Assembly: GCA_016284295.1 (NCBI GenBank)
Contig: JAEEOP010000001.1
Location: 1-64,000, forward strand
Reading direction: 5' to 3'
DNA from: Methanomassiliicoccaceae archaeon
GTDB lineage: Archaea > Thermoplasmatota > Thermoplasmata > Methanomassiliicoccales > Methanomethylophilaceae
Length of the DNA stretch: 64,000 nt
The notes beneath the pieces were generated by a model. That model was not told the origin of the DNA, searched no databases, and saw only the letters and a program-made list of their open reading frames with translations. Every line of letters begins with the position of its first letter. Position 1 is the stretch's first letter. A program made the translations under genes and the position numbers. Below are positions 1 to 64,000 of the stretch, one piece after another.

Positions 1-117
1 CTTGAAGCTTCTATTGAAGTCTTCTGCGATTGCGAGCATTTCCAGGTCCGATTCTTCCAAAGGGACGGCGTAAGCCGTCGTCTTGGAAGAATGGACGTCC
101 ATTCCTATCGCTAACAT
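1..117 (-). CDS. IS110-family transposase, N-terminal part (cut by window edge)
   Basis: The minus strand from 117 encodes 39 residues before the window ends. The opening MLAIGMDVHSSKTTAYAV is the usual start of IS110 transposases, whose RuvC-like DEDD domain begins with a hydrophobic strand followed by the first catalytic Asp (here in GMDVHSSK). An AGGGAG ribosome-binding site lies about 11 bases upstream of the ATG. The rest of the enzyme, including the Tnp_20 serine domain, would lie left of the window, so I cannot say whether the copy is intact. IS110 enzymes recombine a circular element into a target chosen by an element-encoded RNA, which makes the structured DNA upstream worth attention. 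Confidence 0.8.
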   Translation of the reverse strand, partial: MLAIGMDVHSSKTTAYAVPLEESDLEMLAIAEDFNRSFK

Positions 118-440
118 GTGATCAGTCTCCCTTTCAGAGACACACAAACACTCGCGCAGACCAGCGGTAGATTAATTAGGTTTGAGGTAAGTGAACGAAC
201 TGGCCCGTTCGTTGTGTTTGTGTGGTAACATCTCAATAGACGGACCACTTTTTCAACTTAGAGGCCAGTTTTTGTTGTTATAGCGTAATCTTGCTATGAT
301 CTTTAAGGATTGAAATTCTCAGAACTTGTTGTTACATTCCGAGAATTTCAACTTCAGAACATAGATATCGTGTCGTAAAAGTGCTAAAACATTTTTCCGT
401 CGAATAAGGACCGACGGTTACCCGTCAGCCCTTATTCGAC
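118..440 (-). ncRNA. Candidate IS110 bridge RNA region upstream of the transposase
   Basis: This 323-base non-coding stretch lies directly upstream of the transposase start, where IS110-group elements encode their bridge RNA. Three strong inverted repeats are visible. A 10-bp stem pairs 141-150 with 215-224 and encloses a 7-bp stem (194-200 with 207-213). An 11-bp stem pairs 310-320 with 341-351 around a 20-base loop. An 11-bp stem pairs 399-409 with 430-440 and encloses a 5-bp stem (413-417 with 422-426). No protein-like reading frame is present. That this is the guide RNA is inferred from position and structure only; I did not identify target- or donor-binding loops. Confidence 0.4.
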
Positions 441-757
441 TATACATGGCTGGTGGCCATCCCACCCGTATAGAAACGTGACATGTTGGACAAATGAACC
501 ATCTTCGATGGCATGGGTATCAAACAGCCGTTCCGTTCATTGGGTTGGCGAAAGGACAGGGAAAACGACCGCCCGCAATGGAAAAATCCTACATACATTC
601 CCGAAAGGTGCGGTCCACCGCAACTTGAGCTGGACCATACTGGAAATCCGGATCGATTATTATGATGAAAGGGGGACGGCATGCCTTGATCGCATGCCGC
701 CCAAGGTATTTGCTGGGTCATGCATCCCATTTCGGTCTTGGTACAATCGACATCCCG
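441..757. other. Non-coding gap between the IS element and the surface-protein operon
   Basis: Open frames here on either strand translate to low-complexity sequence with no protein-like composition. I see a small dyad (ATGGC/GCCAT near 446-460, flanked by CTATAC/GTATAG) that may still belong to the IS end, and the terminator-like stem listed at 677-699. Nothing else is recognisable. Confidence 0.5.
677..699 (-). terminator. Hairpin downstream of the surface-protein operon
   Basis: An 8-bp perfect stem (677-684 with 692-699, CGGCATGC/GCATGCCG) lies about 60 bases beyond the stop of the 1492-residue protein on the minus strand. The following T-tract is short, so termination is a guess from position and symmetry. 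Confidence 0.4.
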
Positions 758-3700
758 TCAGGGGGACTGGGCCGCTACCGCCAGTTCGAAGTTCAGTGTA
801 TCGTATCCGGCGCCCATGACATAGTACATGAAGGACAGGTGGCTTCCCGAGTACGCACCGCCGCTGAGATCCTTGCCGTAGAGGATGTACAGGGCTATGC
901 AGCAGCCATCGTTGTAGGTGTTCGCCGTGGTGAAGGCGTACGATTCTATCGGTGCCTGCGGGTAGTCGTAGTTGATCTTGCAGAGGATGACCGAGTCGCT
1001 CGTAAGAGTCTTATTCGGAACTATGCTCACGGAACCGTGGTCGCCCCCGTTGGTCCTAGGCAATGTCAGTTTCTTGTCGTAGTGTGCAGGATCTTCTGGA
1101 TTGCCTACGCTGAAGTCCGTTACCGCCGCGTACACCCCTATCGTGGATTCGAGCTCGGTGGTGGCAGGAGTAACCGAATAGTGCAACTGCACTCCGTTCT
1201 CGTTTATCTCCAGGGACGGATAGAGACCGACGAACACGGTGGCAACATAGAAGTTGTTGTCTGATATGTAGTATACCTTGTCCGTCACGAAGGAGTTGTT
1301 TCCGATGGACAGCCTGAATGTAGAGTCGGACGTGTATGTGGTCAGGTCTATCTTGACGGACTGGATGTTCTTCGCTGTTCCCAGATTCATGTAGAAGTAT
1401 CCTCTCTCCACATCTGTCAGCACATGTTCTTCTTGGTCGTACTTGTTGTAAAGGTTGGTCTTCATCCAACCGATGTTCGTATCCAATCCGCTTCCTACAT
1501 TCATGTTCAGATAGTTGGATCCTGCGGGAACTGTAAGAGAAGCATCGGCAAGGGATCCTTTCAGGATGACGACATCTCCCGCATCCCAGGCGCTGATGGC
1601 TATGCTGGTGCCGCCGACCACTGTCAAGGTCCCGGTGAAGTTGGTCAGGAGGACCTCGTCCTTCGTCGGCAATTCGCTAGAACCGGCTCCGCTGCTGACG
1701 GTCCCGGTGAATGCGCTCATGTTGAAGGATATGGTCCTGTCAGCGTAAGCTCCGATCCTGCCGTATGTTCCGGTCATGTAGTAGACGTTCCTGGTGAATA
1801 CCAGGTCCTTGTCGCTGCTGTTTCCGGCAACCACCACTTTATTGAATATGATGTTCGCCTCGGCGTAAACGGTCTGACCGTTGTCGCCGTTGACCTGGTA
1901 AGGCTCGTACACCCATTCTCCCCATGCGTTCCTTTCTTCATCCGTCTGGATTTCATAGTAATTGATTCTCCCAATCTCGTCCAGATTCTTCAATGTCGAT
2001 CCGCTGTACCATTCTGAACCAAGTCCGTTTGTGAACGTGAACGCGTCGCCTCCTTTGGATTTGATGCTGAAGAAGCAGACCATCGCAGAACTGTTTGCCG
2101 TTGCATCGGACGGGTATGTGATTCCGATCCTCACGCCCTCCTTCAGCAGTACCAGTATGGGCTTGTCATCTTCTCCGCTGGTGGCGGATATGCTCACACT
2201 GTCGTTGTTCTGGGTGAAATAGTAGATGTGCCCGGATTGGATCGAGCCGGCGGTATCCTTTATCACCCTGTCAGCAGAGACGTGCAACGTTTTCTCCACC
2301 TCGCTGTCGTCGTAATATCCGTCATCATGGAGGATGATGCTCTGTTGCAAGGTCTGTGCGGTCACGACCACATCGACGGTGGATTCGTATGTGCTCTTGC
2401 CTGCAGCGCTGACAGTTATGGGGCGGTGGCCTCCATACGGGGCTGCTATAGTGACCTTTCCTTCGTTATCCGTAATTCCTTCAAATCCGCCTATGTTCAC
2501 TGTTGCTCCCTGCAGAGGGTGAGGGGTAGTGCCGTATTCTACGGTACAGTATTCTACGGTACAGGTCACATTGGTCCGCAGGCTGTCCGCCTTGATGGTC
2601 AGTTCGGATATGTTCAGGGCCCCCTTCATCACAGTGACCGAACCTGAGCTCCAATCGGTGATAGTGACGCTGGTGTTGCTCCTGATGACTACGGTCCCTA
2701 CGAAGTCTTCTAGACCGATCTCATCCTTCTCCCCAAGCGAGCCTGTATCTTTTCCACTGCTGGCGGTTCCCGTGAATCCGTCCATAATGAATTCCACACT
2801 CTTTCCTTCCACGGCTCCGATCCTCTTCCAATCGCCGGTCATGTAGTAGCTGGACTTGGAGTAAATCATATCGATGTTGGTTCCGACATTCAGGATTCCG
2901 CGCAACGGGTCTGCCTTGACGTAGACGATTTGTCCTCCGTCCCCGTAGGCCTGGTACGGCTCATACACCCATTCTCCCCATGTAGTCATCACTTCATCTT
3001 CCATCAAATGGTAGTCCACTATCATATCGGCATTCATGTCGTATTTGACGACGTAGGTGCTGTCGTACCAGCTGGTCCCCAGTCCTTTGGAGAATATGTA
3101 GACGTTATCGTTGACGCTACTCCTCTTGACCGTGTAGAAGCATACGGATATGGTGTTGCCTTCTGGGGATGTAGTCGGATACTTCACATTGATGGTCACA
3201 CCCTCTTCTACCAGGACCAGTATAGGCTTATCCCTTCCGTTATTAGTAGATTGGATGGTCGAATCCATCGCCGTGTCGAAGTAGTATATGGCACCGGGGG
3301 TCAAGGTCGACTGGTTATGTTTGATCTCATTGATGTCCGTACCTATCTTTGCGTAGAGGGTCTTCTCCTCTACGTTGTAGTACATCAGTGTGGGGGTAAG
3401 CGTAATCGACGCCTCACGCGCAGTACCGTCGATGACGATGCTGTTGCTGACCGTGTTGTATCCCAGTTTCGAAACGGTATAATCGACCTTCTTGTTGACG
3501 GACGCGAATATGGCCCTCCCCTCAGAATCGGTTACAAGGGTGCTTCCATCCAATGTGACAGACACTCCTTTGACGGGTTGTTGCGATTCGTCTTTGACGG
3601 TGAATGTCACCCTATATTTCAGGTCATGTTCCCCAGGCAGTCCTGTTTCGAAATTCACGCCGCCTTTCTCCACCAATGCGCTTCCTGATGTCCACTCGGT

Positions 3701-5236
3701 GATCTTCACATATCCGCCGGATTCGACTTCCACGGTTCCTGCGAAGCCGATCAAAGACATCTCGTCCTTTACGGGCAGCGTGCTTCCGCCCTCTCCGCTG
3801 CTGACGGTTCCTGTGAATCCATCCATGATGAACGTCACGGTCTTGCCGGAGTATGCGCCTATCCTGGCCCATGTTCCTTTGATGTCATATTGCGATCTGG
3901 TGAATACCATGTCCTTGTTGGACCCTACGTTGATCACTTTGGAGGACTCTGCTTTCACATTGACCGTCTGTCCGTTGTCGTTGTTGGATTTGTAGGCCTC
4001 ATAGACCCATTGGCCCCATTTGGCTTTCTCCTCATCTCCCAGGCTGTAATATTCCACGAAGGCAGACTGCTCCTTCACGATCTTTGTGGAGCTGTCGTAC
4101 CATTTGTCCCCTAGGCCGCTAGTGGGGTTCAGAACGTATTTGTCTCCGATGACGGATTCGACATTGAAGAAGCACACCATCGCCGAAACCGATGCCGGAT
4201 TCTCCGGATATGTGAGGTTCACAGTGACATTCTCCCTCAGGAGTATGAGGATCGGCGCGTTCGCTACCCCGTTCTGCACATCCGAGCCTTTGATCACTAT
4301 TTCCGTGTTCTTTCCAACGTAGTAGATGTGGCCCGAATAGATCCCATCTGCCGTGTTGGTACGGACCTTGCTGGTTGTAGCATACAGCGTTTTGCCGCCC
4401 GTATCATACAGGCCGTCCGTTTTCCACACGGCCTTCAGATTCAGTTCGGTGACTCCGGAGGCGATCAAGGATGCCACATCTATCGTGGCACCATCCAAGT
4501 AATCCACCGTGGTCCCGTCGGTCCGGCTCCATCCCGCAAATGCAAATCCAGCATAAGTGAATGTGTTGGGATTCAGCTTGGATTTCATCTTGGTGATCTT
4601 CTGAGACGACATTGCGCCTGCGGTCGTGCCGTTGGCATCTGCGTTGATGCTGTAGTTGACGGTCACGAACTTCTCCTCCAGGGTGAATATGATGTCTGAT
4701 TGCATCTCCTTCCCGTGCAGGTCCGTGGGGTCCAGACGGACAGCCGCCTTGTATTTGACATGGATGTGGAAATCGTATGTGCCTGTGGTCACGAGGGCGG
4801 TGTCCACCGGATTGCCGGATATGTTGCCGCTGTCGTAGTGGTAAAGGGTGACCAAATCCAAGGAGCTCGAGCCTTTCAGCTCCAGGGTGATGTATTCCAC
4901 CAGCGCCCATGAGCCGGGATTCAGGAGTTTGACTGATGTGCGCAGCTCGACCTCCGTATTGCCGGGGATGTCTATCTCGACCTTGCCGTAGACATGGCCG
5001 TTCATCTGATCCGGGACGTAGTACTCCTGGTTGGGGTCCCATGAATAGTTGACTTTTGGAAGGCGCGGCGGGTTTTTGTCATCATCGTATGCTATGACGT
5101 TCATAGCAGGCAGGCTGTCCGTGGTCTCGGATGTGGATCTGATGGCCAGACCGTTGTCTATGGCCTGTATCGCTAACGCCGATGCTGCGGAGATCAGTAC
5201 GATCGCTACTACAAGATACAGATACTTCCTGCTCAT
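758..5236 (-). CDS. Secreted repeat protein (1492 aa), putative adhesin-like surface protein
   Basis: The N-terminal MSRKYLYLVVAIVLISAASA is a signal peptide (residues 1-25). One InlB/Listeria-Bacteroides-type repeat lies at about residues 194-272. Three copies of a module of about 250 residues follow, near 278-525, 622-880 and 983-1232. Each opens with KTLYA or KTLHV, contains a WGxWVYE(A/P)Y motif and an FTGT(V/A)SSG motif, and ends in a TxWxSG-like strand. The copies are separated by short carboxypeptidase-regulatory-like beta domains (about 545-625 and 890-975). The C-terminal 250 residues are unlike the rest, and there is no C-terminal membrane segment or sorting motif. The start lies one base after the stop of the giant gene upstream, so the two are surely co-transcribed. 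A role in attachment or cell-surface structure is an inference from repeat type and secretion signal. Confidence 0.85.
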   Translation of the reverse strand: MSRKYLYLVVAIVLISAASALAIQAIDNGLAIRSTSETTDSLPAMNVIAYDDDKNPPRLPKVNYSWDPNQEYYVPDQMNGHVYGKVEIDIPGNTEVELRTSVKLLNPGSWALVEYITLELKGSSSLDLVTLYHYDSGNISGNPVDTALVTTGTYDFHIHVKYKAAVRLDPTDLHGKEMQSDIIFTLEEKFVTVNYSINADANGTTAGAMSSQKITKMKSKLNPNTFTYAGFAFAGWSRTDGTTVDYLDGATIDVASLIASGVTELNLKAVWKTDGLYDTGGKTLYATTSKVRTNTADGIYSGHIYYVGKNTEIVIKGSDVQNGVANAPILILLRENVTVNLTYPENPASVSAMVCFFNVESVIGDKYVLNPTSGLGDKWYDSSTKIVKEQSAFVEYYSLGDEEKAKWGQWVYEAYKSNNDNGQTVNVKAESSKVINVGSNKDMVFTRSQYDIKGTWARIGAYSGKTVTFIMDGFTGTVSSGEGGSTLPVKDEMSLIGFAGTVEVESGGYVKITEWTSGSALVEKGGVNFETGLPGEHDLKYRVTFTVKDESQQPVKGVSVTLDGSTLVTDSEGRAIFASVNKKVDYTVSKLGYNTVSNSIVIDGTAREASITLTPTLMYYNVEEKTLYAKIGTDINEIKHNQSTLTPGAIYYFDTAMDSTIQSTNNGRDKPILVLVEEGVTINVKYPTTSPEGNTISVCFYTVKRSSVNDNVYIFSKGLGTSWYDSTYVVKYDMNADMIVDYHLMEDEVMTTWGEWVYEPYQAYGDGGQIVYVKADPLRGILNVGTNIDMIYSKSSYYMTGDWKRIGAVEGKSVEFIMDGFTGTASSGKDTGSLGEKDEIGLEDFVGTVVIRSNTSVTITDWSSGSVTVMKGALNISELTIKADSLRTNVTCTVEYCTVEYGTTPHPLQGATVNIGGFEGITDNEGKVTIAAPYGGHRPITVSAAGKSTYESTVDVVVTAQTLQQSIILHDDGYYDDSEVEKTLHVSADRVIKDTAGSIQSGHIYYFTQNNDSVSISATSGEDDKPILVLLKEGVRIGITYPSDATANSSAMVCFFSIKSKGGDAFTFTNGLGSEWYSGSTLKNLDEIGRINYYEIQTDEERNAWGEWVYEPYQVNGDNGQTVYAEANIIFNKVVVAGNSSDKDLVFTRNVYYMTGTYGRIGAYADRTISFNMSAFTGTVSSGAGSSELPTKDEVLLTNFTGTLTVVGGTSIAISAWDAGDVVILKGSLADASLTVPAGSNYLNMNVGSGLDTNIGWMKTNLYNKYDQEEHVLTDVERGYFYMNLGTAKNIQSVKIDLTTYTSDSTFRLSIGNNSFVTDKVYYISDNNFYVATVFVGLYPSLEINENGVQLHYSVTPATTELESTIGVYAAVTDFSVGNPEDPAHYDKKLTLPRTNGGDHGSVSIVPNKTLTSDSVILCKINYDYPQAPIESYAFTTANTYNDGCCIALYILYGKDLSGGAYSGSHLSFMYYVMGAGYDTLNFELAVAAQSP

Positions 5237-5237
5237 G

Positions 5238-8200
5238 TCAACTCACGTTCTCATCCTTCGAGGAGTCGTACGGATAGATCAGGATGGTGCCGTCTATGTA
5301 CAACAGGTTGTAATCGATCGATGCGTATGCCCTCTCTTTTTCACTGAACTCCACCCACGCATATGTGTTGATGGATCCTGGATCGGACAGTTCAATTGTG
5401 TCCGTGCTGGATGACATTGCTCTGTTCCCGTCGCCATCCATGGTCGCCCAATGGATGGTGTAATCCCCTTCAGCGAGATTCAGTGTCCGGATGTCGGTTA
5501 TGTCCACCGAGATCTCTGTGGTGCCCTCCTTGTTGTCGGTAAGATGGACGGTCGGTGCGATGGCATAGGCGTCCACCCTTTTGATCTCCACCTGCGAGTC
5601 TCCTGTAACGGTGTGGCTGGGCACCGTGTTGCCATATCTGTTGTCCGATTCGTTGTAGCGGGTCTTTATCTCGATGCAGTAGTAGACGGTCTTGTCGGTC
5701 ACATGTTTGAACGATACCCCTTCGGCGTTGTCGCTTTGGCTGATGCTTTCGATCGGCTGGTCGCTGTATCTCACGGCGATCGCATCGATATCGCCGAACG
5801 GATCGTGCTGATTGTTCAGATCGTTCTCGATCTTCATGAAGTACTCTTTGCCGTCGTAGTACTTGGTCGTCGCACCGTTGGATAGGTAGAACGGATACAG
5901 GTCCACCACCCCTGTTTCGGGATCCGACGCACTCGTTCCGAAACGCGTCGCGTTCACGGTCTCACCCGGAGCGTATGTGTAGAAGCGCATACCATGGTGA
6001 TCCTCCAGGGCCCATCCGACGAACACATATCCCTCCTTCTCGTAGTGGTTCGTGGGCAATACGATATTGTCGTTGTTGTCCGCGGTCAATGAGTACTGCA
6101 CGACCTCCTGCGTATCATCGTAGCTATGGGTGTTCACCACATAGTTGCCCAGATGAGCGTACAGGGAGATGTTGTCCACTGCATAGAACTGGTATATCCT
6201 GCCCAGGAAATTCTCGGGAGCATAGCTCTTGATGTAACGGGAATCCCCCTTGATCGTGTATTCGTTGGTGTAGTTGGCGTCCGTATACCATTTTATGTCC
6301 TGACCAAGGTATCCGTCGAATGCCACGATTTTGTATTTGGGGATGTCAGTTCCGTAGTACTCTTTTCCTTGGGTATCTATTGTGGAGACGCTGAACACTC
6401 CCAACGGATCGACCAGCTCTCCGTTCACGATGAAATGCACGTTGTAGGTTATCGGTTTGGTGTGGATCCTGAGATACAGGTCGTCCTGCAGAAGGAACGT
6501 CCAGATGTATCCTCTTCTGTCCGAAAGCTCGACGGGGGATCCAAGCCAGTCCTGGTAAACGTTTCCGAAAGTACTCATATGGTAGGTCTTGTTGTCCTCG
6601 ATGTACTCGTGATCTGTGTTGTACTTTGCATTTACCATGATCATCGAGTAATCGTTGCGGTACTCTTTGTTGCCGTACGGGTCCAGATAGACCTTCTTAT
6701 CCGAGGCGATCCATTTGTCGCCTTCCTTCTTCAGCACAGAGCTGTCCTTGGTTATACCGTATTCCACGCTGGATTCCGAATATGTTCCTCTATACAGCTC
6801 CTTGGTGACGTTGTTGACGTCTATGTAATTGACTTTGTATTCTATGCCGTCGACATACAGCACAGCAACCCTTCCCTTCACGAGATTGTTCCCTATGAAG
6901 TAGTTGTTGTATGAATCCTTGAAGTAGTAGTTCGCAGGTATATCGTGCGATAGATCTTCCCATCCGCTGTCTCCACGCTTCTTGACGTCAGGCTCGTCGT
7001 CATCTTCCGAGTCATAATGGATCCAGTAGTAATCCTCGGAGTTGCTGGTCAGGCTGAAGGTGTATACATACTGGTCTTGGACATAGAACTCTCCTGACGC
7101 AGTGGTCGCCCAGATGTTTCCGTAGTTATCCCTGTATTTCTTTACGATCACATCTCCCTTCTTCTCGACGAACGGCGTACCCTGGTAGTATTTTCCGTTA
7201 TCCTCGATACAATCATATTCGCTCAGATATCCATCGTACATCGAATACATTATCTTCTTATCGTCGCTTGCGGAGTAGACCACGTAGCGCACTAATTTGC
7301 CGTCTATCAGGAGATATGCATAGCTGCCGCCGTCATATTCTGCTTTGCTCTCATCCTTGTATGGTCCTATGCCTATCAGTTTCGTACCTTTGGCATTGTA
7401 CAAGCCCTTATCTCCGCCAGATCCCACGTATGTGTACCCCTGCTTGAAGAATCCCAGGGCGGGGCTGTCGCATTCCGTCAGAAGTGTGGAGAATATGTAG
7501 GTCTTTGTTTTGATGACATCGCCTAGAATGAGCCAGTCATCATAGGTGCAGCTGGTGCTATTGAAGAACATAGGGTCCACTTCTTTATCGTCGGGATCTT
7601 TCACGATTCCCTCGCTAGTTATTCTGTACAAGAGTTCGCCTTTGATATCGCCGTCGTACCGGTAGACCTCATAAGGATAGGTATCCCCTTCCACCTTGCA
7701 TTTTACGATCGTACCCTCATAGAATGTACCTGCACGGATCATCTGATAGATCTTATTCTGATTCTCCGCTTTGTCAGTGGTCAGATACTTCATTATGAAG
7801 AGCCCGTCCTTTCCGGCTACGGATTCTAGCTTATACGGAACCCATTCTGAGCCCTCATACCTGTAGACCTCCGATACACCGTTGAGCACGTATTTGTTTT
7901 CGTAATCATCCATGTAGTAATAGTGTGCAGGTGCGGCGACCTCCGTCCATACGTTGTCGATATTCTGATAGAACCTGCCGTCTTGGATGTAATATTGCGT
8001 GCCGTCATCTCCGTAGACGAAGCTCTTGATCAGTTTGTATCCCAGTTCTCCCCTGGTCGATTCGAGGTCGATCATGTATCCTGTATCCAGTTTGATGTTG
8101 ATCGAGACCTCCGTGTTGACACGGTAGTGCCTCTCGATATCGCGCGGGATGGACTCCGAGGATGCTGCATCCATCAGCGCCGTGACGTCGGCATGGCTAT

Positions 8201-11200
8201 CGCTGGTGTATCCGAAGATGACATCATCGGTTATGTTCCATTGGGCGACGAAGATGTGCTCTCCGGGACCGATCTTCAAGTCCGCATATTCCTCCTTCAA
8301 CGGATCGCTGAACACCACCGTTCCATCGCTGAAGCCTGTACAGATGTATTCGCCTTCGCTGTGGGCGTGGAGGAAATCCTTAACCATTTGTTGGACGGAG
8401 GTCGCCCAGTATTGGGCCACTGTCCTGTCGCTCTGGGATGTGTACGAGAATCTGCTAGTGCCATCGCTGAATTCATCGATGGTGGTAACAAATACCATGT
8501 TGACAAGACCAGTGAAGGGGATAAACTCCACTTTCGGATTCAACGGTTCGGTGGCCTTATCCGCACTAGCCTCAAAGAGGGTGGCCAGAGCCATGGTGGG
8601 GCCGTTCCAAAGCTTCCATCCGTTGAATATATGTCCCTGGGCTCCGAATCCCGGCAGCGTTATTATCGTGTTTGCTTTGCAGTATTGGGTCGCAGGGGGA
8701 TGACCGTACTGTGAAGCGAGTATGACCGCATACTGCTCCTCGATCTTCTCGTTTTGCCAGACAGCTTCGAAGACGATCATTCTGGAGGTCGAATCCGTCG
8801 ACCTGACCGTATAGGTTTCCCCAGGCTGGAGATATGACACGCTGGCATTCCATCCGGCGAACACCTTCCCGGTAGGGGTAGCCCACATGTAGTTGGGGAG
8901 GAGGTACGCTCCGCTCGAGAAGGTCACATCTATTTTGCTGTCATCGTAGTAACTGTATCTGATCGTCTTCGTTGTTACCGATTCTTTCGAGGCCCACTCG
9001 GCTGTTATCGTCAAATCGGTATTCACATCAATGGTCTCTCCCGGAAGTTTGAGAGAACCATTGACATTCCAGCCGGAGAACGCTTTGTTTCCGGGGATGG
9101 GGAATTCGCAAAGAGGCAGCACATAACGGGATCCAGCCGCCAACGTTACAGTCTTTGCATCACCAGAACTGCCGTCCCCATGATAGAGCGTTATTGTGTA
9201 GTGTGAACCACTTACCCAATATGGTTCGAGTGCTATTTCGCCGATGGTTCCGGACGTGTTCAGCACGTATCCGGGATATACATCTTCGACATTATTTCCG
9301 ATGGTCATCTTCCATTTGAGGAAATATTTGTCTGATGGGCCCTGGAAATCATTGTTAGGGATGATGTACGATATTCCCGATTTGGCCTTGTAGGGGGCCA
9401 TGGATCCAGAACCGCCTCCGCTGTTGAAGACTACACTATATACGTCGGTGCTCTCGTCCTTCCATATCGGGATTATGACGCCGCTGGTGCTATCGGTCCT
9501 GTCTCCCGGATGGGAGCCGCTGGCCCAGATCTTCCAACCATCCAGGATCTTACCGTCGGCACCGACTATTTGAGGTATGGTGATCCGGTTGTTTTCGTCT
9601 GGAATCAACAGATTCGGACCTACGATCGCATTGCTTCCAGCGTTTTGCATGACCATGCCGTATTTCGTTGTGAATGCCGCTGAATAACCGTTATTCGGTT
9701 CTCCCCAGTCCGCCTGCAGGACTATCGCCCTTCTGCTGTCGAAATCGCTGGGGACCGGCATATAGATGATCTTGCCATCTGCTATGTCAATGCTCGTGTA
9801 CACGGCGCTATACGGGTTTACGGTGAATCTCACTATGCCAGATGTAACACCCCCTTGCTCCATAGTTGTGGGCAATTCGATGGGGGTTCCAAGTGTCAGC
9901 TCGACATCCTTGGTCTTGCTGATTCCAGGGTACGATATGTCTGGCTGAGTGGGGATCTCTGTTCTAAAGTCGTATGTGTACTTTGCCAGACTGTACTGCA
10001 GAGTCACTTTATGGGTACCGCTGTCGTCCAGAGTCACTCTCATCCTCTTCTCGCCGGGGGTGTCCCCATCCTCTACGATATATGTGCCGCCCTGGCAATC
10101 TTTAAGCGTGAGGTCATAGTTATCGATCATCGAGATGGAACGATATGGTTCCGATTCAGACCAGTTGTAGGTCTGTTTATGGATTTGTCTGTCTCCGATT
10201 TTGACCGTTACTTCGAATTGTTTCGTGGATGAAATCTTCTCGACCTTGACGAGGACGTCGGCAGGCGAACCGGTCTTTGTCCAATCGAGGTAAATATCCT
10301 GTTTGAGGATGGCGTTGGAGGATATTTCTTTATCATAGTTCACTTTTTGAGCGACCAGGAACCCTCCTTTGTCATTGTTGTCCCCGCCGATGTACCATGG
10401 GTAACCTCCGAATACCGAATAATTCAGATTGGCACCGAATGTGACCTCGACCGGAGGAGTACCTCCCCTGGGATCGTTGATGTGGTAACCTAGAGCTATC
10501 AGCCTCTGTAATGTTGCATGTTCGATCCCCACATACTTGGCGGTCTGGGCGATCACGTTTGCGGTCCCTTCGACCATCTCGTAGATCACCACGTTCGAAG
10601 CCGGGTCGATCCTGGGTCCGTTGGACGTATCTTGGGTCTCCGATATTGATTTGCCGTAGATCGTGGTTTCCTTGAAATCGGGCAATCCTGCTGCATGCTG
10701 GTTACCGGACATATCGCATATTTCCCTGTTCGGAGCCGGTTCAGTCACATTGATGTTGCTGACGAATCTGGACGACAATATATCGAACAGGAAGGATGAG
10801 TATTCTCCTGGTTCAAGGGATATGTTCCCTACCATGGCATAATCCTTGTACGGAGTGAAACCGATCAAGGGCCTATGCGTAACCGAGGATTGTCCGTAGC
10901 GCAAGACTAACTCATAGGAGCTTCCGAAGGGCACCTTGGCACTGTAGTGCTCCCTGTCGTTAAGGGAATCCGTATGGATCGCTTCGTAATAATCGTCGGT
11001 CTTTTTGTCATGAAGCAGTACTTGCGTGTATTCATAATCGTGCGCATTCAATGTCGTTCCGTCGAAGGACAGAAGAAGATCCACAATGCTTTTATTGCTT
11101 ACGTCGGCGGAGATCGAACAGTCCCCCTGTACGATAAGGGTCGCTGTCGAGTTGGTGTAGCTGTCTATGTAGTGCTTACCGGTGATGACCCATTTTATGA

Positions 11201-14200
11201 ACTGTCCTGTAGAGTTTTGAGGAGAGTACATTAAGGTTATCCTGTCGCCGTAGATGAAGTTCTGTCCCCATGTCGTTATGTATTCCACATCCCCTACCCC
11301 GTTTCTTGGTTCTAGGAATGCATCAACAATACCGAAATTGGGTTGGCTCAGAACGACTGTATAATTCAGTTGGGTCCAGTTAGCCCTGTAATTCATGGTG
11401 AAGATTGTTGAGCCTACGGTCTTGGAACTGACCGATCCACCTTTCACGATATAATCCAAGGAGACTTTGATCATCGGTTCAGATGTTGAGAATCTGCTGG
11501 TCAGATCTATGACTTCGCCTGCCACATACTTGACCGCATCTTCGTTATCTATCTTCACGCTGTAGAGCCTTTCCCAAACGGCCTCCAGAACGACTACGTT
11601 GCGATCATCGGCATCCGTGGCGATAGGTGTGTACTGGTTCGAACCCAGTACGCGCGAATCGTCTCCGGTTATTACCTGCCATCCGATATGTTTGTAATCG
11701 GCCGTATCAGAGAATGCGGGCAATGCTTGGGTGCTGTATGCCGGGTTATCGACGTATTTGGTTACCAAGGAAACCTTTGTCGTCGATTCCTTGGCATTAT
11801 CCCATCTTGCGTATACCTTAATCACCTTTCCGGATTTATCGTCGCAATCCGTATCCGATATGACGTATTCGTTACCGTATACCAATCCGCCCGATGTGTA
11901 CCAGCCGGTGAATTCGTGATCCGTCATCGAATATGTGCCAAGATCTATGGTCTCTCCTTCTATGCCGGTCCCTTTCGTGGCGATTATTTCAGTTCCGTTG
12001 TAGGTATTCACGGTGTACACATCTTTCCAGATGGCGACTAGCTCGATCTCATTGGTCCAGTTGGCATCTAGGGCGCGTACCGTGTATGTAGATCCCACCG
12101 CCGTATCTCTGACCATCCAGTAAGCGAACTTTTTCCCAGACGGTCCTGTAGTGTCCGCCGGGATGTTCTCCATCACATCGCCGGCCTTCTTGTCATTGTA
12201 GGGGGTTACGGTTCCATCGTAATGCAGAAGTTTCACGGTATAGCTGTCGCTGTCATTCTTATTGTCCATACCCTTGAGGACTATCTCGCCATTGGCGTTG
12301 GCATCCTTGGCCGATACGGTGTAGCTTCCGACCAGAAGCGGCGTCTCTATGATCGTCCCGCCTACATCTTTGGATATCAATTCGGCTCTCTTGATGTAAC
12401 CATCTTCATTGCACCAAACATGCAACTCCCTTTCAAGATTGGGGTCGGGATTCAGGGAATTGGCGATCGACACGTAATCGTTGTTCCAGCTTGCGAGGAC
12501 ATATCCGTTCCTGACCGCATCGTTCAATTTGTAGATGAAGGCATAGTGGTCTCCGACATCCGTGCTTTCGGTGGCCTGGCTCTCGTATATGCAGGTCCAT
12601 ATGCCATCCGAAGCCCTCTTGTAGAATCTTAAGTCGTCGTCCTCATTTTTGTAGTACACGTGCGATCCGTCCACATATTTCGTGAATATGTGCCCGTAAT
12701 CTCCGTAATACCTTGTATTGGACGAATCGACCGGATTGTTCAGATCCGGACCGTATGGGTATATCAGGAATTCTGTGGGATCGCTGATCACTATGGTGGA
12801 GCTGAACTGCTTATCCGATTCCTTGAGCCCCATGATCACGTCTATAGCAACAGTCGTGGTCTCCGCCACAAGATTGATCTCCAGCATCTCGACGGGGTTT
12901 CCCTTCCTGGGGAAAGTGTTCTTGTATATGTCGCTGTAGTATTTCCATAGACTTCCCTGATACGGTTCCAGATCCTCTTCCGTAGGTAGATACATGATCT
13001 TGGTGGTGACTTTCGAGTCCTCATAGACGGCAATATACTGATGCTCATCTATCGGGGATGTGACCTGCCACCTCACGAATACGCCGGTGAACTTGATGCT
13101 TTCCTCAGCGACCTTCATCATGGTCTTGTTGCCATGCCAGGGGTCCTCTGTCTCGAAAGTGGAGCCGTAATTAACCGATGCGTACACTTTCGGATTCTCG
13201 TTCATGATGTATGCTCTGTCGAAATCGTATTTGCCCTCATCATCGGGGTAGACGGGGATGGCGTTATCATTAGCATCAACTCCTCCGAACAGCACCAGCT
13301 TGCCAGCAGCATCATAGTACCAGAAGTTGACCCTTATCTCCTCTCCGATCCATTTGGCGTAAAGGGTGGTATCCTCGGTGATCCTGTCCGAGTTGTATGC
13401 CCAGTTGTAGATGAGCGAACGGTCCTTGTACCATCCTTGGAACTCGTAACCGGTGTAGGTCGGGGTGGGGAGGTCCTCCTTTCCGAGGAGGGCTCCCTGG
13501 TCCTCCTGGGCCACGTAGATCTTGTAGCTGGTACCGTTCATATTGTCCAGAGTGACTGTGTACATGTACCTGGCATACAGGCGAGTGCCATCCATGTCGC
13601 TGTTTACGCGCATGTTATAGTCGTAACGGTTGGTGAATGTCGGATCCAGATACCAGCCGTTGAAGTTGGATCCTGTGGGGTTCTCGCAGAGTTGACGTGT
13701 CAGCAGAGTGTTCTCATCGTAGTATCTCTCGGTCTCGATGCCACGGTCCACGAACACTATGAGGAACTTCTCCTTTTCCAAGACCACCAGGTCGGTGTAT
13801 GCCAGATACCCTCCCCTTTCGAATGTGATCCTGATGGTGGGGAGTTCGTCGGTAGTGGTCGATTTGAGTCCATTGACACTGAACGAGACGTTGGCGACGA
13901 TGTTGCCCAGCAGGGTACCTACGAAGCAGTCGTGGTTCCTCAGCGTATCGTTCGACAGATCCCATTGTATGTTGTTGCCGACGTATGACCATCCGCTCGT
14001 ATTGTCCATGTTGGTAATGGCGCTGACCGTTACCGTACCGACCCATGTGTTGCTGTCAGTGAATTGTTTCTTGATAGCATCGTTAGATGGTATCCAGACT
14101 GCAGTCGCTTCTTTGGGTCCATCGACTGTTATCACTTTGCCCGGAAGATATGACGTATTGCCGATTATCCAATGAGAGAACACTTCGGCGCCTCCGGGTT

Positions 14201-17200
14201 GATAGTAATTGCATTCGGGCAGCACATACTTCGATCCAGAGGCGACATTGATTTCCGATTTCAGCAGATCATTGAAACCAGATTTGAATGTTATCGTATA
14301 GGATGAGCTGCTCCAGACGGCCATCAGCTTTATGCTGCCTGTTATGCCTGTCGTGTCCAGGACATCTCCGGGACTTAATACGGTATTGTCCCCGCCTATC
14401 CTGACCCAATGGTCGAAGTGCTTGTCGGTGAATTTGAAGTTGCAGTTGGGGACTATGTATTTGACCCCCGATTGCGCCTCATAGGGCCTCATCACTCCGG
14501 AGCCGCCGCCCGCATCGAACTCGATAGTGTACGAGTTATTGTTCCTTTCAATCCAATTCGGTGTGATGACATCATTGGTGGAACTCTCGTAATAATCTCC
14601 AGGCCACTTCTCGACAGGGTTTGATCCGCCAACGGAAACGGACCAGCTCGAGAATACCTTTCCCACAGGTGCCGCGAATTGGTTGTTAGGCAAAGTGTAG
14701 CCGGTACCGCTTGAACGTGTCACATCGTTGTTCCCTGCTATCGAAACATCGACCACATTGGTATCAGCCATTCTGTATTGTTTAGGGATCAGGGTGCTTG
14801 ATTCCCCATCGCGCTTCCCGTCCTTGTCGGCATCGGTCTTGACCTCGACGGAGAATCTGTTGTTCTCATTCGTTCCACTGCTTCCGTAGATGTATACGTC
14901 GACACGGACCTCGATGGTGTTGGAGACCAGGGTCTTCGTTGCTTTTATGATCTTCCCGCCCGGCCCTACGGTTTCATAGGTGATGATCTTGACCTCCTGG
15001 AAGTTCAGCAACAGATACCCTACATACGATGTGGTGTCCAGAGGCTTTCCCATCAGTGTCATGTAGATCCTGAAACTTCCACTCTTGTTGCTCGAAAAGG
15101 ACTCCATAGGATTGGAGACGAGGCGAGAGTATTCTTCGGAGACGGGATCGTCATCCACGTTGCCCTTGCAGTAGTACGTTCCCTCTATTACCTCTTCTCC
15201 ATGGCCAAGGTTGACTTTGTGGGGGCTGGGGTCGTACAGCACCGGAACGTTGGGGTCGTTGACGTTATATCCGAGCATGAGTGCGAGATTCGCCTCATTC
15301 TCGAACTTGGTCACATCCGGTTTGACGAACGTGTACGGATGTCCTTTCTCATCGTTGGACATCTTGGTGAACGCGCCGCCGGTAAACATGATGCTGGTAT
15401 CGGTCTGGAACTTGGTGAGGTCTATGAAGGATTCCGAGGTCTGGGAGCTTTGGTCATCGACCAGCAGCTCCATGGTGAGCACCTTCTTCTGCATTCCCGA
15501 TATGAACCAGCAGCATGAGTCATCAGATACCGACGTCTCCGTTTCCTTGTAGATTCCGTCGGAGATGTATGAGAAACCGCCTTCCAGACTAGTTTTGGCT
15601 ATGGCATATGCACCATAACTCTCCTGGTTCATGGCGGTCATTGCAATGTATCCCTTTATCGTCCCGTACCTGAAGCTGTAGGATTCATCGCTCGCATTGT
15701 AATCGATGTGCCTGATATATACGGTGGTACCCGTATTGAACACGAACCTGTTGCTGGGAGAGGATTCGGTCGTGAAGCCTCCGCTGTTGTAGAGGCTGTT
15801 TATCTCGTCCACATTGTCTATCGGGCTCGCCAAAACTAAGGTTGTGTTGTTCTGCACTTTGAAGATGTCCACGTCGTAGATCGATAGCGATTTGGTCTGT
15901 CCGGCTACCGGGGTGATGGGGTTCCTTCCGGTGATCGTCATCGACGAGTTGGAGATGGTGAGCTCTTTGGTACGGTGGATTCCGGTCAGCGGCGATTTGC
16001 TGGTGAAGTTGGAGATGTAGACGCCAGTCTCACAGCTGTCATCGGCCCCCGTTAGACAGGAATTGCCGCTAGCCATGACGGCTCCTTTGACATCCATCAT
16101 GGTATTCGTACCGTCGATCCACACCTTTCCGTTTCCCATCACGAGAATTGCCTCGTAGGCCTCGATGTGCTCGGTATCGTTCGTCACGACATTTCCTCCG
16201 GCATAGATCGAATCGACCTCGATGGATGTGTTTGATTCAGAAGTGTTGATGACGGGGTTCGAATCATTGAGGGTAGGCAGGTAGTAGCCTATGTATACGT
16301 TGGTGCTTCCGTGCGTCTCTCCTTTGAGTCCCCCGCCGAACACAGATCCGGCGATGCTGCCACTTGAAATTACTACATTGGCGTCGCAGTCCATGACGGT
16401 GCTGCCGTCCCTCTTGTCGTTTCCTGCCTTGGAACCGCCGTAGACCGAGCCCTCTATTTTGGACGTTCCCTCTATGTATATCTGTCTGGTACCCGTGGTG
16501 GATGTCTTGCCAAGGGTTCCGAGACCTCCCGTGAATACATCGTTGTTCACCTTTCCGGAGTTTATATTCACGAAAATGTTGCCGTAGACCTTGCTGTAAC
16601 CGCCTCCGCCATATACCGATTTTTCCACTGCATGATCATTGTTCTCGATGGATAGATGGATCGTACCCTGCACCTTGGCATATTCCTGGTAGTTGCTGGT
16701 CAGGGATTCTGTCTCGTTGTAGCCGTATCCGGTAGATCCGAAATCGGCCCAATACATCTTCATCATATCGTTCTTGGACAGCACCCAGTTGAACCCGTAT
16801 TCATTCTTGTCGACATTGCCCTGGGAATCGAGCACTATCCCCTTTCCGGCACCGAACACGGATCCCAGGACCTTCGCATCATCGGAGATGCAGACGTTGA
16901 CCGGGCCTAGCACCGCCGCCACATAGCACGGGTTGCCCTGGCCGTCGCCCTCGTTGGCCGCGAAGCTGGTGACCAGCGATCCCGTGGCCGAACCGTCGTG
17001 GATGTTCCCGTAGTAGGACAGCACGGGTACCGACATCCCTCCTCCGTAGACGTTGCCGTTCACCGTTCCTCCGGAGATGTCGACGGATATGTTGCCGTAG
17101 ACGTAGGATCTTCCGGTGGACTTCCTGTTGCCGTCCTGGCCTTCGTTGGAGTTTTGGAAACCGGCTCCGGCCGTGTTGTGCTTCATCTTGTTGAGGCCGC

Positions 17201-20159
17201 CGCTCCCTCCTCCGAACACGTCGCCCAGGACCGTCCCGCCGGTCATCTCCACCCTTATGGACAGCTTGTCGGTGTTATCGACACCTCCGCTGTTAGGTGT
17301 TCCGACGCTTCCTCTGTAACCGCCTCCGAACACGTCGTGTATCGTTCCTCCTGCGATCTCGACCAGTATCTCCCCCTCGGTCATGGACGCGCTGTTGGGG
17401 TAGCACCAGGTGTCGAATCCCGCTCCGTACACGGTGGCCACCCTCGCATCCCCTCCGACGTAGATGTTGGCGAAGTTGACTGTGTTCCTGCTTGAATTGG
17501 AGTTGTTACCGTCGGTGATCGTACCGCAGGCCACACGGCGCACCTCCGCATGACCTGTGATCTCCAGGTACGCATAATCAGATATGGTGTAATGGGTACG
17601 CCCTCCGGCCTGGACATCCCATACGGACGATTTTCCGCTGACGAACAGGTGTGCGCATCCGAAGACATGTCCCTTCGAGCACCCGCCCTCTACCACACTC
17701 GATTCCGAGGTGACGATGTTCTTCCTGACGTTGCCGCTGGGAACGCTCTCATCGATGTATCCGGATTGCAAATCCTGCCAGTAATCGCTGCAGGAGAACA
17801 GGCCCAGCGCATAGGTGAATGTTCCCCCTACCTCTCTTGTCAAAGAGTCAGGTGTGGTCGTGGTTCCGTATACGTTTCCGACCGTGTTTTTGGCACTCGA
17901 TCCCGATCCTCCGACTATGGTGTCGGTGACGATGCATCCTTTCAGTACAAGATATGTGGAAAGGGGGACGGAGGTCGAACCGATGTTGCTCGAATTGCCT
18001 CCTCCACCGACAATGTTGTAGTAGATACCGCTGTGGATTATCAGGAATGTACCGACATTCACCATGTTCTCCATCGACGAGTCGGACCTTCCGAAAACCA
18101 TCCTCTTGGTGTCGACGGCCTTGGTGATGCTGTTCTTCCCTCCGCCGTAGACGGTGAGGAAGATGGAGCTCGAACCGCTTTGGTCGGATGTCAGGTTGGC
18201 ATCGCTGGCCTCGGCGGCGGGCATCGCTATCCCGGTTCCTAGGATCATCCTGTTCCCGTTCGCGTATAGTCCGTCGTTTCCGTCGCCGTGCTTTCCGGTG
18301 GATCCGCCCCTGATGTTGACATTGTCGATTATCACATCGTAGCTGCCGCCAGCATCGTTCGTATGGAGCTGCACATTGGAGAACGATATCTCCGCTTTGC
18401 CGTACTTCTCTGTGACCGATCTGTTCGCTTTCCCGATATCGGTGTTGATGAGGGGGTCGGCGGTCCTGTACGTACCCATGGGGATGTCGGTGATCCTGAT
18501 GGTCGAGCCGTAGTGTCTGAGGTAGTTGATGGTCGTGAAGACGGTGTCCCCGTCGAGGGAGGTCTTCTTGTGATAGCTGTCATCCGAGATCGTCCCCAGG
18601 TTGCTTGCCTCCGAATTCTTCGTATTCAACAGCAGCAGACGGTAGGGTTTCAGCTCGAAGACGTTCAGCCTGTCGACATTCGCGGAGTTAAGGGTGCATT
18701 CGCAGTACTCCCCGATGTCTTTCTTATCCCATGTATTGTCTTTCGGAATCGTCAGGGATTTGGCGATGTAGAGGTTCGGTACGACCCATATGGCCTCCAA
18801 TTCAGTGACGCTCCAATCGACGACCTCCCCGGGATAGATCACATCGTCGAACCAGATAGCCGTGACAAGCGTGTCGCCACCGATATGCACTATCTCTCCA
18901 GGATAATGGTAGGAGACGATGCCGTCCGTGGCTTCCACGGCCCAGATCCTGAATGTGGATTTCTGGGTTATCGTGAAGTTGCAATGGGGTAGCTCGTAAC
19001 CGTTACCCGCTCTGATATCGATAGTGGCCTCAGTCCCTCCGATGCCGTTGGCCAAGGTCACCTGGTACGAAGCGGCCGAATCCTCCGTTTTGGCCGTGAT
19101 GTCCGTATTTTCGGAGACGGTTATCGTTTCTCCCGCTGATTTCGTCTCCGTTCCGACGACCCAGCCTGTGAAGGCTTTGCCCTCGATAGATGCGGTATTT
19201 TCAGGCAGCGCAATCTGGCGGCCCTTCAAGACGAACATCGGGTCGATAAGGTTAGTGTCGGCATTTTTGAATGACACCTTGCAATAGTCGCTTCCAGCAT
19301 AGGCCGATTCCAACCAGTTCGCAGTGATCGTAGTGTCCTTTGAGACGGAGATCTCGTCGCCAGGGTATTTCAGCCCATCGATTCCCGATACCGACCATCC
19401 GGCGAAGATGTACCCGCTCTTCAAGAATTTGCATAACGGCAGGGTGTATTTGTGGTAGGCTACGGTCCTCTCACTTGCCATATCTCCAGAGGTAGATCCG
19501 TTTCCGCTGTAGGACAAGGTGTAGCTCCTCTCCTTCCAGCCTCCGAAGACCTTGTTGATGTTGACCGTTGTATTGTAGGAGACGGTCAAGTCGACTACGG
19601 CTACCTTGTTCTCGGCCCCGCCTATCACCTGGAAGTAATATTTTCCATCCTTCTGATCATAACTCACTTCGGTGAACGATGAATCGCTGCCAGTGCCGAA
19701 TCCCACAGCTTTGATCGTGATGCCGGCCGGCATCGTCACGATGTACTTGCCACTATCCGAGCCTGTATTTATCCCAGTGAATTTCACGGTCAGTTCTAAG
19801 CTGCTGACATCGTCCCAGGTCACCTGTTGAGCCGGCCCCTGCCAATCCTTGACCTCGCCGCTTATCTCGCCGGTGTCTCTCCAGAATTCGGGGTTGTACT
19901 CTGTCGACTTTATCCCCTGATATGTGTTCACCACGATGCTTGTGGCCGTTCCACTCGTATCCAAAGACCTTTCTCCAGCAGAGTTCTCTACGACCTCTAC
20001 GGTGTGGACTCCGTCACCCGGGTAATATGTGATCGTACCGCCCGGTATGGATTCCTCTACATCCTGATCAGCGTCCGTAATGGACACTAAGATGATGAAC
20101 GCCGTCACTATCACGGCAGCCAGTGCTAGCAGTGCATTTCCGCTCTTCGTCAGCTTCAT
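5238..20159 (-). CDS. Giant secreted InlB-repeat protein (about 4973 aa)
   Basis: I place the start at 20159 rather than an upstream in-frame ATG at 20180, because GAAAGGAG lies 10 bases before the inner ATG and the protein then begins directly with a signal peptide (MKLTKSGNALLALAAVIVTA). At least fifteen InlB/Listeria-Bacteroides-type repeats (a GW motif near the centre, a closing ATW or AVW strand) are spread over the chain, for example near residues 215-290, 1880-1950, 2260-2330, 3560-3640 and 4680-4740. Residues about 620-1290 form a glycine-rich stretch of repeated G-GG turns (VYGGG, VFGGG), as in right-handed beta-helix autotransporter-like or adhesin passengers. Residues about 4030-4530 are unusually rich in Tyr and Asp with YxY and WI/WE motifs, and I recognise no family there. 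There is no C-terminal anchor. Likely an extracellular adhesin-like protein. Confidence 0.85.
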   Translation of the reverse strand: MKLTKSGNALLALAAVIVTAFIILVSITDADQDVEESIPGGTITYYPGDGVHTVEVVENSAGERSLDTSGTATSIVVNTYQGIKSTEYNPEFWRDTGEISGEVKDWQGPAQQVTWDDVSSLELTVKFTGINTGSDSGKYIVTMPAGITIKAVGFGTGSDSSFTEVSYDQKDGKYYFQVIGGAENKVAVVDLTVSYNTTVNINKVFGGWKERSYTLSYSGNGSTSGDMASERTVAYHKYTLPLCKFLKSGYIFAGWSVSGIDGLKYPGDEISVSKDTTITANWLESAYAGSDYCKVSFKNADTNLIDPMFVLKGRQIALPENTASIEGKAFTGWVVGTETKSAGETITVSENTDITAKTEDSAASYQVTLANGIGGTEATIDIRAGNGYELPHCNFTITQKSTFRIWAVEATDGIVSYHYPGEIVHIGGDTLVTAIWFDDVIYPGEVVDWSVTELEAIWVVPNLYIAKSLTIPKDNTWDKKDIGEYCECTLNSANVDRLNVFELKPYRLLLLNTKNSEASNLGTISDDSYHKKTSLDGDTVFTTINYLRHYGSTIRITDIPMGTYRTADPLINTDIGKANRSVTEKYGKAEISFSNVQLHTNDAGGSYDVIIDNVNIRGGSTGKHGDGNDGLYANGNRMILGTGIAMPAAEASDANLTSDQSGSSSIFLTVYGGGKNSITKAVDTKRMVFGRSDSSMENMVNVGTFLIIHSGIYYNIVGGGGNSSNIGSTSVPLSTYLVLKGCIVTDTIVGGSGSSAKNTVGNVYGTTTTPDSLTREVGGTFTYALGLFSCSDYWQDLQSGYIDESVPSGNVRKNIVTSESSVVEGGCSKGHVFGCAHLFVSGKSSVWDVQAGGRTHYTISDYAYLEITGHAEVRRVACGTITDGNNSNSSRNTVNFANIYVGGDARVATVYGAGFDTWCYPNSASMTEGEILVEIAGGTIHDVFGGGYRGSVGTPNSGGVDNTDKLSIRVEMTGGTVLGDVFGGGSGGLNKMKHNTAGAGFQNSNEGQDGNRKSTGRSYVYGNISVDISGGTVNGNVYGGGMSVPVLSYYGNIHDGSATGSLVTSFAANEGDGQGNPCYVAAVLGPVNVCISDDAKVLGSVFGAGKGIVLDSQGNVDKNEYGFNWVLSKNDMMKMYWADFGSTGYGYNETESLTSNYQEYAKVQGTIHLSIENNDHAVEKSVYGGGGYSKVYGNIFVNINSGKVNNDVFTGGLGTLGKTSTTGTRQIYIEGTSKIEGSVYGGSKAGNDKRDGSTVMDCDANVVISSGSIAGSVFGGGLKGETHGSTNVYIGYYLPTLNDSNPVINTSESNTSIEVDSIYAGGNVVTNDTEHIEAYEAILVMGNGKVWIDGTNTMMDVKGAVMASGNSCLTGADDSCETGVYISNFTSKSPLTGIHRTKELTISNSSMTITGRNPITPVAGQTKSLSIYDVDIFKVQNNTTLVLASPIDNVDEINSLYNSGGFTTESSPSNRFVFNTGTTVYIRHIDYNASDESYSFRYGTIKGYIAMTAMNQESYGAYAIAKTSLEGGFSYISDGIYKETETSVSDDSCCWFISGMQKKVLTMELLVDDQSSQTSESFIDLTKFQTDTSIMFTGGAFTKMSNDEKGHPYTFVKPDVTKFENEANLALMLGYNVNDPNVPVLYDPSPHKVNLGHGEEVIEGTYYCKGNVDDDPVSEEYSRLVSNPMESFSSNKSGSFRIYMTLMGKPLDTTSYVGYLLLNFQEVKIITYETVGPGGKIIKATKTLVSNTIEVRVDVYIYGSSGTNENNRFSVEVKTDADKDGKRDGESSTLIPKQYRMADTNVVDVSIAGNNDVTRSSGTGYTLPNNQFAAPVGKVFSSWSVSVGGSNPVEKWPGDYYESSTNDVITPNWIERNNNSYTIEFDAGGGSGVMRPYEAQSGVKYIVPNCNFKFTDKHFDHWVRIGGDNTVLSPGDVLDTTGITGSIKLMAVWSSSSYTITFKSGFNDLLKSEINVASGSKYVLPECNYYQPGGAEVFSHWIIGNTSYLPGKVITVDGPKEATAVWIPSNDAIKKQFTDSNTWVGTVTVSAITNMDNTSGWSYVGNNIQWDLSNDTLRNHDCFVGTLLGNIVANVSFSVNGLKSTTTDELPTIRITFERGGYLAYTDLVVLEKEKFLIVFVDRGIETERYYDENTLLTRQLCENPTGSNFNGWYLDPTFTNRYDYNMRVNSDMDGTRLYARYMYTVTLDNMNGTSYKIYVAQEDQGALLGKEDLPTPTYTGYEFQGWYKDRSLIYNWAYNSDRITEDTTLYAKWIGEEIRVNFWYYDAAGKLVLFGGVDANDNAIPVYPDDEGKYDFDRAYIMNENPKVYASVNYGSTFETEDPWHGNKTMMKVAEESIKFTGVFVRWQVTSPIDEHQYIAVYEDSKVTTKIMYLPTEEDLEPYQGSLWKYYSDIYKNTFPRKGNPVEMLEINLVAETTTVAIDVIMGLKESDKQFSSTIVISDPTEFLIYPYGPDLNNPVDSSNTRYYGDYGHIFTKYVDGSHVYYKNEDDDLRFYKRASDGIWTCIYESQATESTDVGDHYAFIYKLNDAVRNGYVLASWNNDYVSIANSLNPDPNLERELHVWCNEDGYIKRAELISKDVGGTIIETPLLVGSYTVSAKDANANGEIVLKGMDNKNDSDSYTVKLLHYDGTVTPYNDKKAGDVMENIPADTTGPSGKKFAYWMVRDTAVGSTYTVRALDANWTNEIELVAIWKDVYTVNTYNGTEIIATKGTGIEGETIDLGTYSMTDHEFTGWYTSGGLVYGNEYVISDTDCDDKSGKVIKVYARWDNAKESTTKVSLVTKYVDNPAYSTQALPAFSDTADYKHIGWQVITGDDSRVLGSNQYTPIATDADDRNVVVLEAVWERLYSVKIDNEDAVKYVAGEVIDLTSRFSTSEPMIKVSLDYIVKGGSVSSKTVGSTIFTMNYRANWTQLNYTVVLSQPNFGIVDAFLEPRNGVGDVEYITTWGQNFIYGDRITLMYSPQNSTGQFIKWVITGKHYIDSYTNSTATLIVQGDCSISADVSNKSIVDLLLSFDGTTLNAHDYEYTQVLLHDKKTDDYYEAIHTDSLNDREHYSAKVPFGSSYELVLRYGQSSVTHRPLIGFTPYKDYAMVGNISLEPGEYSSFLFDILSSRFVSNINVTEPAPNREICDMSGNQHAAGLPDFKETTIYGKSISETQDTSNGPRIDPASNVVIYEMVEGTANVIAQTAKYVGIEHATLQRLIALGYHINDPRGGTPPVEVTFGANLNYSVFGGYPWYIGGDNNDKGGFLVAQKVNYDKEISSNAILKQDIYLDWTKTGSPADVLVKVEKISSTKQFEVTVKIGDRQIHKQTYNWSESEPYRSISMIDNYDLTLKDCQGGTYIVEDGDTPGEKRMRVTLDDSGTHKVTLQYSLAKYTYDFRTEIPTQPDISYPGISKTKDVELTLGTPIELPTTMEQGGVTSGIVRFTVNPYSAVYTSIDIADGKIIYMPVPSDFDSRRAIVLQADWGEPNNGYSAAFTTKYGMVMQNAGSNAIVGPNLLIPDENNRITIPQIVGADGKILDGWKIWASGSHPGDRTDSTSGVIIPIWKDESTDVYSVVFNSGGGSGSMAPYKAKSGISYIIPNNDFQGPSDKYFLKWKMTIGNNVEDVYPGYVLNTSGTIGEIALEPYWVSGSHYTITLYHGDGSSGDAKTVTLAAGSRYVLPLCEFPIPGNKAFSGWNVNGSLKLPGETIDVNTDLTITAEWASKESVTTKTIRYSYYDDSKIDVTFSSGAYLLPNYMWATPTGKVFAGWNASVSYLQPGETYTVRSTDSTSRMIVFEAVWQNEKIEEQYAVILASQYGHPPATQYCKANTIITLPGFGAQGHIFNGWKLWNGPTMALATLFEASADKATEPLNPKVEFIPFTGLVNMVFVTTIDEFSDGTSRFSYTSQSDRTVAQYWATSVQQMVKDFLHAHSEGEYICTGFSDGTVVFSDPLKEEYADLKIGPGEHIFVAQWNITDDVIFGYTSDSHADVTALMDAASSESIPRDIERHYRVNTEVSINIKLDTGYMIDLESTRGELGYKLIKSFVYGDDGTQYYIQDGRFYQNIDNVWTEVAAPAHYYYMDDYENKYVLNGVSEVYRYEGSEWVPYKLESVAGKDGLFIMKYLTTDKAENQNKIYQMIRAGTFYEGTIVKCKVEGDTYPYEVYRYDGDIKGELLYRITSEGIVKDPDDKEVDPMFFNSTSCTYDDWLILGDVIKTKTYIFSTLLTECDSPALGFFKQGYTYVGSGGDKGLYNAKGTKLIGIGPYKDESKAEYDGGSYAYLLIDGKLVRYVVYSASDDKKIMYSMYDGYLSEYDCIEDNGKYYQGTPFVEKKGDVIVKKYRDNYGNIWATTASGEFYVQDQYVYTFSLTSNSEDYYWIHYDSEDDDEPDVKKRGDSGWEDLSHDIPANYYFKDSYNNYFIGNNLVKGRVAVLYVDGIEYKVNYIDVNNVTKELYRGTYSESSVEYGITKDSSVLKKEGDKWIASDKKVYLDPYGNKEYRNDYSMIMVNAKYNTDHEYIEDNKTYHMSTFGNVYQDWLGSPVELSDRRGYIWTFLLQDDLYLRIHTKPITYNVHFIVNGELVDPLGVFSVSTIDTQGKEYYGTDIPKYKIVAFDGYLGQDIKWYTDANYTNEYTIKGDSRYIKSYAPENFLGRIYQFYAVDNISLYAHLGNYVVNTHSYDDTQEVVQYSLTADNNDNIVLPTNHYEKEGYVFVGWALEDHHGMRFYTYAPGETVNATRFGTSASDPETGVVDLYPFYLSNGATTKYYDGKEYFMKIENDLNNQHDPFGDIDAIAVRYSDQPIESISQSDNAEGVSFKHVTDKTVYYCIEIKTRYNESDNRYGNTVPSHTVTGDSQVEIKRVDAYAIAPTVHLTDNKEGTTEISVDITDIRTLNLAEGDYTIHWATMDGDGNRAMSSSTDTIELSDPGSINTYAWVEFSEKERAYASIDYNLLYIDGTILIYPYDSSKDENVS

Positions 20160-20215
20160 CGTCTTATGTCTCCTTTCCATTTCCGATCACTTTTTTGAAT
20201 GTTATCCAGTTTGAT

Positions 20216-23200
20216 TTACGGGTCCTGTTGGTCATTGACGTCGTAGATGAATTTGACGGTCCCGTCCTTGATCATGTAGCCGTCCCTCTCGCCGGTGCTG
20301 TCCACAGGGGATATGAAGGACATGGCGACATATCTGGTGTCCGTGTTCCATTTGTCGCCGACCGTTACAAGCCAGCCTTTGAAGAGCCATCCGAAGTCCT
20401 CATCCGCTGGGCCACCGGTCCTCAATTCGTTGTTCACAGGAACACGGAACCAGGTTCCTGTCTTCATGGTCTCCGACACAGGCTCATTTCCGCAACCGTA
20501 GTCCGTTGTGACGGTGACCGATTCCTTCCACAGCGCTTTGACGGTGGTGGTATCCCTTACTGCGTTTATGACGGAGCCGGGGCTGTATTCCTCGTTCGCG
20601 ATCATCCATTTGTCGAACATGTATCCGGTCCTCTTGAAACCGCATACTGGCAGTACGTATGCCGATCCCGGGGCGACGGTCACATCGTCCATCGTGCCGC
20701 TCCCCTCCCCAGTATAGTTCCTGTCGAATTGGATGGTATATGCCCTGTTACTCACCAGAATCTCCTCCCATTCGACCATCACATCGGTGTTGTTCTGAAC
20801 GGTAATCACGTCTCCGGGAGAATGGTACTCGGTGGATGCATAATCCCCGCTCTTTTTCTCGCAGACCCATTCGTGCGACAGGTGGTTGGCCCTGGTGTAA
20901 TGGATGTTGGGCAGAATGAAGCTGGCTCCTTCATTGAGTATATAGGGTCTGTTGAGTCCATAGTCTGATTTGAATGTCAGCGTATGCAGGCCGGTGTTGC
21001 TGAAGACGGGCTGTATGGTGATGGTATTCACGCCGTCAACCACCGTCACCATATCGTTTGCTTTTGAATCGATCTTCGTTCCCGGGTCGTATTGGGTCGT
21101 GCCGATCTGCCATTTTGAGAAACCGTAACCGGTCTTCGTGAATCCGCAGTTGTCCAGAATGAACGATGCGCCGTCAGCCAATTCGAATTGGACCGCATCT
21201 CCGGTCACATCCGCCATGTTGGAATTGTCGTATCTTATCACGACCTTTTCGGTCTGCTCCCATCTGGCCTTGATTTCTGTGTCGCCGTCGATAGTTATCG
21301 TCTCTCCGACGGAATAGTCCATCTCTCCGACCGTCCAGCCCGCAAGATACGATGAGGCAGGGGGAGTGAAATCGCTGAGCGGAAGAACGTATCTGGAGCC
21401 TTTCAAGGATGGTTTCGACTCCATCGTGCCGGTCCCGCCATTGGCGTCGAAGCTGATGGTATAATATTCCGTTGCCCACTGGACAATCAATTCGATGTTC
21501 ATCGTGGATATCAGCTGATCGCCGGGAGAATAGTATTCCACATGGTCCATATTTCCTTTGTGGGAGTCATGCATCCAGTGGTGCGGCGCATGGCCGGCCA
21601 ATGTGTACTTTACATTAGGTAGTATGAATGGGGCGCCCGGCTTGACTATGATCGGGTCCATACTTCCAGTTGCGCTTTCGTGACCGCTGCTGAATTTGAT
21701 CTTGAATCCGTACTGCGCCTCGAGGATCATGCTGTATGTGACTTTGATAATCTCTCCGGCCTTGTAATAGACCGGATCGTTGTTACCGATGATCGCCGCC
21801 CATCCGAGGAAGAACATATCGTCGTTATCTGGATCCGCAGGAGCAGTTCCGCCTTCGTAATATCTGAAGTCTGAGGAGCCGTCTGGTAGCTCCCATAGGG
21901 TGCCTGGCAGCACGGAGTCATCATTCTTTGTTCCTTTACCTATCCCTGCACTGTATTTTATCGTGACCTCGGAGCCCCAGACCGCCGTAATCTCTATATC
22001 GCCATTGATCTGGGTCAGCCTCTGGCCTGGCATATAGGTCTTTCCGTTGTAGCTCCAGCCGATGAACCCTTTTCCTGTGGGCTGGTCGGTATCGCTAAGG
22101 ATCTCCTTGTCCGGAAGGACGTATGTGCTTCCGGGGATGTAGATCGCCTTTTCGTTCTTTGAGATGCTAGCCTGGATGTGTCCTTCAGTGGCAGTTTCGG
22201 CTTTTCCTGACCCTGCTTCACTTATATTCTTCACGGAGTATCCGCTATCGCCCCATTCATGGTAAGTGGCGGTCGGGTTTGGTGATATTTTGGTGTACAC
22301 GGCATAATACTCGTGATTGCCGACGGTTATCTCGTTGCCTTTTTGAACGAACGTCTGTAGTTCTGTCTGTGACAATAAATTGTATTCTTTGGGCGTGGTG
22401 GTAGGGATGGCATTTTGATCCGGCTTGTACCAGCCGCTGAATGTGTATGCAGCGGTATTATCGCTGTTAAGAATCTTTTCTGTCCACGGGGCGTCGGTAA
22501 GCCCGTCGCCTATCGATGTCACGCTCACGGAATACTCGGTTCCATTCCACTCATAATACGATTCTGTAAAACTCATAGCCACCTGTATGTACACTGCGTA
22601 GTAACTGACATCCATTGTCCGGTCTATTTCAGTGTCCGGCGCAATGCGGGGCAATGAACCGTCCGTGACCGAAGACGGTTCGGTGGCGACCCATCCCCTG
22701 AATGCGTAGACCACACCTTCGATGGTTATCGTGGCCACCCTTTGAAGATCGACGATCCCGTCGTTTATCGTAACATACGTGAGCGTGTTGCTGCTTTCGT
22801 ATACTGTTCCGACACCGTTCCACTCATAGTATGTCTCAATGGGGGCCGCCTCCTCCGCCTTCTGGTAGAGTGCGTAGAATACATGATCGGATTCTAAGGA
22901 TACCGATTCGCCGGGCAGGCGGTCAGGTTCTCCGAGGGGATCAACCGGAGCGGCACCGGTCTCCTTCCAGCCTTTGAACGTATATGTTACATCACCTATC
23001 GAGAACTGTTCCTTGTTTGCACGGTCGGCAACTCCGTCATTCTCCCTTGTACTGACGTTGGAATACTCGGTTCCATTCCATTCCCAATACGTCTCGGTAT
23101 ATGTCGAACTCTTGGTCGCATAGTACATCGCATAGTAGGTGTGGTTGGATGTCATGCTCACATTCGTGCCAGGAGCGATGTATGCTGTCGCACTGTGGCC

Positions 23201-24307
23201 TTCCGGGAATGAGGGGGGTTCTGTAGACTCATACCATCCAACGAAATAGTAGACGATGACGCTTCCGTCCTCTGGCAGGTCTATATGGAAGATGTTCTTG
23301 TATCTGTCCGCCTTGCCGTCGTTGTCATTGGTGGCAGTCCATTCGTACTGCTTCCCCGTCCATTCGTAATAGGTCTCCTTGTAGGATGGCACATCGGATA
23401 TCTTGTACACCGCATAGTAGTCGCCGCCGGATAGGATCTCGCCTTCCGGTTCGATATATTCTGATTCTTTTCCCTCTTCGTACACTTTCATCGAATTTTC
23501 TTGGCTGTCGGATTTTATCCATCCGTAGAACTCGTATGATTCCGAACCCGATCTGATTGTGATCTTGTGATCCGAATCGGTCTTGGCGATCCATACGGCT
23601 TTGACCGAAGTGTCCCCGGTGGCTTTCACGGATTCCTCCGCGGCTTTCAGCATCGAGCCGTCTCTGATGGTCTCTCCGGGGCCGGCGATATAGAGCGTCG
23701 TCTTATAGTCGTCGATGCCGGCACCGAAATGGACGTCCAGATGGCTGACCTCCTCCCATTCGGTGCCCATGTCCTTGAAAACCTTCCATCCGACGAGCCC
23801 ATCCTCGGAGCCCACCGCCGGGGGTCTTCCGTCGTAGCACGCATACCAAAGGAGGTCGCCGTTGTCGTTGTCCTTACCCTCGATCTTCATCACGTAGCGC
23901 CAGCCGAGATAGTCCTCGCTGAAGTCCTTGAAGCCCGTCCCGAACGTGCAAAGGGACACCTTTATCGGTGATGTCACGGCATTCCCGACAGACGTGACCT
24001 TCAACGTATCGGTCCCGACCGCGTATCCGTGGTAGTCGACACTGTCGATCTGGAACTTTTTGTCGTTCTTGCCCATCAGCGGTTCCGCGTAATTCACGAT
24101 GTATGCGGTACCGACATCGCCGCCCAATGTATCCAGTCTGAGCCCGTTCTGATTGAATGTGAATTCGGATTGGCTCAAGACGACGTATTCGACCGGGGTG
24201 GTGTTGTCCGAATTCTCAACGGATGCCGTGTAGGCCAATCCTACGGTGATGAATGCTACGGCCGTTATCGCAATCAGGATCGCGGCCAGAATGACCGGTC
24301 TCTTCAT
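20216..24307 (-). CDS. Secreted repeat protein (1363 aa) with YYEWNG repeats and InlB repeats
   Basis: The start at 24307 has GGAGGTG upstream and overlaps the stop of the signal-peptidase gene by four bases (ATGA); an in-frame ATG farther upstream lies inside that gene and is rejected. Residues 1-25 are a signal peptide. Between about residues 310 and 690 there are five copies of a unit of about 90 residues opening with TYYEWNG-like sequence, followed by NDG and a GW motif and ending in YYAVY or FYALY. About eight InlB/Listeria-Bacteroides-type repeats follow to the C terminus. No anchor is visible. The gene lies 56 bases upstream of the giant gene on the same strand. Function beyond secretion to the cell surface or medium is unknown. 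Confidence 0.82.
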   Translation of the reverse strand: MKRPVILAAILIAITAVAFITVGLAYTASVENSDNTTPVEYVVLSQSEFTFNQNGLRLDTLGGDVGTAYIVNYAEPLMGKNDKKFQIDSVDYHGYAVGTDTLKVTSVGNAVTSPIKVSLCTFGTGFKDFSEDYLGWRYVMKIEGKDNDNGDLLWYACYDGRPPAVGSEDGLVGWKVFKDMGTEWEEVSHLDVHFGAGIDDYKTTLYIAGPGETIRDGSMLKAAEESVKATGDTSVKAVWIAKTDSDHKITIRSGSESYEFYGWIKSDSQENSMKVYEEGKESEYIEPEGEILSGGDYYAVYKISDVPSYKETYYEWTGKQYEWTATNDNDGKADRYKNIFHIDLPEDGSVIVYYFVGWYESTEPPSFPEGHSATAYIAPGTNVSMTSNHTYYAMYYATKSSTYTETYWEWNGTEYSNVSTRENDGVADRANKEQFSIGDVTYTFKGWKETGAAPVDPLGEPDRLPGESVSLESDHVFYALYQKAEEAAPIETYYEWNGVGTVYESSNTLTYVTINDGIVDLQRVATITIEGVVYAFRGWVATEPSSVTDGSLPRIAPDTEIDRTMDVSYYAVYIQVAMSFTESYYEWNGTEYSVSVTSIGDGLTDAPWTEKILNSDNTAAYTFSGWYKPDQNAIPTTTPKEYNLLSQTELQTFVQKGNEITVGNHEYYAVYTKISPNPTATYHEWGDSGYSVKNISEAGSGKAETATEGHIQASISKNEKAIYIPGSTYVLPDKEILSDTDQPTGKGFIGWSYNGKTYMPGQRLTQINGDIEITAVWGSEVTIKYSAGIGKGTKNDDSVLPGTLWELPDGSSDFRYYEGGTAPADPDNDDMFFLGWAAIIGNNDPVYYKAGEIIKVTYSMILEAQYGFKIKFSSGHESATGSMDPIIVKPGAPFILPNVKYTLAGHAPHHWMHDSHKGNMDHVEYYSPGDQLISTMNIELIVQWATEYYTISFDANGGTGTMESKPSLKGSRYVLPLSDFTPPASSYLAGWTVGEMDYSVGETITIDGDTEIKARWEQTEKVVIRYDNSNMADVTGDAVQFELADGASFILDNCGFTKTGYGFSKWQIGTTQYDPGTKIDSKANDMVTVVDGVNTITIQPVFSNTGLHTLTFKSDYGLNRPYILNEGASFILPNIHYTRANHLSHEWVCEKKSGDYASTEYHSPGDVITVQNNTDVMVEWEEILVSNRAYTIQFDRNYTGEGSGTMDDVTVAPGSAYVLPVCGFKRTGYMFDKWMIANEEYSPGSVINAVRDTTTVKALWKESVTVTTDYGCGNEPVSETMKTGTWFRVPVNNELRTGGPADEDFGWLFKGWLVTVGDKWNTDTRYVAMSFISPVDSTGERDGYMIKDGTVKFIYDVNDQQDP

Positions 24308-24831
24308 GGCTGCACCTCCTCGTCCGGTCTGGAGCCCAGCGTGCAACGCAGGATGATGGCGCAGCAGAGCACGAACATGATCCCCAGGAACAGCAGGAAA
24401 TTGTCGGAAAGCCAAGCCAGGGCGCTCCCCATCCAGTGGTTGGCGCCTACGACCACCCCGTTCACATCGCTGAACATAACCTTGTCGGTGGAATGGCCGT
24501 TGTCCCCCTTCACATAGAAGGAATCGTCGTTCACCTGGATTATCCTGTGATGCACCAATACGGGTCCGTCGTGGTACGACAGGACCTGTCCGACCCTCAG
24601 GAAGCGGATCTCATGGTCGGGGATGTGCTCGATCATGACGAGGGTGTTAGCCGGGAACGAGTCCACCTCGTACTCGGTGACATCCCCGTCCATGGAATCG
24701 GTGACTATCAGCATAAGCTGCCTGTCCGACAGATCGAAGGACCCTCCGTTCAAGTCGTATACCGTGAACAGGCCCACTGCGGCAATGCATACCGCGACAG
24801 CTATGGCTATCAAAGCCCTGATTTGCATCAT
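24304..24831 (-). CDS. S26-family signal peptidase I (archaeal/ER type)
   Basis: The 175-residue product has an N-terminal membrane segment (about residues 4-24) and a second one near the C terminus (about 140-165). The catalytic Ser is in the TDSMDG motif. A His in VLVHHRII replaces the bacterial Lys, as in archaeal and ER-type enzymes, and the Asp box is YVKGDNGHSTD. The start at 24831 overlaps the upstream stop (ATGATGA), and the 3' end overlaps the start of the 1363-residue secreted protein, so the genes are translationally coupled. Its place inside the operon suggests a dedicated peptidase for the three very large exported proteins; that specificity is an inference. The genome probably has a housekeeping copy elsewhere. 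Confidence 0.85.
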   Translation of the reverse strand: MMQIRALIAIAVAVCIAAVGLFTVYDLNGGSFDLSDRQLMLIVTDSMDGDVTEYEVDSFPANTLVMIEHIPDHEIRFLRVGQVLSYHDGPVLVHHRIIQVNDDSFYVKGDNGHSTDKVMFSDVNGVVVGANHWMGSALAWLSDNFLLFLGIMFVLCCAIILRCTLGSRPDEEVQP

Positions 24832-25337
24832 TCGTCCGACCTTTTGTACCGTGCGTATATTATGATTAACAATATAATTATTATGATAACCAGTATCAGC
24901 AAGCACAGCCAACAGGTTTTGTGCGTAGGCTGCTCCGACTGGTCCTCGACCATGTAGATGGAGAGATGGTCGATCGTGAACAGGACTCCCTCGACGTCCT
25001 CGTAGTAAGTCGCATCGATGGGCTGTTTCTCACCTGTCTCCGCCACCCTGTAGACCTTGTCGGATTCGTATCCGGGGATCAGCAGGATGGTCGCGACACC
25101 TTCCAGCTCGGTTATGGTCTGATCACCTTTGAGGAGCCTTATGCTGGCGGCATAGTTGTCCCCTACGGTTCTGATCTGGGCCGCATTAATGTTCTCCGGC
25201 GTGGCATCCTCGATGATGAGCCTGACCTCGCCGTCCGTCCTGGGAAGGCCTGCTACCGTTTCGGCATCCCCGGCGACGAACTCGGCATCCCTGTAGACGA
25301 TGATTCCATACACCCACTCGGCGAGCTCAGGTATCAC
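24828..25337 (-). CDS. C-terminal membrane-anchored surface-protein fragment (169 aa)
   Basis: This frame starts with GTG at 25337, overlapping the stop of the preceding fragment (GTGA). It encodes a beta-rich domain containing a FTIDHLSIYMVE segment, a motif commonly seen at the end of repeat-rich surface proteins. A short polar linker, one strong membrane segment (about residues 142-161, rich in Ile and Leu) and a basic tail YARYKRSDE follow, giving a type-I C-terminal anchor. There is no signal peptide, so alone it could not be exported. I think it is the 3' end of the decayed gene immediately upstream, although the GTGA overlap leaves room for independent translation. It is coupled to the signal-peptidase gene by an ATGA overlap. 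Confidence 0.55.
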   Translation of the reverse strand: MIPELAEWVYGIIVYRDAEFVAGDAETVAGLPRTDGEVRLIIEDATPENINAAQIRTVGDNYAASIRLLKGDQTITELEGVATILLIPGYESDKVYRVAETGEKQPIDATYYEDVEGVLFTIDHLSIYMVEDQSEQPTHKTCWLCLLILVIIIIILLIIIYARYKRSDE

Positions 25338-26159
25338 GTCATCCTGTATGTGACCGTGCTGCCCGATTCCATCAGACCGATGAAGTATCCGTCCGCCTTG
25401 TAGGAGTTCATCAATTCCGTCACGGCCTCGATGTCGTAGGCGGTGACCTCGGGCAGCAGTCCCTCCACCATGGTGGTGCTCGCTTCCTCTATGTACCTGA
25501 CTATGTGGTTCCTCGGCTCGCCGTGGCCCTCCCTCTTGGAGAGCTCGGCCGTGGCGGCGGTGACCATGCCCTTGGAGTCGTAATCGGCGACTATCTTGCA
25601 GGTCTCCTTGCTTCCGTCGCTTCAGTCCCTGGTCTCTTCGGTGGTCCTGGCCTCGGATCCGTCCGCATGGTATTCGATGACCGTCTTGCTATGGGTGCTG
25701 TTCCACTCCCCGTCCGGTTCCTGGGTCTTGGAATCGGTCTCGTATGATGTCGGCCTGCCGTCCTTGTCGTACACGGTCACCGAGTGGTCATACCATGAAG
25801 CCGTCTTCCTTGGCCGTTTTGGAATCCACGGTCTTGACGGATGTTCCGTCGTCCTTGACCACCGACGAGGATTGCGACAGCGATCCCACGTCCGGTTTCC
25901 CATGTTCCAGGGTCCATTTGGACTCGGTCTCGTAGGTAGTTCCGTCCTGGTACTTCGTGACGCTATCCACGACCCTGTCCACGATACCGCTCTCATAGGT
26001 GGTTATGGTGGTGTCCACGGTCGTCGTGGACCCGCCCTCGTTCACACTTACAGTTTTCACGAGGAGAAACGATGGGGGAACGGAGTGTATAGAGCAATTT
26101 CGGACCGATATTGAGGGCGATTTTCGGTCGGGAAAGGGCAGTTCCGGTGCCGAAGGCAC
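25334..26159 (-). pseudogene. Decayed surface-protein gene (frameshift plus nonsense codon)
   Basis: Three pieces read as one protein. The first runs from 26159 to a TGA at 25788 and contains repeated DG-T-Y-E strands. Near 25800 the sense switches frame: removing one base in the codon after KEDG restores a continuous KEDGSWYDHSVTVYD reading. The second piece then runs to a TGA at 25622-25624, and the same frame continues without interruption (SDGSKETCKIVADYDSKG) to 25334. No signal peptide is present, and the sequence above about 26060 is no longer protein-like, so the 5' end appears lost. The most likely reading is a remnant of a longer membrane-anchored surface protein. Sequencing error at the frameshift is the alternative. 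Confidence 0.6.
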
Positions 26160-26287
26160 CCGGACAGACTATTATCGACGGGTTCCGATCATAGGAAAAC
26201 AGTAACTGAGAACGTGCGGACGCGTGCATACATCCGGTGTTTCAGCGGATGCTATGTCAGAAGTCACGCGTATGTGACGAACTCGGG

Positions 26288-26367
26288 TTTTCCACCGAGT
26301 TTTTCTTATTATGTCACATTTTCCAATGGAGTTTTTTCCGTTCCATCACATTTTTCAAGGGAGTTTT
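26288..26367. repeat. Three degenerate direct repeats, spacing 31-33 bp
   Basis: The core TTTTCCAnnGAGTTTT (third copy TTTTCAAGGGAGTTTT) starts near 26288, 26319 and 26352. The second and third copies share a longer preceding match, TCACATTTT. Confidence 0.55.
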
Positions 26368-26424
26368 GAGAGACCGTTGGTTCTCCTCGAAGAGATTGCT
26401 ACCAGAGTTAACATCAATTTCTTC

Positions 26425-26533
26425 AAAACATGTATTTCCTGGATGATAATATTCAATAAAACTTGTAAATAATTATCAATTCAATTAATAAAAACTTGTA
26501 TTTTTTACTCACAAATTTATACTAAAACTTGTA
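26425..26533. repeat. Four AAAAC(T/A)TGTA boxes with an exact 33-bp period
   Basis: AAAACATGTA at 26425-26434 is followed by AAAACTTGTA at 26458-26467, 26491-26500 and 26524-26533. Each start is 33 bases from the last, about three helical turns, so a protein could contact all four on one face. The last box lies between the TATA box and the start codon of the ATPase gene at 26543, the position of a repressor operator. Identity of the binder is unknown. Confidence 0.7.
26516..26523 (+). promoter_or_regulatory. TATA box of the first ATPase gene
   Basis: TTTATACT is centred about 23 bases upstream of the ATG at 26543, and no Shine-Dalgarno sequence intervenes, so the transcript is probably leaderless. 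Confidence 0.55.
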
Positions 26534-26542
26534 TCTATACTT

Positions 26543-27886
26543 ATGAAGAGAATTATCCTGGATAGAATCAACGAATGGTTCGATGACCCTAGAAGGAAAC
26601 CTCTGCTCCTATGCGGTGCGAGGCAGGTCGGGAAGACCTATCTGCTCAGGAACCAATTCTCGAAACAGTTCGACGACTGCGTGTTCATCGATATGATAAC
26701 AGATGATGAGAGCAGGAACTTCTTCTCGAGCACCAGCGACCCGAAAAAGTACCTGGAATACATCGAAGCCAGGTTCAACAAGAAGGTATCCCCTGACTGC
26801 CCGCTGATACTGGACGAGGTGCAGGAATGCCCGAAGGCGATAGTGTCGCTGAAATATTTCTGCGATGACCACAGGGAACTTCCGGTAATCGCATCCGGGT
26901 CGCTTGTCAGGCTCGCGATAAACCGGATGAAAGGGAAGGAGGACTTCACGTTCCCTGTGGGGAAGGTGAGCATCCTGAACATGTATCCGATGACGTTCGA
27001 GGAGTACCTCCTCAACAGCAACCCCGTCCTCCTGAAGATGATAAGGGAATCCTATTCGGAACACAGGCCGCTGGAGAGCGCATATCACGAGATGGCCCTC
27101 GACAGGCTCTACGAATATCTGGCCATAGGCGGGATGCCGGAAGCTGTAGATCGTTTCCTGGAGACGGGGTCGTATGTCGATACTGCGAAAGCGATCTCCG
27201 ACGTGTACGGGAATTACCTAGCTGATATGAGCCTCTACAACGTGTCCAATGAGACCATACTGAAGACGCGCAACGTCTACAAGAACATATTCGGACAGAT
27301 GAACAAGGAGAACAAGAACTACAAAGTCGGCCTGATAGACCATGGGAAGTCCAACAGGGACTATTCCAACGCCTACATGTGGCTGGAGCTTGCAAGGGTG
27401 ATATACCGCTCCAGGAAGACCGACGGCCATGTCCCCCTGCCTCTGATCGAGGATGAAAAGGGGCTGTTCAGATACTACCTTGCCGATCAGGGGATGTTCG
27501 TCCACCAGAGCCGCCTACCTCGTTCGGATTTCCTCGTCAAGGACAAGCGCAATTCACTTTCTGGGATCTTCTATGAGAACTATGTCGCGGACGAGCTCAG
27601 CGCGAAAGGCATCAAACTCTTCTACTGGGTGGGGAAGGGATCCCACGAGATCGAATTCGTAGTACAGAACGGATCCCAGCTGGTGGCGATAGACGTGAAG
27701 AAGGCCGGCGGGAAGATGAGATCGCTGGAGTCATTCAGGGCCAACAATCCCCGCTACACAGCGGTGAAGATCTCCTCCGGGAACTACGGCTACGATTCGG
27801 ACAACGACCTGCTGTCCATCCCGCTCTACCAGACGTTCCTGCTGGCCGAACAGCTCTCGAAAGGAGAGCCCATAAGACCTGAGTAA
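26543..27886 (+). CDS. AAA+ ATPase with DUF4143 C-terminal domain (447 aa)
   Basis: The product is typical of the archaeal/bacterial ATP-binding DUF4143 family. The Walker A motif is GARQVGKT (about residues 29-36), Walker B is PLILDEVQECP (about 90-100), and a sensor-like IASGS follows. The family's LSFxEYL-like segment appears as MYPMTFEEYLL. The C-terminal half is the DUF4143 region, ending in a PD-(D/E)xK-nuclease-like core (HEIEFVV followed by AIDVKK) at about residues 365-395. Cellular role in this family is poorly known; links to toxin-antitoxin-like or mobile-element functions are often suggested but not shown here. Four operator-like boxes precede the gene. Confidence 0.85.
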   Translation: MKRIILDRINEWFDDPRRKPLLLCGARQVGKTYLLRNQFSKQFDDCVFIDMITDDESRNFFSSTSDPKKYLEYIEARFNKKVSPDCPLILDEVQECPKAIVSLKYFCDDHRELPVIASGSLVRLAINRMKGKEDFTFPVGKVSILNMYPMTFEEYLLNSNPVLLKMIRESYSEHRPLESAYHEMALDRLYEYLAIGGMPEAVDRFLETGSYVDTAKAISDVYGNYLADMSLYNVSNETILKTRNVYKNIFGQMNKENKNYKVGLIDHGKSNRDYSNAYMWLELARVIYRSRKTDGHVPLPLIEDEKGLFRYYLADQGMFVHQSRLPRSDFLVKDKRNSLSGIFYENYVADELSAKGIKLFYWVGKGSHEIEFVVQNGSQLVAIDVKKAGGKMRSLESFRANNPRYTAVKISSGNYGYDSDNDLLSIPLYQTFLLAEQLSKGEPIRPE

Positions 27887-28016
27887 ATACGATATCGACG
27901 ATGGCCTTTGATCGGTCTAATTCGGACCTGATCAGCCGGATGAGGTGAAGACGGACTCTGGAAAAGGCATGGCCACCAAGGTAACAGTCCTAAACCCTCG
28001 ACTGAGATAAACAATC

Positions 28017-28679
28017 GTGAAATACTCGCAGCACGTCCTAGTGACCATGCAGATCGAGGAGGAGTTCAAGGTCCTTTTCAGGGAAGGCGAAATCGGCGTG
28101 CTGTACATCTATGAAGACGGCTCCAGCTACTACTCGTTCTTCCTCAACAAGAACTGCCCCGAAGGCATTCCCTCCGACCTCTAGGCCTCCAAGGAATCCG
28201 AGGGGATGATCCGCTTCTTCAAATGGATCATGATCGATAAGAACCTGGTCGGCGGCAAGAGAACGATCTACAGCAAGGGGGAGGTGAAGCTGGTCCGCCG
28301 CCCCAAGGAAATCGGCAGGTTCATGGTGTACAGATGCGGAGCGGAGAAGGGGTCCGTGGAGTATTCCGAGGTGGACCATTCCGCTCCCCACTGCGAAGGC
28401 AACGGCCCGATAGGGGATATGAGGGAATGGACCTCATGGTACTGCTTCAACAAGAGGGACGACGGGACCTTCGAGGCGGAGCTGGACGAGGCCTGGTGGT
28501 GGGGAGGCGGCCACAACGACGGCGGTACCATCCACGCGGACATCCCGATCGAGTGGATGGATCTGCCCTACGAGGAGTTCCTGGACAGGGTGCTCGGATT
28601 GGCCGCCGCAAGACATTACGGGTTCACCGTGGAGGAGCTTCTCGGAAAGAAGGGGCTGAAGGAGTTCTTCGGGTTCTGA
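28017..28679 (+). CDS. Hypothetical protein (220 aa) with an in-frame TAG codon
   Basis: A continuous frame opens at a GTG (28017; an alternative ATG lies at 28047) and runs to a TGA at 28677-28679, interrupted only by TAG at 28182-28184 (residue 56). Both sides read as ordinary coding sequence. Before the TAG come EEFKVLFREGEIGVLYIYED and a Tyr/Phe-rich strand; after it come ASKESEGMIRFFKWIM and a long acidic, Trp-rich segment (AWWWGGGHNDGG). I recognise no family. A downstream ATG at 28206 could start a shorter 157-residue product, but that would discard a well-formed N-terminal region. If TAG is pyrrolysine here, the full product is made; if not, the gene is a nonsense mutant. Confidence 0.55.
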
Positions 28680-28790
28680 TACCCCATATAGCCTGCAGAT
28701 CCGAAACAGCAGATTATAGGAACAATGAGCGTGAATAGCGGTAGCTCTCGTCTCTTATCCGCGCTTATTGGAAGAGTTGTTTGATGATAT

Positions 28791-28874
28791 TTGTATTGTA
28801 ATACAATAATAATCTATTATTAATTAAAAATTGCATTATAATACAATAATTGAAATATACTTTTTGCAATACAA
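28791..28874. promoter_or_regulatory. Paired dyad operators upstream of the second ATPase gene
   Basis: TTGTATTGTAATACAATAAT (28791-28810) and TTGCATTATAATACAATAAT (28831-28850) match at 18 of 20 positions with a 40-bp period. Each contains a dyad of 7+7 bases around two (TTGTATT/AATACAA). A third, half-type copy (TTGCAATACAA, 28864-28874) sits just before the start codon. The TATA-like AAATATAC at about 28854-28861 lies between the second and third sites. The arrangement suggests repression by a dimeric protein. Confidence 0.6.
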
Positions 28875-28879
28875 GAACC

Positions 28880-30073
28880 ATGAGGAATCTCATCGAACGT
28901 CCGTCCTACATGACAGAATTGAATACTTTCCGCGATGACAGGGACCATGTCAAGGTCATCACAGGAGTCAGGAGGTGCGGGAAAACCACGCTTCTTCTGC
29001 AGTTCATGGATAGGTTGAGGGGCGAAGGCGTATTAGAGAACGAGATGCTGCTGATGAATCTGGAATCCTCGGATTTCGATACCATCATAGACTACAGGGA
29101 CCTCAATGCCCATCTTAAGGACAAGGTACCGAAGTCAGGCCGTTTCTATCTGTTCCTCGACGAGATACAGAGGGTGGAGGGCTGGGAGAGGACCGTCAAC
29201 GTACTCATGATGGACACCGAATCTGACATCTACATCACCGGTTCCAATGCGCATCTCCTGTCCACCGACCTCACCACATACCTCACCGGCCGCTATGTGG
29301 AGATAAGGATGCTCCCCCTGTCGTTCGCCGAGTACATGGACCTCAGAGGCAACGGGAGAAGGGCCGAGGAGGCATTCAGAGAGTATTTCCAGACAGGAGG
29401 ATTCCCCGGCATAGACCCAGATATGGGCGAGCATGCCGTGTCGGCGATGCTGGAAGATCTGCACTCGTCGATAGTCCTCAGGGACATGGTATCCCGCGGG
29501 AATGTCAGGAAGCCCGAGGAACTGGGCAGAATGATCACCTACCTCATGCTGAACATCGGCAATCCCATAGAATCGACAAGGGTGGCCAAGGAGCTCCGCA
29601 TGAACCAGCGCACTGTCGAGAGATATCTCGAACTGGCCAGAGGAGCCTGCCTGTTCTACCGTGCGGACAGGTACGATCTGAGGTCCACCGCACTGAGCCC
29701 GACCCCGAAGTATTACGTCGTGGACCCCGGGTTGCGCAACAACTCGGTGGGCATGGCCAGCAAGGACCGGGGCAGGGTGCTGGAGAACATAGTGTATCTG
29801 GAGCTCCTGCGCAGGGGATACAAAATAATCATCGGCAAATGGGATTCCAAGGAAGTGGATTTCGTCACGGAGAAGAACGGCAGGAAGGCCTACTGGCAGG
29901 TCTGTCTAGGGTATCATGATGATGAGACGGAGGCCAGGGAGCTGTCCCCGCTGAGGAGCATCAAAGACAGCAATCCCAAGACGGTGATCCTGATGGATTA
30001 TTCAGGCGACAGTGTCACGGATGACGGGATTAGGGAATTGGGGATCACGGATTTCCTGCTGGGCAAGGAATGA
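28880..30073 (+). CDS. AAA+ ATPase with DUF4143 C-terminal domain (397 aa)
   Basis: I prefer the ATG at 28880 over a TTG at 28850, because the TATA-like element lies about 25 bases upstream of it and the TTG falls inside an operator repeat. Walker A is GVRRCGKTT, Walker B is FYLFLDEIQRVEGW, then the sensor segment YITGSNAHLLS and the family motif LPLSFAEYM. The middle part (PIESTRVAKELRMNQRTVERYLELA) looks like a winged-helix DNA-binding element, and the end (SKEVDFVTEKNGRKAYWQV) is the nuclease-like core. It is a distant paralogue of the ATPase at 26543, with a different operator set upstream. A wHTH plus nearby dyads makes autoregulation plausible but unproven. Confidence 0.86.
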   Translation: MRNLIERPSYMTELNTFRDDRDHVKVITGVRRCGKTTLLLQFMDRLRGEGVLENEMLLMNLESSDFDTIIDYRDLNAHLKDKVPKSGRFYLFLDEIQRVEGWERTVNVLMMDTESDIYITGSNAHLLSTDLTTYLTGRYVEIRMLPLSFAEYMDLRGNGRRAEEAFREYFQTGGFPGIDPDMGEHAVSAMLEDLHSSIVLRDMVSRGNVRKPEELGRMITYLMLNIGNPIESTRVAKELRMNQRTVERYLELARGACLFYRADRYDLRSTALSPTPKYYVVDPGLRNNSVGMASKDRGRVLENIVYLELLRRGYKIIIGKWDSKEVDFVTEKNGRKAYWQVCLGYHDDETEARELSPLRSIKDSNPKTVILMDYSGDSVTDDGIRELGITDFLLGKE

Positions 30074-30225
30074 AAGACAGTAGGAGCATACATCCATTTG
30101 TTCCAATCATTGGCGGATCGATAGTCGTAAGACCTCGTTGAAAGGCATCCGGAATGATCGACGAACAAATAATGAAAAATCAGCATGTAAGAGGGTTCGG
30201 AAGAGGTTTGCTCGAGCTTTTAGAC

Positions 30226-30318
30226 TCACATCATAAGCATGGCGATGCCGTACAGGACGACAAGGACTCCGAAGACTCCGAAGATGTTAACCATGTCTTT
30301 GTCAACATTGTTGAACAT
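30226..30318 (-). CDS. Small hydrophobic membrane peptide (30 aa)
   Basis: The frame from 30318 encodes a 30-residue peptide with a short polar start (MFNNVDKDM) and one membrane-spanning stretch (about residues 10-28, NIFGVFGVLVVLYGIAM), ending at TGA. It is too short for most gene finders. Support comes from the promoter: a strong TATA box sits 15-23 bases upstream of the ATG, as expected for a leaderless archaeal gene, and no other start follows it. I cannot name a family. It resembles in plan the 35-residue peptide gene at 42882. Confidence 0.55.
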   Translation of the reverse strand: MFNNVDKDMVNIFGVFGVLVVLYGIAMLMM

Positions 30319-30332
30319 GTTTCGGTCGATTT

Positions 30333-30341
30333 CTATATAAA
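30333..30341 (-). promoter_or_regulatory. TATA box of the 30-residue peptide gene
   Basis: On the minus strand TTTATATAG precedes the ATG by 14 bases, preceded by an A/T-rich tract. This is the strongest archaeal-type TATA element I see in the accessory region. Confidence 0.6.
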
Positions 30342-30441
30342 GTATTTAAAAGAGTATGGAAAAAATATCCAGAGGACTCATCATTTTTGATGTTAAGTCA
30401 ATAAAAGTAGGAAAAAATAGCCACTCACTCATCCAACTCCG

Positions 30442-30459
30442 CCGCCGGAATTCCGGCGG
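30442..30459 (-). terminator. Palindromic hairpin after the acetyltransferase gene
   Basis: CCGCCGG and CCGGCGG pair perfectly around AATT, about 30 bases past the acetyltransferase stop on the minus strand. No long T-tract follows, so it may act as an RNA 3'-end stabiliser rather than a terminator. Confidence 0.45.
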
Positions 30460-30486
30460 GGAGATATCCTCCAATCCGCCCCGGGA

Positions 30487-31062
30487 TCAGAGCGTCTTCA
30501 CGACCTTTGCGGGGACCCCTGCGACGACCGAACGGGGAGGCACATCCTTGGTAACGACCGCTCCCGCTGCGACCACGGAGTCATGGCCTATCCTTACGCC
30601 CTTGAGGATGGTCGCATGGGATCCGACCCATACGTTCTCCTCCAGGACGATCCTGTCCATGAAGATGTCGTGGCGCTTCTCCGGCATCAGACCGTGGTCG
30701 ATTGTGGCGAAGACCACCTGATGCCCTATCTGACAGCCTTTCCCGATGGATACTCCGCCCTGGTCCTGGAAGCAGCATCCGGAATTGATGAACACGTCCT
30801 CTCCGATCGAGATGTTCTTGCCGAAATCCGAATAGACCGGAGGGAAAAGGCGGAACCTGCCGGGGATGTCCTTGCCGATGAGACGCTCCATGAGCGCCTT
30901 GATCTCCTCCTCGTCATGGTACCCGGTGTTGATCTCGGCCGTTATCCTCTGGGCCTCGCGGGCATACCTGTCCATTGTATCGAACTCCGGCTCCCCGGCG
31001 GCCACCCTCTCGCCGGCGGCGATCTTATCCAGCAACCTATCCAACATCGGATCGTCAGTCAT
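30487..31062 (-). CDS. Sugar O-acetyltransferase, maltose/galactoside type (left-handed beta helix)
   Basis: The 191-residue protein has the maltose/NodL/LacA acetyltransferase plan: an N-terminal helical domain (about residues 1-60), then hexapeptide repeats forming a left-handed beta helix. The conserved FGKNISIGEDVFINSGC segment, the catalytic-type His in ATIDHGLMPEKR, and the C-terminal GAVVTKDVPPRSVVAGVPAK are all present. It transfers acetyl from acetyl-CoA to a sugar hydroxyl; the real substrate cannot be told from sequence. An in-frame ATG five codons inside is an alternative start. It stands alone between a small membrane peptide gene and the divergent guaAb gene. Confidence 0.88.
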   Translation of the reverse strand: MTDDPMLDRLLDKIAAGERVAAGEPEFDTMDRYAREAQRITAEINTGYHDEEEIKALMERLIGKDIPGRFRLFPPVYSDFGKNISIGEDVFINSGCCFQDQGGVSIGKGCQIGHQVVFATIDHGLMPEKRHDIFMDRIVLEENVWVGSHATILKGVRIGHDSVVAAGAVVTKDVPPRSVVAGVPAKVVKTL

Positions 31063-31180
31063 GCCCTCACAGAAACATAACGGCCTTAATATGATTGCCG
31101 TGGACGGCCGGATGCCGCATCCCCGATATCAATAAAAGCAATCAAAACACTGGACACGGCATATCATCAAAGGTGATCAA

Positions 31181-32161
31181 ATGGACAGCAACGTACGCCC
31201 GGATTCCATGGAGCGCATCACGACACCCGAACTCGCCGATGCCTTCATCAAGGAGCAGGTAGAGGCACTTCAGAAGCAGATTGGTGACGGCAAGGTCCTC
31301 CTCGCCCTCTCCGGAGGGGTGGACTCCTCTGTCGTCGCGGCATTGCTCATCAAGGCAATAGGAAAGAACCTCACATGCGTCCACGTCAACCACGGTCTCC
31401 TCCGCAAGGGAGAGGCTGAGCAGGTCATAGACGTATTCCGCAACCAAATGAACGCCAACCTGGTGTACGTGGATGCCACGGACAGGTTCCTCGACAAGCT
31501 CGCCGGCGTATCCGACCCCGAGCAGAAGAGGAAGATCATCGGAAAGGAGTTCATCGACGTGTTCGAGGAGGAGGCAAAGAAGATCGAGGGAGTGAAGTTC
31601 CTCGGACAGGGAACGATCTACCCTGACATCCTCGAGAGCCACGGCGTCAAGGCGCACCACAACGTCGGAGGACTCCCCGAGAAGTTCGGCTTCGAGCTCG
31701 TGGAACCCGTGAAGCTCCTATTCAAGGACGAGGTCCGCGTGGTGGGAAAGCAGCTCGGCCTTCCCGACAACATGGTGTACCGCCAGCCCTTCCCCGGACC
31801 CGGACTCGGTGTAAGATGCACCGGTGCCATCACCCGCGACCGTCTGGAAGCGGTCCGCGAGTCCGATGCGATACTCCGCGAGGAGTTCGCCAAGGCCGGA
31901 CTCGAGGGCAAGGTGTGGCAGTACTTCACAGTCGTCCCCGACTACCGCTCCACCGGAGTGAAGGACGGCAAGCGCCTCTGGGACTGGCCCGTCGTCATCC
32001 GCGCGGTGAACACCAAGGACGCCATGACCGCCACCGTGGAAGAGGTCCCCTGGCCCCTGCTCAACAAGATCACGCAGAGGATCCTCACCGAGGTCAAAGG
32101 GGTCAACCGTGTCCTGTACGACCTCTCCCCCAAGCCCTGCGCGACCATCGAGTGGGAGTGA
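31181..32161 (+). CDS. guaAb: GMP synthase subunit B (ATP pyrophosphatase)
   Basis: This 326-residue protein has the PP-loop SGGVDSS near residue 47 and the C-terminal dimerisation domain of GMP synthase (GVRCTGAITRDRLEAVRESD and the closing KPCATIEWE). It adenylates XMP and aminates it to GMP with ammonia supplied by a separate glutaminase subunit. The glutaminase domain is missing from this protein, which is the archaeal split form, and subunit A is not in the window. An AAAGGTGATC ribosome-binding site precedes the ATG. A clear hairpin terminator follows the stop. The N terminus is about 20 residues longer than in many archaeal homologues. Confidence 0.93.
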   Translation: MDSNVRPDSMERITTPELADAFIKEQVEALQKQIGDGKVLLALSGGVDSSVVAALLIKAIGKNLTCVHVNHGLLRKGEAEQVIDVFRNQMNANLVYVDATDRFLDKLAGVSDPEQKRKIIGKEFIDVFEEEAKKIEGVKFLGQGTIYPDILESHGVKAHHNVGGLPEKFGFELVEPVKLLFKDEVRVVGKQLGLPDNMVYRQPFPGPGLGVRCTGAITRDRLEAVRESDAILREEFAKAGLEGKVWQYFTVVPDYRSTGVKDGKRLWDWPVVIRAVNTKDAMTATVEEVPWPLLNKITQRILTEVKGVNRVLYDLSPKPCATIEWE

Positions 32162-32173
32162 ATCATATTTAAA

Positions 32174-32201
32174 GAGGCGGGCGACCGCCTCACACTTTTT
32201 T
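32174..32201 (+). terminator. Terminator of guaAb
   Basis: GAGGCGG pairs with CCGCCTC around the tetraloop GCGA, followed by ACAC and six T residues, 12 bases after the guaAb stop. Confidence 0.75.
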
Positions 32202-32303
32202 CAATAAGATAACACGCTGGCCCGACCTTCTGCCAATGTACTTTATCCTCTACGCCCATGTACATCCGGGCGCGGATGACATGCGTCCGGAGAGGTCGAT
32301 ACG

Positions 32304-32846
32304 ATGGGAGAGGAATCCGAAATCCGCAAGGAACTGGGTCTGGTACAGATATACACTGGTAACGGGAAGGGCAAGACCACCGCCGCCCTCGGCCTGTCGC
32401 TGAGGGCAAGCGGAAGGGGGCTCAACGTGCTCTTCTTCCAGTTCCTGAAACCGGACGCCGGCTACGGGGAACAGACCGCCTGTTCCAACATCGACAACAT
32501 CACGGTCGTCTCCATGGGCCTGGACCATTTCATCGGAAAGAAACCCAAGCAGGAGGACATCGACATGGCCCACGAGGCTCTCAGAAGGTCGGAGGAGCTC
32601 ATATCCTCCGGCAAGTATGACATCGCTGTCCTGGACGAGGCCATGAACGCGGTCCGCCTCGGGCTGATCACCTCCCAGGAACTGATAGACTCCCTCGATA
32701 AGAGGCCTAAGAACGTGGAGATCGTCCTCACCGGAAGGGGCCTCACTCCCGAACTCGAGGAGTACGCCGACCTCATAACGGAGATGAAGCTCATCAAGCA
32801 CCCGATGGACAAGGGCATCGATGCGAGAAAGGGGATCGAGTACTGA
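32304..32846 (+). CDS. cobO: Cob(I)yrinic acid a,c-diamide adenosyltransferase (CobO/BtuR/CobA family)
   Basis: The 180-residue protein opens with IYTGNGKGKTTAALGLSLRA, the P-loop that defines the CobA/CobO family. It continues with the usual FFQFLKP strand, a DIAVLDEAMNAV Walker-B-like strand and the closing HPMDKGIDARKGIEY. It attaches the adenosyl group to the corrin cobalt. The start has a GAGAGGT site upstream. Its stop overlaps the cobN start (TGATG), so the two genes are coupled, which fits joint work in corrin synthesis or salvage. Confidence 0.92.
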   Translation: MGEESEIRKELGLVQIYTGNGKGKTTAALGLSLRASGRGLNVLFFQFLKPDAGYGEQTACSNIDNITVVSMGLDHFIGKKPKQEDIDMAHEALRRSEELISSGKYDIAVLDEAMNAVRLGLITSQELIDSLDKRPKNVEIVLTGRGLTPELEEYADLITEMKLIKHPMDKGIDARKGIEY

Positions 32847-35800
32847 TGCCCGACAAGGTCAGCATAGTCCACATCACGTTCGGTTCCATAGACCCCGCCA
32901 CGATGGCAGACCCGGTGAGGCATGTGTCCGATGCCGAAGGCCTAGACATCGACTTCCATTTCGGCGGCTCGGAGGATCTGGAGAACGATGCTCTGGCCCT
33001 GAACGACATCCTTGACCGCATGAAGGATGCGGACATGGTGCTCATAAGATGCCTGAAGGACCCTTACAGATACCCGTTCTTCAAGAGGATCGAGGACAGG
33101 ATGAAGGAATGCAGAGGGCGTGTGATGCTGTCATCCCCCTCGGCGGACATAGCGAAGCTCAACAGGGAATACTTCAAAGGCTCCGACGAGGATTACGACT
33201 TGCTCTACAGGTTCAGCTCCAACCGCGGATTCGAGAACGATGTCGGGATCGTGTACTGGCTGCTGAACGACAAGGGCTTGGTCAGGGGCAAGGCCCCGGA
33301 GCCGGTGACGCAGAGGCACCACGGCATCTATCATCCGGACCATCCCCTCGACGTCTCCAAGGACGACTACATCCGCACATTGGATCCATCAAGGCCGACC
33401 GTCGGATTGCTGTTCGTCGCATCTTATTGGATCTACAGGAACCTGGCCCACATCGACGCACTCGTACGCAGAGCGGAATCCAAGGGCATGAACATCATCC
33501 CCGTCTTCTTCGACAGCGGCTCGGGCCTCAGCGGCAAGGAGACGCCCGATATTGTCAAGGAGTACTTCACGAAGGACGGTCTGCCGATCATAGACGTCCT
33601 CATCATGAACACACCGTTCAGCCAGACCACGGATCCCTCGAATCCGAAGACCAACTTCTACAGGAGGCTGCTGAACGTCCCCGTGATCAACTCAACGATG
33701 ATCAACGGCAAATTCACCGACTACGAGGACATGTGCAGAGGGGATGCGAAGAAGGAGTTCGTGTTCCAGAGCTCCTGGCCCGAGATGGACGGGGAGATCA
33801 TCAGCGTGCCGATATCCGAAACGGTGAAAGATGATACCGGGAAAAAGGTGAACGTCCCTCTGGAGGACCGCATAGACCATCTGCTCACCCTTTGCAGGAA
33901 CTGGGCGGACCTGAGGAGGACCCAGCGCAAGGACAGGAAGATAGCGATCATCATGTATCAGTCCCGCCCGGACTTCGGTTCCATCGGCAGCGCCGCAGGG
34001 CTGGATGCGCCTGAGAGCGCGGTGAGGATCCTCAGAAGGCTCATGGACGAGGGATACACCCTGGACCATGTGCCCGAGGACGGCAAGACACTGATCAAGG
34101 AGATGCTGGACGGCGTCACGAACAACCTGGACTGGACCACCACCGAGAACGTGTCCAACAATTCGCCCCATCTGATCAAGAAGGACGAGTACCTGCAGTG
34201 GTACTCCGGGATCCCAGGGTTCATCAGGGACAAGATGGAGGACAAGTGGGGCAAGCCACCCGGGACCGTCATGGTCGACAACGGAAGGATGATCATCCCC
34301 GGACTGGTGAACGGCAATGTTATGATCACCGTGCAGCCCATGAGGTCCTGGATGGAGCAGTGCGACAGTATGATCCACGATCCCGAACTGGTGATGCCCC
34401 ATCAGTATCTGGCGTTCTACCGCTGGCTGAAGGAGGGGTTCGGGGCCCAGGCCGTCATACACCTGGGGACCCACGGGACGGTCGAATGGCTGCCCGGGAA
34501 GGGGGATGCCCTATCCTCAAAATGCTGCCCGGACATAGTCCTGAACGGCATGCCGAACATCTATCCTTTCCAGATGGACGACCCCGGCGAGGGCCTCCAG
34601 GCCAAGAGGAGGTCCGAGGCGGTGCTCGTAGGATACACGTGCATGCCCATGGTCCGCGCAGACAGCTACGGCGATGCGTCGGTCCTGGAAGGACTCGTCC
34701 AGGAATATCTCAAGAACAGGCTTACTATCGGCAACGACAGGAAGAGGTTCATAATCGACAAGGTGAAGGAGCTGGGCTCCGCCCTGTCCTACTCGGAGGA
34801 CCTCGGATGGGACGAATCCACTACGGACGAGATGATACTGCATGACCTGCCGGAGCTGAACGACCGCCTCCAGGAGGCCGGCAACGAGCTCATTCGCGAC
34901 GGGCTGCACGTCCTCGGCCGCATCCCCGAGGGGACCATGAGGGACGAGTACGTCAATTCGTTCACCAGGATACCGTTCGGCGGAAGGCCTTCCCTCCCGG
35001 ATACCATTTCCGCATCGGGTTTCGAAGGGGATGCTTCCGTGGCCGCAAGGGAGCTCGTCACCGAGTTCGGAAAGACAGGGTACGACCCTGCCACATGCAA
35101 GGATATCATCAAGAACAGATTCGATACACCGTCAGAGGACCTCGTATCGATCACGGAATACATCTGCTCCGCGTTGCAATCCAAGCTGGACGGCACGTCG
35201 GAGGAGATCGACGCGGTCATCGAGGGGTTGGACGGCGACTATGTCATGCCCGGACCGTCGGGAGCGCCCACCCGCAGCGGGCCCGACATACTGCCTCCGG
35301 GCAGGAACTACTACGGGCTGGACCCATCAACGGTGCCCAGCATAGCATCGTGGGATGTCGGGAAGAGGAACGCTGACCTGATGCTGGAGAAGCATAAGGC
35401 AGAGAAGGGCTCCTATCCAAGACAGGTCGGAGTGATCATCTGGGCCACGGACACCCTGAAGACAAACGGGGAGGACATCGCCTATGCGCTTTGGCTGATG
35501 GGCGTGAGGCCCGTCTGGACAGGGACCGCGGTGACAGGCCTGGAGGTCATCCCCATCGAAGAGCTGGGAAGGCCCAGGATCGACGTGTCCATACGCATCA
35601 CGGGACTGTTCAGGGACGTCTTCGGCAATCTGATAGAGCTTCTGGACGAGGCTGTCGTCATGGTGTCCGAGCTGGACGAGGACGACGAGAACAACGCCAT
35701 CGCCGCAAGCTGCCGCAGGGAGGTGGCCGAGAGCATAGCATCCGGCATCGCCGAGGACGAGGCCCGCAGGAACGCGACGCTGAGGATATTCGGATGCGCC

Positions 35801-36505
35801 CCCGGAACCTACGGATCGGGAATGAACAAATCCATCGAGAGCAGCCAGTGGGAGGACATCGGGGACCTGGGAAGGCAGTATTCCGAATGGGGGTCCTTCG
35901 CATACGGCAAGGGCGTAAGCGGCAGGAAGATGACCGAACAGTTCGGGAAGCGCTTCGGATCCTGCCAGGCGATCGTCAAAAACATGCCCGATAAGGAGAT
36001 CGGACTTGTCGACATGGACGACGTGTACGGATACCTCGGGGGAATGACCGCGTTCGTGAGGTCCACGGGAAACGAGGACGTCTCCGCCTATGTCGGGGAC
36101 ACATCAGACAGCTCATCGATCAAGGTCAGGTCCTCCTCGGATGCGCTCAAGCTGACGTTCAGGAGCCAGATCCAGAATCCGAAGTTCATCGATGGACTGA
36201 TGAAGCACGGATACGCCGGGGCCAACGAGATTGCGAAGTTCACCGGCTACCTGTTCGGCTGGGATGCCACATCCGATGCGATGGAGAAATGGATGTACGA
36301 CGGCCTCGCCGAATCTTATCTCCTGAACGAGAAGGTCTACCAGTGGATGAGGTCCGAGAACCCGTTCGCCACCATGAACATGGTCAAGGTGCTGGAAGAG
36401 GCCATCGCCAGGAACATGTGGGACGCCGACGACGACATGAAGGAGAAGCTCGAGGACATATACATGGACCTCGAGGGACTCGTCGAGGAACTCACAGACA
36501 AGTGA
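32846..36505 (+). CDS. cobN: Cobaltochelatase CobN-like subunit (1219 aa)
   Basis: Length and motifs match the CobN/BchH chelatase large subunits, including HLGTHGTVEWLPGKGDALS near residues 541-560 and the CobN-type middle region VLVGYTCMPMVRADSYGD. In cobalamin synthesis this subunit binds the corrin ring and inserts Co(II), driven by an AAA+ partner (CobS/CobT or ChlI/ChlD type) that is not in this window. The start codon overlaps the cobO stop, supporting a cobalt-corrin role rather than magnesium insertion; no (bacterio)chlorophyll genes are seen. No nonsense codons or frameshifts are apparent over the 3.6-kb frame. Confidence 0.92.
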   Translation: MPDKVSIVHITFGSIDPATMADPVRHVSDAEGLDIDFHFGGSEDLENDALALNDILDRMKDADMVLIRCLKDPYRYPFFKRIEDRMKECRGRVMLSSPSADIAKLNREYFKGSDEDYDLLYRFSSNRGFENDVGIVYWLLNDKGLVRGKAPEPVTQRHHGIYHPDHPLDVSKDDYIRTLDPSRPTVGLLFVASYWIYRNLAHIDALVRRAESKGMNIIPVFFDSGSGLSGKETPDIVKEYFTKDGLPIIDVLIMNTPFSQTTDPSNPKTNFYRRLLNVPVINSTMINGKFTDYEDMCRGDAKKEFVFQSSWPEMDGEIISVPISETVKDDTGKKVNVPLEDRIDHLLTLCRNWADLRRTQRKDRKIAIIMYQSRPDFGSIGSAAGLDAPESAVRILRRLMDEGYTLDHVPEDGKTLIKEMLDGVTNNLDWTTTENVSNNSPHLIKKDEYLQWYSGIPGFIRDKMEDKWGKPPGTVMVDNGRMIIPGLVNGNVMITVQPMRSWMEQCDSMIHDPELVMPHQYLAFYRWLKEGFGAQAVIHLGTHGTVEWLPGKGDALSSKCCPDIVLNGMPNIYPFQMDDPGEGLQAKRRSEAVLVGYTCMPMVRADSYGDASVLEGLVQEYLKNRLTIGNDRKRFIIDKVKELGSALSYSEDLGWDESTTDEMILHDLPELNDRLQEAGNELIRDGLHVLGRIPEGTMRDEYVNSFTRIPFGGRPSLPDTISASGFEGDASVAARELVTEFGKTGYDPATCKDIIKNRFDTPSEDLVSITEYICSALQSKLDGTSEEIDAVIEGLDGDYVMPGPSGAPTRSGPDILPPGRNYYGLDPSTVPSIASWDVGKRNADLMLEKHKAEKGSYPRQVGVIIWATDTLKTNGEDIAYALWLMGVRPVWTGTAVTGLEVIPIEELGRPRIDVSIRITGLFRDVFGNLIELLDEAVVMVSELDEDDENNAIAASCRREVAESIASGIAEDEARRNATLRIFGCAPGTYGSGMNKSIESSQWEDIGDLGRQYSEWGSFAYGKGVSGRKMTEQFGKRFGSCQAIVKNMPDKEIGLVDMDDVYGYLGGMTAFVRSTGNEDVSAYVGDTSDSSSIKVRSSSDALKLTFRSQIQNPKFIDGLMKHGYAGANEIAKFTGYLFGWDATSDAMEKWMYDGLAESYLLNEKVYQWMRSENPFATMNMVKVLEEAIARNMWDADDDMKEKLEDIYMDLEGLVEELTDK

Positions 36506-36543
36506 CGATATCGGTATTTCGGAACAGTGTGATCGAAAAGGAA

Positions 36544-36617
36544 TGGGGTCGGGAGAGGGGATCGAACCCCCGTATGCGGATCTGCAGTCCGCCACATAGC
36601 CACTGTGTTACCCCGAC
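36544..36617 (-). tRNA. tRNA-Cys (GCA)
   Basis: Read on the minus strand, a 7-bp acceptor (36611-36617 with 36548-36554, one G-U), a D arm, a 5-bp anticodon stem with loop CTGCAGA (anticodon GCA), a four-base variable region and a T arm with TTCGATC loop all fold. CCA appears encoded (36544-36546). The discriminator would be C (36547), whereas tRNA-Cys nearly always has U there. A TATA-like TTATATATC lies about 30 bases upstream. Confidence 0.9.
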
Positions 36618-36718
36618 GCTGGCATCGGGATTGTTTCGCGATATATAATAATGATGGGGTGCCGCCAATGGCCCTCCGAGTGAGCTGGAAGACCGCAAAG
36701 AAGGACATAAAATGATGT

Positions 36719-37159
36719 TCAGGACCGCTTCTTCTTGGCCTTGGAACGCTCCAGGGCCTCGTCGCCCTTGCGGAACGCATCGAATCCGCCGTTGCCGTCT
36801 CCCTTCTTGAACAGCAGCTCCCCGAGATCGTACCATGTCTTCGAATCGTCGGGGTTCAACTCCAGCCTTATCCTCAGATGCTGGATGGCCTCGTCCAGCT
36901 TCCCCTTCTGTGCCAGGGTCCTGCTGTACTCCCTGCCGTTAGTCTCCTCGTCCCTTACGCGGAGCATCTCCATCTGCGCCTTGCGGAGGATGACCTTGAC
37001 CGCGTTGTCCGTTATCCAAGGGTATCTGCTCTGGAGAATCCTCTGGAAGGGCACGACCTGCTCGGGATCGATCTCACACTCCTTGCCCTTGAATATCTTC
37101 CTGGGGACGTCCACCATCATGCTCCCGTGGACTACCGAGACATGGTCGGCCTGAGGCAT
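36719..37159 (-). CDS. Small TPR-like protein (146 aa)
   Basis: The protein starts MPQADHVSVVHGSMMVDVPR. Its C-terminal half carries a tetratricopeptide-like pair (about residues 80-140: AQKGKLDEAIQHLRIRLELN, then WYDLGELLFKKGD and FDAFRKGDEALERSK), ending in a Lys/Arg-rich tail. It begins three bases after the pyrK stop, so it is the third gene of a pyrD-pyrK operon. TPRs usually mediate protein contacts; no pyrimidine role can be deduced. A conserved archaeal hypothetical is the best description. Confidence 0.7.
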   Translation of the reverse strand: MPQADHVSVVHGSMMVDVPRKIFKGKECEIDPEQVVPFQRILQSRYPWITDNAVKVILRKAQMEMLRVRDEETNGREYSRTLAQKGKLDEAIQHLRIRLELNPDDSKTWYDLGELLFKKGDGNGGFDAFRKGDEALERSKAKKKRS

Positions 37160-37162
37160 GGA

Positions 37163-37927
37163 TCACCTGAATCTGATGACGCTTCCGCAGGCGTCCCTCT
37201 TGGACACCCCGAACTCGGTCAGCTGGGAGATCTGCTCCCTTGTGAACACCGGTCCGTCCTTGCAGATGCGCTTGTCGTCCATGACGCAGCATCCGCAGAC
37301 GCCCGCACCGCACTTCATGTACCTCTCCAGCGAGAGCTGACAGTCCTGCCCGAGCTCCTCACAAGCCTTGTATGTGAAGTAGAGCATGACCTCGGGACCG
37401 CAGGCGACGATGTACCTGTAGGATTTTTCCTTGAGCTTCTCCTTCATCAGCTGGACCGCATTACCGTGGAATCCTGCGCTGCCGTCGTCGGTGGCGATCC
37501 ACAGGTTGGAGGCGTGCTCCCTGGCGGTGTCCAGCATGATCAAGTCCCTGTCAGAACGGGCAGCGATGATAGTGTCCGCTCCGGTCTGGACGACCGCAGG
37601 CATGATGGCGGCGGTGCCTACGCCGCCTCCGATGATCAGGACGTCCTTGTCGCTGAGGTCGAACCCGTTCCCGAACGGGCCCCTGATGGACAGCTTGTCC
37701 CCGACCTTGTACTCGTGCAACCTCTTGGTGGCATCGCCGATGGCCTTGACCGTGATGCTCTTGGTGGTATCCGAGATGCCTGACACCGACATGGGGATCT
37801 CGTCGGTCCCCGGGATCCAGATCATTATGAACTGTCCGGGCCTGACCTCCGCCGACCAGTCGAAGACGAATGTCTTGGTGTCGTATGCCTCTTCCCTGAT
37901 CTCCTTGATCCTTACAACGTCACTCAT
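37163..37927 (-). CDS. pyrK: Dihydroorotate dehydrogenase electron-transfer subunit
   Basis: The ferredoxin-reductase-like protein has an FAD-binding barrel, an NAD-binding GGGVGTAAIMP loop, and a C-terminal 2Fe-2S cluster motif with four Cys (MKCGAGVCGCCVMDDKRIC). It passes electrons from the PyrD flavin to NAD in class 1B enzymes. I take the ATG at 37927, which has AGGTG six bases upstream, instead of one three codons earlier. It overlaps the end of pyrD by eight bases, giving translational coupling and matching the heterotetramer they form. Confidence 0.92.
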   Translation of the reverse strand: MSDVVRIKEIREEAYDTKTFVFDWSAEVRPGQFIMIWIPGTDEIPMSVSGISDTTKSITVKAIGDATKRLHEYKVGDKLSIRGPFGNGFDLSDKDVLIIGGGVGTAAIMPAVVQTGADTIIAARSDRDLIMLDTAREHASNLWIATDDGSAGFHGNAVQLMKEKLKEKSYRYIVACGPEVMLYFTYKACEELGQDCQLSLERYMKCGAGVCGCCVMDDKRICKDGPVFTREQISQLTEFGVSKRDACGSVIRFR

Positions 37928-38825
37928 GTGCGGCACCTACCATCGATCCGATAGAATCGTATCCGTACTCCTCCATGAAGGAGGACAGTCCTTCGTTGAT
38001 CTGCGCGAAGACCTCTATGCCCTTCGTTCCAACTGCACTGCCGACCTGGAACGCGGATGCGCCTGCCATGATGTACTCGGCGGCGTCCCTCCAGTCGGAT
38101 ATCCCTCCCACTCCGACGAGCGGTATGTCCAATGCGGACCTCAGATCGTATATCGCCCTGACCCCCACGGGCTTGACGGCCTCTCCGGAGAGACCGCAGA
38201 ACTTGTTGCTCATGATGGGCCTGGCGAACTCCGGGGATATGACCATGGCCTTCAATGTGTTGATCGCCACTATCGCATCCCCTCCGGCATCCTGCACGGC
38301 CTGACCGATCTTGGTGAGGATGTGCGTGTTAGGCGTGAGCTTTGCCCATACCGGTATCGAGACAGATGACTTCACTACGGATACGATGGCTCCGACCATC
38401 TCCGGATCCGTTCCGACCTCCATCCCGTATCCCTTCGCATGGGGACAGGACAGGTTGAGCTCCACGGCGCATGCCCCGTAATCTTCCATCTTCGCAGCAA
38501 GCTGCGAGAAGTCCTCCGGACCTGCTCCATATATGGAACCGATGACCTTTCCCTTGGGGACGGCGACCTCCATCTCCTCCTTGAACTGCTCTATGCCGGG
38601 GTTCGGAAGGCCCATGGCGTTGACATAGCCTCCCCTGACCTCCATGAAGCAAGGGTTGTCATGTCCTGGGTTGGGCGCAAGGCCGATGGATTTCGTCACC
38701 ACCGCTCCCGCTCCGGATTCGAGCACGCGGACCAGGGACTTCCCGGTCTCGTCCATTATGCCTGAGGCTATCATGCCTGGTCTCTCCAGTATGACGCTCC
38801 CGACCTGGGTCTTCAAGGATACCAT
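37920..38825 (-). CDS. pyrD: Dihydroorotate dehydrogenase, class 1B catalytic subunit
   Basis: The 301-residue TIM-barrel flavoprotein carries the class 1B catalytic Cys in ELNLSCPH, the KLTPN strand, the NTLKAM loop, and the FMN phosphate site (GVGGISDWRDAAEYIMAGA). It oxidises dihydroorotate to orotate, the fourth step of UMP synthesis, with PyrK as electron partner encoded immediately downstream. A TATA-like TCTATATGT lies upstream on the minus strand. The gene is divergent from the cysteine desulfurase gene. Confidence 0.93.
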   Translation of the reverse strand: MVSLKTQVGSVILERPGMIASGIMDETGKSLVRVLESGAGAVVTKSIGLAPNPGHDNPCFMEVRGGYVNAMGLPNPGIEQFKEEMEVAVPKGKVIGSIYGAGPEDFSQLAAKMEDYGACAVELNLSCPHAKGYGMEVGTDPEMVGAIVSVVKSSVSIPVWAKLTPNTHILTKIGQAVQDAGGDAIVAINTLKAMVISPEFARPIMSNKFCGLSGEAVKPVGVRAIYDLRSALDIPLVGVGGISDWRDAAEYIMAGASAFQVGSAVGTKGIEVFAQINEGLSSFMEEYGYDSIGSMVGAAHE

Positions 38826-38916
38826 GATTGACCGATACCGTACTCACATATAGATTAACCCCTGGACGCGGGCGCCCATGCCAACGCTTATCTATGCAAC
38901 CTCGGATAGAACAGAT

Positions 38917-40122
38917 ATGGATATGGAATCGGTTCGCAAGGACTTCCCGACCGTCAGGAAGGGTCTGGGGATATACCTGGACAGCGCCTGCCAGTCGCTG
39001 AGGCCGGATCAGGTCATCGGTGCCATGACCGAGTACTATGAGGAGTACCCGGCATGCGGAGGCCGCAGCGTTCATTCCATGGCCACGAAGGTATCGCTGG
39101 CGATCGATGACACGAGGGAGACTCTGGCCTCGTTCTTCGGCACCGACGATCCCGATTGCTACATATTCACCAAGAACAGCACCGAGGGACTGAATACGGC
39201 CGCCTACGGACTCGGTCTGAAGAAGGGCGATGTCGTCGTCACGACCGATGCGGAGCACAACTCGAACCATGTCCCTTGGCTCCGCCTCAGGGATTCCGTA
39301 GGCATCGAACGCAGGTTCTCCAGATCGGGACCTACCGGCGAGTTCGACATGGAATCGTTCAAGTCATGCATGGACAGGAAGGTCAAGGTCGTGTCCGTGC
39401 AGCATTCCAACAACGTCACCGGATGCTCCGTGCCTGTCAAGGCGGTCACCGAGGTGGCCCACGACTATGGTGCGACCGTGATCATCGACGGTGCACAGGC
39501 GGCGCCGCACATGCCCGTGGACCTGAAGAGGATCGATGCAGACATCTACTGCTGCTCAATCCACAAGATGCTCGGACCCACCGGCATGGGGATCATGTAC
39601 GGCAAGAGGGAGGTCCTCGAGAGGATGCAGCCGCTAATGGTCGGCGGAGGCACGGTAGGGCTTGCAACCTATGACGACGTGTCCCTGGCCCCGATACCCG
39701 ACAGGTTCGAGGCAGGGCTCCTGAACTACGCCGGCATAGTCGGCACCAAGGCGGCGATAGACTACCTGTCCAAGGTGGGAATGGAGAACGTCGAGAAATG
39801 GGACACAGAGCTGATGAAGAGGGCCGTCGGGAACCTGGAGGACATCAGGAACCTCCATCTTGTGGGTCCCGAACAGCCCGGCAAGAGATGCGGGGTGCTC
39901 TCGTTCAACATAGACGGTCTCGCTTCCCACGACATCGCCATGATGCTGGACAGCATGGCCAAGGTAATGATCCGCTCCGGCATGCACTGCGCACATCCGT
40001 TCTACGTCTCCAGAGCCATAGATGGAAGCGCCAGGGCGTCCACGTACCTGTACAATAGCCGTGAGGAGATCGACATCTTCACGGACACCGTTCGCAAGAT
40101 CGCTGAGACCTTTGGCGAATGA
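38917..40122 (+). CDS. Cysteine desulfurase, SufS/class V aminotransferase type
   Basis: The protein has the SufS plan: an aromatic-poor N-terminal arm ending in YLDSACQSL, the PLP-Lys in CCSIHKMLGPTG, the cofactor Asp in VIIDGAQAAPH, and the active-site Cys loop RSGMHCAHP. It takes sulfur from cysteine for Fe-S clusters or other thio-cofactors. I choose ATG 38917 because a TATA-like CTTATCTAT lies about 27 bases upstream; a longer frame from 38878 would overlap that promoter. No suf or isc genes are adjacent. Its 3' end overlaps the convergent small gene at 40079 by 44 bases. Confidence 0.86.
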   Translation: MDMESVRKDFPTVRKGLGIYLDSACQSLRPDQVIGAMTEYYEEYPACGGRSVHSMATKVSLAIDDTRETLASFFGTDDPDCYIFTKNSTEGLNTAAYGLGLKKGDVVVTTDAEHNSNHVPWLRLRDSVGIERRFSRSGPTGEFDMESFKSCMDRKVKVVSVQHSNNVTGCSVPVKAVTEVAHDYGATVIIDGAQAAPHMPVDLKRIDADIYCCSIHKMLGPTGMGIMYGKREVLERMQPLMVGGGTVGLATYDDVSLAPIPDRFEAGLLNYAGIVGTKAAIDYLSKVGMENVEKWDTELMKRAVGNLEDIRNLHLVGPEQPGKRCGVLSFNIDGLASHDIAMMLDSMAKVMIRSGMHCAHPFYVSRAIDGSARASTYLYNSREEIDIFTDTVRKIAETFGE

Positions 40123-40447
40123 CCGTCTTGGTCTCGTTCCAATCCAGCTCCAGATCCTGATCGAACGTCGTCACCGCGATCGACACCTTGTTCTCCCCGT
40201 GGAGCTCCACGAAGTTGTCGTGGACCCTGATGCCGTACCCCTTCGGGAGTATCCGGACACCGTCCAGTATTATCTCGTCCACGTCCGATGACATGAACGC
40301 GTCCAACATGCGGGCAATGCGCCCGACAGTGGCGTCGTCCATGTCGGAGACGTCCTGGTCGTTCATCCCTCCTATCGCGGCGCATGCAGCGACCAGTATG
40401 ACCGCTCCGCATATGCAGACGACCACCCTGGAGACGGTGAACTCCAT
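40079..40447 (-). CDS. Hypothetical protein of the pilin-like operon (122 aa)
   Basis: It has a single N-terminal hydrophobic segment (about residues 5-27, VSRVVVCICGAVILVAACAAI) followed by a soluble domain. The start at 40447 has AAGGAG five bases upstream; an ATG one codon earlier overlaps the upstream stop (ATGA). It follows two pilin-like genes without gaps, so it probably belongs to the same surface structure. I recognise no family. The C-terminal 44 bases overlap the oppositely oriented cysteine desulfurase gene. Confidence 0.6.
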   Translation of the reverse strand: MEFTVSRVVVCICGAVILVAACAAIGGMNDQDVSDMDDATVGRIARMLDAFMSSDVDEIILDGVRILPKGYGIRVHDNFVELHGENKVSIAVTTFDQDLELDWNETKTVIRQRSQRSCERCP

Positions 40448-40860
40448 CATATCTCCTTCACCGTCACCGATTCCCCTCCGGGATCGTTCCCCAACTCAAG
40501 GAGCACCGGCCCGCTGAGGACCAGCTCGTTCCCGGATACCGGATAGGCGAGGATCAGTCTGACCATCCGCCGGTCGCCGTCGAACACCCTCAGCCCCGTG
40601 GGATCGTCTCCCCCGAGGACCAGACGGCATCCGTCCGGGACGGTGATGTCCGCATGCGTACTGTAGCCTATGCCACGGCTGCTGACCTCCGATATCCTTT
40701 CAGCGAGGTCCTCCGCAACGGCCATGGCCTCCGTCTCGGAGACATCCCTGCGGATCTCGTCAGCGGCGGAGATCATGGGCGGGACCATCAGGGCGATGAT
40801 CAGGAAGGACACCGTCAGCTTGACCGGAAGACCGATGACCCCCTTGCGGGAGCGGATCAT
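40447..40860 (-). CDS. Type IV pilin-like protein (137 aa)
   Basis: From the ATG at 40860 the protein begins MIRSRKGVIGLPVKLTVSFL: a short basic leader, a Gly after Lys, and then a hydrophobic helix, the layout of a class III (prepilin peptidase) signal. The remaining 100 residues form a small beta-rich domain. The start overlaps the stop of the upstream pilin-like gene (ATGA), and its own stop overlaps the next gene. Assembly into an archaeal pilus or adhesion filament is inferred from the signal alone; no pilus ATPase or prepilin peptidase is nearby. Confidence 0.62.
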   Translation of the reverse strand: MIRSRKGVIGLPVKLTVSFLIIALMVPPMISAADEIRRDVSETEAMAVAEDLAERISEVSSRGIGYSTHADITVPDGCRLVLGGDDPTGLRVFDGDRRMVRLILAYPVSGNELVLSGPVLLELGNDPGGESVTVKEI

Positions 40861-41285
40861 CTGATCAGACCCTCGACGTACTCCGTGCACTCGGTGTAAC
40901 CCGTGAGGTAGGCCGAGAGGACGAGCTTGATGGATCCCTTCGGATAGTCGCCGAGCGTCCAGCCTTGAAGGGTGGCCTTGCCGTCCTTGTCCGTTGTGGC
41001 GAAATCCTGGCCATCCGGAGGGGACACCTGCTTGTTGGTTATCATCACGCTGACCCCTTCCAACGGCTCGCTCTTCTCGTCCAGGACGCAGACGGTTATG
41101 TCGCCGATCTGACCGCCCTCGATGACCACGACGTTCTCCTCGATCCCGAGGGTCTTAATGTAATGCGGGGAATCGAGGTCCGCCATCCAGCCCATGATCA
41201 CTGCCGTGCCCATGGTCGCCACCATTATGACGATCATGAGCTGCAACGGGAGGCCCTCGATACCTCCCCTTCTGTCCAATACCAT
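40857..41285 (-). CDS. Type IV pilin-like protein with carboxypeptidase-regulatory-like domain (142 aa)
   Basis: The ATG at 41285 gives MVLDRRGGIEGLPLQLMIVI, a class III signal with cleavage expected at RRG/GIEGLP, then one hydrophobic helix. The exposed part contains a beta sandwich resembling carboxypeptidase-regulatory or SpaA-like domains (ITVCVLDEKSEPLEGVSVMI, then a TDKDGKATL turn). A TTG four codons earlier is a weaker start. AGGA precedes the ATG, and a TATA-like TTTATATCA is about 40 bases upstream. First gene of a three-gene coupled operon. Confidence 0.65.
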   Translation of the reverse strand: MVLDRRGGIEGLPLQLMIVIMVATMGTAVIMGWMADLDSPHYIKTLGIEENVVVIEGGQIGDITVCVLDEKSEPLEGVSVMITNKQVSPPDGQDFATTDKDGKATLQGWTLGDYPKGSIKLVLSAYLTGYTECTEYVEGLIR

Positions 41286-41357
41286 ATTCCTGAGCAAAGT
41301 ATCACTCGGAACATGTTTCGTCTGATAATGATATAAATCAGCGGTGCTACGGTAACA

Positions 41358-41903
41358 TTACCTTTCGAGAGGGACCCTGTGGAGCACCGTGTGGATGGCC
41401 CCCTTAGGCGTCAATTCCGATTTCATGACGAGGACCTCGTCGCATAGGAAGCTGGTGAACTCCCTGTCGGCGTTGTCATCTAGAAAACCGTCGACGACAG
41501 CGGGACCCTTGCATCTCCCCACCGTGATATGGCTCTTGAAGGGCTTCTCGTCGAAGGTTATGTTGGCTTCCTTGAGGTTCTGCGCCAGCCTGTCGGATAT
41601 TCCCTTCAGTATGTCCTCCGGACAGGCGCCGACCCATATGATGGAAGGTCTCTTCCTGTTCGGGAAGCACCCTGCTCCCCTGATGCTTATCTCGAAGGGA
41701 TTGACTCCACTAACGGCGTCCTCCAGGCATTTGACGACCTTCTTGGTCTTGCCGTCGTCGATGTCCCCGATGAATCTAAGAGTGATATGCACCTGCGATA
41801 CCGGCGTCGCCCTGACATTGTCGATGCGGTCCACCGATTCCAACAAAGGCTTCAGGACGGAAGGGTCCTTCACCGGGATCGATATGAACATCCTGATCTT
41901 CAT
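41358..41903 (-). CDS. thpR: RNA 2',3'-cyclic phosphodiesterase (ThpR/LigT family)
   Basis: Two HxTx motifs define this 2H phosphoesterase: HITLRF near residue 40 and HITVGR near residue 128. The fold and length (181 residues) match archaeal ThpR, which opens 2',3'-cyclic phosphates on RNA ends. The start at 41903 (MKIRMFISIPV) overlaps the stop of the phosphatase gene upstream (ATGA); an in-frame ATG 14 codons earlier lies inside that gene and is rejected. Confidence 0.88.
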   Translation of the reverse strand: MKIRMFISIPVKDPSVLKPLLESVDRIDNVRATPVSQVHITLRFIGDIDDGKTKKVVKCLEDAVSGVNPFEISIRGAGCFPNRKRPSIIWVGACPEDILKGISDRLAQNLKEANITFDEKPFKSHITVGRCKGPAVVDGFLDDNADREFTSFLCDEVLVMKSELTPKGAIHTVLHRVPLER

Positions 41904-42364
41904 CGCACCAGCCTCTTCTCGATATCTGCCATCAGCCCTTTGCACCCGGCGAAGATGTCCTCGTAAGCCTTGTCGAAATTCAGAGTGAAGTACGGATCCT
42001 CAACGTAGCCTCCGCCGGCGTAGTCCATCAACGGTCTGACGATGCAGTTCCCAGGATTAGGGCACATGTAATAGAGCTCCTCCATGTTCATCTCGTCCAT
42101 CCCAAGGATGTAGTCGAACTCCTCGAAATCGCTCTTCAGGATCTGCCTGCTCTTCTTCCCTGCGCAGGAGATGCCGTGCTTGGCCAGGACCGCCGCTGAC
42201 CTGCGATCCACGGGGTCACCGAGATGGTCCCCGCTGGTCCCTGCGGATTCCACATAGATCTTCCTCTGCAGCCCCTTCTTCTCGACCATGTCTTTGAAGA
42301 CGAATTCGGCGAGCGGGCTGCGGCAGATGTTCCCGTAGCAGACGAAGAGTACGTTGATGGTCAT
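41900..42364 (-). CDS. Low-molecular-weight protein-tyrosine phosphatase family
   Basis: The N terminus NVLFVCYGNICRSPLAE contains the CX5R signature (CYGNICRS) of LMW phosphatases and related arsenate reductases. The general-acid region appears as DYAGGGYVEDPYFT near residue 115. At 154 residues it is full length. Protein-tyrosine phosphatase is the likelier activity, since the DP-Y pair after the glycine run is typical; substrate is unknown. It is the first gene of a pair with thpR. Confidence 0.88.
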   Translation of the reverse strand: MTINVLFVCYGNICRSPLAEFVFKDMVEKKGLQRKIYVESAGTSGDHLGDPVDRRSAAVLAKHGISCAGKKSRQILKSDFEEFDYILGMDEMNMEELYYMCPNPGNCIVRPLMDYAGGGYVEDPYFTLNFDKAYEDIFAGCKGLMADIEKRLVR

Positions 42365-42471
42365 GTTCTCATCCGGTCGTACCCTTTCGGGATAGATAAG
42401 ATTCTCCCAGCATCCTGCCCCGTGGTATCCTTCCAGAAACCCGTCTGGCTTAATAGTATCAATAAGATACT

Positions 42472-42810
42472 ATGAGCATGACCTCAGTAATAGAGAGCAG
42501 GATGACCATTTGCGACAAGTACATCAGAGTGACCGCGGAGAAGAGGGAGGACGGGACCGTAGACATTGCCATCGATTCGGACTGCGACGCCCTCAAAGGG
42601 TTCTCGCAGGAGCTTAAGAACGTGACCATGGAGGACATCACCAATTTCGAGACCAGCAGGATCAACAAGGAAGAGGTCCGCGGGAACATGTCGATGATCT
42701 GCACCGCACCGATACTGGTCTATCAGGCGGCATGGATGGAGTACGGCATGCTGTCCAGGAGGATCTTCCCCAAGATGGGGCCGATAACCATCGATATGGG
42801 GGAGGAATGA
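42472..42810 (+). CDS. Conserved hypothetical protein (112 aa)
   Basis: A small soluble protein with three Cys (near residues 14, 38 and 76). The pattern TICDKYIRVTAEKREDGTVD, then DSDCDAL, then MICTAPILVYQAAWMEYGM suggests a compact metal- or cofactor-binding fold, but I cannot name the family with certainty. A TATA-like CTTAATAGT lies about 26 bases before the ATG, so it is probably leaderless. It is divergent from the phosphatase gene and precedes the 35-residue peptide gene. Confidence 0.7.
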   Translation: MSMTSVIESRMTICDKYIRVTAEKREDGTVDIAIDSDCDALKGFSQELKNVTMEDITNFETSRINKEEVRGNMSMICTAPILVYQAAWMEYGMLSRRIFPKMGPITIDMGEE

Positions 42811-42881
42811 CATCCGACATGCTGGCCCCGGTCCAGATACTCTGGGCCAACGATTTATATTGGGAACACTTTGCAGACAAT

Positions 42882-42989
42882 ATGCAGCAGCCTAAGATGT
42901 CCACCCAGGACAAGATCGTCAACGCACTGCCTTTCGTCGCATTCCTCGTTATCGCGGCTTCAGCAGTCGTTCTCATCCTCACGATGTGA
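42882..42989 (+). CDS. Small single-pass membrane peptide (35 aa)
   Basis: From ATG 42882 the product starts MQQPKMSTQDKIVNALPF and continues with one membrane helix (about residues 15-34, rich in Ala, Val and Ile), ending LILTM and TGA. The TATA box ATTTATATTG lies about 26 bases upstream, which selects this ATG over two in-frame ones farther left that precede the promoter. A T-tract terminator follows. No family recognised. Promoter and terminator tightly framing a 35-codon frame argue that it is real. Confidence 0.6.
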   Translation: MQQPKMSTQDKIVNALPFVAFLVIAASAVVLILTM

Positions 42990-42995
42990 GATCCA

Positions 42996-43021
42996 AGGGG
43001 TATCTAATCCCAACATTTTTT
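42996..43021 (+). terminator. Terminator of the 35-residue peptide gene
   Basis: A short GGGG/CCC stem followed by AACATTTTTTT ends near 43021, matching the T-rich terminators used by archaea. Confidence 0.5.
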
Positions 43022-43115
43022 TCATCTTCCAGGCTTGCCTATGGAATTCTCGACACGCATCCGAACATGATGATGCATGCACACAAGACCAATGTGAATG
43101 ATAAGAATAGATGAT

Positions 43116-43133
43116 GATGGGCCGAAGCCCATC
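43116..43133 (-). terminator. Hairpin after the Sel1-repeat gene
   Basis: GATGGGC and GCCCATC pair around CGAA, 11 bases past the Sel1 gene stop on the minus strand. Confidence 0.6.
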
Positions 43134-43143
43134 GGTTGTAGTT

Positions 43144-44952
43144 TTACTGTCCGGAACTCCTCATCTGCATGAGGGCCCTCTTGGATGCGAGGTTTCCGCC
43201 GGCGGCTCCCTTGTTGAACCACTTCTTGGCCTCGACCGGATCCTTCTCGGTTCCGACTCCGTCGAGGTAGCAGCGTCCGACGATGAACATCGCATCGGGG
43301 TCGCCGTTCTTGGCGGAGTTCAGGTAGGACTGGAAGGGTGATTCGTCGCCCTTCAGCTCGACCTTCTTTCCGGTGGCTCCCTCGACGATCTGCCTCGAGA
43401 CGACATGCCCCTGCTCGGCGGCGCGGGTGTACCACATGAGGGCCTTCTTGTCATCGGCCCTGGTCCCGATTCCGTTAGCGTAGCAGTATCCGGTGTAGTA
43501 CTGGCAAAGCACGTTTCCATTCTCGGCCCCCTTGGAGAACCATTCCATGGCGAGCTTGTCGTTCTTCTCGACGCCGACTCCCTCGAAGTACGCGTATGCG
43601 ACATGGTACTGCGACTTTCCGAATCCGTTCTCGGCGAGCTTCAGGTGTAGGTCGAAGGCCTTCTGGGAGTCCTTCGAGGTTCCCCTTCCCTTGGAGTACG
43701 CCTCGGCGACGGAGAACATCGCCTTCATGAAGTTGTCCTCAGCGGCGCGGTTGAGCCAATCGAATGAGAGCTCGTTGTTCTTCTCCACACCCTTTCCGAG
43801 TGCGTATGCGGTACCGATGTTGTAGCATGCGATGGTGTTGCCGTGGGCCGCGGACATGAAATAGTAGCCGAGAGCGGCCTTGTTGTCCTTCTTGAATCCC
43901 ACGCCCTCGGACAGGTTATCACCGGTCATGAGCTGTGCGTATCCGTCACCGAGATCGGCGGCCATCCTGAACCATTCGGCGGATGCCTTGACGTTCTTGG
44001 GGACCTGCTTGCCCTTGGCGTAGAGCTGTCCGAGCATGATCATCGCATCGGTCTGTCCGAATCCTGCGGCAAGCTGGAGGTAGTTGAGACCCTTGTCCCT
44101 GTTCTTGTCCTCCCCAACTCCTCCCAGGTAGCACCTGGCGAGACCGTAGAATCCGTCGCGACATCCCCTGAGGGCGGCCGCGAGGTACCAAGCGTTGGAG
44201 TGGTTGCCATCCTTGTTCACTCCGATACCGTCCATGTAGCACCTTCCAAGGTGGTACATGGCCTCGGGCGAACCGATGCCGACAGCCTCATCATACAGAG
44301 CGAAAGCCTTCTTGTGATCGCGCTCCACACCGAAACCGTATTCGTAGCATTTCGCAAGTGCGATGTACGCCGGTACGAACTTCTTATCCACCAACTCCTG
44401 AAGGAGCCTCGCCCCCTCTGCGCGGTCCCTCTTGACGCCTGTACCGTTCAGGATGCTGACGGCCACCTGGCAATCGCCGTAGAGATCGCCCATGGACCCG
44501 GATTTCCTGTAGCACTCGATCGCCTTCTGGGGATCGAAGTTGGTGCCCACTCCGAGCTCGTAGAGCTTTCCGAGGACGAATGCCGCGTCGGCGTCATCCT
44601 CGGCCCTCTTGGAAAAGTATTCGAAAACCGCTCCGTCCTCGGGCGTGTCGTGCGTTTTGTAGTAGTTGAGCAGCGCCAGATATGCGTCCAGATTGCCTTT
44701 GAATGTAGCACGGAAGAACCACATGGCTGCCTCGTCCTCGTCCTGAGGTACCGAGATGCCGTTGGCATAGCACGTGCCCACGACGGTGGCAGCAAGGGTG
44801 TGCCCCTTCTTTGCCGCCTTCGTGTACCAATCGAAAGCAACGGATTCATTCTGCTCCGCACCCTCTCCGAGTGCGAACATCTGCCCAAGCTTGAAGCAGG
44901 ACTGCACGTCCCCCGCCTCAGCCATAGAAGTCAATTGCTCTAAGGATTGCAT
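43144..44952 (-). CDS. Sel1-like repeat (tetratricopeptide-type) protein, 602 aa
   Basis: Almost the whole chain consists of about 16 Sel1 repeats of 36 residues, with the pattern A-LG-Y--G-GV--D---A--WY-KAAE-G (for example YTGYCYANGIGTRADDKKAL). There is no signal peptide or membrane segment, so it is probably cytoplasmic and forms an alpha-solenoid scaffold. A TATA box TTTTATAAT lies about 27 bases before the ATG and the transcript is likely leaderless. Partners are unknown; the gene stands alone. Confidence 0.88.
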   Translation of the reverse strand: MQSLEQLTSMAEAGDVQSCFKLGQMFALGEGAEQNESVAFDWYTKAAKKGHTLAATVVGTCYANGISVPQDEDEAAMWFFRATFKGNLDAYLALLNYYKTHDTPEDGAVFEYFSKRAEDDADAAFVLGKLYELGVGTNFDPQKAIECYRKSGSMGDLYGDCQVAVSILNGTGVKRDRAEGARLLQELVDKKFVPAYIALAKCYEYGFGVERDHKKAFALYDEAVGIGSPEAMYHLGRCYMDGIGVNKDGNHSNAWYLAAALRGCRDGFYGLARCYLGGVGEDKNRDKGLNYLQLAAGFGQTDAMIMLGQLYAKGKQVPKNVKASAEWFRMAADLGDGYAQLMTGDNLSEGVGFKKDNKAALGYYFMSAAHGNTIACYNIGTAYALGKGVEKNNELSFDWLNRAAEDNFMKAMFSVAEAYSKGRGTSKDSQKAFDLHLKLAENGFGKSQYHVAYAYFEGVGVEKNDKLAMEWFSKGAENGNVLCQYYTGYCYANGIGTRADDKKALMWYTRAAEQGHVVSRQIVEGATGKKVELKGDESPFQSYLNSAKNGDPDAMFIVGRCYLDGVGTEKDPVEAKKWFNKGAAGGNLASKRALMQMRSSGQ

Positions 44953-45067
44953 TGGGAACCGTGTACTACGGATTCATTATAAAACATATCGTCAGGTCTG
45001 TCGAAGTTTTCACAGGCGTTCGTTCCGGTGCCCGTAGAATGGGTGCTCCCGATGTTTTTAAAAGACG

Positions 45068-45349
45068 TCAGGATGCCGCCCTCTCCCTGTCAAGCCTGCC
45101 GTTCCTGACGTAGATCAGCAGTCCGGTGGACACCAGTGCCAGATCGAGGATGTAGAACGCCACGACATAGCTGAGGTCGTCGTTCACGACCTTGTTCGCG
45201 AGACCGAACAGATAGCCTATCAGGACGATGGACATGAAGACCACGCTGGTCCCCACGTTGGTGCGGGCCCTGTACGCCTTCAGCAGATTGAAGGGCCAAG
45301 AGACGGCGAAGCAGACCAGCATCGCGGCCTCGAAGATTCCGTAGATCAT
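45068..45349 (-). CDS. Small three-helix membrane protein, PQ-loop/SemiSWEET-like
   Basis: The 93-residue protein has three predicted membrane helices (about residues 5-22, 35-54 and 60-80) and a WPFNLLKAYRARTNVGTS segment after the first helix, resembling the Pro-containing motif of SemiSWEET/PQ-loop transporters of the same size. SemiSWEETs form sugar-transporting dimers. The match is by size, helix number and one motif, so transport of sugar is uncertain. Confidence 0.5.
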   Translation of the reverse strand: MIYGIFEAAMLVCFAVSWPFNLLKAYRARTNVGTSVVFMSIVLIGYLFGLANKVVNDDLSYVVAFYILDLALVSTGLLIYVRNGRLDRERAAS

Positions 45350-45450
45350 GGACTGCGGGATATGCAGGTCGGATTTACGTCTTTAGAAAGTTAGACCGTC
45401 CCTGACGGCCCGGGTCCCACTTATTATAGGTCTACGGAGATGGACCGTCC

Positions 45451-46626
45451 ATGGATCTCACGAGGGAAGAGGAATCTATCCTGAACGGGGAGCAGGGCGA
45501 AGGCAAACAGAAGGCCATGGAGCTCGTCACAGCTCTCGGGAAGATATACGGCGCGGACAGCCTCATAGACATCACATCGGCACACCTGTCGGGTGCATCG
45601 TACAAGACCATCGGAGACGGCGGCCTGAAGTACCTGGAGGACCTGGTGGGCGGAGGTGCCAGGGTATCCGTACCGTCCACGCTCAACCCCGTGGGCATGG
45701 ACAGGACCAGATGGAGGGAGATGCACATCCCAGAGTCCTTCGCCGAGAAGCAGCTGAGGATCATCGACCTGTACGGGCAGATGGGTATCGATCAGGTGTG
45801 CTCCTGCACACCTTACGTGGGTCCCAACGTGCCGTCCATGGGCGACCATGTCGCCTGGGCGGAGTCGTCCGCATTGAGTTTCGTGAACTCCTATATCGGA
45901 GCGAGGACAAACAGGGAAGGAGGCCCCGGAGCGCTGGCCGCTGCCATTCTGGGCAAGACCGCGAATTACGGCCTCCATCTGGACGAGAAGAGGCGCCCCA
46001 CCGTAGTGATCGATGCAGACATCGACGGAAGCGTATTCTCATATTCGTTGCTGGGACAGGCCGTGGGAATGGCCATAGGCAACGGCGTCCCGTACTTCAG
46101 GAACATATCCCCGGAGGTCGAGGAGGCCAAGGCCCTGTCCGCGGCAATGGCCGCATCGGGATCCATAGCATTGTACCATGTCGAGGGCGTGACGCCCGAG
46201 GCCGGCAACTTCGACGTATCGGAACTGGAGGTCATCCACATCGGCAAGAAGGAGCTGGAGAACGCCTATGCCAAACTTAACAAGACCGATGATGTCCAGC
46301 TCATCGCCATAGGATGCCCGCATCTGACCGAGAAGGAGATGCACCAGATCGCCGCGTTCCTCAAGGACAAGGAGAAGCGCAACAAGGACATCGAGGTGTG
46401 GTTCTGCACCTCTACCGCGATAAGAGAGAAGTGCGCCGAGGACGTGAAGATCATGGAGAGGTTCGGCCCCGTGCTGGCCGACACATGCATGGTCGTGGCC
46501 CCCATCGAGGGAGTGTTCGAGAGGACGGCCACCAACTCCGCCAAGGCGGGGAACTACCTTCCCACGCTGTGCTCGCAGAAGGCCATGTGCAGGGACATAA
46601 CCGCACTCATGGAGCTGGTATTATGA
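45451..46626 (+). CDS. Phosphomevalonate dehydratase large subunit (aconitase X catalytic)
   Basis: The protein begins MDLTREEESILNGEQGE, the standard start of aconitase X large subunits, and has the Cys pairs for the Fe-S cluster (SCTPY near residue 114, FCTSTAIREKCAED near 314) and the substrate segment SYIGARTNREGGPGALAA. In archaea this enzyme dehydrates (R)-5-phosphomevalonate to trans-anhydromevalonate 5-phosphate in the modified mevalonate pathway to isoprenoid lipids. The small subunit follows with an ATGA overlap. A TATA-like CTTATTATAG lies about 27 bases upstream of the ATG. Confidence 0.88.
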   Translation: MDLTREEESILNGEQGEGKQKAMELVTALGKIYGADSLIDITSAHLSGASYKTIGDGGLKYLEDLVGGGARVSVPSTLNPVGMDRTRWREMHIPESFAEKQLRIIDLYGQMGIDQVCSCTPYVGPNVPSMGDHVAWAESSALSFVNSYIGARTNREGGPGALAAAILGKTANYGLHLDEKRRPTVVIDADIDGSVFSYSLLGQAVGMAIGNGVPYFRNISPEVEEAKALSAAMAASGSIALYHVEGVTPEAGNFDVSELEVIHIGKKELENAYAKLNKTDDVQLIAIGCPHLTEKEMHQIAAFLKDKEKRNKDIEVWFCTSTAIREKCAEDVKIMERFGPVLADTCMVVAPIEGVFERTATNSAKAGNYLPTLCSQKAMCRDITALMELVL

Positions 46627-47393
46627 TCGTCCAGGGACGCGCAATATCCAACGGCAAGGCCAAAGGGGAGGTCATCAAGCTGAACGAGCCCCTGAGTTTC
46701 CTGGGAGGGGTCGACGGCTCCACCGGCGACCTCAGGGTCAGGGACGGCAACGTGGCCGGAAAGATACTGGTCTTCCCCAGGGGGAAGGGCAGCACCGTCG
46801 GTTCCTACGTGATGTACGACCTGATGGTCCACGGCAAGGAGCCTGCGGCGGTCATCAACGAATCCGCGGAGACCATCGTCGCCACCGGCGCCGTGATCTC
46901 GTCGATCCCCATGGTGGACATGGTCCCTTCGGTGAACATGTTCGAGGACGGGGACATCGTCACCGTCGATGCCAACGCCGGCACGGTGGAGATCGAGGGC
47001 ATCGTGTTCAAGGAAGTGGTCTCGTCCGTAGTGTCCAGGAACGGTAAGTGCATACTCGAGAAGAGGCACGACAATAGCAGATCGTTCCCCGGGCACTGGT
47101 CCCTCGTGGCAGGCAAGATCGAGGACGGGGAGACGCCCGTCGAGGCAGCCCACAGGGAGATCCTCGAGGAGACGTCCATCGAGGTAGGCGAACCCCTGGG
47201 GCAGATGGATCCCATCTACTGCAGGGAGGGCAACACTCTCTTCAAGGTCCACCCGTTCCACTTTGATGCGGGCGATAAGGAACCTGTCATCAACGACGAG
47301 AACGACGGCTACGTCTGGGCGTCGGTGGAGGATGCGGAATCCATGAAGACGGTCACCGATACCGTGCTCGTCATGAGGCACTTCCTGGGATGA
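46623..47393 (+). CDS. Phosphomevalonate dehydratase small subunit fused to a Nudix hydrolase domain
   Basis: The first 130 residues are the aconitase-X swivel domain (DUF126), with FPRGKGSTVGSYVMYDL and the substrate loop. The rest, about residues 135-256, is a complete Nudix domain with the box GKIEDGETPVEAAHREILEE, so the family usually found as a 130-residue protein is doubled in length here. The start at 46623 overlaps the large-subunit stop; a much longer upstream frame belongs to another phase of that gene and is ignored. Nudix enzymes cleave nucleoside-diphosphate-like bonds, and some act on isoprenyl diphosphates. A role linked to isopentenyl phosphate metabolism is an attractive but untested inference. 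Confidence 0.85.
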   Translation: MIVQGRAISNGKAKGEVIKLNEPLSFLGGVDGSTGDLRVRDGNVAGKILVFPRGKGSTVGSYVMYDLMVHGKEPAAVINESAETIVATGAVISSIPMVDMVPSVNMFEDGDIVTVDANAGTVEIEGIVFKEVVSSVVSRNGKCILEKRHDNSRSFPGHWSLVAGKIEDGETPVEAAHREILEETSIEVGEPLGQMDPIYCREGNTLFKVHPFHFDAGDKEPVINDENDGYVWASVEDAESMKTVTDTVLVMRHFLG

Positions 47394-47450
47394 TAAGGCC
47401 CGTAACTGGGTGACATCACTTTATTATAGAGAGAGCCAATCCCATGGAAC

Positions 47451-47699
47451 ATGCAGACCTATGTCATCGAAAAGACAGATAAGACGGTCAAACTCGGCTT
47501 CAAGGACGCCAACCTCACGCTCATCACACCCCTGATCAAGCAGTTCAACGAGGATTCGAACGTCGTGCTCGTCAGGTACATCGACAAGCACCCCGAGCTG
47601 GTCGACCGTGCGCTCTACGTCGAAGTCTCCAAGGGCGACGTCATGGATGCCATCGACAAGGCGGCCAAGGCTGTATCCGAGTATTATTCTCTCAACTGA
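47451..47699 (+). CDS. rpoL: DNA-directed RNA polymerase subunit L
   Basis: The 82-residue protein shows the Rpb11/RpoL plan: a short strand (VKLGFKDANLTLITPL), a middle strand around YIDKHPELVDRALYVEV, and a C-terminal helix (DVMDAIDKAAKAVSEYYS). It pairs with subunit D to form the archaeal assembly platform. The sequence is divergent from euryarchaeal RpoL, and my call rests on pattern and size. A TATA-like TTTATTATAG is about 27 bases upstream. Its stop overlaps the truD start. Confidence 0.72.
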   Translation: MQTYVIEKTDKTVKLGFKDANLTLITPLIKQFNEDSNVVLVRYIDKHPELVDRALYVEVSKGDVMDAIDKAAKAVSEYYSLN

Positions 47700-49012
47700 T
47701 GCCGATGTATCGCAGATGCACTACGGCCGAGGCCGGCATCGGGATGCACAACTACCTGTGCGACACCGACGGCACCGGCGGCCATCTCAAGACCCTCCCC
47801 GAGGATTTCATAGTCCGCGAGATCTCGGACCCTCCGAGGAGGAAGGACAACGGGGACTACTCCATAGCGACCGTGACCGCCAGGAACTGGGAGACCAACC
47901 GCATGGTCAGGCTCATGTCCCGTTCCATGGGCGTGTCCAGGGACCGCATCGGCTTCGCCGGCACCAAGGATAAAAGAGCGGTCACCACGCAGCTCATGTC
48001 CGTCTACGGTACGCCGGACCTCTGGGAGAAGGTGGACCTGAAGGACCTGGAGGTCAAGGACATCTACAGAGGGGCGAGGGGCATCCAGATCGGCGATCTG
48101 ATCGGCAACGAGTTCGACATCACCGTCAGAGACTGCACCATGGACCCGAGCCTTTTCAAGGAGACAGTGGAGACCGATATCGACATAATCAAGAGGACCG
48201 GAGGGTTCCCCAACTACTTCGGCGTGCAGAGGTTCGGAGCCGTGAGGCCTGTCACCCACCTCGTGGGAGAGAGGCTGGTCCGCGGCGACATCGAGGGCGC
48301 CGTCAAGACCTACATAACATTCACAACGGACGAGGAGGAGGAAAGGCTCCGCCTCAAGAGGAAGGAGCTACAGGACACCCCCATCGCCGAATGGGACAGT
48401 ATCTTCCATTCCATACCGCCGGCCATGGCATTCGAGAGGATGATGGTCAGCGTACTGATGAAGGACCCGGAGGATTGGGTCGGGGCCATCGAGATAGTTC
48501 CGTCCAACCTCCAGATGATGTTCACCCATGCCTACCAGTCATGGCTCTTCAACGAGATGCTCAGCAGGAGGATGGACGCGGGCCTTCCGCTCAACGCACC
48601 GGTCGAAGGGGACATAGTCATCCCCCTGGACGAGAACAAGGTGCCCCAGCACGAGAATCCCATCATGACAACCTCCAAGAACATCGACCTGGTCGCAAGG
48701 CAGGTCAGGGCCGGACGCGCGTTCGTCACGATAACCCTGTTCGGATCCGACGGCCAGCTGGCCGAGGGCGAGATGGGTGAGATCGAGCGCAAGGTCATCG
48801 AGGAGAACAAGCTCAGCCACGAGGATTTCGTCATCCCCGGTCTGCCCAAATGCACATCCAAGGGAAGCAGGAGGGAGATCGTCTGTCCCGTTAAGGACAT
48901 TGCTAACGAGATCCGCCAGGACGGATACAGCCTGAGGTTCTCTCTGCCCAAGGGCAACTACGCAACATGCCTCCTGAGGGAGTTCATGAAATCCGAGATG
49001 AGGGATTACTGA
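47699..49012 (+). CDS. truD: tRNA pseudouridine(13) synthase
   Basis: The 437-residue protein has the TruD catalytic loop GFAGTKDKRA near residue 88, in which the Asp attacks uridine, then NYFGVQRFG and the TruD insertion domain. It converts U13 of tRNA to pseudouridine. The start overlaps the rpoL stop (TGATG). Its last seven bases overlap the convergent TPR gene. Confidence 0.93.
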   Translation: MPMYRRCTTAEAGIGMHNYLCDTDGTGGHLKTLPEDFIVREISDPPRRKDNGDYSIATVTARNWETNRMVRLMSRSMGVSRDRIGFAGTKDKRAVTTQLMSVYGTPDLWEKVDLKDLEVKDIYRGARGIQIGDLIGNEFDITVRDCTMDPSLFKETVETDIDIIKRTGGFPNYFGVQRFGAVRPVTHLVGERLVRGDIEGAVKTYITFTTDEEEERLRLKRKELQDTPIAEWDSIFHSIPPAMAFERMMVSVLMKDPEDWVGAIEIVPSNLQMMFTHAYQSWLFNEMLSRRMDAGLPLNAPVEGDIVIPLDENKVPQHENPIMTTSKNIDLVARQVRAGRAFVTITLFGSDGQLAEGEMGEIERKVIEENKLSHEDFVIPGLPKCTSKGSRREIVCPVKDIANEIRQDGYSLRFSLPKGNYATCLLREFMKSEMRDY

Positions 49013-52000
49013 GCGCCCAGGATCAGCTTTATCTGACGTGCCTGGTAGACACCTACCTTGCACGATTTCATGATATCATAAGCGGACTTGCCCTGGACCC
49101 TCTCCAGGACGATCTTCAGGTTGTCGTCCCTCTGGACCTCGACCCTCATGGCCTTCTTCACATAGGCGCAGAACCTCTTGGCCTGGTCCACATCCTTGAA
49201 CTCGCCTTTGACGAACACGGTCTCGAGCGGAAGGTCAGGATTGGTCTCCAGATCCCTCCAGCCGATCTTGAGGATTATCTCGTTGGACAGGCGCTCCATC
49301 TTCTGGAACTCCGGAGTGCCGGGAGTTATCTCTCCGAAGGCCACGGTCTTCTCAATGTAATCCATAATGGCCTGGGCCTCCGGACCCTCGAATCCCGATG
49401 ACAGCAGCAGATCCTCGTCCAGCGGGGATGATTTGGAAACGAATGCGCGCCTGAGAATCTTCTCCGCGGACCTCTTGACCTTCGTATCGACGACTGCGAC
49501 AGACTCGGTCTTCCTGAGGCTGTTGGCCTCGTCCTCGTGACCGGCACTGACCAGCACCTCTATCATGCGGTCCCTCTGGCCGGCATCGTCGACGTCCAGG
49601 GCCTTGAACATGCGGTAGACCTCGGTGACGCCGGCATCCTTGCGGGCATCCCTCCTGGTCCTGGCGAGCAGGATCATCGCCTCCGCATCTGTGGGGGATG
49701 TCTCCAGCAGTTCCACCAGCTGGGCCTCGGCACGGGAAAGGTACTCCCTGTCATACAGCTTGTTGGCCAGCATCAAACGGTAGACGGAGTTGTCCGGATC
49801 CCTGTTGACCGCTGTCGTATAGCTGTCGATGGCCCTGTCGTAGTAGCCCAGCCCCTGCTGGGCGTCACCCTTCTTGATGAACAGTATGGGGATGGCCAAT
49901 CCCAACGAGATGGCCTTCTCATACTCCTGGAGCGCACCGCGGTACTCGGACCTGCCCATCCTGACGTCCCCCATAGCCTCGTGGTACAACGGATTCTTGG
50001 GATCGTTCCTGATGAAATCCGTCAGCAGGTCATGGGCCTCCTTGTTGTTGCCCATGTCCAGCAATATGCCTGCCTTCAGGCAGACGTACTTGGACTTCTC
50101 GCCGCCGATGGACATGGCGCGGTCGATGTTCCTCACCGCACCCTTGTAGTCGCCCATGCCCCTCATGGATTCGGCGATTGAGAACGCCGCCTCGGCGGAC
50201 TCCAGGACCTTTGCCTCGTCCTCGTCGGGGAGGACTATCTCCTCGTGGACAATGGAATCGGCCACCAGATCCTCCGATCCCTCCTCCAACGAATCCAGGG
50301 CCATCCTGAGACGGTCGGATTTCTCGTATTGGGAGTCTAGACCCGCTTCTATGACCCTGATGGCATCGAACCTCTGGCCGTAGACGGCCAAGCAGGAAGC
50401 GAGCTCCAGTATAGCTCCTTCGGAATGGGTGGCCTCGTGGATCTGCCTGGCCCTCCTCAGAGCCTCCTCTGTGGAGCCGGATTCCCTCAGGACCCTCACG
50501 CGCATCAGCGCGATGTCCTCGTTGGCCGGCTCCCTGACTGCGCATATCTCGATGAAATGCAGAGCATCCCTGTAACGCCCGACCTTCTCGAGTATGGTGG
50601 CCTTGCGCACCAGAGGATTGATCGACGTCGGATCCAGATCGATGGCCCTGTTGAGCGACTCCACAGCACCGTACGGGTCGCCGGCGTTCTCCTGCACTAT
50701 GGACTTGGAGATCCAGTACTCGGACCTGCCGAGGTCGAGGAGGACAGCACGGTTGTATGCGATCTCGGCCGATTCCAGGTCGCCCCTGGCCTCGTCGGCC
50801 ATCCCTTTGGAATGCCATATCACCGCGTCGTGCGGAGCGAGCTCCGCCGCGGAAGCGTATGATGCTGAAGCTTTGATGTAATCCCCCATGCAGTACTCCG
50901 CATTGCCTTTGAGCCTGCGGATCATCGGATTCGGAGGCAGGGACTTCTCCAGGTCGTTGCACAGGAACATGGCCTCCCTGTAGAACCCGTTGGTGATCAT
51001 CGTCTCGACGACCGATATGGCGTTCTCCGCCCTGGGGTCCAGGCGGAGCACGTTCCTCAGCGTCATCAGCGCGCCGTTGGAGTCCCCCTCGATGTTCATG
51101 GCGCTGGACAGCGTCAGCATCGTGGGGATGTCGTCGGGCTCGTCGTCCAGGAGCGTCTTGCAGATGTCCAATGCGCCCTTGGTGTCGCCGTTGGCGATGA
51201 GCAGGTCCTTCTTGAGGACCAATGCATCCCTGTTCTTCGGGAACTCCGTCAGGATCCTGTCGCACTCCTTCTCCGCCAGCTTGGGGAAGCCGGAAACGAA
51301 CCGGATTCTTGCGGCCAGCGCCCTGACGGACGGGTCGCGCTTGGCGTAGCGAACCGCTTCCCTGGAGGACCTCCCCGCGCCGGGGACGTCGCCCCTGTCG
51401 AGGAGCACCTTGGCATTTGAAATCAGATAGGTCGGATCCCTCTTGTTGGAACGGCCCATCCTGTCCAGTATCTTCCTGGCCTCGTCGGAGTGCCCTGAGG
51501 CCAGCAGCATCGAGATGATGTCCGAATAGTCCTGGGTCCCTGCGAACTCGCTGTCCAGGAAGTCCTGGATCGAACTCATTATGTCGTTCTCGGAACCGAT
51601 TATCATGTATGCGGAGACCCTGCCGCGCATCGCCCTGACGGAGGTCTGGTCTAGCCTGTCGTAAAGATCCAACGCATAATCGGGGCTCTTGTCCGCTATG
51701 AAGGCCTCCGCCGCCTCGTAGATGACGTAAGGCGGAGCGATGTCCAGTATCTTCCCGAACATCATCTTGGCGGAGCGCCAGTCCTTCTCGTCCATGGATG
51801 TCCTGGCCGATGCTAGGATGAACTACCAGTCGCCCTTGGCGTAGTACTGGGAATGGATCAGCCTGTCCGTGGCGGCATCCCTGTTGCCCTGGAACCATTC
51901 CATGTAGATCTGGTAGAGCTCCCTGAGCCTCTCGTCCTTGGGGACCCTGTCCTTGCTGCCCTCGTAGGCGTTCTGGACGGAACGGAGGTCCACCCAAGGG

Positions 52001-52470
52001 CCGTCCGGGTCGTCGGATATCAGGATGTCATACAATCTCTGGCAGCTGGGGTCCAATTCCAATCCCTTATGAGCGCTGGCGACGGAGTTGACCCTGTCCC
52101 CCTCGCCGTGGTAGAGCTCCGCTTCGGCGAGGTATCTGTGGAACATGTCCTTGGAGCTGTTCTGGGAGAGTATCTCCGCGGCCGCAGTGATCTCGTCCTG
52201 CGAGACGAGGATCTCCGTTGCCCGGATGTCCGGGGTGCAGTCCTGCGGACGCGCCTTGGATGCTATGTTGCGGACGGTGGTGACCGCTATAGAACCGTAT
52301 TCCCTGATCATAGCGTCCATCAGAGCTGTTAGAATAGCGGGATGGATGCTGCCGTCGGCGGCGAGAATCCTGCTCGCGATGGCGTCCAACTTCTTCTTCG
52401 AGGGTTTGCCTACCAGTGACCTCCACGTACGGAACTCGTCGGAATTGCCAAAGACCGGTAGGTTCTCCAT
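49006..52470 (-). CDS. Large TPR protein with an in-frame TAG codon (1154 aa if read through)
   Basis: One reading frame runs from ATG 52470 to TAA at 49006, broken only by TAG at 51823-51825 (residue 216). Before it lies a 215-residue helical part ending LIHSQYYAKGDW; after it FILASARTSMDEKDWRSAKM continues directly into TPR repeats. About twenty TPR motifs fill residues 210-1040. The last 150 residues resemble a DNA/RNA-binding-like tail (KLILGAQ end, with VFVKGEFKDVDQAKRF). The TAG falls inside a helix of a repeat, so reading through would complete the repeat. An ATG at 51795 could start the downstream part alone, but it has no convincing promoter or ribosome site. Likely a cytoplasmic scaffold. 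Confidence 0.7.
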
Positions 52471-52581
52471 ATAAGGGCAATGCGATTGTCCGATTTTAAT
52501 ATCTGGGTCATGGCGCCTCAGACCCTCTTTAAAGAGAGATAGGTAAGGTTAAATACATCGTTCAGATAAGGGAGTTACAGT

Positions 52582-52654
52582 GCAGCTGTGATCTAGCTGG
52601 TTAGGATCTGAGCCTTCCAAGCTCATTGCCCGGGTTCGAATCCCGGCGGCTGCA
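52582..52654 (+). tRNA. tRNA-Gly (TCC)
   Basis: A 7-bp acceptor (GCAGCTG with CGGCTGC, one G-U), a D arm, an anticodon stem TGAGC/GCTCA with loop CTTCCAA (anticodon TCC), and a T arm CCGGG/CCCGG around TTCGAAT give a complete cloverleaf with discriminator A. CCA is not encoded. A TTAAATAC box lies about 32 bases upstream. Confidence 0.93.
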
Positions 52655-52837
52655 CTCATATTTTACACCTCATCTCATTGAGTAGCAACACTGATTAGCT
52701 CATATTGCGCAAACATTGACGAAACAGCCACGCAACCATAATGCTGAATCCAATGATGATACACGCCTGCGATGACTCGGGATCGCACCAGACAGGATTA
52801 CCGAGAGTATTAACGCTACGAAGGCTTTGTGGACGAT

Positions 52838-53908
52838 ATGCCCTACTTCGACAGGAGTGACGCGTACGATGAACTGCCTGTTCTGCCACCCACTTACGAT
52901 GTGGAAACGACAGCGGTCATGAGAGCCTGCATACGGGCCTCGAGATCCCTATCCGAATTGCAAGGTCTGATAGCTACGATCCCAGAGAAAAGGATCCTGT
53001 TGGAATTGCTGCCTCTTCAGGAATCGGAATCCAGTTCTGCCATCGAGAACATCGTATCCTCCAAGAAGAGATTGTTCATGGCCACATCGGGGGATGCCGA
53101 GAGCTCGGACAGATTCACGAGGGAGATCATAAGTTACAACCGCGCCCTTATGTCAGCCGCCGGCAAGATTCCGGACCATAAGACGATCAAAACCATCTGT
53201 TCGATCATCAGGGGTGAAGATGTCGAATTCAGAAAAGAGGGGGATGAACCTATCGGGCTCTACGTCCCTGGGACCAAGACTCCTGTGTATACCCCTCCAT
53301 CAGGCGAGATGGTTGAAAAGCTCATGAAGAATCTGGAGGAATACATCTTCACGGATGATGAGGTCGACCCGTTGATCAAGATGGCAATAATACATTATCA
53401 GTTCGAGGCGATACATCCGTTCTTCGATGGCAATGGCCGTACCGGACGCATCCTCAACGTTATCTACCTCCAATACAGCAGGCTATTGAAGGATCCTGTA
53501 CTCTTCCTCAGCGGATACATCATACATAACAAGACCGAATACTACGACCTTATCAGAAGGGTCTCTTCCAAAGGGGAATGGGAACCTTGGATCCTGTTCA
53601 TGCTGGATGCTGTGGATCAGACATCGAGGTATACGATCGGCCTCATCCGCTCCGTTACCGAGCTGATGAAGGATTGTAGAGAGGTAGCAGTCGATTCAAG
53701 AATCCCGGAGAAGTGCATAGACGTCATTTTCAGCAATCCGTTTTGCACGATCGGCATGATGATGGATTCCATCGGTTGCAGCAAACCCACGGCGATCAAA
53801 TATCTGCGCACTCTTGAAGACTCACGTATCCTGAGATCGTCCGTATCAGGAAGCCAGAAGGTATTCGAGAATGTGAAACTGCTTGAACTCTTTTCCAAGG
53901 GCCGGTAA
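52838..53908 (+). CDS. Fic-family protein with N-terminal inhibitory motif
   Basis: The catalytic motif HPFFDGNGRTGR (near residue 195) marks a Fic AMP-transferase. The inhibitory helix motif S-x3-E-N is present as SSAIENIV near residue 70 on the same chain, making it a class II Fic protein kept inactive until the helix moves. A C-terminal winged-helix-like part (FSNPFCTIGMMMDSIGCSKPTAIKYLRTLEDS) may bind DNA. A GTG three codons earlier (52829) is an alternative start. Targets are unknown. It sits just after tRNA-Gly, a common site for acquired genes, but I found no attachment repeat. Confidence 0.88.
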   Translation: MPYFDRSDAYDELPVLPPTYDVETTAVMRACIRASRSLSELQGLIATIPEKRILLELLPLQESESSSAIENIVSSKKRLFMATSGDAESSDRFTREIISYNRALMSAAGKIPDHKTIKTICSIIRGEDVEFRKEGDEPIGLYVPGTKTPVYTPPSGEMVEKLMKNLEEYIFTDDEVDPLIKMAIIHYQFEAIHPFFDGNGRTGRILNVIYLQYSRLLKDPVLFLSGYIIHNKTEYYDLIRRVSSKGEWEPWILFMLDAVDQTSRYTIGLIRSVTELMKDCREVAVDSRIPEKCIDVIFSNPFCTIGMMMDSIGCSKPTAIKYLRTLEDSRILRSSVSGSQKVFENVKLLELFSKGR

Positions 53909-53971
53909 AAATATTGTGATATTTTTTACCGCCCGGGGACGACTGGTAAAAAATTGCTAATATTTTTTACC
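53904..53971. repeat. Two tandem 27-bp inverted repeats between convergent genes
   Basis: Copies at 53904-53930 and 53945-53971 begin GGTAAAAA and end TATTTTTTACC, with a 41-bp period. The first overlaps the fic stop codon. Each gives A/T-rich stems with T-runs on both strands, as expected of bidirectional terminators, but the precise tandem spacing could also mark protein-binding sites. Confidence 0.6.
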
Positions 53972-54145
53972 GCGGTGGTTAGAATGCTTTGGTTGCATTC
54001 ATTCCATGCCTATTATGCAGGAGCTGTATCTATGGAATCCCTGTATTCTCATGATTAGCCGTGAATTCGGCACATCATTGTTGAATTTCTGTGCCTGGCC
54101 ATAGCTTCCGCTACCCGATCCTCGGATTGCATTCTGTCCGGAATG

Positions 54146-54295
54146 TCAATAGATCAGATGATCAGGGCCCAGTCCGAGTGCCTGGACTGCGTCCAGGAAC
54201 TCGTCGATGAGGACATCGGACCCGTCGAAGTATTCGCTGTCCTTCGCCCTGTCGTACTTGAACATCAGCGTGAAGATCCTGAACTTAGTTACCAT
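54146..54295 (-). CDS. Small hypothetical protein (49 aa) downstream of the MscS gene
   Basis: The ATG at 54295 follows the MscS stop codon immediately (TGAATG). The frame reads MVTKFRIFTLMFKYDRAKD, then an acidic helix (YFDGSDVLIDEFLDAVQALG), ending HLIY and TGA. Codon use resembles the neighbouring genes, with many C or G third positions, which is why I accept it. It was probably missed for its length. Function unknown; coupling to mscS suggests co-expression. Confidence 0.5.
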   Translation of the reverse strand: MVTKFRIFTLMFKYDRAKDSEYFDGSDVLIDEFLDAVQALGLGPDHLIY

Positions 54296-55885
54296 TCACG
54301 GGCTTTCAGCCTCATCCCCCATCAGCACGACCTCCAGCCTGTTATACGGGACCTCGATGCCGTTCTCGGCCAGCTTGACGTAGAGCTCCTTCTTCAGATC
54401 GGACTGGATGGTAGGCTTCTTCGCGAAATCCACTATGGTGGCGTCGAGCCTCAGCTCCACACCCGCATCCTTGAAATCTATGAGCTTGACGACAGGCTTC
54501 TTGTACTTGCTGTAGTCGTGGAGCACGTACTTGCTCTCCTCGGCTATCTGCAGCATGACCTCCTCGGCCTTCTTCAGATCGATGGAGTATGGCACCTGGA
54601 AGAATATGTACAGCCTGTACGCCCTGTCGTACTTGCTCATGTTCACTATGGTCGCCGCCGCCACCGTGTTGTTGGGCATGGTGGTCACACGGTCGAACTC
54701 CTCGCCCATGAACTCCGTGTACATCAGGCCGACCTTCTTCACCACATAGGTGACATCGTTGATCAGCAGGTAGTCGCCTCTGCTGAACGGCCTTGTGAGC
54801 AGCAGGACCAGACCGCTGAAGAACTGCGACAGGACGCTCTGCGCCCCCAGGGTGATTCCCAGGGTGACTATCCCTGCGCTGATCAGGATGCCCGACAGGT
54901 CGAACCCGAAAACGTGAAGGATGGAAGCTGTGCCCAGAATCCACAGGATGAGCTTCCCGATCATGGCGAAGATCGGCAGGAGCGTGAGGTCTATCTTGGA
55001 CCCCTCGGCACGTCCGAGCCTCCTAAGAATACCCTCGCAGACGATCATGTAGATCTTCCATATCGTGACGGACAGGACTATGATCAGGATCGTCGTGGCG
55101 ATCTTGTTGATCAGGAATATGGAATCCAGGTCGGCCCCCAGGATCCTCAGTCCCGGATCTATGAACAACGCGATCGATATGGTCAGCACCCCAAAGGTCA
55201 GAAGTGTCCTGAGCCTCCTCCTCTCCTCCCCGGGGATCTCCTCGCTCAGGAATGCCGAAATGACCGGAACCAGGATCTTGATGGCCACGAAGGCCACCAG
55301 TATGAAGGTCAGCAGGGTCACGAAGAACGGCACAAGAGGGGTGTTGAACGGCTCCGGGAGGGTGTTGTCAATGACCCCGAAGAACCTGTTGTAGCTGCTG
55401 GAGGTGTCGAACGATGAGACCACTTCGAAAACGAACTTCACCGGCAAGACGATGTAGGAGTCGTCCACCAGATCCGTGACGAACAGGTCTATCGAGAAAT
55501 GCACATCCTTGTACGACGGCGTGACCTCGGCGACGCTTATCGTGTACGGCCTCTTCTCGACGTCCCTGCCTTCAGGATCGCCGACAGGCATGAGCGTCAT
55601 GTTCAGGACGATCTCCCCAGTAATATGGGAGTTGTCGGACATGCCGTAGAACGCCACATCCAGCATGTGGTCCGTCTTGTTCTGAACGTAGACCATCACG
55701 GTCTTGGAGCAACCGTTGCCGATGAACGTGTGGATCCTCCCGTCACCGGCCTCGATGAAACCCGGAACGGACACCTTGACATCCTCCTCGGTGATCGCAT
55801 CGGAATCGTCCTGTATGCACAGGGGCGCGATGCACATCATCAGCATGATGAGTACCAAAGAGACAGCGGCCGTTCTCCTAACCAT
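54296..55885 (-). CDS. MscS-family mechanosensitive channel with a signal peptide and extracytoplasmic domain
   Basis: The 529-residue protein begins with a signal peptide (MVRRTAAVSLVLIMLMMCIA), then an exported beta-rich domain to about residue 165, then four or five membrane helices. The pore helix and beta domain are typical MscS (SAGIVTLGITLGAQSVLSQF, then FSGLVLLLTRPFSRGDYLL), followed by the C-terminal alpha/beta domain. Such channels release solutes under hypo-osmotic stress. I take the ATG at 55885, with a TATA-like CTATAAG about 25 bases upstream, rather than a TTG at 55900. The large N-terminal exported domain is less common in the family. Confidence 0.88.
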   Translation of the reverse strand: MVRRTAAVSLVLIMLMMCIAPLCIQDDSDAITEEDVKVSVPGFIEAGDGRIHTFIGNGCSKTVMVYVQNKTDHMLDVAFYGMSDNSHITGEIVLNMTLMPVGDPEGRDVEKRPYTISVAEVTPSYKDVHFSIDLFVTDLVDDSYIVLPVKFVFEVVSSFDTSSSYNRFFGVIDNTLPEPFNTPLVPFFVTLLTFILVAFVAIKILVPVISAFLSEEIPGEERRRLRTLLTFGVLTISIALFIDPGLRILGADLDSIFLINKIATTILIIVLSVTIWKIYMIVCEGILRRLGRAEGSKIDLTLLPIFAMIGKLILWILGTASILHVFGFDLSGILISAGIVTLGITLGAQSVLSQFFSGLVLLLTRPFSRGDYLLINDVTYVVKKVGLMYTEFMGEEFDRVTTMPNNTVAAATIVNMSKYDRAYRLYIFFQVPYSIDLKKAEEVMLQIAEESKYVLHDYSKYKKPVVKLIDFKDAGVELRLDATIVDFAKKPTIQSDLKKELYVKLAENGIEVPYNRLEVVLMGDEAESP

Positions 55886-55996
55886 GGAGTTGGGATTCAA
55901 TTATGCTTATAGAAAACCATCGTTCAGGAAACTGGAATGCTCCGCCCTCCGCCCGCTGTTGCGGCCGAAGGGAGAAAAGATGTTGGTAGTGGAAGC

Positions 55997-57445
55997 TCAC
56001 TCCGCCAGGGAATTGCCAATCTCCTTGATCCTCGCCACGATCACGTCGATCTGACCGTGGGTCAGGTTGGGGTTGAGCAGGGTGAACTTGAGCATCACAC
56101 GCCCGTCCTTGACGGTCTGTCCGATGACGGTGCCCTCGCTCAGAAGGATGCGCCTCACCTTCTTGTTCACCTCGTCTCCGTGTACGAGAGCGAACACCAC
56201 CGAGGACAATTCGGGTTCCACGGGAGCGATGAACTCCGGGTCCTTTGCAATCTTGTTGTAGAAGTAGGATGCGTTCTCCACCGCGGTATCGATGATCCTC
56301 CCGTATCCGTTGACCCCTCTGGTCTGGAAGGCCATGTACACCTTCAACGCGTCGAAGCGGCGGGTGGTCTGCATCGACTTCCCGACGAGGTTGATGTAAC
56401 CGTCCTCCTCGTCCTCCTCACGGTTGAGGTAGTCGGCATGGAGCTCGAAGCACTTCAGCAGCTCCTTGTCCCTTACCAGGATGGCAGAGCATGAGATCGG
56501 CATCAGGAACATCTTGTGGAAGTCCACCGTGATGGAATCGCAGAGCGATGCCGCAGCGATCCTGTCGCGGTAGGTCGGACTCATGATCAGGCCGGAGCCG
56601 TATGCCGCATCCGCATGAAGGTACATGCCGTAGCGGTCGCACAGCTCCCTCATGCCCCTGGCATCGTCGATGGAACCGAAGTCGGTGCTGCCCATCGTGG
56701 CAACGGCGCAGTAGGGGTACAGGCCTGCCTTCACATCCTCCTCCAGCATCCTCTCGAACGCCTTCAGGTCGATCCTGCATTTTGAATCCACGGGGATCTT
56801 GCGGACGGCCTGGTAGCCCATCCCGAGGATGTGGCTGGCCTTGTCCATGGAGAAATGCGATATCTCCGACGTGTAGATGCGGAGCTTGGAATATTCCTTG
56901 GGAAGTCCGTCCTTCTTGACGTCCTGTCCGAACTTCCTCATGCAGTACCAGTCGCGGGCCGCTATTATAGCGGATATGTTGGACTGGGATCCGCCGGACG
57001 TGAAGCATCCGTCCCCCTCCTTGGGGAATCCGAAAAGCTCCAGAAGACCAAACACCATGCTCTCCTCCAGCTCTGTGGCGGCGGGACCCTGGTCCCAGCT
57101 GTCCATGCTGCTGTTGAAGCATGCGATGATCAGCTCTGAGCATATCGTCTCTGTGAGCACCGGCGAATGCAGGTGCGGCATGTAGCTGGTGGACCATGTG
57201 CGGAGCATATGCGGGAGGATGACCTCCTCGGTATCCTTTAGGACCTGCTCGAAGCCCTTCCCCTCCTCAGGGAGGAATCCGAGCGCTCCGATCTTCTCCC
57301 TCAGCTCGTACGGATCTATTCCAGAGAACGCGCTGCCGTCCGAATACGAATCCAATACGGCAGTCAAGGTCTCCCTGATCATCTAGGAGAACCTCTCCTT
57401 CACCTCGTCCGACTCGGAGAGCAGGAGCGGATCAGCCTTTGACAT
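55997..57445 (-). CDS. ddc: L-2,4-diaminobutyrate decarboxylase (group II PLP decarboxylase) with in-frame TAG
   Basis: The core has the group II PLP decarboxylase signatures: SMDSWDQGPAATELE, TSGGSQSNISAI, the PLP-Lys in SITVDFHKMFLMP, and SMQTTRRFDALK, the last two shared with diaminobutyrate decarboxylases. The frame extends upstream through TAG (57383-57385) to an ATG at 57445 that overlaps the aminotransferase stop and has GAGGT 8 bases before it. The extra part reads MSKADPLLLSESDEVKERFS. As I recall, characterised bacterial homologues carry a similar N-terminal helix at this position. ATG 57382, just after the TAG, also has a weak ribosome site and gives a 461-residue product. Product would be 1,3-diaminopropane. 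Confidence 0.78.
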
Positions 57446-58781
57446 CCGCATCGACCTCTTTGACGACCTTCTCCAGTATGGAAAGCGCCAAGTCGATCTC
57501 CTCGTCGGTGATGGTGAGGGCGCACAGGCACCTCATCACGGATCCGTAGCGTCCGCCCTTCTCCATTATGAGCTTGTTCTCGAGGCAGAGGCGCTGGATC
57601 TTGGCGGCGATGTCCCCTCCGGGCATGGGAACCCCCATGATGTCCTTGGGGCCGGTGGGGTCGATGAACTCGATACCTAGCATGAGTCCGGTTCCGCGGA
57701 CGTCCCCGATGATGGAGACCTCGTCCTTGAGCATCAGGAGACGGGACTTCATGTAGTCTCCCTTCCTGGTGACCTCTGCGAGGAACTCGGGCTTGCTGAT
57801 CCTCTTCATGACGATGGTACCGGCGGCCATGGCCAGCTGGTTCCCACGGAAGGTACCCGCGTGGGCACCCGCTCCCCAGGCATCCAGCTTCTTGTCGTAC
57901 ACAACAACGGACATAGGCTGTCCTCCTCCGACCGCCTTCGAGATGAGTATCACATCGGGGACGATACCGGCGTGCTCGAATGCGAACACCTTTCCCGAGC
58001 GTCCCATTCCGCACTGGATCTCGTCGCAGATCATGGGGATGTCGAGCTCCTTGGTGATCCTGCGGACCGCCTGGAGGAACTCTACGGGTGCGGGGATGAC
58101 CCCTCCCTCTCCCTGGATGGGCTCGAGGATCACTGCCGCAGGCTTCGTGATTCCGCTCTCCGGGTCCTTGAGGAGGCGCTCGAAGTATGCTATGCATGCC
58201 TTCGTTCCGGCCTCTCCTCCGAGACCCATGGGACAGCGGTATGAATATGGATAAGGCATGAACTGCACCCCGGGCATGATGTTCTGGACCTTCGACTTGG
58301 CATTGAGGTTGCCTGTGAGGGCCATTGCTCCGTGGCTCATACCGTGGTATCCCCCGGAGAACGCGATGACCGTGCCCCTGCCTGTCGCTGTCTTGCACAG
58401 CTTGATGGCGGCCTCGGTCGCATCGGATCCGGAAGGCGAACAGAACTGGATCTTGGCCTTGGATGCCAACTCCTCGGGGACGATGGAAAGCAGCGTCTCC
58501 ACGAACGTCTCCTTCGCAGGCGTCATCATGTCCAACGTGTGGAGCGTGGCACCGGACTGGATCATGTCCACCATGGCCTGATTTACCTCATCGTCATTGT
58601 GGCCGATCGCGAGAGTTCCCGCTCCATTAAGGAAATCGAGATAACGATTGCCCTCAACATCCTCCACCCACGAACCCTTTGCCTTCGCAAGCGTTATGGG
58701 GAACTTGCGCGGATAGCTCCTGGCAGAGGATTCGAATTCACCCTGACGGTCAATGAAGTACTTGTTCGTGTTCTGGTTCAT
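57432..58781 (-). CDS. dat: Diaminobutyrate--2-oxoglutarate aminotransferase (class III)
   Basis: A 449-residue class III aminotransferase. The fold-type I core shows FCSPSGSDATEAAIKL, FSGGYHGMSHGAMALTGN, the cofactor Asp in MICDEIQCGMGRSG, and the PLP-Lys in ILISKAVGGGQP. The HGMSHGAMALTGN segment is typical of diaminobutyrate aminotransferases, which make 2,4-diaminobutyrate from aspartate semialdehyde and glutamate. The start at 58781 has GGTTAAAAG about 25 bases upstream; a 76-codon upstream extension is non-protein-like. The decarboxylase gene follows with a 14-base overlap, matching the bacterial dat-ddc pair for 1,3-diaminopropane. Confidence 0.85.
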   Translation of the reverse strand: MNQNTNKYFIDRQGEFESSARSYPRKFPITLAKAKGSWVEDVEGNRYLDFLNGAGTLAIGHNDDEVNQAMVDMIQSGATLHTLDMMTPAKETFVETLLSIVPEELASKAKIQFCSPSGSDATEAAIKLCKTATGRGTVIAFSGGYHGMSHGAMALTGNLNAKSKVQNIMPGVQFMPYPYSYRCPMGLGGEAGTKACIAYFERLLKDPESGITKPAAVILEPIQGEGGVIPAPVEFLQAVRRITKELDIPMICDEIQCGMGRSGKVFAFEHAGIVPDVILISKAVGGGQPMSVVVYDKKLDAWGAGAHAGTFRGNQLAMAAGTIVMKRISKPEFLAEVTRKGDYMKSRLLMLKDEVSIIGDVRGTGLMLGIEFIDPTGPKDIMGVPMPGGDIAAKIQRLCLENKLIMEKGGRYGSVMRCLCALTITDEEIDLALSILEKVVKEVDADVKG

Positions 58782-59068
58782 TGACTGCAGGGAACGTCCT
58801 ATCGCTTTTAACCGTTTCCCTTTTGTGTTTTTTTCGGTTTTTGACGGATTACGACTGCTGGCACTTGACAGGGGGTATATTAATCCCCTTAATGGGTGTT
58901 CGGCCATTGCCGTACATGGGAACGTGCGTCCGGGCACGGTCCGCCGGGGGTCGGGAGGACGGGGTGCCGGATGCGAAACGGACCGGGCTCCATACAGAGC
59001 CTTCGCCATAGATTATGATAGGAGAAGCGTAAGATGTTTGGAAAGGAGGCCGAAGCCCCTGAACAGTT
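58782..59068. other. GC-rich intergenic region, possible structured RNA
   Basis: No protein gene is visible over 287 bases. On the plus strand a TATA-like GGTATATTAAT (about 58875-58885) precedes a GC-rich stretch with a 5-bp stem (58923-58927 with 58934-58938) and an alternative 7-bp stem (58937-58943 with 58979-58985) that share bases. The promoter of dat lies at the left end on the minus strand. Whether a transcript exists is unknown. Confidence 0.35.
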
Positions 59069-59464
59069 TTAGGCCACTCCGAAGAATTCCTTGACACCCT
59101 GCCTGGTCAGATAGAATATGATGATCAGGTTGATGATGATCGGAATGATCTCTGCGGCGAAGGTTCCGGTGGTCACTATGGTGTAGATCGAGAAGATGAT
59201 CGAGATGATACTGAAAATGAATCCAAGATACCACATGATCTTCCATCCGTTCCAGAAACCTCCTGCGATGACGATGGCGATCAATCCCAACACGATCATC
59301 GCCCCTCCTCCGAGGCTGCCGAGGTTAGCGAGTTCAGGCACATCTGCCGTGGTTATTACTCCTGCAACGATCACGATACCTGCAATCAAGGCGAGGATTC
59401 CTGCGAGGAACTCGAGGATGGCAATTATCGTAATCAAAATCGGACGTGATGCTCCGTTTGCCAT
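59069..59464 (-). CDS. Small membrane protein with four helices (131 aa)
   Basis: The product is mostly hydrophobic, with four helices (about residues 8-35, 50-67, 70-90 and 100-120). The N terminus RPILITIIAILEFLAGILALIAG is typical of small archaeal/bacterial membrane proteins of unknown role. I start at the ATG 59464, about 26 bases after a TATA-like TTTTTATCA, instead of a GTG five codons upstream. No conserved charged residues suggest transport. Function unknown. Confidence 0.7.
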   Translation of the reverse strand: MANGASRPILITIIAILEFLAGILALIAGIVIVAGVITTADVPELANLGSLGGGAMIVLGLIAIVIAGGFWNGWKIMWYLGFIFSIISIIFSIYTIVTTGTFAAEIIPIIINLIIIFYLTRQGVKEFFGVA

Positions 59465-59685
59465 GATAATCGAATCCACATCCGTATGATAAAAAGCTTT
59501 TGGTTATCCGATTCATCATTAATCCATGCTGGCACTGACCTGTACGCAAACCTGACAGAAACGATTCTGATGTTAACACCTTATAGCGACAATTACAAGC
59601 GTATCCCATTCTTGAGTTCACAGCAACCCTTTTTATCAATAGTAATCGGTAACAGGTCTCATCGTTTCACGTGGAGAGCGCAGAT

Positions 59686-60156
59686 ATGTTTGGCATTGGC
59701 AAGAAGAAGCCCGTTATGACCACCAAGCAGGAGGTCATCGATGCGATGACTACAGGATTGGAATCGAGCGAGCTCAAATACAAGTTCGATCAGGAGAAGA
59801 GCCTTTTCACGACCAGTTTCATGGGGGACGACCTCCCCATCGGCGTCAACATCCTCATCGACGACGTCGCCGCGCACTTCATCCTGTTCCTCGACCTGAA
59901 GGCCGCGCCGGAGAACTACAAGACCGTGGCATGGGACCTGAACTGCCTGAACAAGAAGCTCGTCTTCGGTTCGTTCTACCTCGACCCAGAGGACGGCATG
60001 ATCACCTTGGAGTACGGATTCCCTTATCTCGAGGCCAGGGTCTCGCCCGACTTCCTCATCAGCTTCGTCGGACTCCTCGTGAGGACCGTGGACGAGCATG
60101 ACGGGGACCTGAAACAGCTTGCCGAGAACACCGTCAAGGACACCATGTACGGATGA
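59686..60156 (+). CDS. YbjN-domain-like protein (156 aa)
   Basis: The protein reads MFGIGKKKPVMTTKQEVIDA and then shows the YbjN pattern: a strand (YKFDQEKSLFTTSFMG), an alternating strand pair (VNILIDDVAAHFILFLDL), a NCLNKKLVFGSFYLDPEDG segment and a C-terminal helix. YbjN-type domains are thought to act as chaperone-like or sensory modules related to type III secretion chaperones; function here is unknown. GGAG lies nine bases before the ATG (59686), and a GTG five codons earlier is less likely. It is followed after four bases by a membrane-protein gene. Confidence 0.72.
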   Translation: MFGIGKKKPVMTTKQEVIDAMTTGLESSELKYKFDQEKSLFTTSFMGDDLPIGVNILIDDVAAHFILFLDLKAAPENYKTVAWDLNCLNKKLVFGSFYLDPEDGMITLEYGFPYLEARVSPDFLISFVGLLVRTVDEHDGDLKQLAENTVKDTMYG

Positions 60157-60160
60157 TCGG

Positions 60161-60850
60161 ATGATCGCGGCTGTCAGACGGCTGATGGTCATGACCGGGG
60201 CCAGCACGGCCCTCCAGGAGATCCTCTATGGCTTCATAATGTCCCTGATCTTCGTCTATGCGACGCTGTTCGGGATCCTGGTCTACGACGACCCCATCAA
60301 CTTCATATGGGTCGTGGTGGGCATGAACGTCACATGGGGCGCCATAGACGCCGTCATCTTCTATTACCTCGGGGTATGCGACCAGAGGCGCTATGTGCGC
60401 CTGATGTCCGGAAAGGGCATCAATATGACAAGGGAGCAGCGCGTCGAGGCCCTTATGAACGAGCTCTCCGCCTCCCCCTTGGATGTACTGAAATCGGATG
60501 AGCAGAGGGAGTTCTGCGAGAAGATGCTAGATCGTGAGATAGAGTGCGACGAAGAATTGAAGGCGGACAGACGCTCGATGGCCATGAGCTCCGTGGGGAC
60601 GTTCCTGTTCACCGTGATGACCCTGATCCCGATAATCGTGCCCGTGCTGGTGATACCGGACTTCTTCCTTGCCCTGAACATCACCACGTATCTGTCCTCG
60701 ACGATACTCTTCTTCGTGGGGTTCTTCATGGGGCCGCATCTCGGAGTGAACCGCTTCGTGTCCGGAGCGGTGCTGTTCCTGCTGGCATGGTCCATAGCCC
60801 TGATCGCCACATTCACCGGCGGACGAGCTCATTCCCCGACATCGAACTGA
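60161..60850 (+). CDS. Multi-pass membrane protein, VIT1/CCC1-like
   Basis: The 229-residue protein has about five membrane helices, starting MIAAVRRLMVMTGASTALQE, ILYGFIMSLIFVYATL and ending with a GVNRFVSGAVLFLLAWSIAL helix. Helix order and a charged loop in the middle (DQRRYVRLMSGKGINMTREQ) resemble the VIT1/CCC1 iron/manganese transporter family, but the defining metal-binding Glu residues are not clear to me. A divergent member or another small transporter is possible. The start lies four bases after the YbjN-like gene. Its 3' end overlaps the convergent ABC gene by 22 bases. Confidence 0.55.
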   Translation: MIAAVRRLMVMTGASTALQEILYGFIMSLIFVYATLFGILVYDDPINFIWVVVGMNVTWGAIDAVIFYYLGVCDQRRYVRLMSGKGINMTREQRVEALMNELSASPLDVLKSDEQREFCEKMLDREIECDEELKADRRSMAMSSVGTFLFTVMTLIPIIVPVLVIPDFFLALNITTYLSSTILFFVGFFMGPHLGVNRFVSGAVLFLLAWSIALIATFTGGRAHSPTSN

Positions 60851-62637
60851 GAATGATAAAGGTCGGAGTACACTCCGTTCCTCGACATGAGCTCCTCATG
60901 CCTTCCCTTCTCGACGATGTTCCCGTCCTTCATCACCAGGATCAGGTCGGCGTCCCTCACCGTGGAGAGACGATGCGCTATGACAAATGAGGTCCTTCCT
61001 CCCATCATGGAGTCGATGGCCTTCTGAATGAGCACCTCGGTGCGTGTGTCCACCGAGCTCGTGGCCTCGTCCAGTATCAGCATCGGAGCATCCGTGACCA
61101 GCGCCCTTGCGATGCATATCTGCTGCTTCTGACCCTCGGACAGCGATGATTTCGACCCTATCTTCGTATCCAATCCATTGGGCAACGTGTCCATCAGCAG
61201 GTCCAATCCGACATCCCTGCAAGCCTTCCTCAGGACCTCGTCGCTGACATCGGAGCAGTAGGCTATGTTGTCCCTGATGGTCCCCTCGAACAGCCATGTG
61301 TCCTGCAGCACCATGCAGAACAGGGAGCGCAGGTCGTTGCGGGAGAGGTCCTTTATGGATACGCCGTCGATGAGGATGTCCCCATCCCACAGGTCGTAGA
61401 ACCTCATCAGGAGGTTGACCGTTGTGGTCTTCCCGGCACCGGTGGCACCGACTATGGCGACCTTCTGGCCCGGTTCAACAGTGGCGGAGAATCCTTTGAT
61501 CGTCTCTACTTCGGGGGAGTATCCGAACCTCACATCCCTGAACTCCACGCGTCCCTCTATGCTCTCCGGGAGGGGCTCCGTCCCGTCAGGGCCCATCTCC
61601 TCCTCGGCCAGGAACTCCGAGATCCTCTCGGCCCCGGCCCCTGCGGCCTGGATGTTCCCTAACGAGTTCGAGATCATGTCCAGCGGACCCATGAACATCT
61701 TCACGTACAGTATAAACGCGACCACGGTACCGATGGTGATCAACTCTTCTAACACCATGACCGATCCCACTATGCACACGGCCACGTAACCGATGTTGCT
61801 CATGAACTTCATTATGGCCGGGAGCAGGCCCATGGTTATCTCGGAGTGGAAACCGCTGGCCCTCAGCGATTCGTTGATGGTATCGAACTTCTCCCTGTTC
61901 AGCTCATTAGCGGAATATGCAAGGACCACGTCGTGGGCGGAGTACATCTCTGATATCAGGCCGTACATCTTCCCGATGTTCGCCTGCTGGCTGCGGTAGT
62001 ACTTCTGCGTCCTCCTGACGACTATTGCGGACACGCCCATGCCTATGCCGGCAGCCAACATGGAGACGAACGCCAATACGACGTTGGTGCACAGCATCAG
62101 CACCGTGCACACCACCAGAAGGACCAATCCGTGGGTGAACACCGACAGGCTCCTGGTGAGCGCCACGCCGACGATGTCGGAATCGTTGGTGAACCTGCTC
62201 ATCACGTCCCCCCTGCGGCAGCGGTCGAAGAACCTGAGCGGGAGACGGTCCATCTTGGACTGGAGGTCGCTCCTCATGTCCCTCACGACGCTCTGGGAGA
62301 TGTCGGCCATCCAGTAGTTGCGCAGATACATGGCGATCGTCCCGAACAGGTACAACAGGAACACGATCAGACCGTTGTAGCTGACCCCGTCCAGGTCTAT
62401 GATCCCCGAATGCAGACCGTCGGCTATCAGGTCGGCCATCCTGCTGACAAAATCCGGCGCCAATGCGGTGAGCGTGGATTCGACAACGATCATGAACATG
62501 GCTGTGATGAACAGCCACCAGTACCTGCGTAGGTAGCTGAATATGAACCTCCATGACGTCTTCATGGACTTGGGCGCGTCCTTGACGCGGCCCCTCGCGG
62601 ACTGGGCGCCGTTTATACCGGGGACATGGTTAGCCAT
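60829..62637 (-). CDS. ABC exporter half-transporter (membrane plus ATPase domain), subunit 2
   Basis: The 602-residue type IV exporter has a six-helix membrane domain (about residues 25-335) and a C-terminal ATPase domain: Walker A GATGAGKTT, a variant signature LSEGQKQQ, Walker B MLILDEATSS with the catalytic Glu, and switch His in IAHRLSTV. It begins four bases after the partner's stop. The partner has the complementary degenerate residues, so the two form a heterodimer with one weak site. Substrate unknown; multidrug-like export is the usual annotation. An in-frame upstream ATG lies in the partner gene. Confidence 0.9.
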   Translation of the reverse strand: MANHVPGINGAQSARGRVKDAPKSMKTSWRFIFSYLRRYWWLFITAMFMIVVESTLTALAPDFVSRMADLIADGLHSGIIDLDGVSYNGLIVFLLYLFGTIAMYLRNYWMADISQSVVRDMRSDLQSKMDRLPLRFFDRCRRGDVMSRFTNDSDIVGVALTRSLSVFTHGLVLLVVCTVLMLCTNVVLAFVSMLAAGIGMGVSAIVVRRTQKYYRSQQANIGKMYGLISEMYSAHDVVLAYSANELNREKFDTINESLRASGFHSEITMGLLPAIMKFMSNIGYVAVCIVGSVMVLEELITIGTVVAFILYVKMFMGPLDMISNSLGNIQAAGAGAERISEFLAEEEMGPDGTEPLPESIEGRVEFRDVRFGYSPEVETIKGFSATVEPGQKVAIVGATGAGKTTTVNLLMRFYDLWDGDILIDGVSIKDLSRNDLRSLFCMVLQDTWLFEGTIRDNIAYCSDVSDEVLRKACRDVGLDLLMDTLPNGLDTKIGSKSSLSEGQKQQICIARALVTDAPMLILDEATSSVDTRTEVLIQKAIDSMMGGRTSFVIAHRLSTVRDADLILVMKDGNIVEKGRHEELMSRNGVYSDLYHSQFDVGE

Positions 62638-64000
62638 CGATATCGCCCCCTGTCTCCTGCGAATCCGATATCTCCTGGTAGATCGAACACCTCTGCATGA
62701 GCTCCTCATGGGTGCCCTGGTCCACGATCGTCCCGTCGTCCATGACGACGATCCTGTCAGCGGTCCTTGCGGTGCCTATCCTCTGAGTAACAAGGATCAC
62801 CGTTGCATCCTTTGTCTCCTTCCTAAGCCTGCTCCTGACCTCCAGGTCGGTGCGGTAGTCGATGGCGGAGAAGCAGTCGTCGAAGACGAATATCTCCGGA
62901 TGCCTGCAGACCGCACGGGCTATGGTCACCCTCTGCTTCTGGCCTCCGGACAGGTTCCTCCCGTCCTCCGTAAGCGATGCATCCAATCCTCCGATGTCGC
63001 GGATGAAGTCGTCGATGCATGCGATCTCCAGCGCCCTCCAGATGTCATCGTCGCCGCGGTCCTGGGAGCCCAGGCCGTAGTTCACGTTGTCCCTCACGGA
63101 ACCAGAGAGCACGGTGGCCCTCTGGGGGACGAACCCTATCTTGCCGCGGATGGAATCCAGACTGTACTCGCGGATATCGACCCCATCGATTACTACCGAT
63201 CCGCTGTCCGGGTCGTAGAACCTCGGTATCAAATCCACCAGAGTGGTCTTCCCGCATCCCGTGGCGCCGATTATCGCCACGGTCTCCCCGGGATCGACAT
63301 CGAAGGACACCCCCTTCAGAGCATCGTTCTGGGAGCTCGGATAGCGGAACGTGACATCCCTGAAGCGTATGGATCCGCTCCTGTCGCCTTCCTCCTCCTT
63401 GCCTCCGACGACGCACGGATCGGTGTCCAGGACCTCGAAAATGCGCTCCAGGGAGACCTTCGCCTTCGGGAACGCGTTGAATATGTTCACCAGGGTGCGG
63501 AAACCGTTCAGGGCCATCGTCGCATACGTTGCGAACACAATCATGTCCCCAAATAGCGTCAGGCGCTCCGGCTCCGACGAGGTCCCGGCGATTATGAACG
63601 CCCCCAGCCAGTAGATGGCCATAGTGAGGGAGTTCCTTATCAGCCCGTTGAAAGGAACGCTGGCGGCCATGACATGGTTGGCCCTGATGTTGTTCTCGTA
63701 CAGGGCATCACTCGCTTTGTCGAAGCGCTCCCTCTCCAGATCCTGCGCGTCGTATGCCCTGATGACCCTCTGCCCGGTGACCATCTCCATAGTCACCGAG
63801 TTCAGGCCGTCGTTGAGCTGCTGGACCCTCCTGAACAACGGGGCCGACAGGCGCATGATTGTCAATATCAGGATCACCATGGCCACGATGCAGACCATCG
63901 TGACCGCCGTCCAGGTCATGTTGGCGGTGCTTATCCTCACCACTGCCCAAATAGACAGCACAGGAGCCCTTATGAGCGATTCCAATGCGATGCCGATGAA
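62630..64000 (-). CDS. ABC exporter half-transporter, subunit 1 (5' end outside window)
   Basis: Reading frame is open to the window edge, so about 120 N-terminal residues are missing. The ATPase domain has Walker A GATGCGKTT and signature LSGGQKQR, but Walker B is FVFDDCFSAID, where Asp replaces the catalytic Glu, and the switch His is Gln in LVTQRIGTA. This pattern is standard for the degenerate subunit of heterodimeric exporters. Together with the variant signature LSEGQ in the partner it identifies which of the two sites is weak. Confidence 0.9.
   Translation of the reverse strand, partial: FIGIALESLIRAPVLSIWAVVRISTANMTWTAVTMVCIVAMVILILTIMRLSAPLFRRVQQLNDGLNSVTMEMVTGQRVIRAYDAQDLERERFDKASDALYENNIRANHVMAASVPFNGLIRNSLTMAIYWLGAFIIAGTSSEPERLTLFGDMIVFATYATMALNGFRTLVNIFNAFPKAKVSLERIFEVLDTDPCVVGGKEEEGDRSGSIRFRDVTFRYPSSQNDALKGVSFDVDPGETVAIIGATGCGKTTLVDLIPRFYDPDSGSVVIDGVDIREYSLDSIRGKIGFVPQRATVLSGSVRDNVNYGLGSQDRGDDDIWRALEIACIDDFIRDIGGLDASLTEDGRNLSGGQKQRVTIARAVCRHPEIFVFDDCFSAIDYRTDLEVRSRLRKETKDATVILVTQRIGTARTADRIVVMDDGTIVDQGTHEELMQRCSIYQEISDSQETGGDIDG

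Follow-up and report, generated by a model that had tools for sequence, protein, structure and literature searches.

In the window (the whole 64,000-nt stretch of DNA analyzed here, from a methanogenic archaeon), a gene for a long TPR-repeat protein is interrupted by a TAG at codon 216, which is very probably a chance amber mutation in an intact gene, translated as pyrrolysine (Pyl, the 22nd amino acid) to give one protein of 1154 residues. The open frame, its orthology, the constraint on it, the Pyl cassette and TAG usage in the 30% of the genome that was sampled were established by computation, and we infer that Pyl would be inserted at residue 216 by efficient, constitutive incorporation, as a near-neutral residue. 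A sequence-only reading of the same DNA had already proposed one protein read through at the TAG, with Lys or Pyl at residue 216, and this agrees with the single-ORF orthologues, the full Pyl cassette and the mostly sense TAGs of the sample. Coordinates are collected in Table 1.

Table 1. Features of the window and TAG-containing genes elsewhere in the genome (locus and contig given for the latter).
Feature	Position	Strand	Basis or remark
TPR-repeat protein gene	49006..52470	-	translation; Pfam TPR families; single-ORF orthologues; convergent with truD
In-frame TAG, residue 216	51823..51825	-	Glu/Asp in 20/20 aligned relatives, GAG in most
N-terminal part upstream of TAG, 215 codons	51826..52470	-	translation, ORF list
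Longest ATG-started ORF downstream of TAG, 929 aa	49006..51795	-	ORF list
truD (tRNA pseudouridine-13 synthase), tail-to-tail neighbor, synteny anchor	47699..49012	+	NCBIfam TIGR00094
tRNA-Gly (TCC), divergent neighbor of TPR gene	52582..52655	+	found close to the TPR gene in relative G018 too
Second probable TAG-containing gene of the window	28017..28676	+	TAG 28182-28184, residue 56 of 220
O-acetylhomoserine sulfhydrylase	L058:14594-15886 (C1)		one in-frame TAG crossed by family model
Citrate synthase	L045:3363-4709 (C36)		one in-frame TAG crossed by family model
CbiJ-CbiE-CbiT fusion	L071:2998-4977 (C16)		one in-frame TAG crossed by family model
Dihydropteroate synthase (DHPS)	L071:15090-15887 (C16)		one in-frame TAG; family-model end past TAG
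Own-genome citrate synthases	C36:23363-24694; C21:26646-27959		one TAG each

The TPR gene and its orthologues

Translation of the TPR gene revealed exactly one in-frame stop, the TAG at residue 216 (plus-strand positions 51823-51825), in the context ...YYAKGDW-[TAG]-FILASARTSMDEKDWR..., and a terminal TAA, with 1154 residues in all if the TAG is counted as one. The shifted frames of the minus strand contain 51 and 9 stops, so that chance would hardly leave 1154 codons with a single stop, and codon bias and coding potential were positive across the TAG. The translation and the listed ORFs, including that of 215 aa at 51823-52470 (minus strand), matched exactly the earlier claim that parts of 215 and 929 residues share a frame with the TAG as their sole interruption. 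In a Pfam scan, the tandem TPR motifs of the protein exceeded the family cut-offs, and the 215-residue N-terminal part taken alone matched no Pfam family.

The AlphaFold model of the protein (mean pLDDT 87.9, pTM 0.49) is a long TPR solenoid of helix pairs, whose global shape is uncertain given this pTM. Helix 215-227 has residue 216 as its second residue, within its first turn, and the helix pairs continue through this site, as had been expected from the TPR periodicity read across the codon in the sequence. Acidic residues in the first turn of a helix commonly favor the helix dipole. A fold search of the PDB with the model returned generic helical-repeat solenoids (Ski3, Ctr9, IFT-A and OGT; TM-scores 0.15-0.26 by query length) and no match that names a function, and the Pfam scan found no match for the conserved C-terminal region. 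The best description of the protein is a scaffold whose C-terminal region is conserved.

Our orthologue search covered 60 related genomes and found homologues in 51 of them. Within the genus and family each orthologue is a single ORF, in most cases about 1000-1300 codons long, and nearly all relatives checked have truD as its tail-to-tail neighbor, indicating that the homologues are true orthologues. We looked for relatives in which the two parts are encoded by separate genes; the genus and 37 named GTDB loci yielded no such split orthologue. In-frame TAA or TGA codons inside the match were likewise absent from these 37 loci, except for L103 (1R26), which is out of frame, apparently via an indel.

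In an alignment of 21 sequences, the relatives were continuous across the TAG column and all 20 carried Glu or Asp there. Because most of the nearest relatives have GAG at this codon, one G-to-T change explains the TAG. A TAG in this column occurred only in our genome and is therefore not conserved among the orthologues. Relative G024 has a TAG of its own at residue 112 of the gene, in a column that is mostly aliphatic. Taken from these sequences, a special role for residue 216 is not supported, given the Glu/Asp of the relatives and the different placement of the G024 codon.

No match to the TPR gene was found in 9 of the 30 same-genus genomes (G001, G002, G006, G009, G017, G022, G025, G026 and G029), several of which are >90% complete, and the gene may have been lost in a subclade. 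A gene for a Fic-like protein (HPFFDGNGRTGR motif; window 52829-53908, plus strand) adjoins the tRNA-Gly gene; it is absent beside the TPR gene in the relatives checked and is possibly an insertion at the tRNA.

We measured constraint as departures at columns that are invariant in the other close orthologues, and compared the protein with six other close sequences. Departures amounted to 6.7% before the TAG (0-15.2% in the six others) and 11.0% after it (5.0-12.7%). Third-position changes dominate on both sides of the codon, and the comparison revealed no frameshift. We rejected relaxed constraint 3′ of the TAG, as departures there fall within the range of uninterrupted orthologues. From the departure rate, the third-position changes and the intact frame, we concluded that protein-level selection acts normally on the sequence 3′ of the TAG, or did so until very recently.

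Pyrrolysine cassette and TAG usage in the genome

Contig C36 carries mtmB followed, in order, by tRNA-Pyl (CUA), pylS, pylB, pylC and pylD. MtmB scored over its cut-off with one TAG inside, PylS scored above its model cut-off, and ARAGORN identified the tRNA-Pyl with its CTA anticodon; pylB, pylC and pylD were assigned by their order and sequence after pylS. With both this cassette and a TAG-containing methylamine methyltransferase present, the genome is predicted to belong to a Pyl-decoding host. It also encodes a single full aRF1 that has no internal stop, which could still release some ribosomes at UAG.

To describe TAG usage, we took stretches totaling 551 kb (30% of the 1.86-Mb genome) and identified coding segments in them by their codon bias. 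Segments ended at TGA in 419 cases, TAA in 47 and TAG in 14 (n = 480). Ten of the 14 TAGs are best read as sense, and these lie in mtmB, the TPR gene, the genes for O-acetylhomoserine sulfhydrylase, citrate synthase, the CbiJ-CbiE-CbiT fusion and DHPS, a gene for an OmdA-domain protein (which has another TAG as well) and three uncharacterized genes, one of them at window position 28182. The remaining four comprise one likely false ORF and three with another in-frame stop 0-6 codons further on, such that possible TAG-terminated segments number 3 of about 480 in the sample. Scaled from the sample, the ten sense TAGs correspond to about 34 (roughly thirty) TAG-containing genes genome-wide, if the sample is typical. 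The cobyrinate amidotransferase-like gene (L071 at 1654, C16) and the purD-like gene (L066 at 5544, C11) end at TAG, with a second stop 0 or 1 codon past it, as if TAG alone were non-stopping.

Family models or orthologue alignments crossed the codon at 6 of 14 TAGs, compared with 1 of 466 TAA/TGA codons (Fisher p about 1e-9), a contrast that is approximate because only some TAA/TGA pairs, twelve in number, were scanned. Many of the flagged TAA/TGA pairs mark boundaries between genes of an operon, the stop being followed directly by a start codon. Among the twelve, a model crossed a stop in one only, a DUF4143 gene with a TAA (L058:12199-13161, C1), which seems to be interrupted and is likely a real pseudogene. 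For the second TAG-containing gene of the window, coding signal was present on both sides of the TAG and the Pfam scan gave no match. Two very long ORFs (4980 and 1492 aa) also follow one another in the window (5238-20180 and 758-5236, both on the minus strand).

We also compared TAG positions between orthologues. One DHPS was found in the genome, with its TAG, and none of the other DHPS matches had an internal stop (41 genomes searched). Both citrate synthase genes of our genome have a TAG, as does one gene each in relatives G017, G018 and G006 (five genes from four genomes within the genus), and no TAA or TGA occurred in the citrate synthase matches. The five TAGs occupy four alignment positions, one of which is shared by G017 and G006, and the residues of other sequences at these positions are Arg/Lys, Met/Thr, Val/Ile/Thr and Cys/Ser/Arg. 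This scatter points to UAG as a drifting rare sense codon, as opposed to a functional Pyl at each site.

Alternative explanations

A recent nonsense mutation would stop translation at residue 215 and leave an early pseudogene, too young for its remainder to have decayed. Only this genome indeed has a TAG at 216, and the lack of a match in 9 of 30 same-genus genomes means that the gene may be dispensable and only starting to decay. Against this stand the usual constraint on the part after the TAG, the complete Pyl cassette, the identity of the interrupting codon (TAG, never TAA or TGA, both here and in the G024 orthologue) and the recurrence of the pattern in DHPS, both citrate synthases, O-acetylhomoserine sulfhydrylase and CbiE, and we consider a pseudogene unlikely. 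We judged it very unlikely that the TAG is a GAG miscalled in sequencing or assembly. The change is a single base and the assembly is fragmented (45 contigs), but errors would not prefer TAG to TAA or TGA over many genes, and the same TAG pattern is seen in other genomes.

Just as improbable as a miscall is the production of two separate proteins, one of 215 residues and one of 929 residues that is initiated on its own from the ATG at 51795 (residue 226). The sequence-only reading had found no ribosome site there, and this held in part: a weak AGGA does lie five bases upstream of the ATG, but it is formed by Arg and Thr codons, and Met226 is not conserved, with Val or Ala in close relatives. 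In the AlphaFold model this ATG sits at the end of the TAG-containing helix, so neither truncated product would keep an intact helix pair, and the lack of split orthologues also argues against two proteins. Finally, a selected, functional Pyl at 216, or a programmed partial read-through giving a short and a long form, is compatible with the sequence alone. Against this reading stand a codon private to this genome, the Glu/Asp of the relatives, the scatter of TAG sites across orthologues and a search for PYLIS-like RNA structure 3′ of the TAG that gave nothing notable (z -1.2). We regard it as extremely improbable.

The reading of the TAG as a chance amber mutation translated as Pyl would work as follows. 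A GAG-to-TAG mutation would have arisen by chance at residue 216 of an otherwise intact TPR gene, and PylS and tRNA-Pyl(CUA) would insert Pyl in the first turn of the TPR helix, making the mutation tolerable. UAG would effectively be a rare sense codon in the lineage, with few or no genes needing it as a stop, and amber mutations would thus be tolerated at scattered, unconserved sites. Pyl216 might nevertheless be mildly harmful, as every relative has an acidic residue at this position.

Relation to known systems and meaning

Pyl in the methylamine methyltransferases encoded by mtmB, mtbB and mttB is catalytic and conserved. The TPR gene resembles these genes in its single in-frame TAG, predicted to be served by the same cassette, but differs in that relatives have Glu/Asp at its TAG site, which looks incidental. 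Kivenson and colleagues reportedly described in 2025 an archaeal ‘Pyl code’, sporadic in archaea and supported by proteomics, in which all TAG codons are read as Pyl; in our genome, ten of the 14 TAGs of the 30% sample are best read as sense from sequence analysis.

Closer to our genome, ‘Ca. Methanomethylophilus alvus’ has 16 genes with in-frame TAG besides the methylamine methyltransferases, and TAG makes up 1.6% of its stops (Borrel and colleagues, PMC4153887, Table 7). Our organism belongs to the same order and likewise has in-frame TAG in non-methyltransferase genes and TAG rare as a stop, although our TAG count comes from a 30% sample of another genome, the TPR gene is not recognizable by name in their list and different housekeeping genes carry TAG here. 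Borrel and colleagues argued that amber mutations within coding sequences would be stably maintained in a host of this kind (PMC4153887). The pyl operon is complete in methanogenic archaeon ISO4-H5, a rumen member of the order, and in-frame amber codons occur in 46 of its genes, including housekeeping genes such as adenylate kinase (PMC5011839); the organism and genes described here are different. The TPR TAG is therefore an instance of a known phenomenon, ordinary in its class, to which it adds a new gene.

More broadly, we think it reasonably likely that UAG has effectively been reassigned to Pyl in this lineage, with enzymes as central as DHPS and citrate synthase depending on constitutive Pyl and amber codons drifting in and out of any gene. 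Standard gene callers cut such genes at the TAG, and about thirty proteins, including core metabolic enzymes, would be truncated here if the sampled third is typical. Since orthologues with and without TAG occur at many positions, these loci are clean test cases for the neutral evolution of a reassigned codon, and they suggest that the dependence of the organism on pyrrolysine exceeds its use of methylamines.
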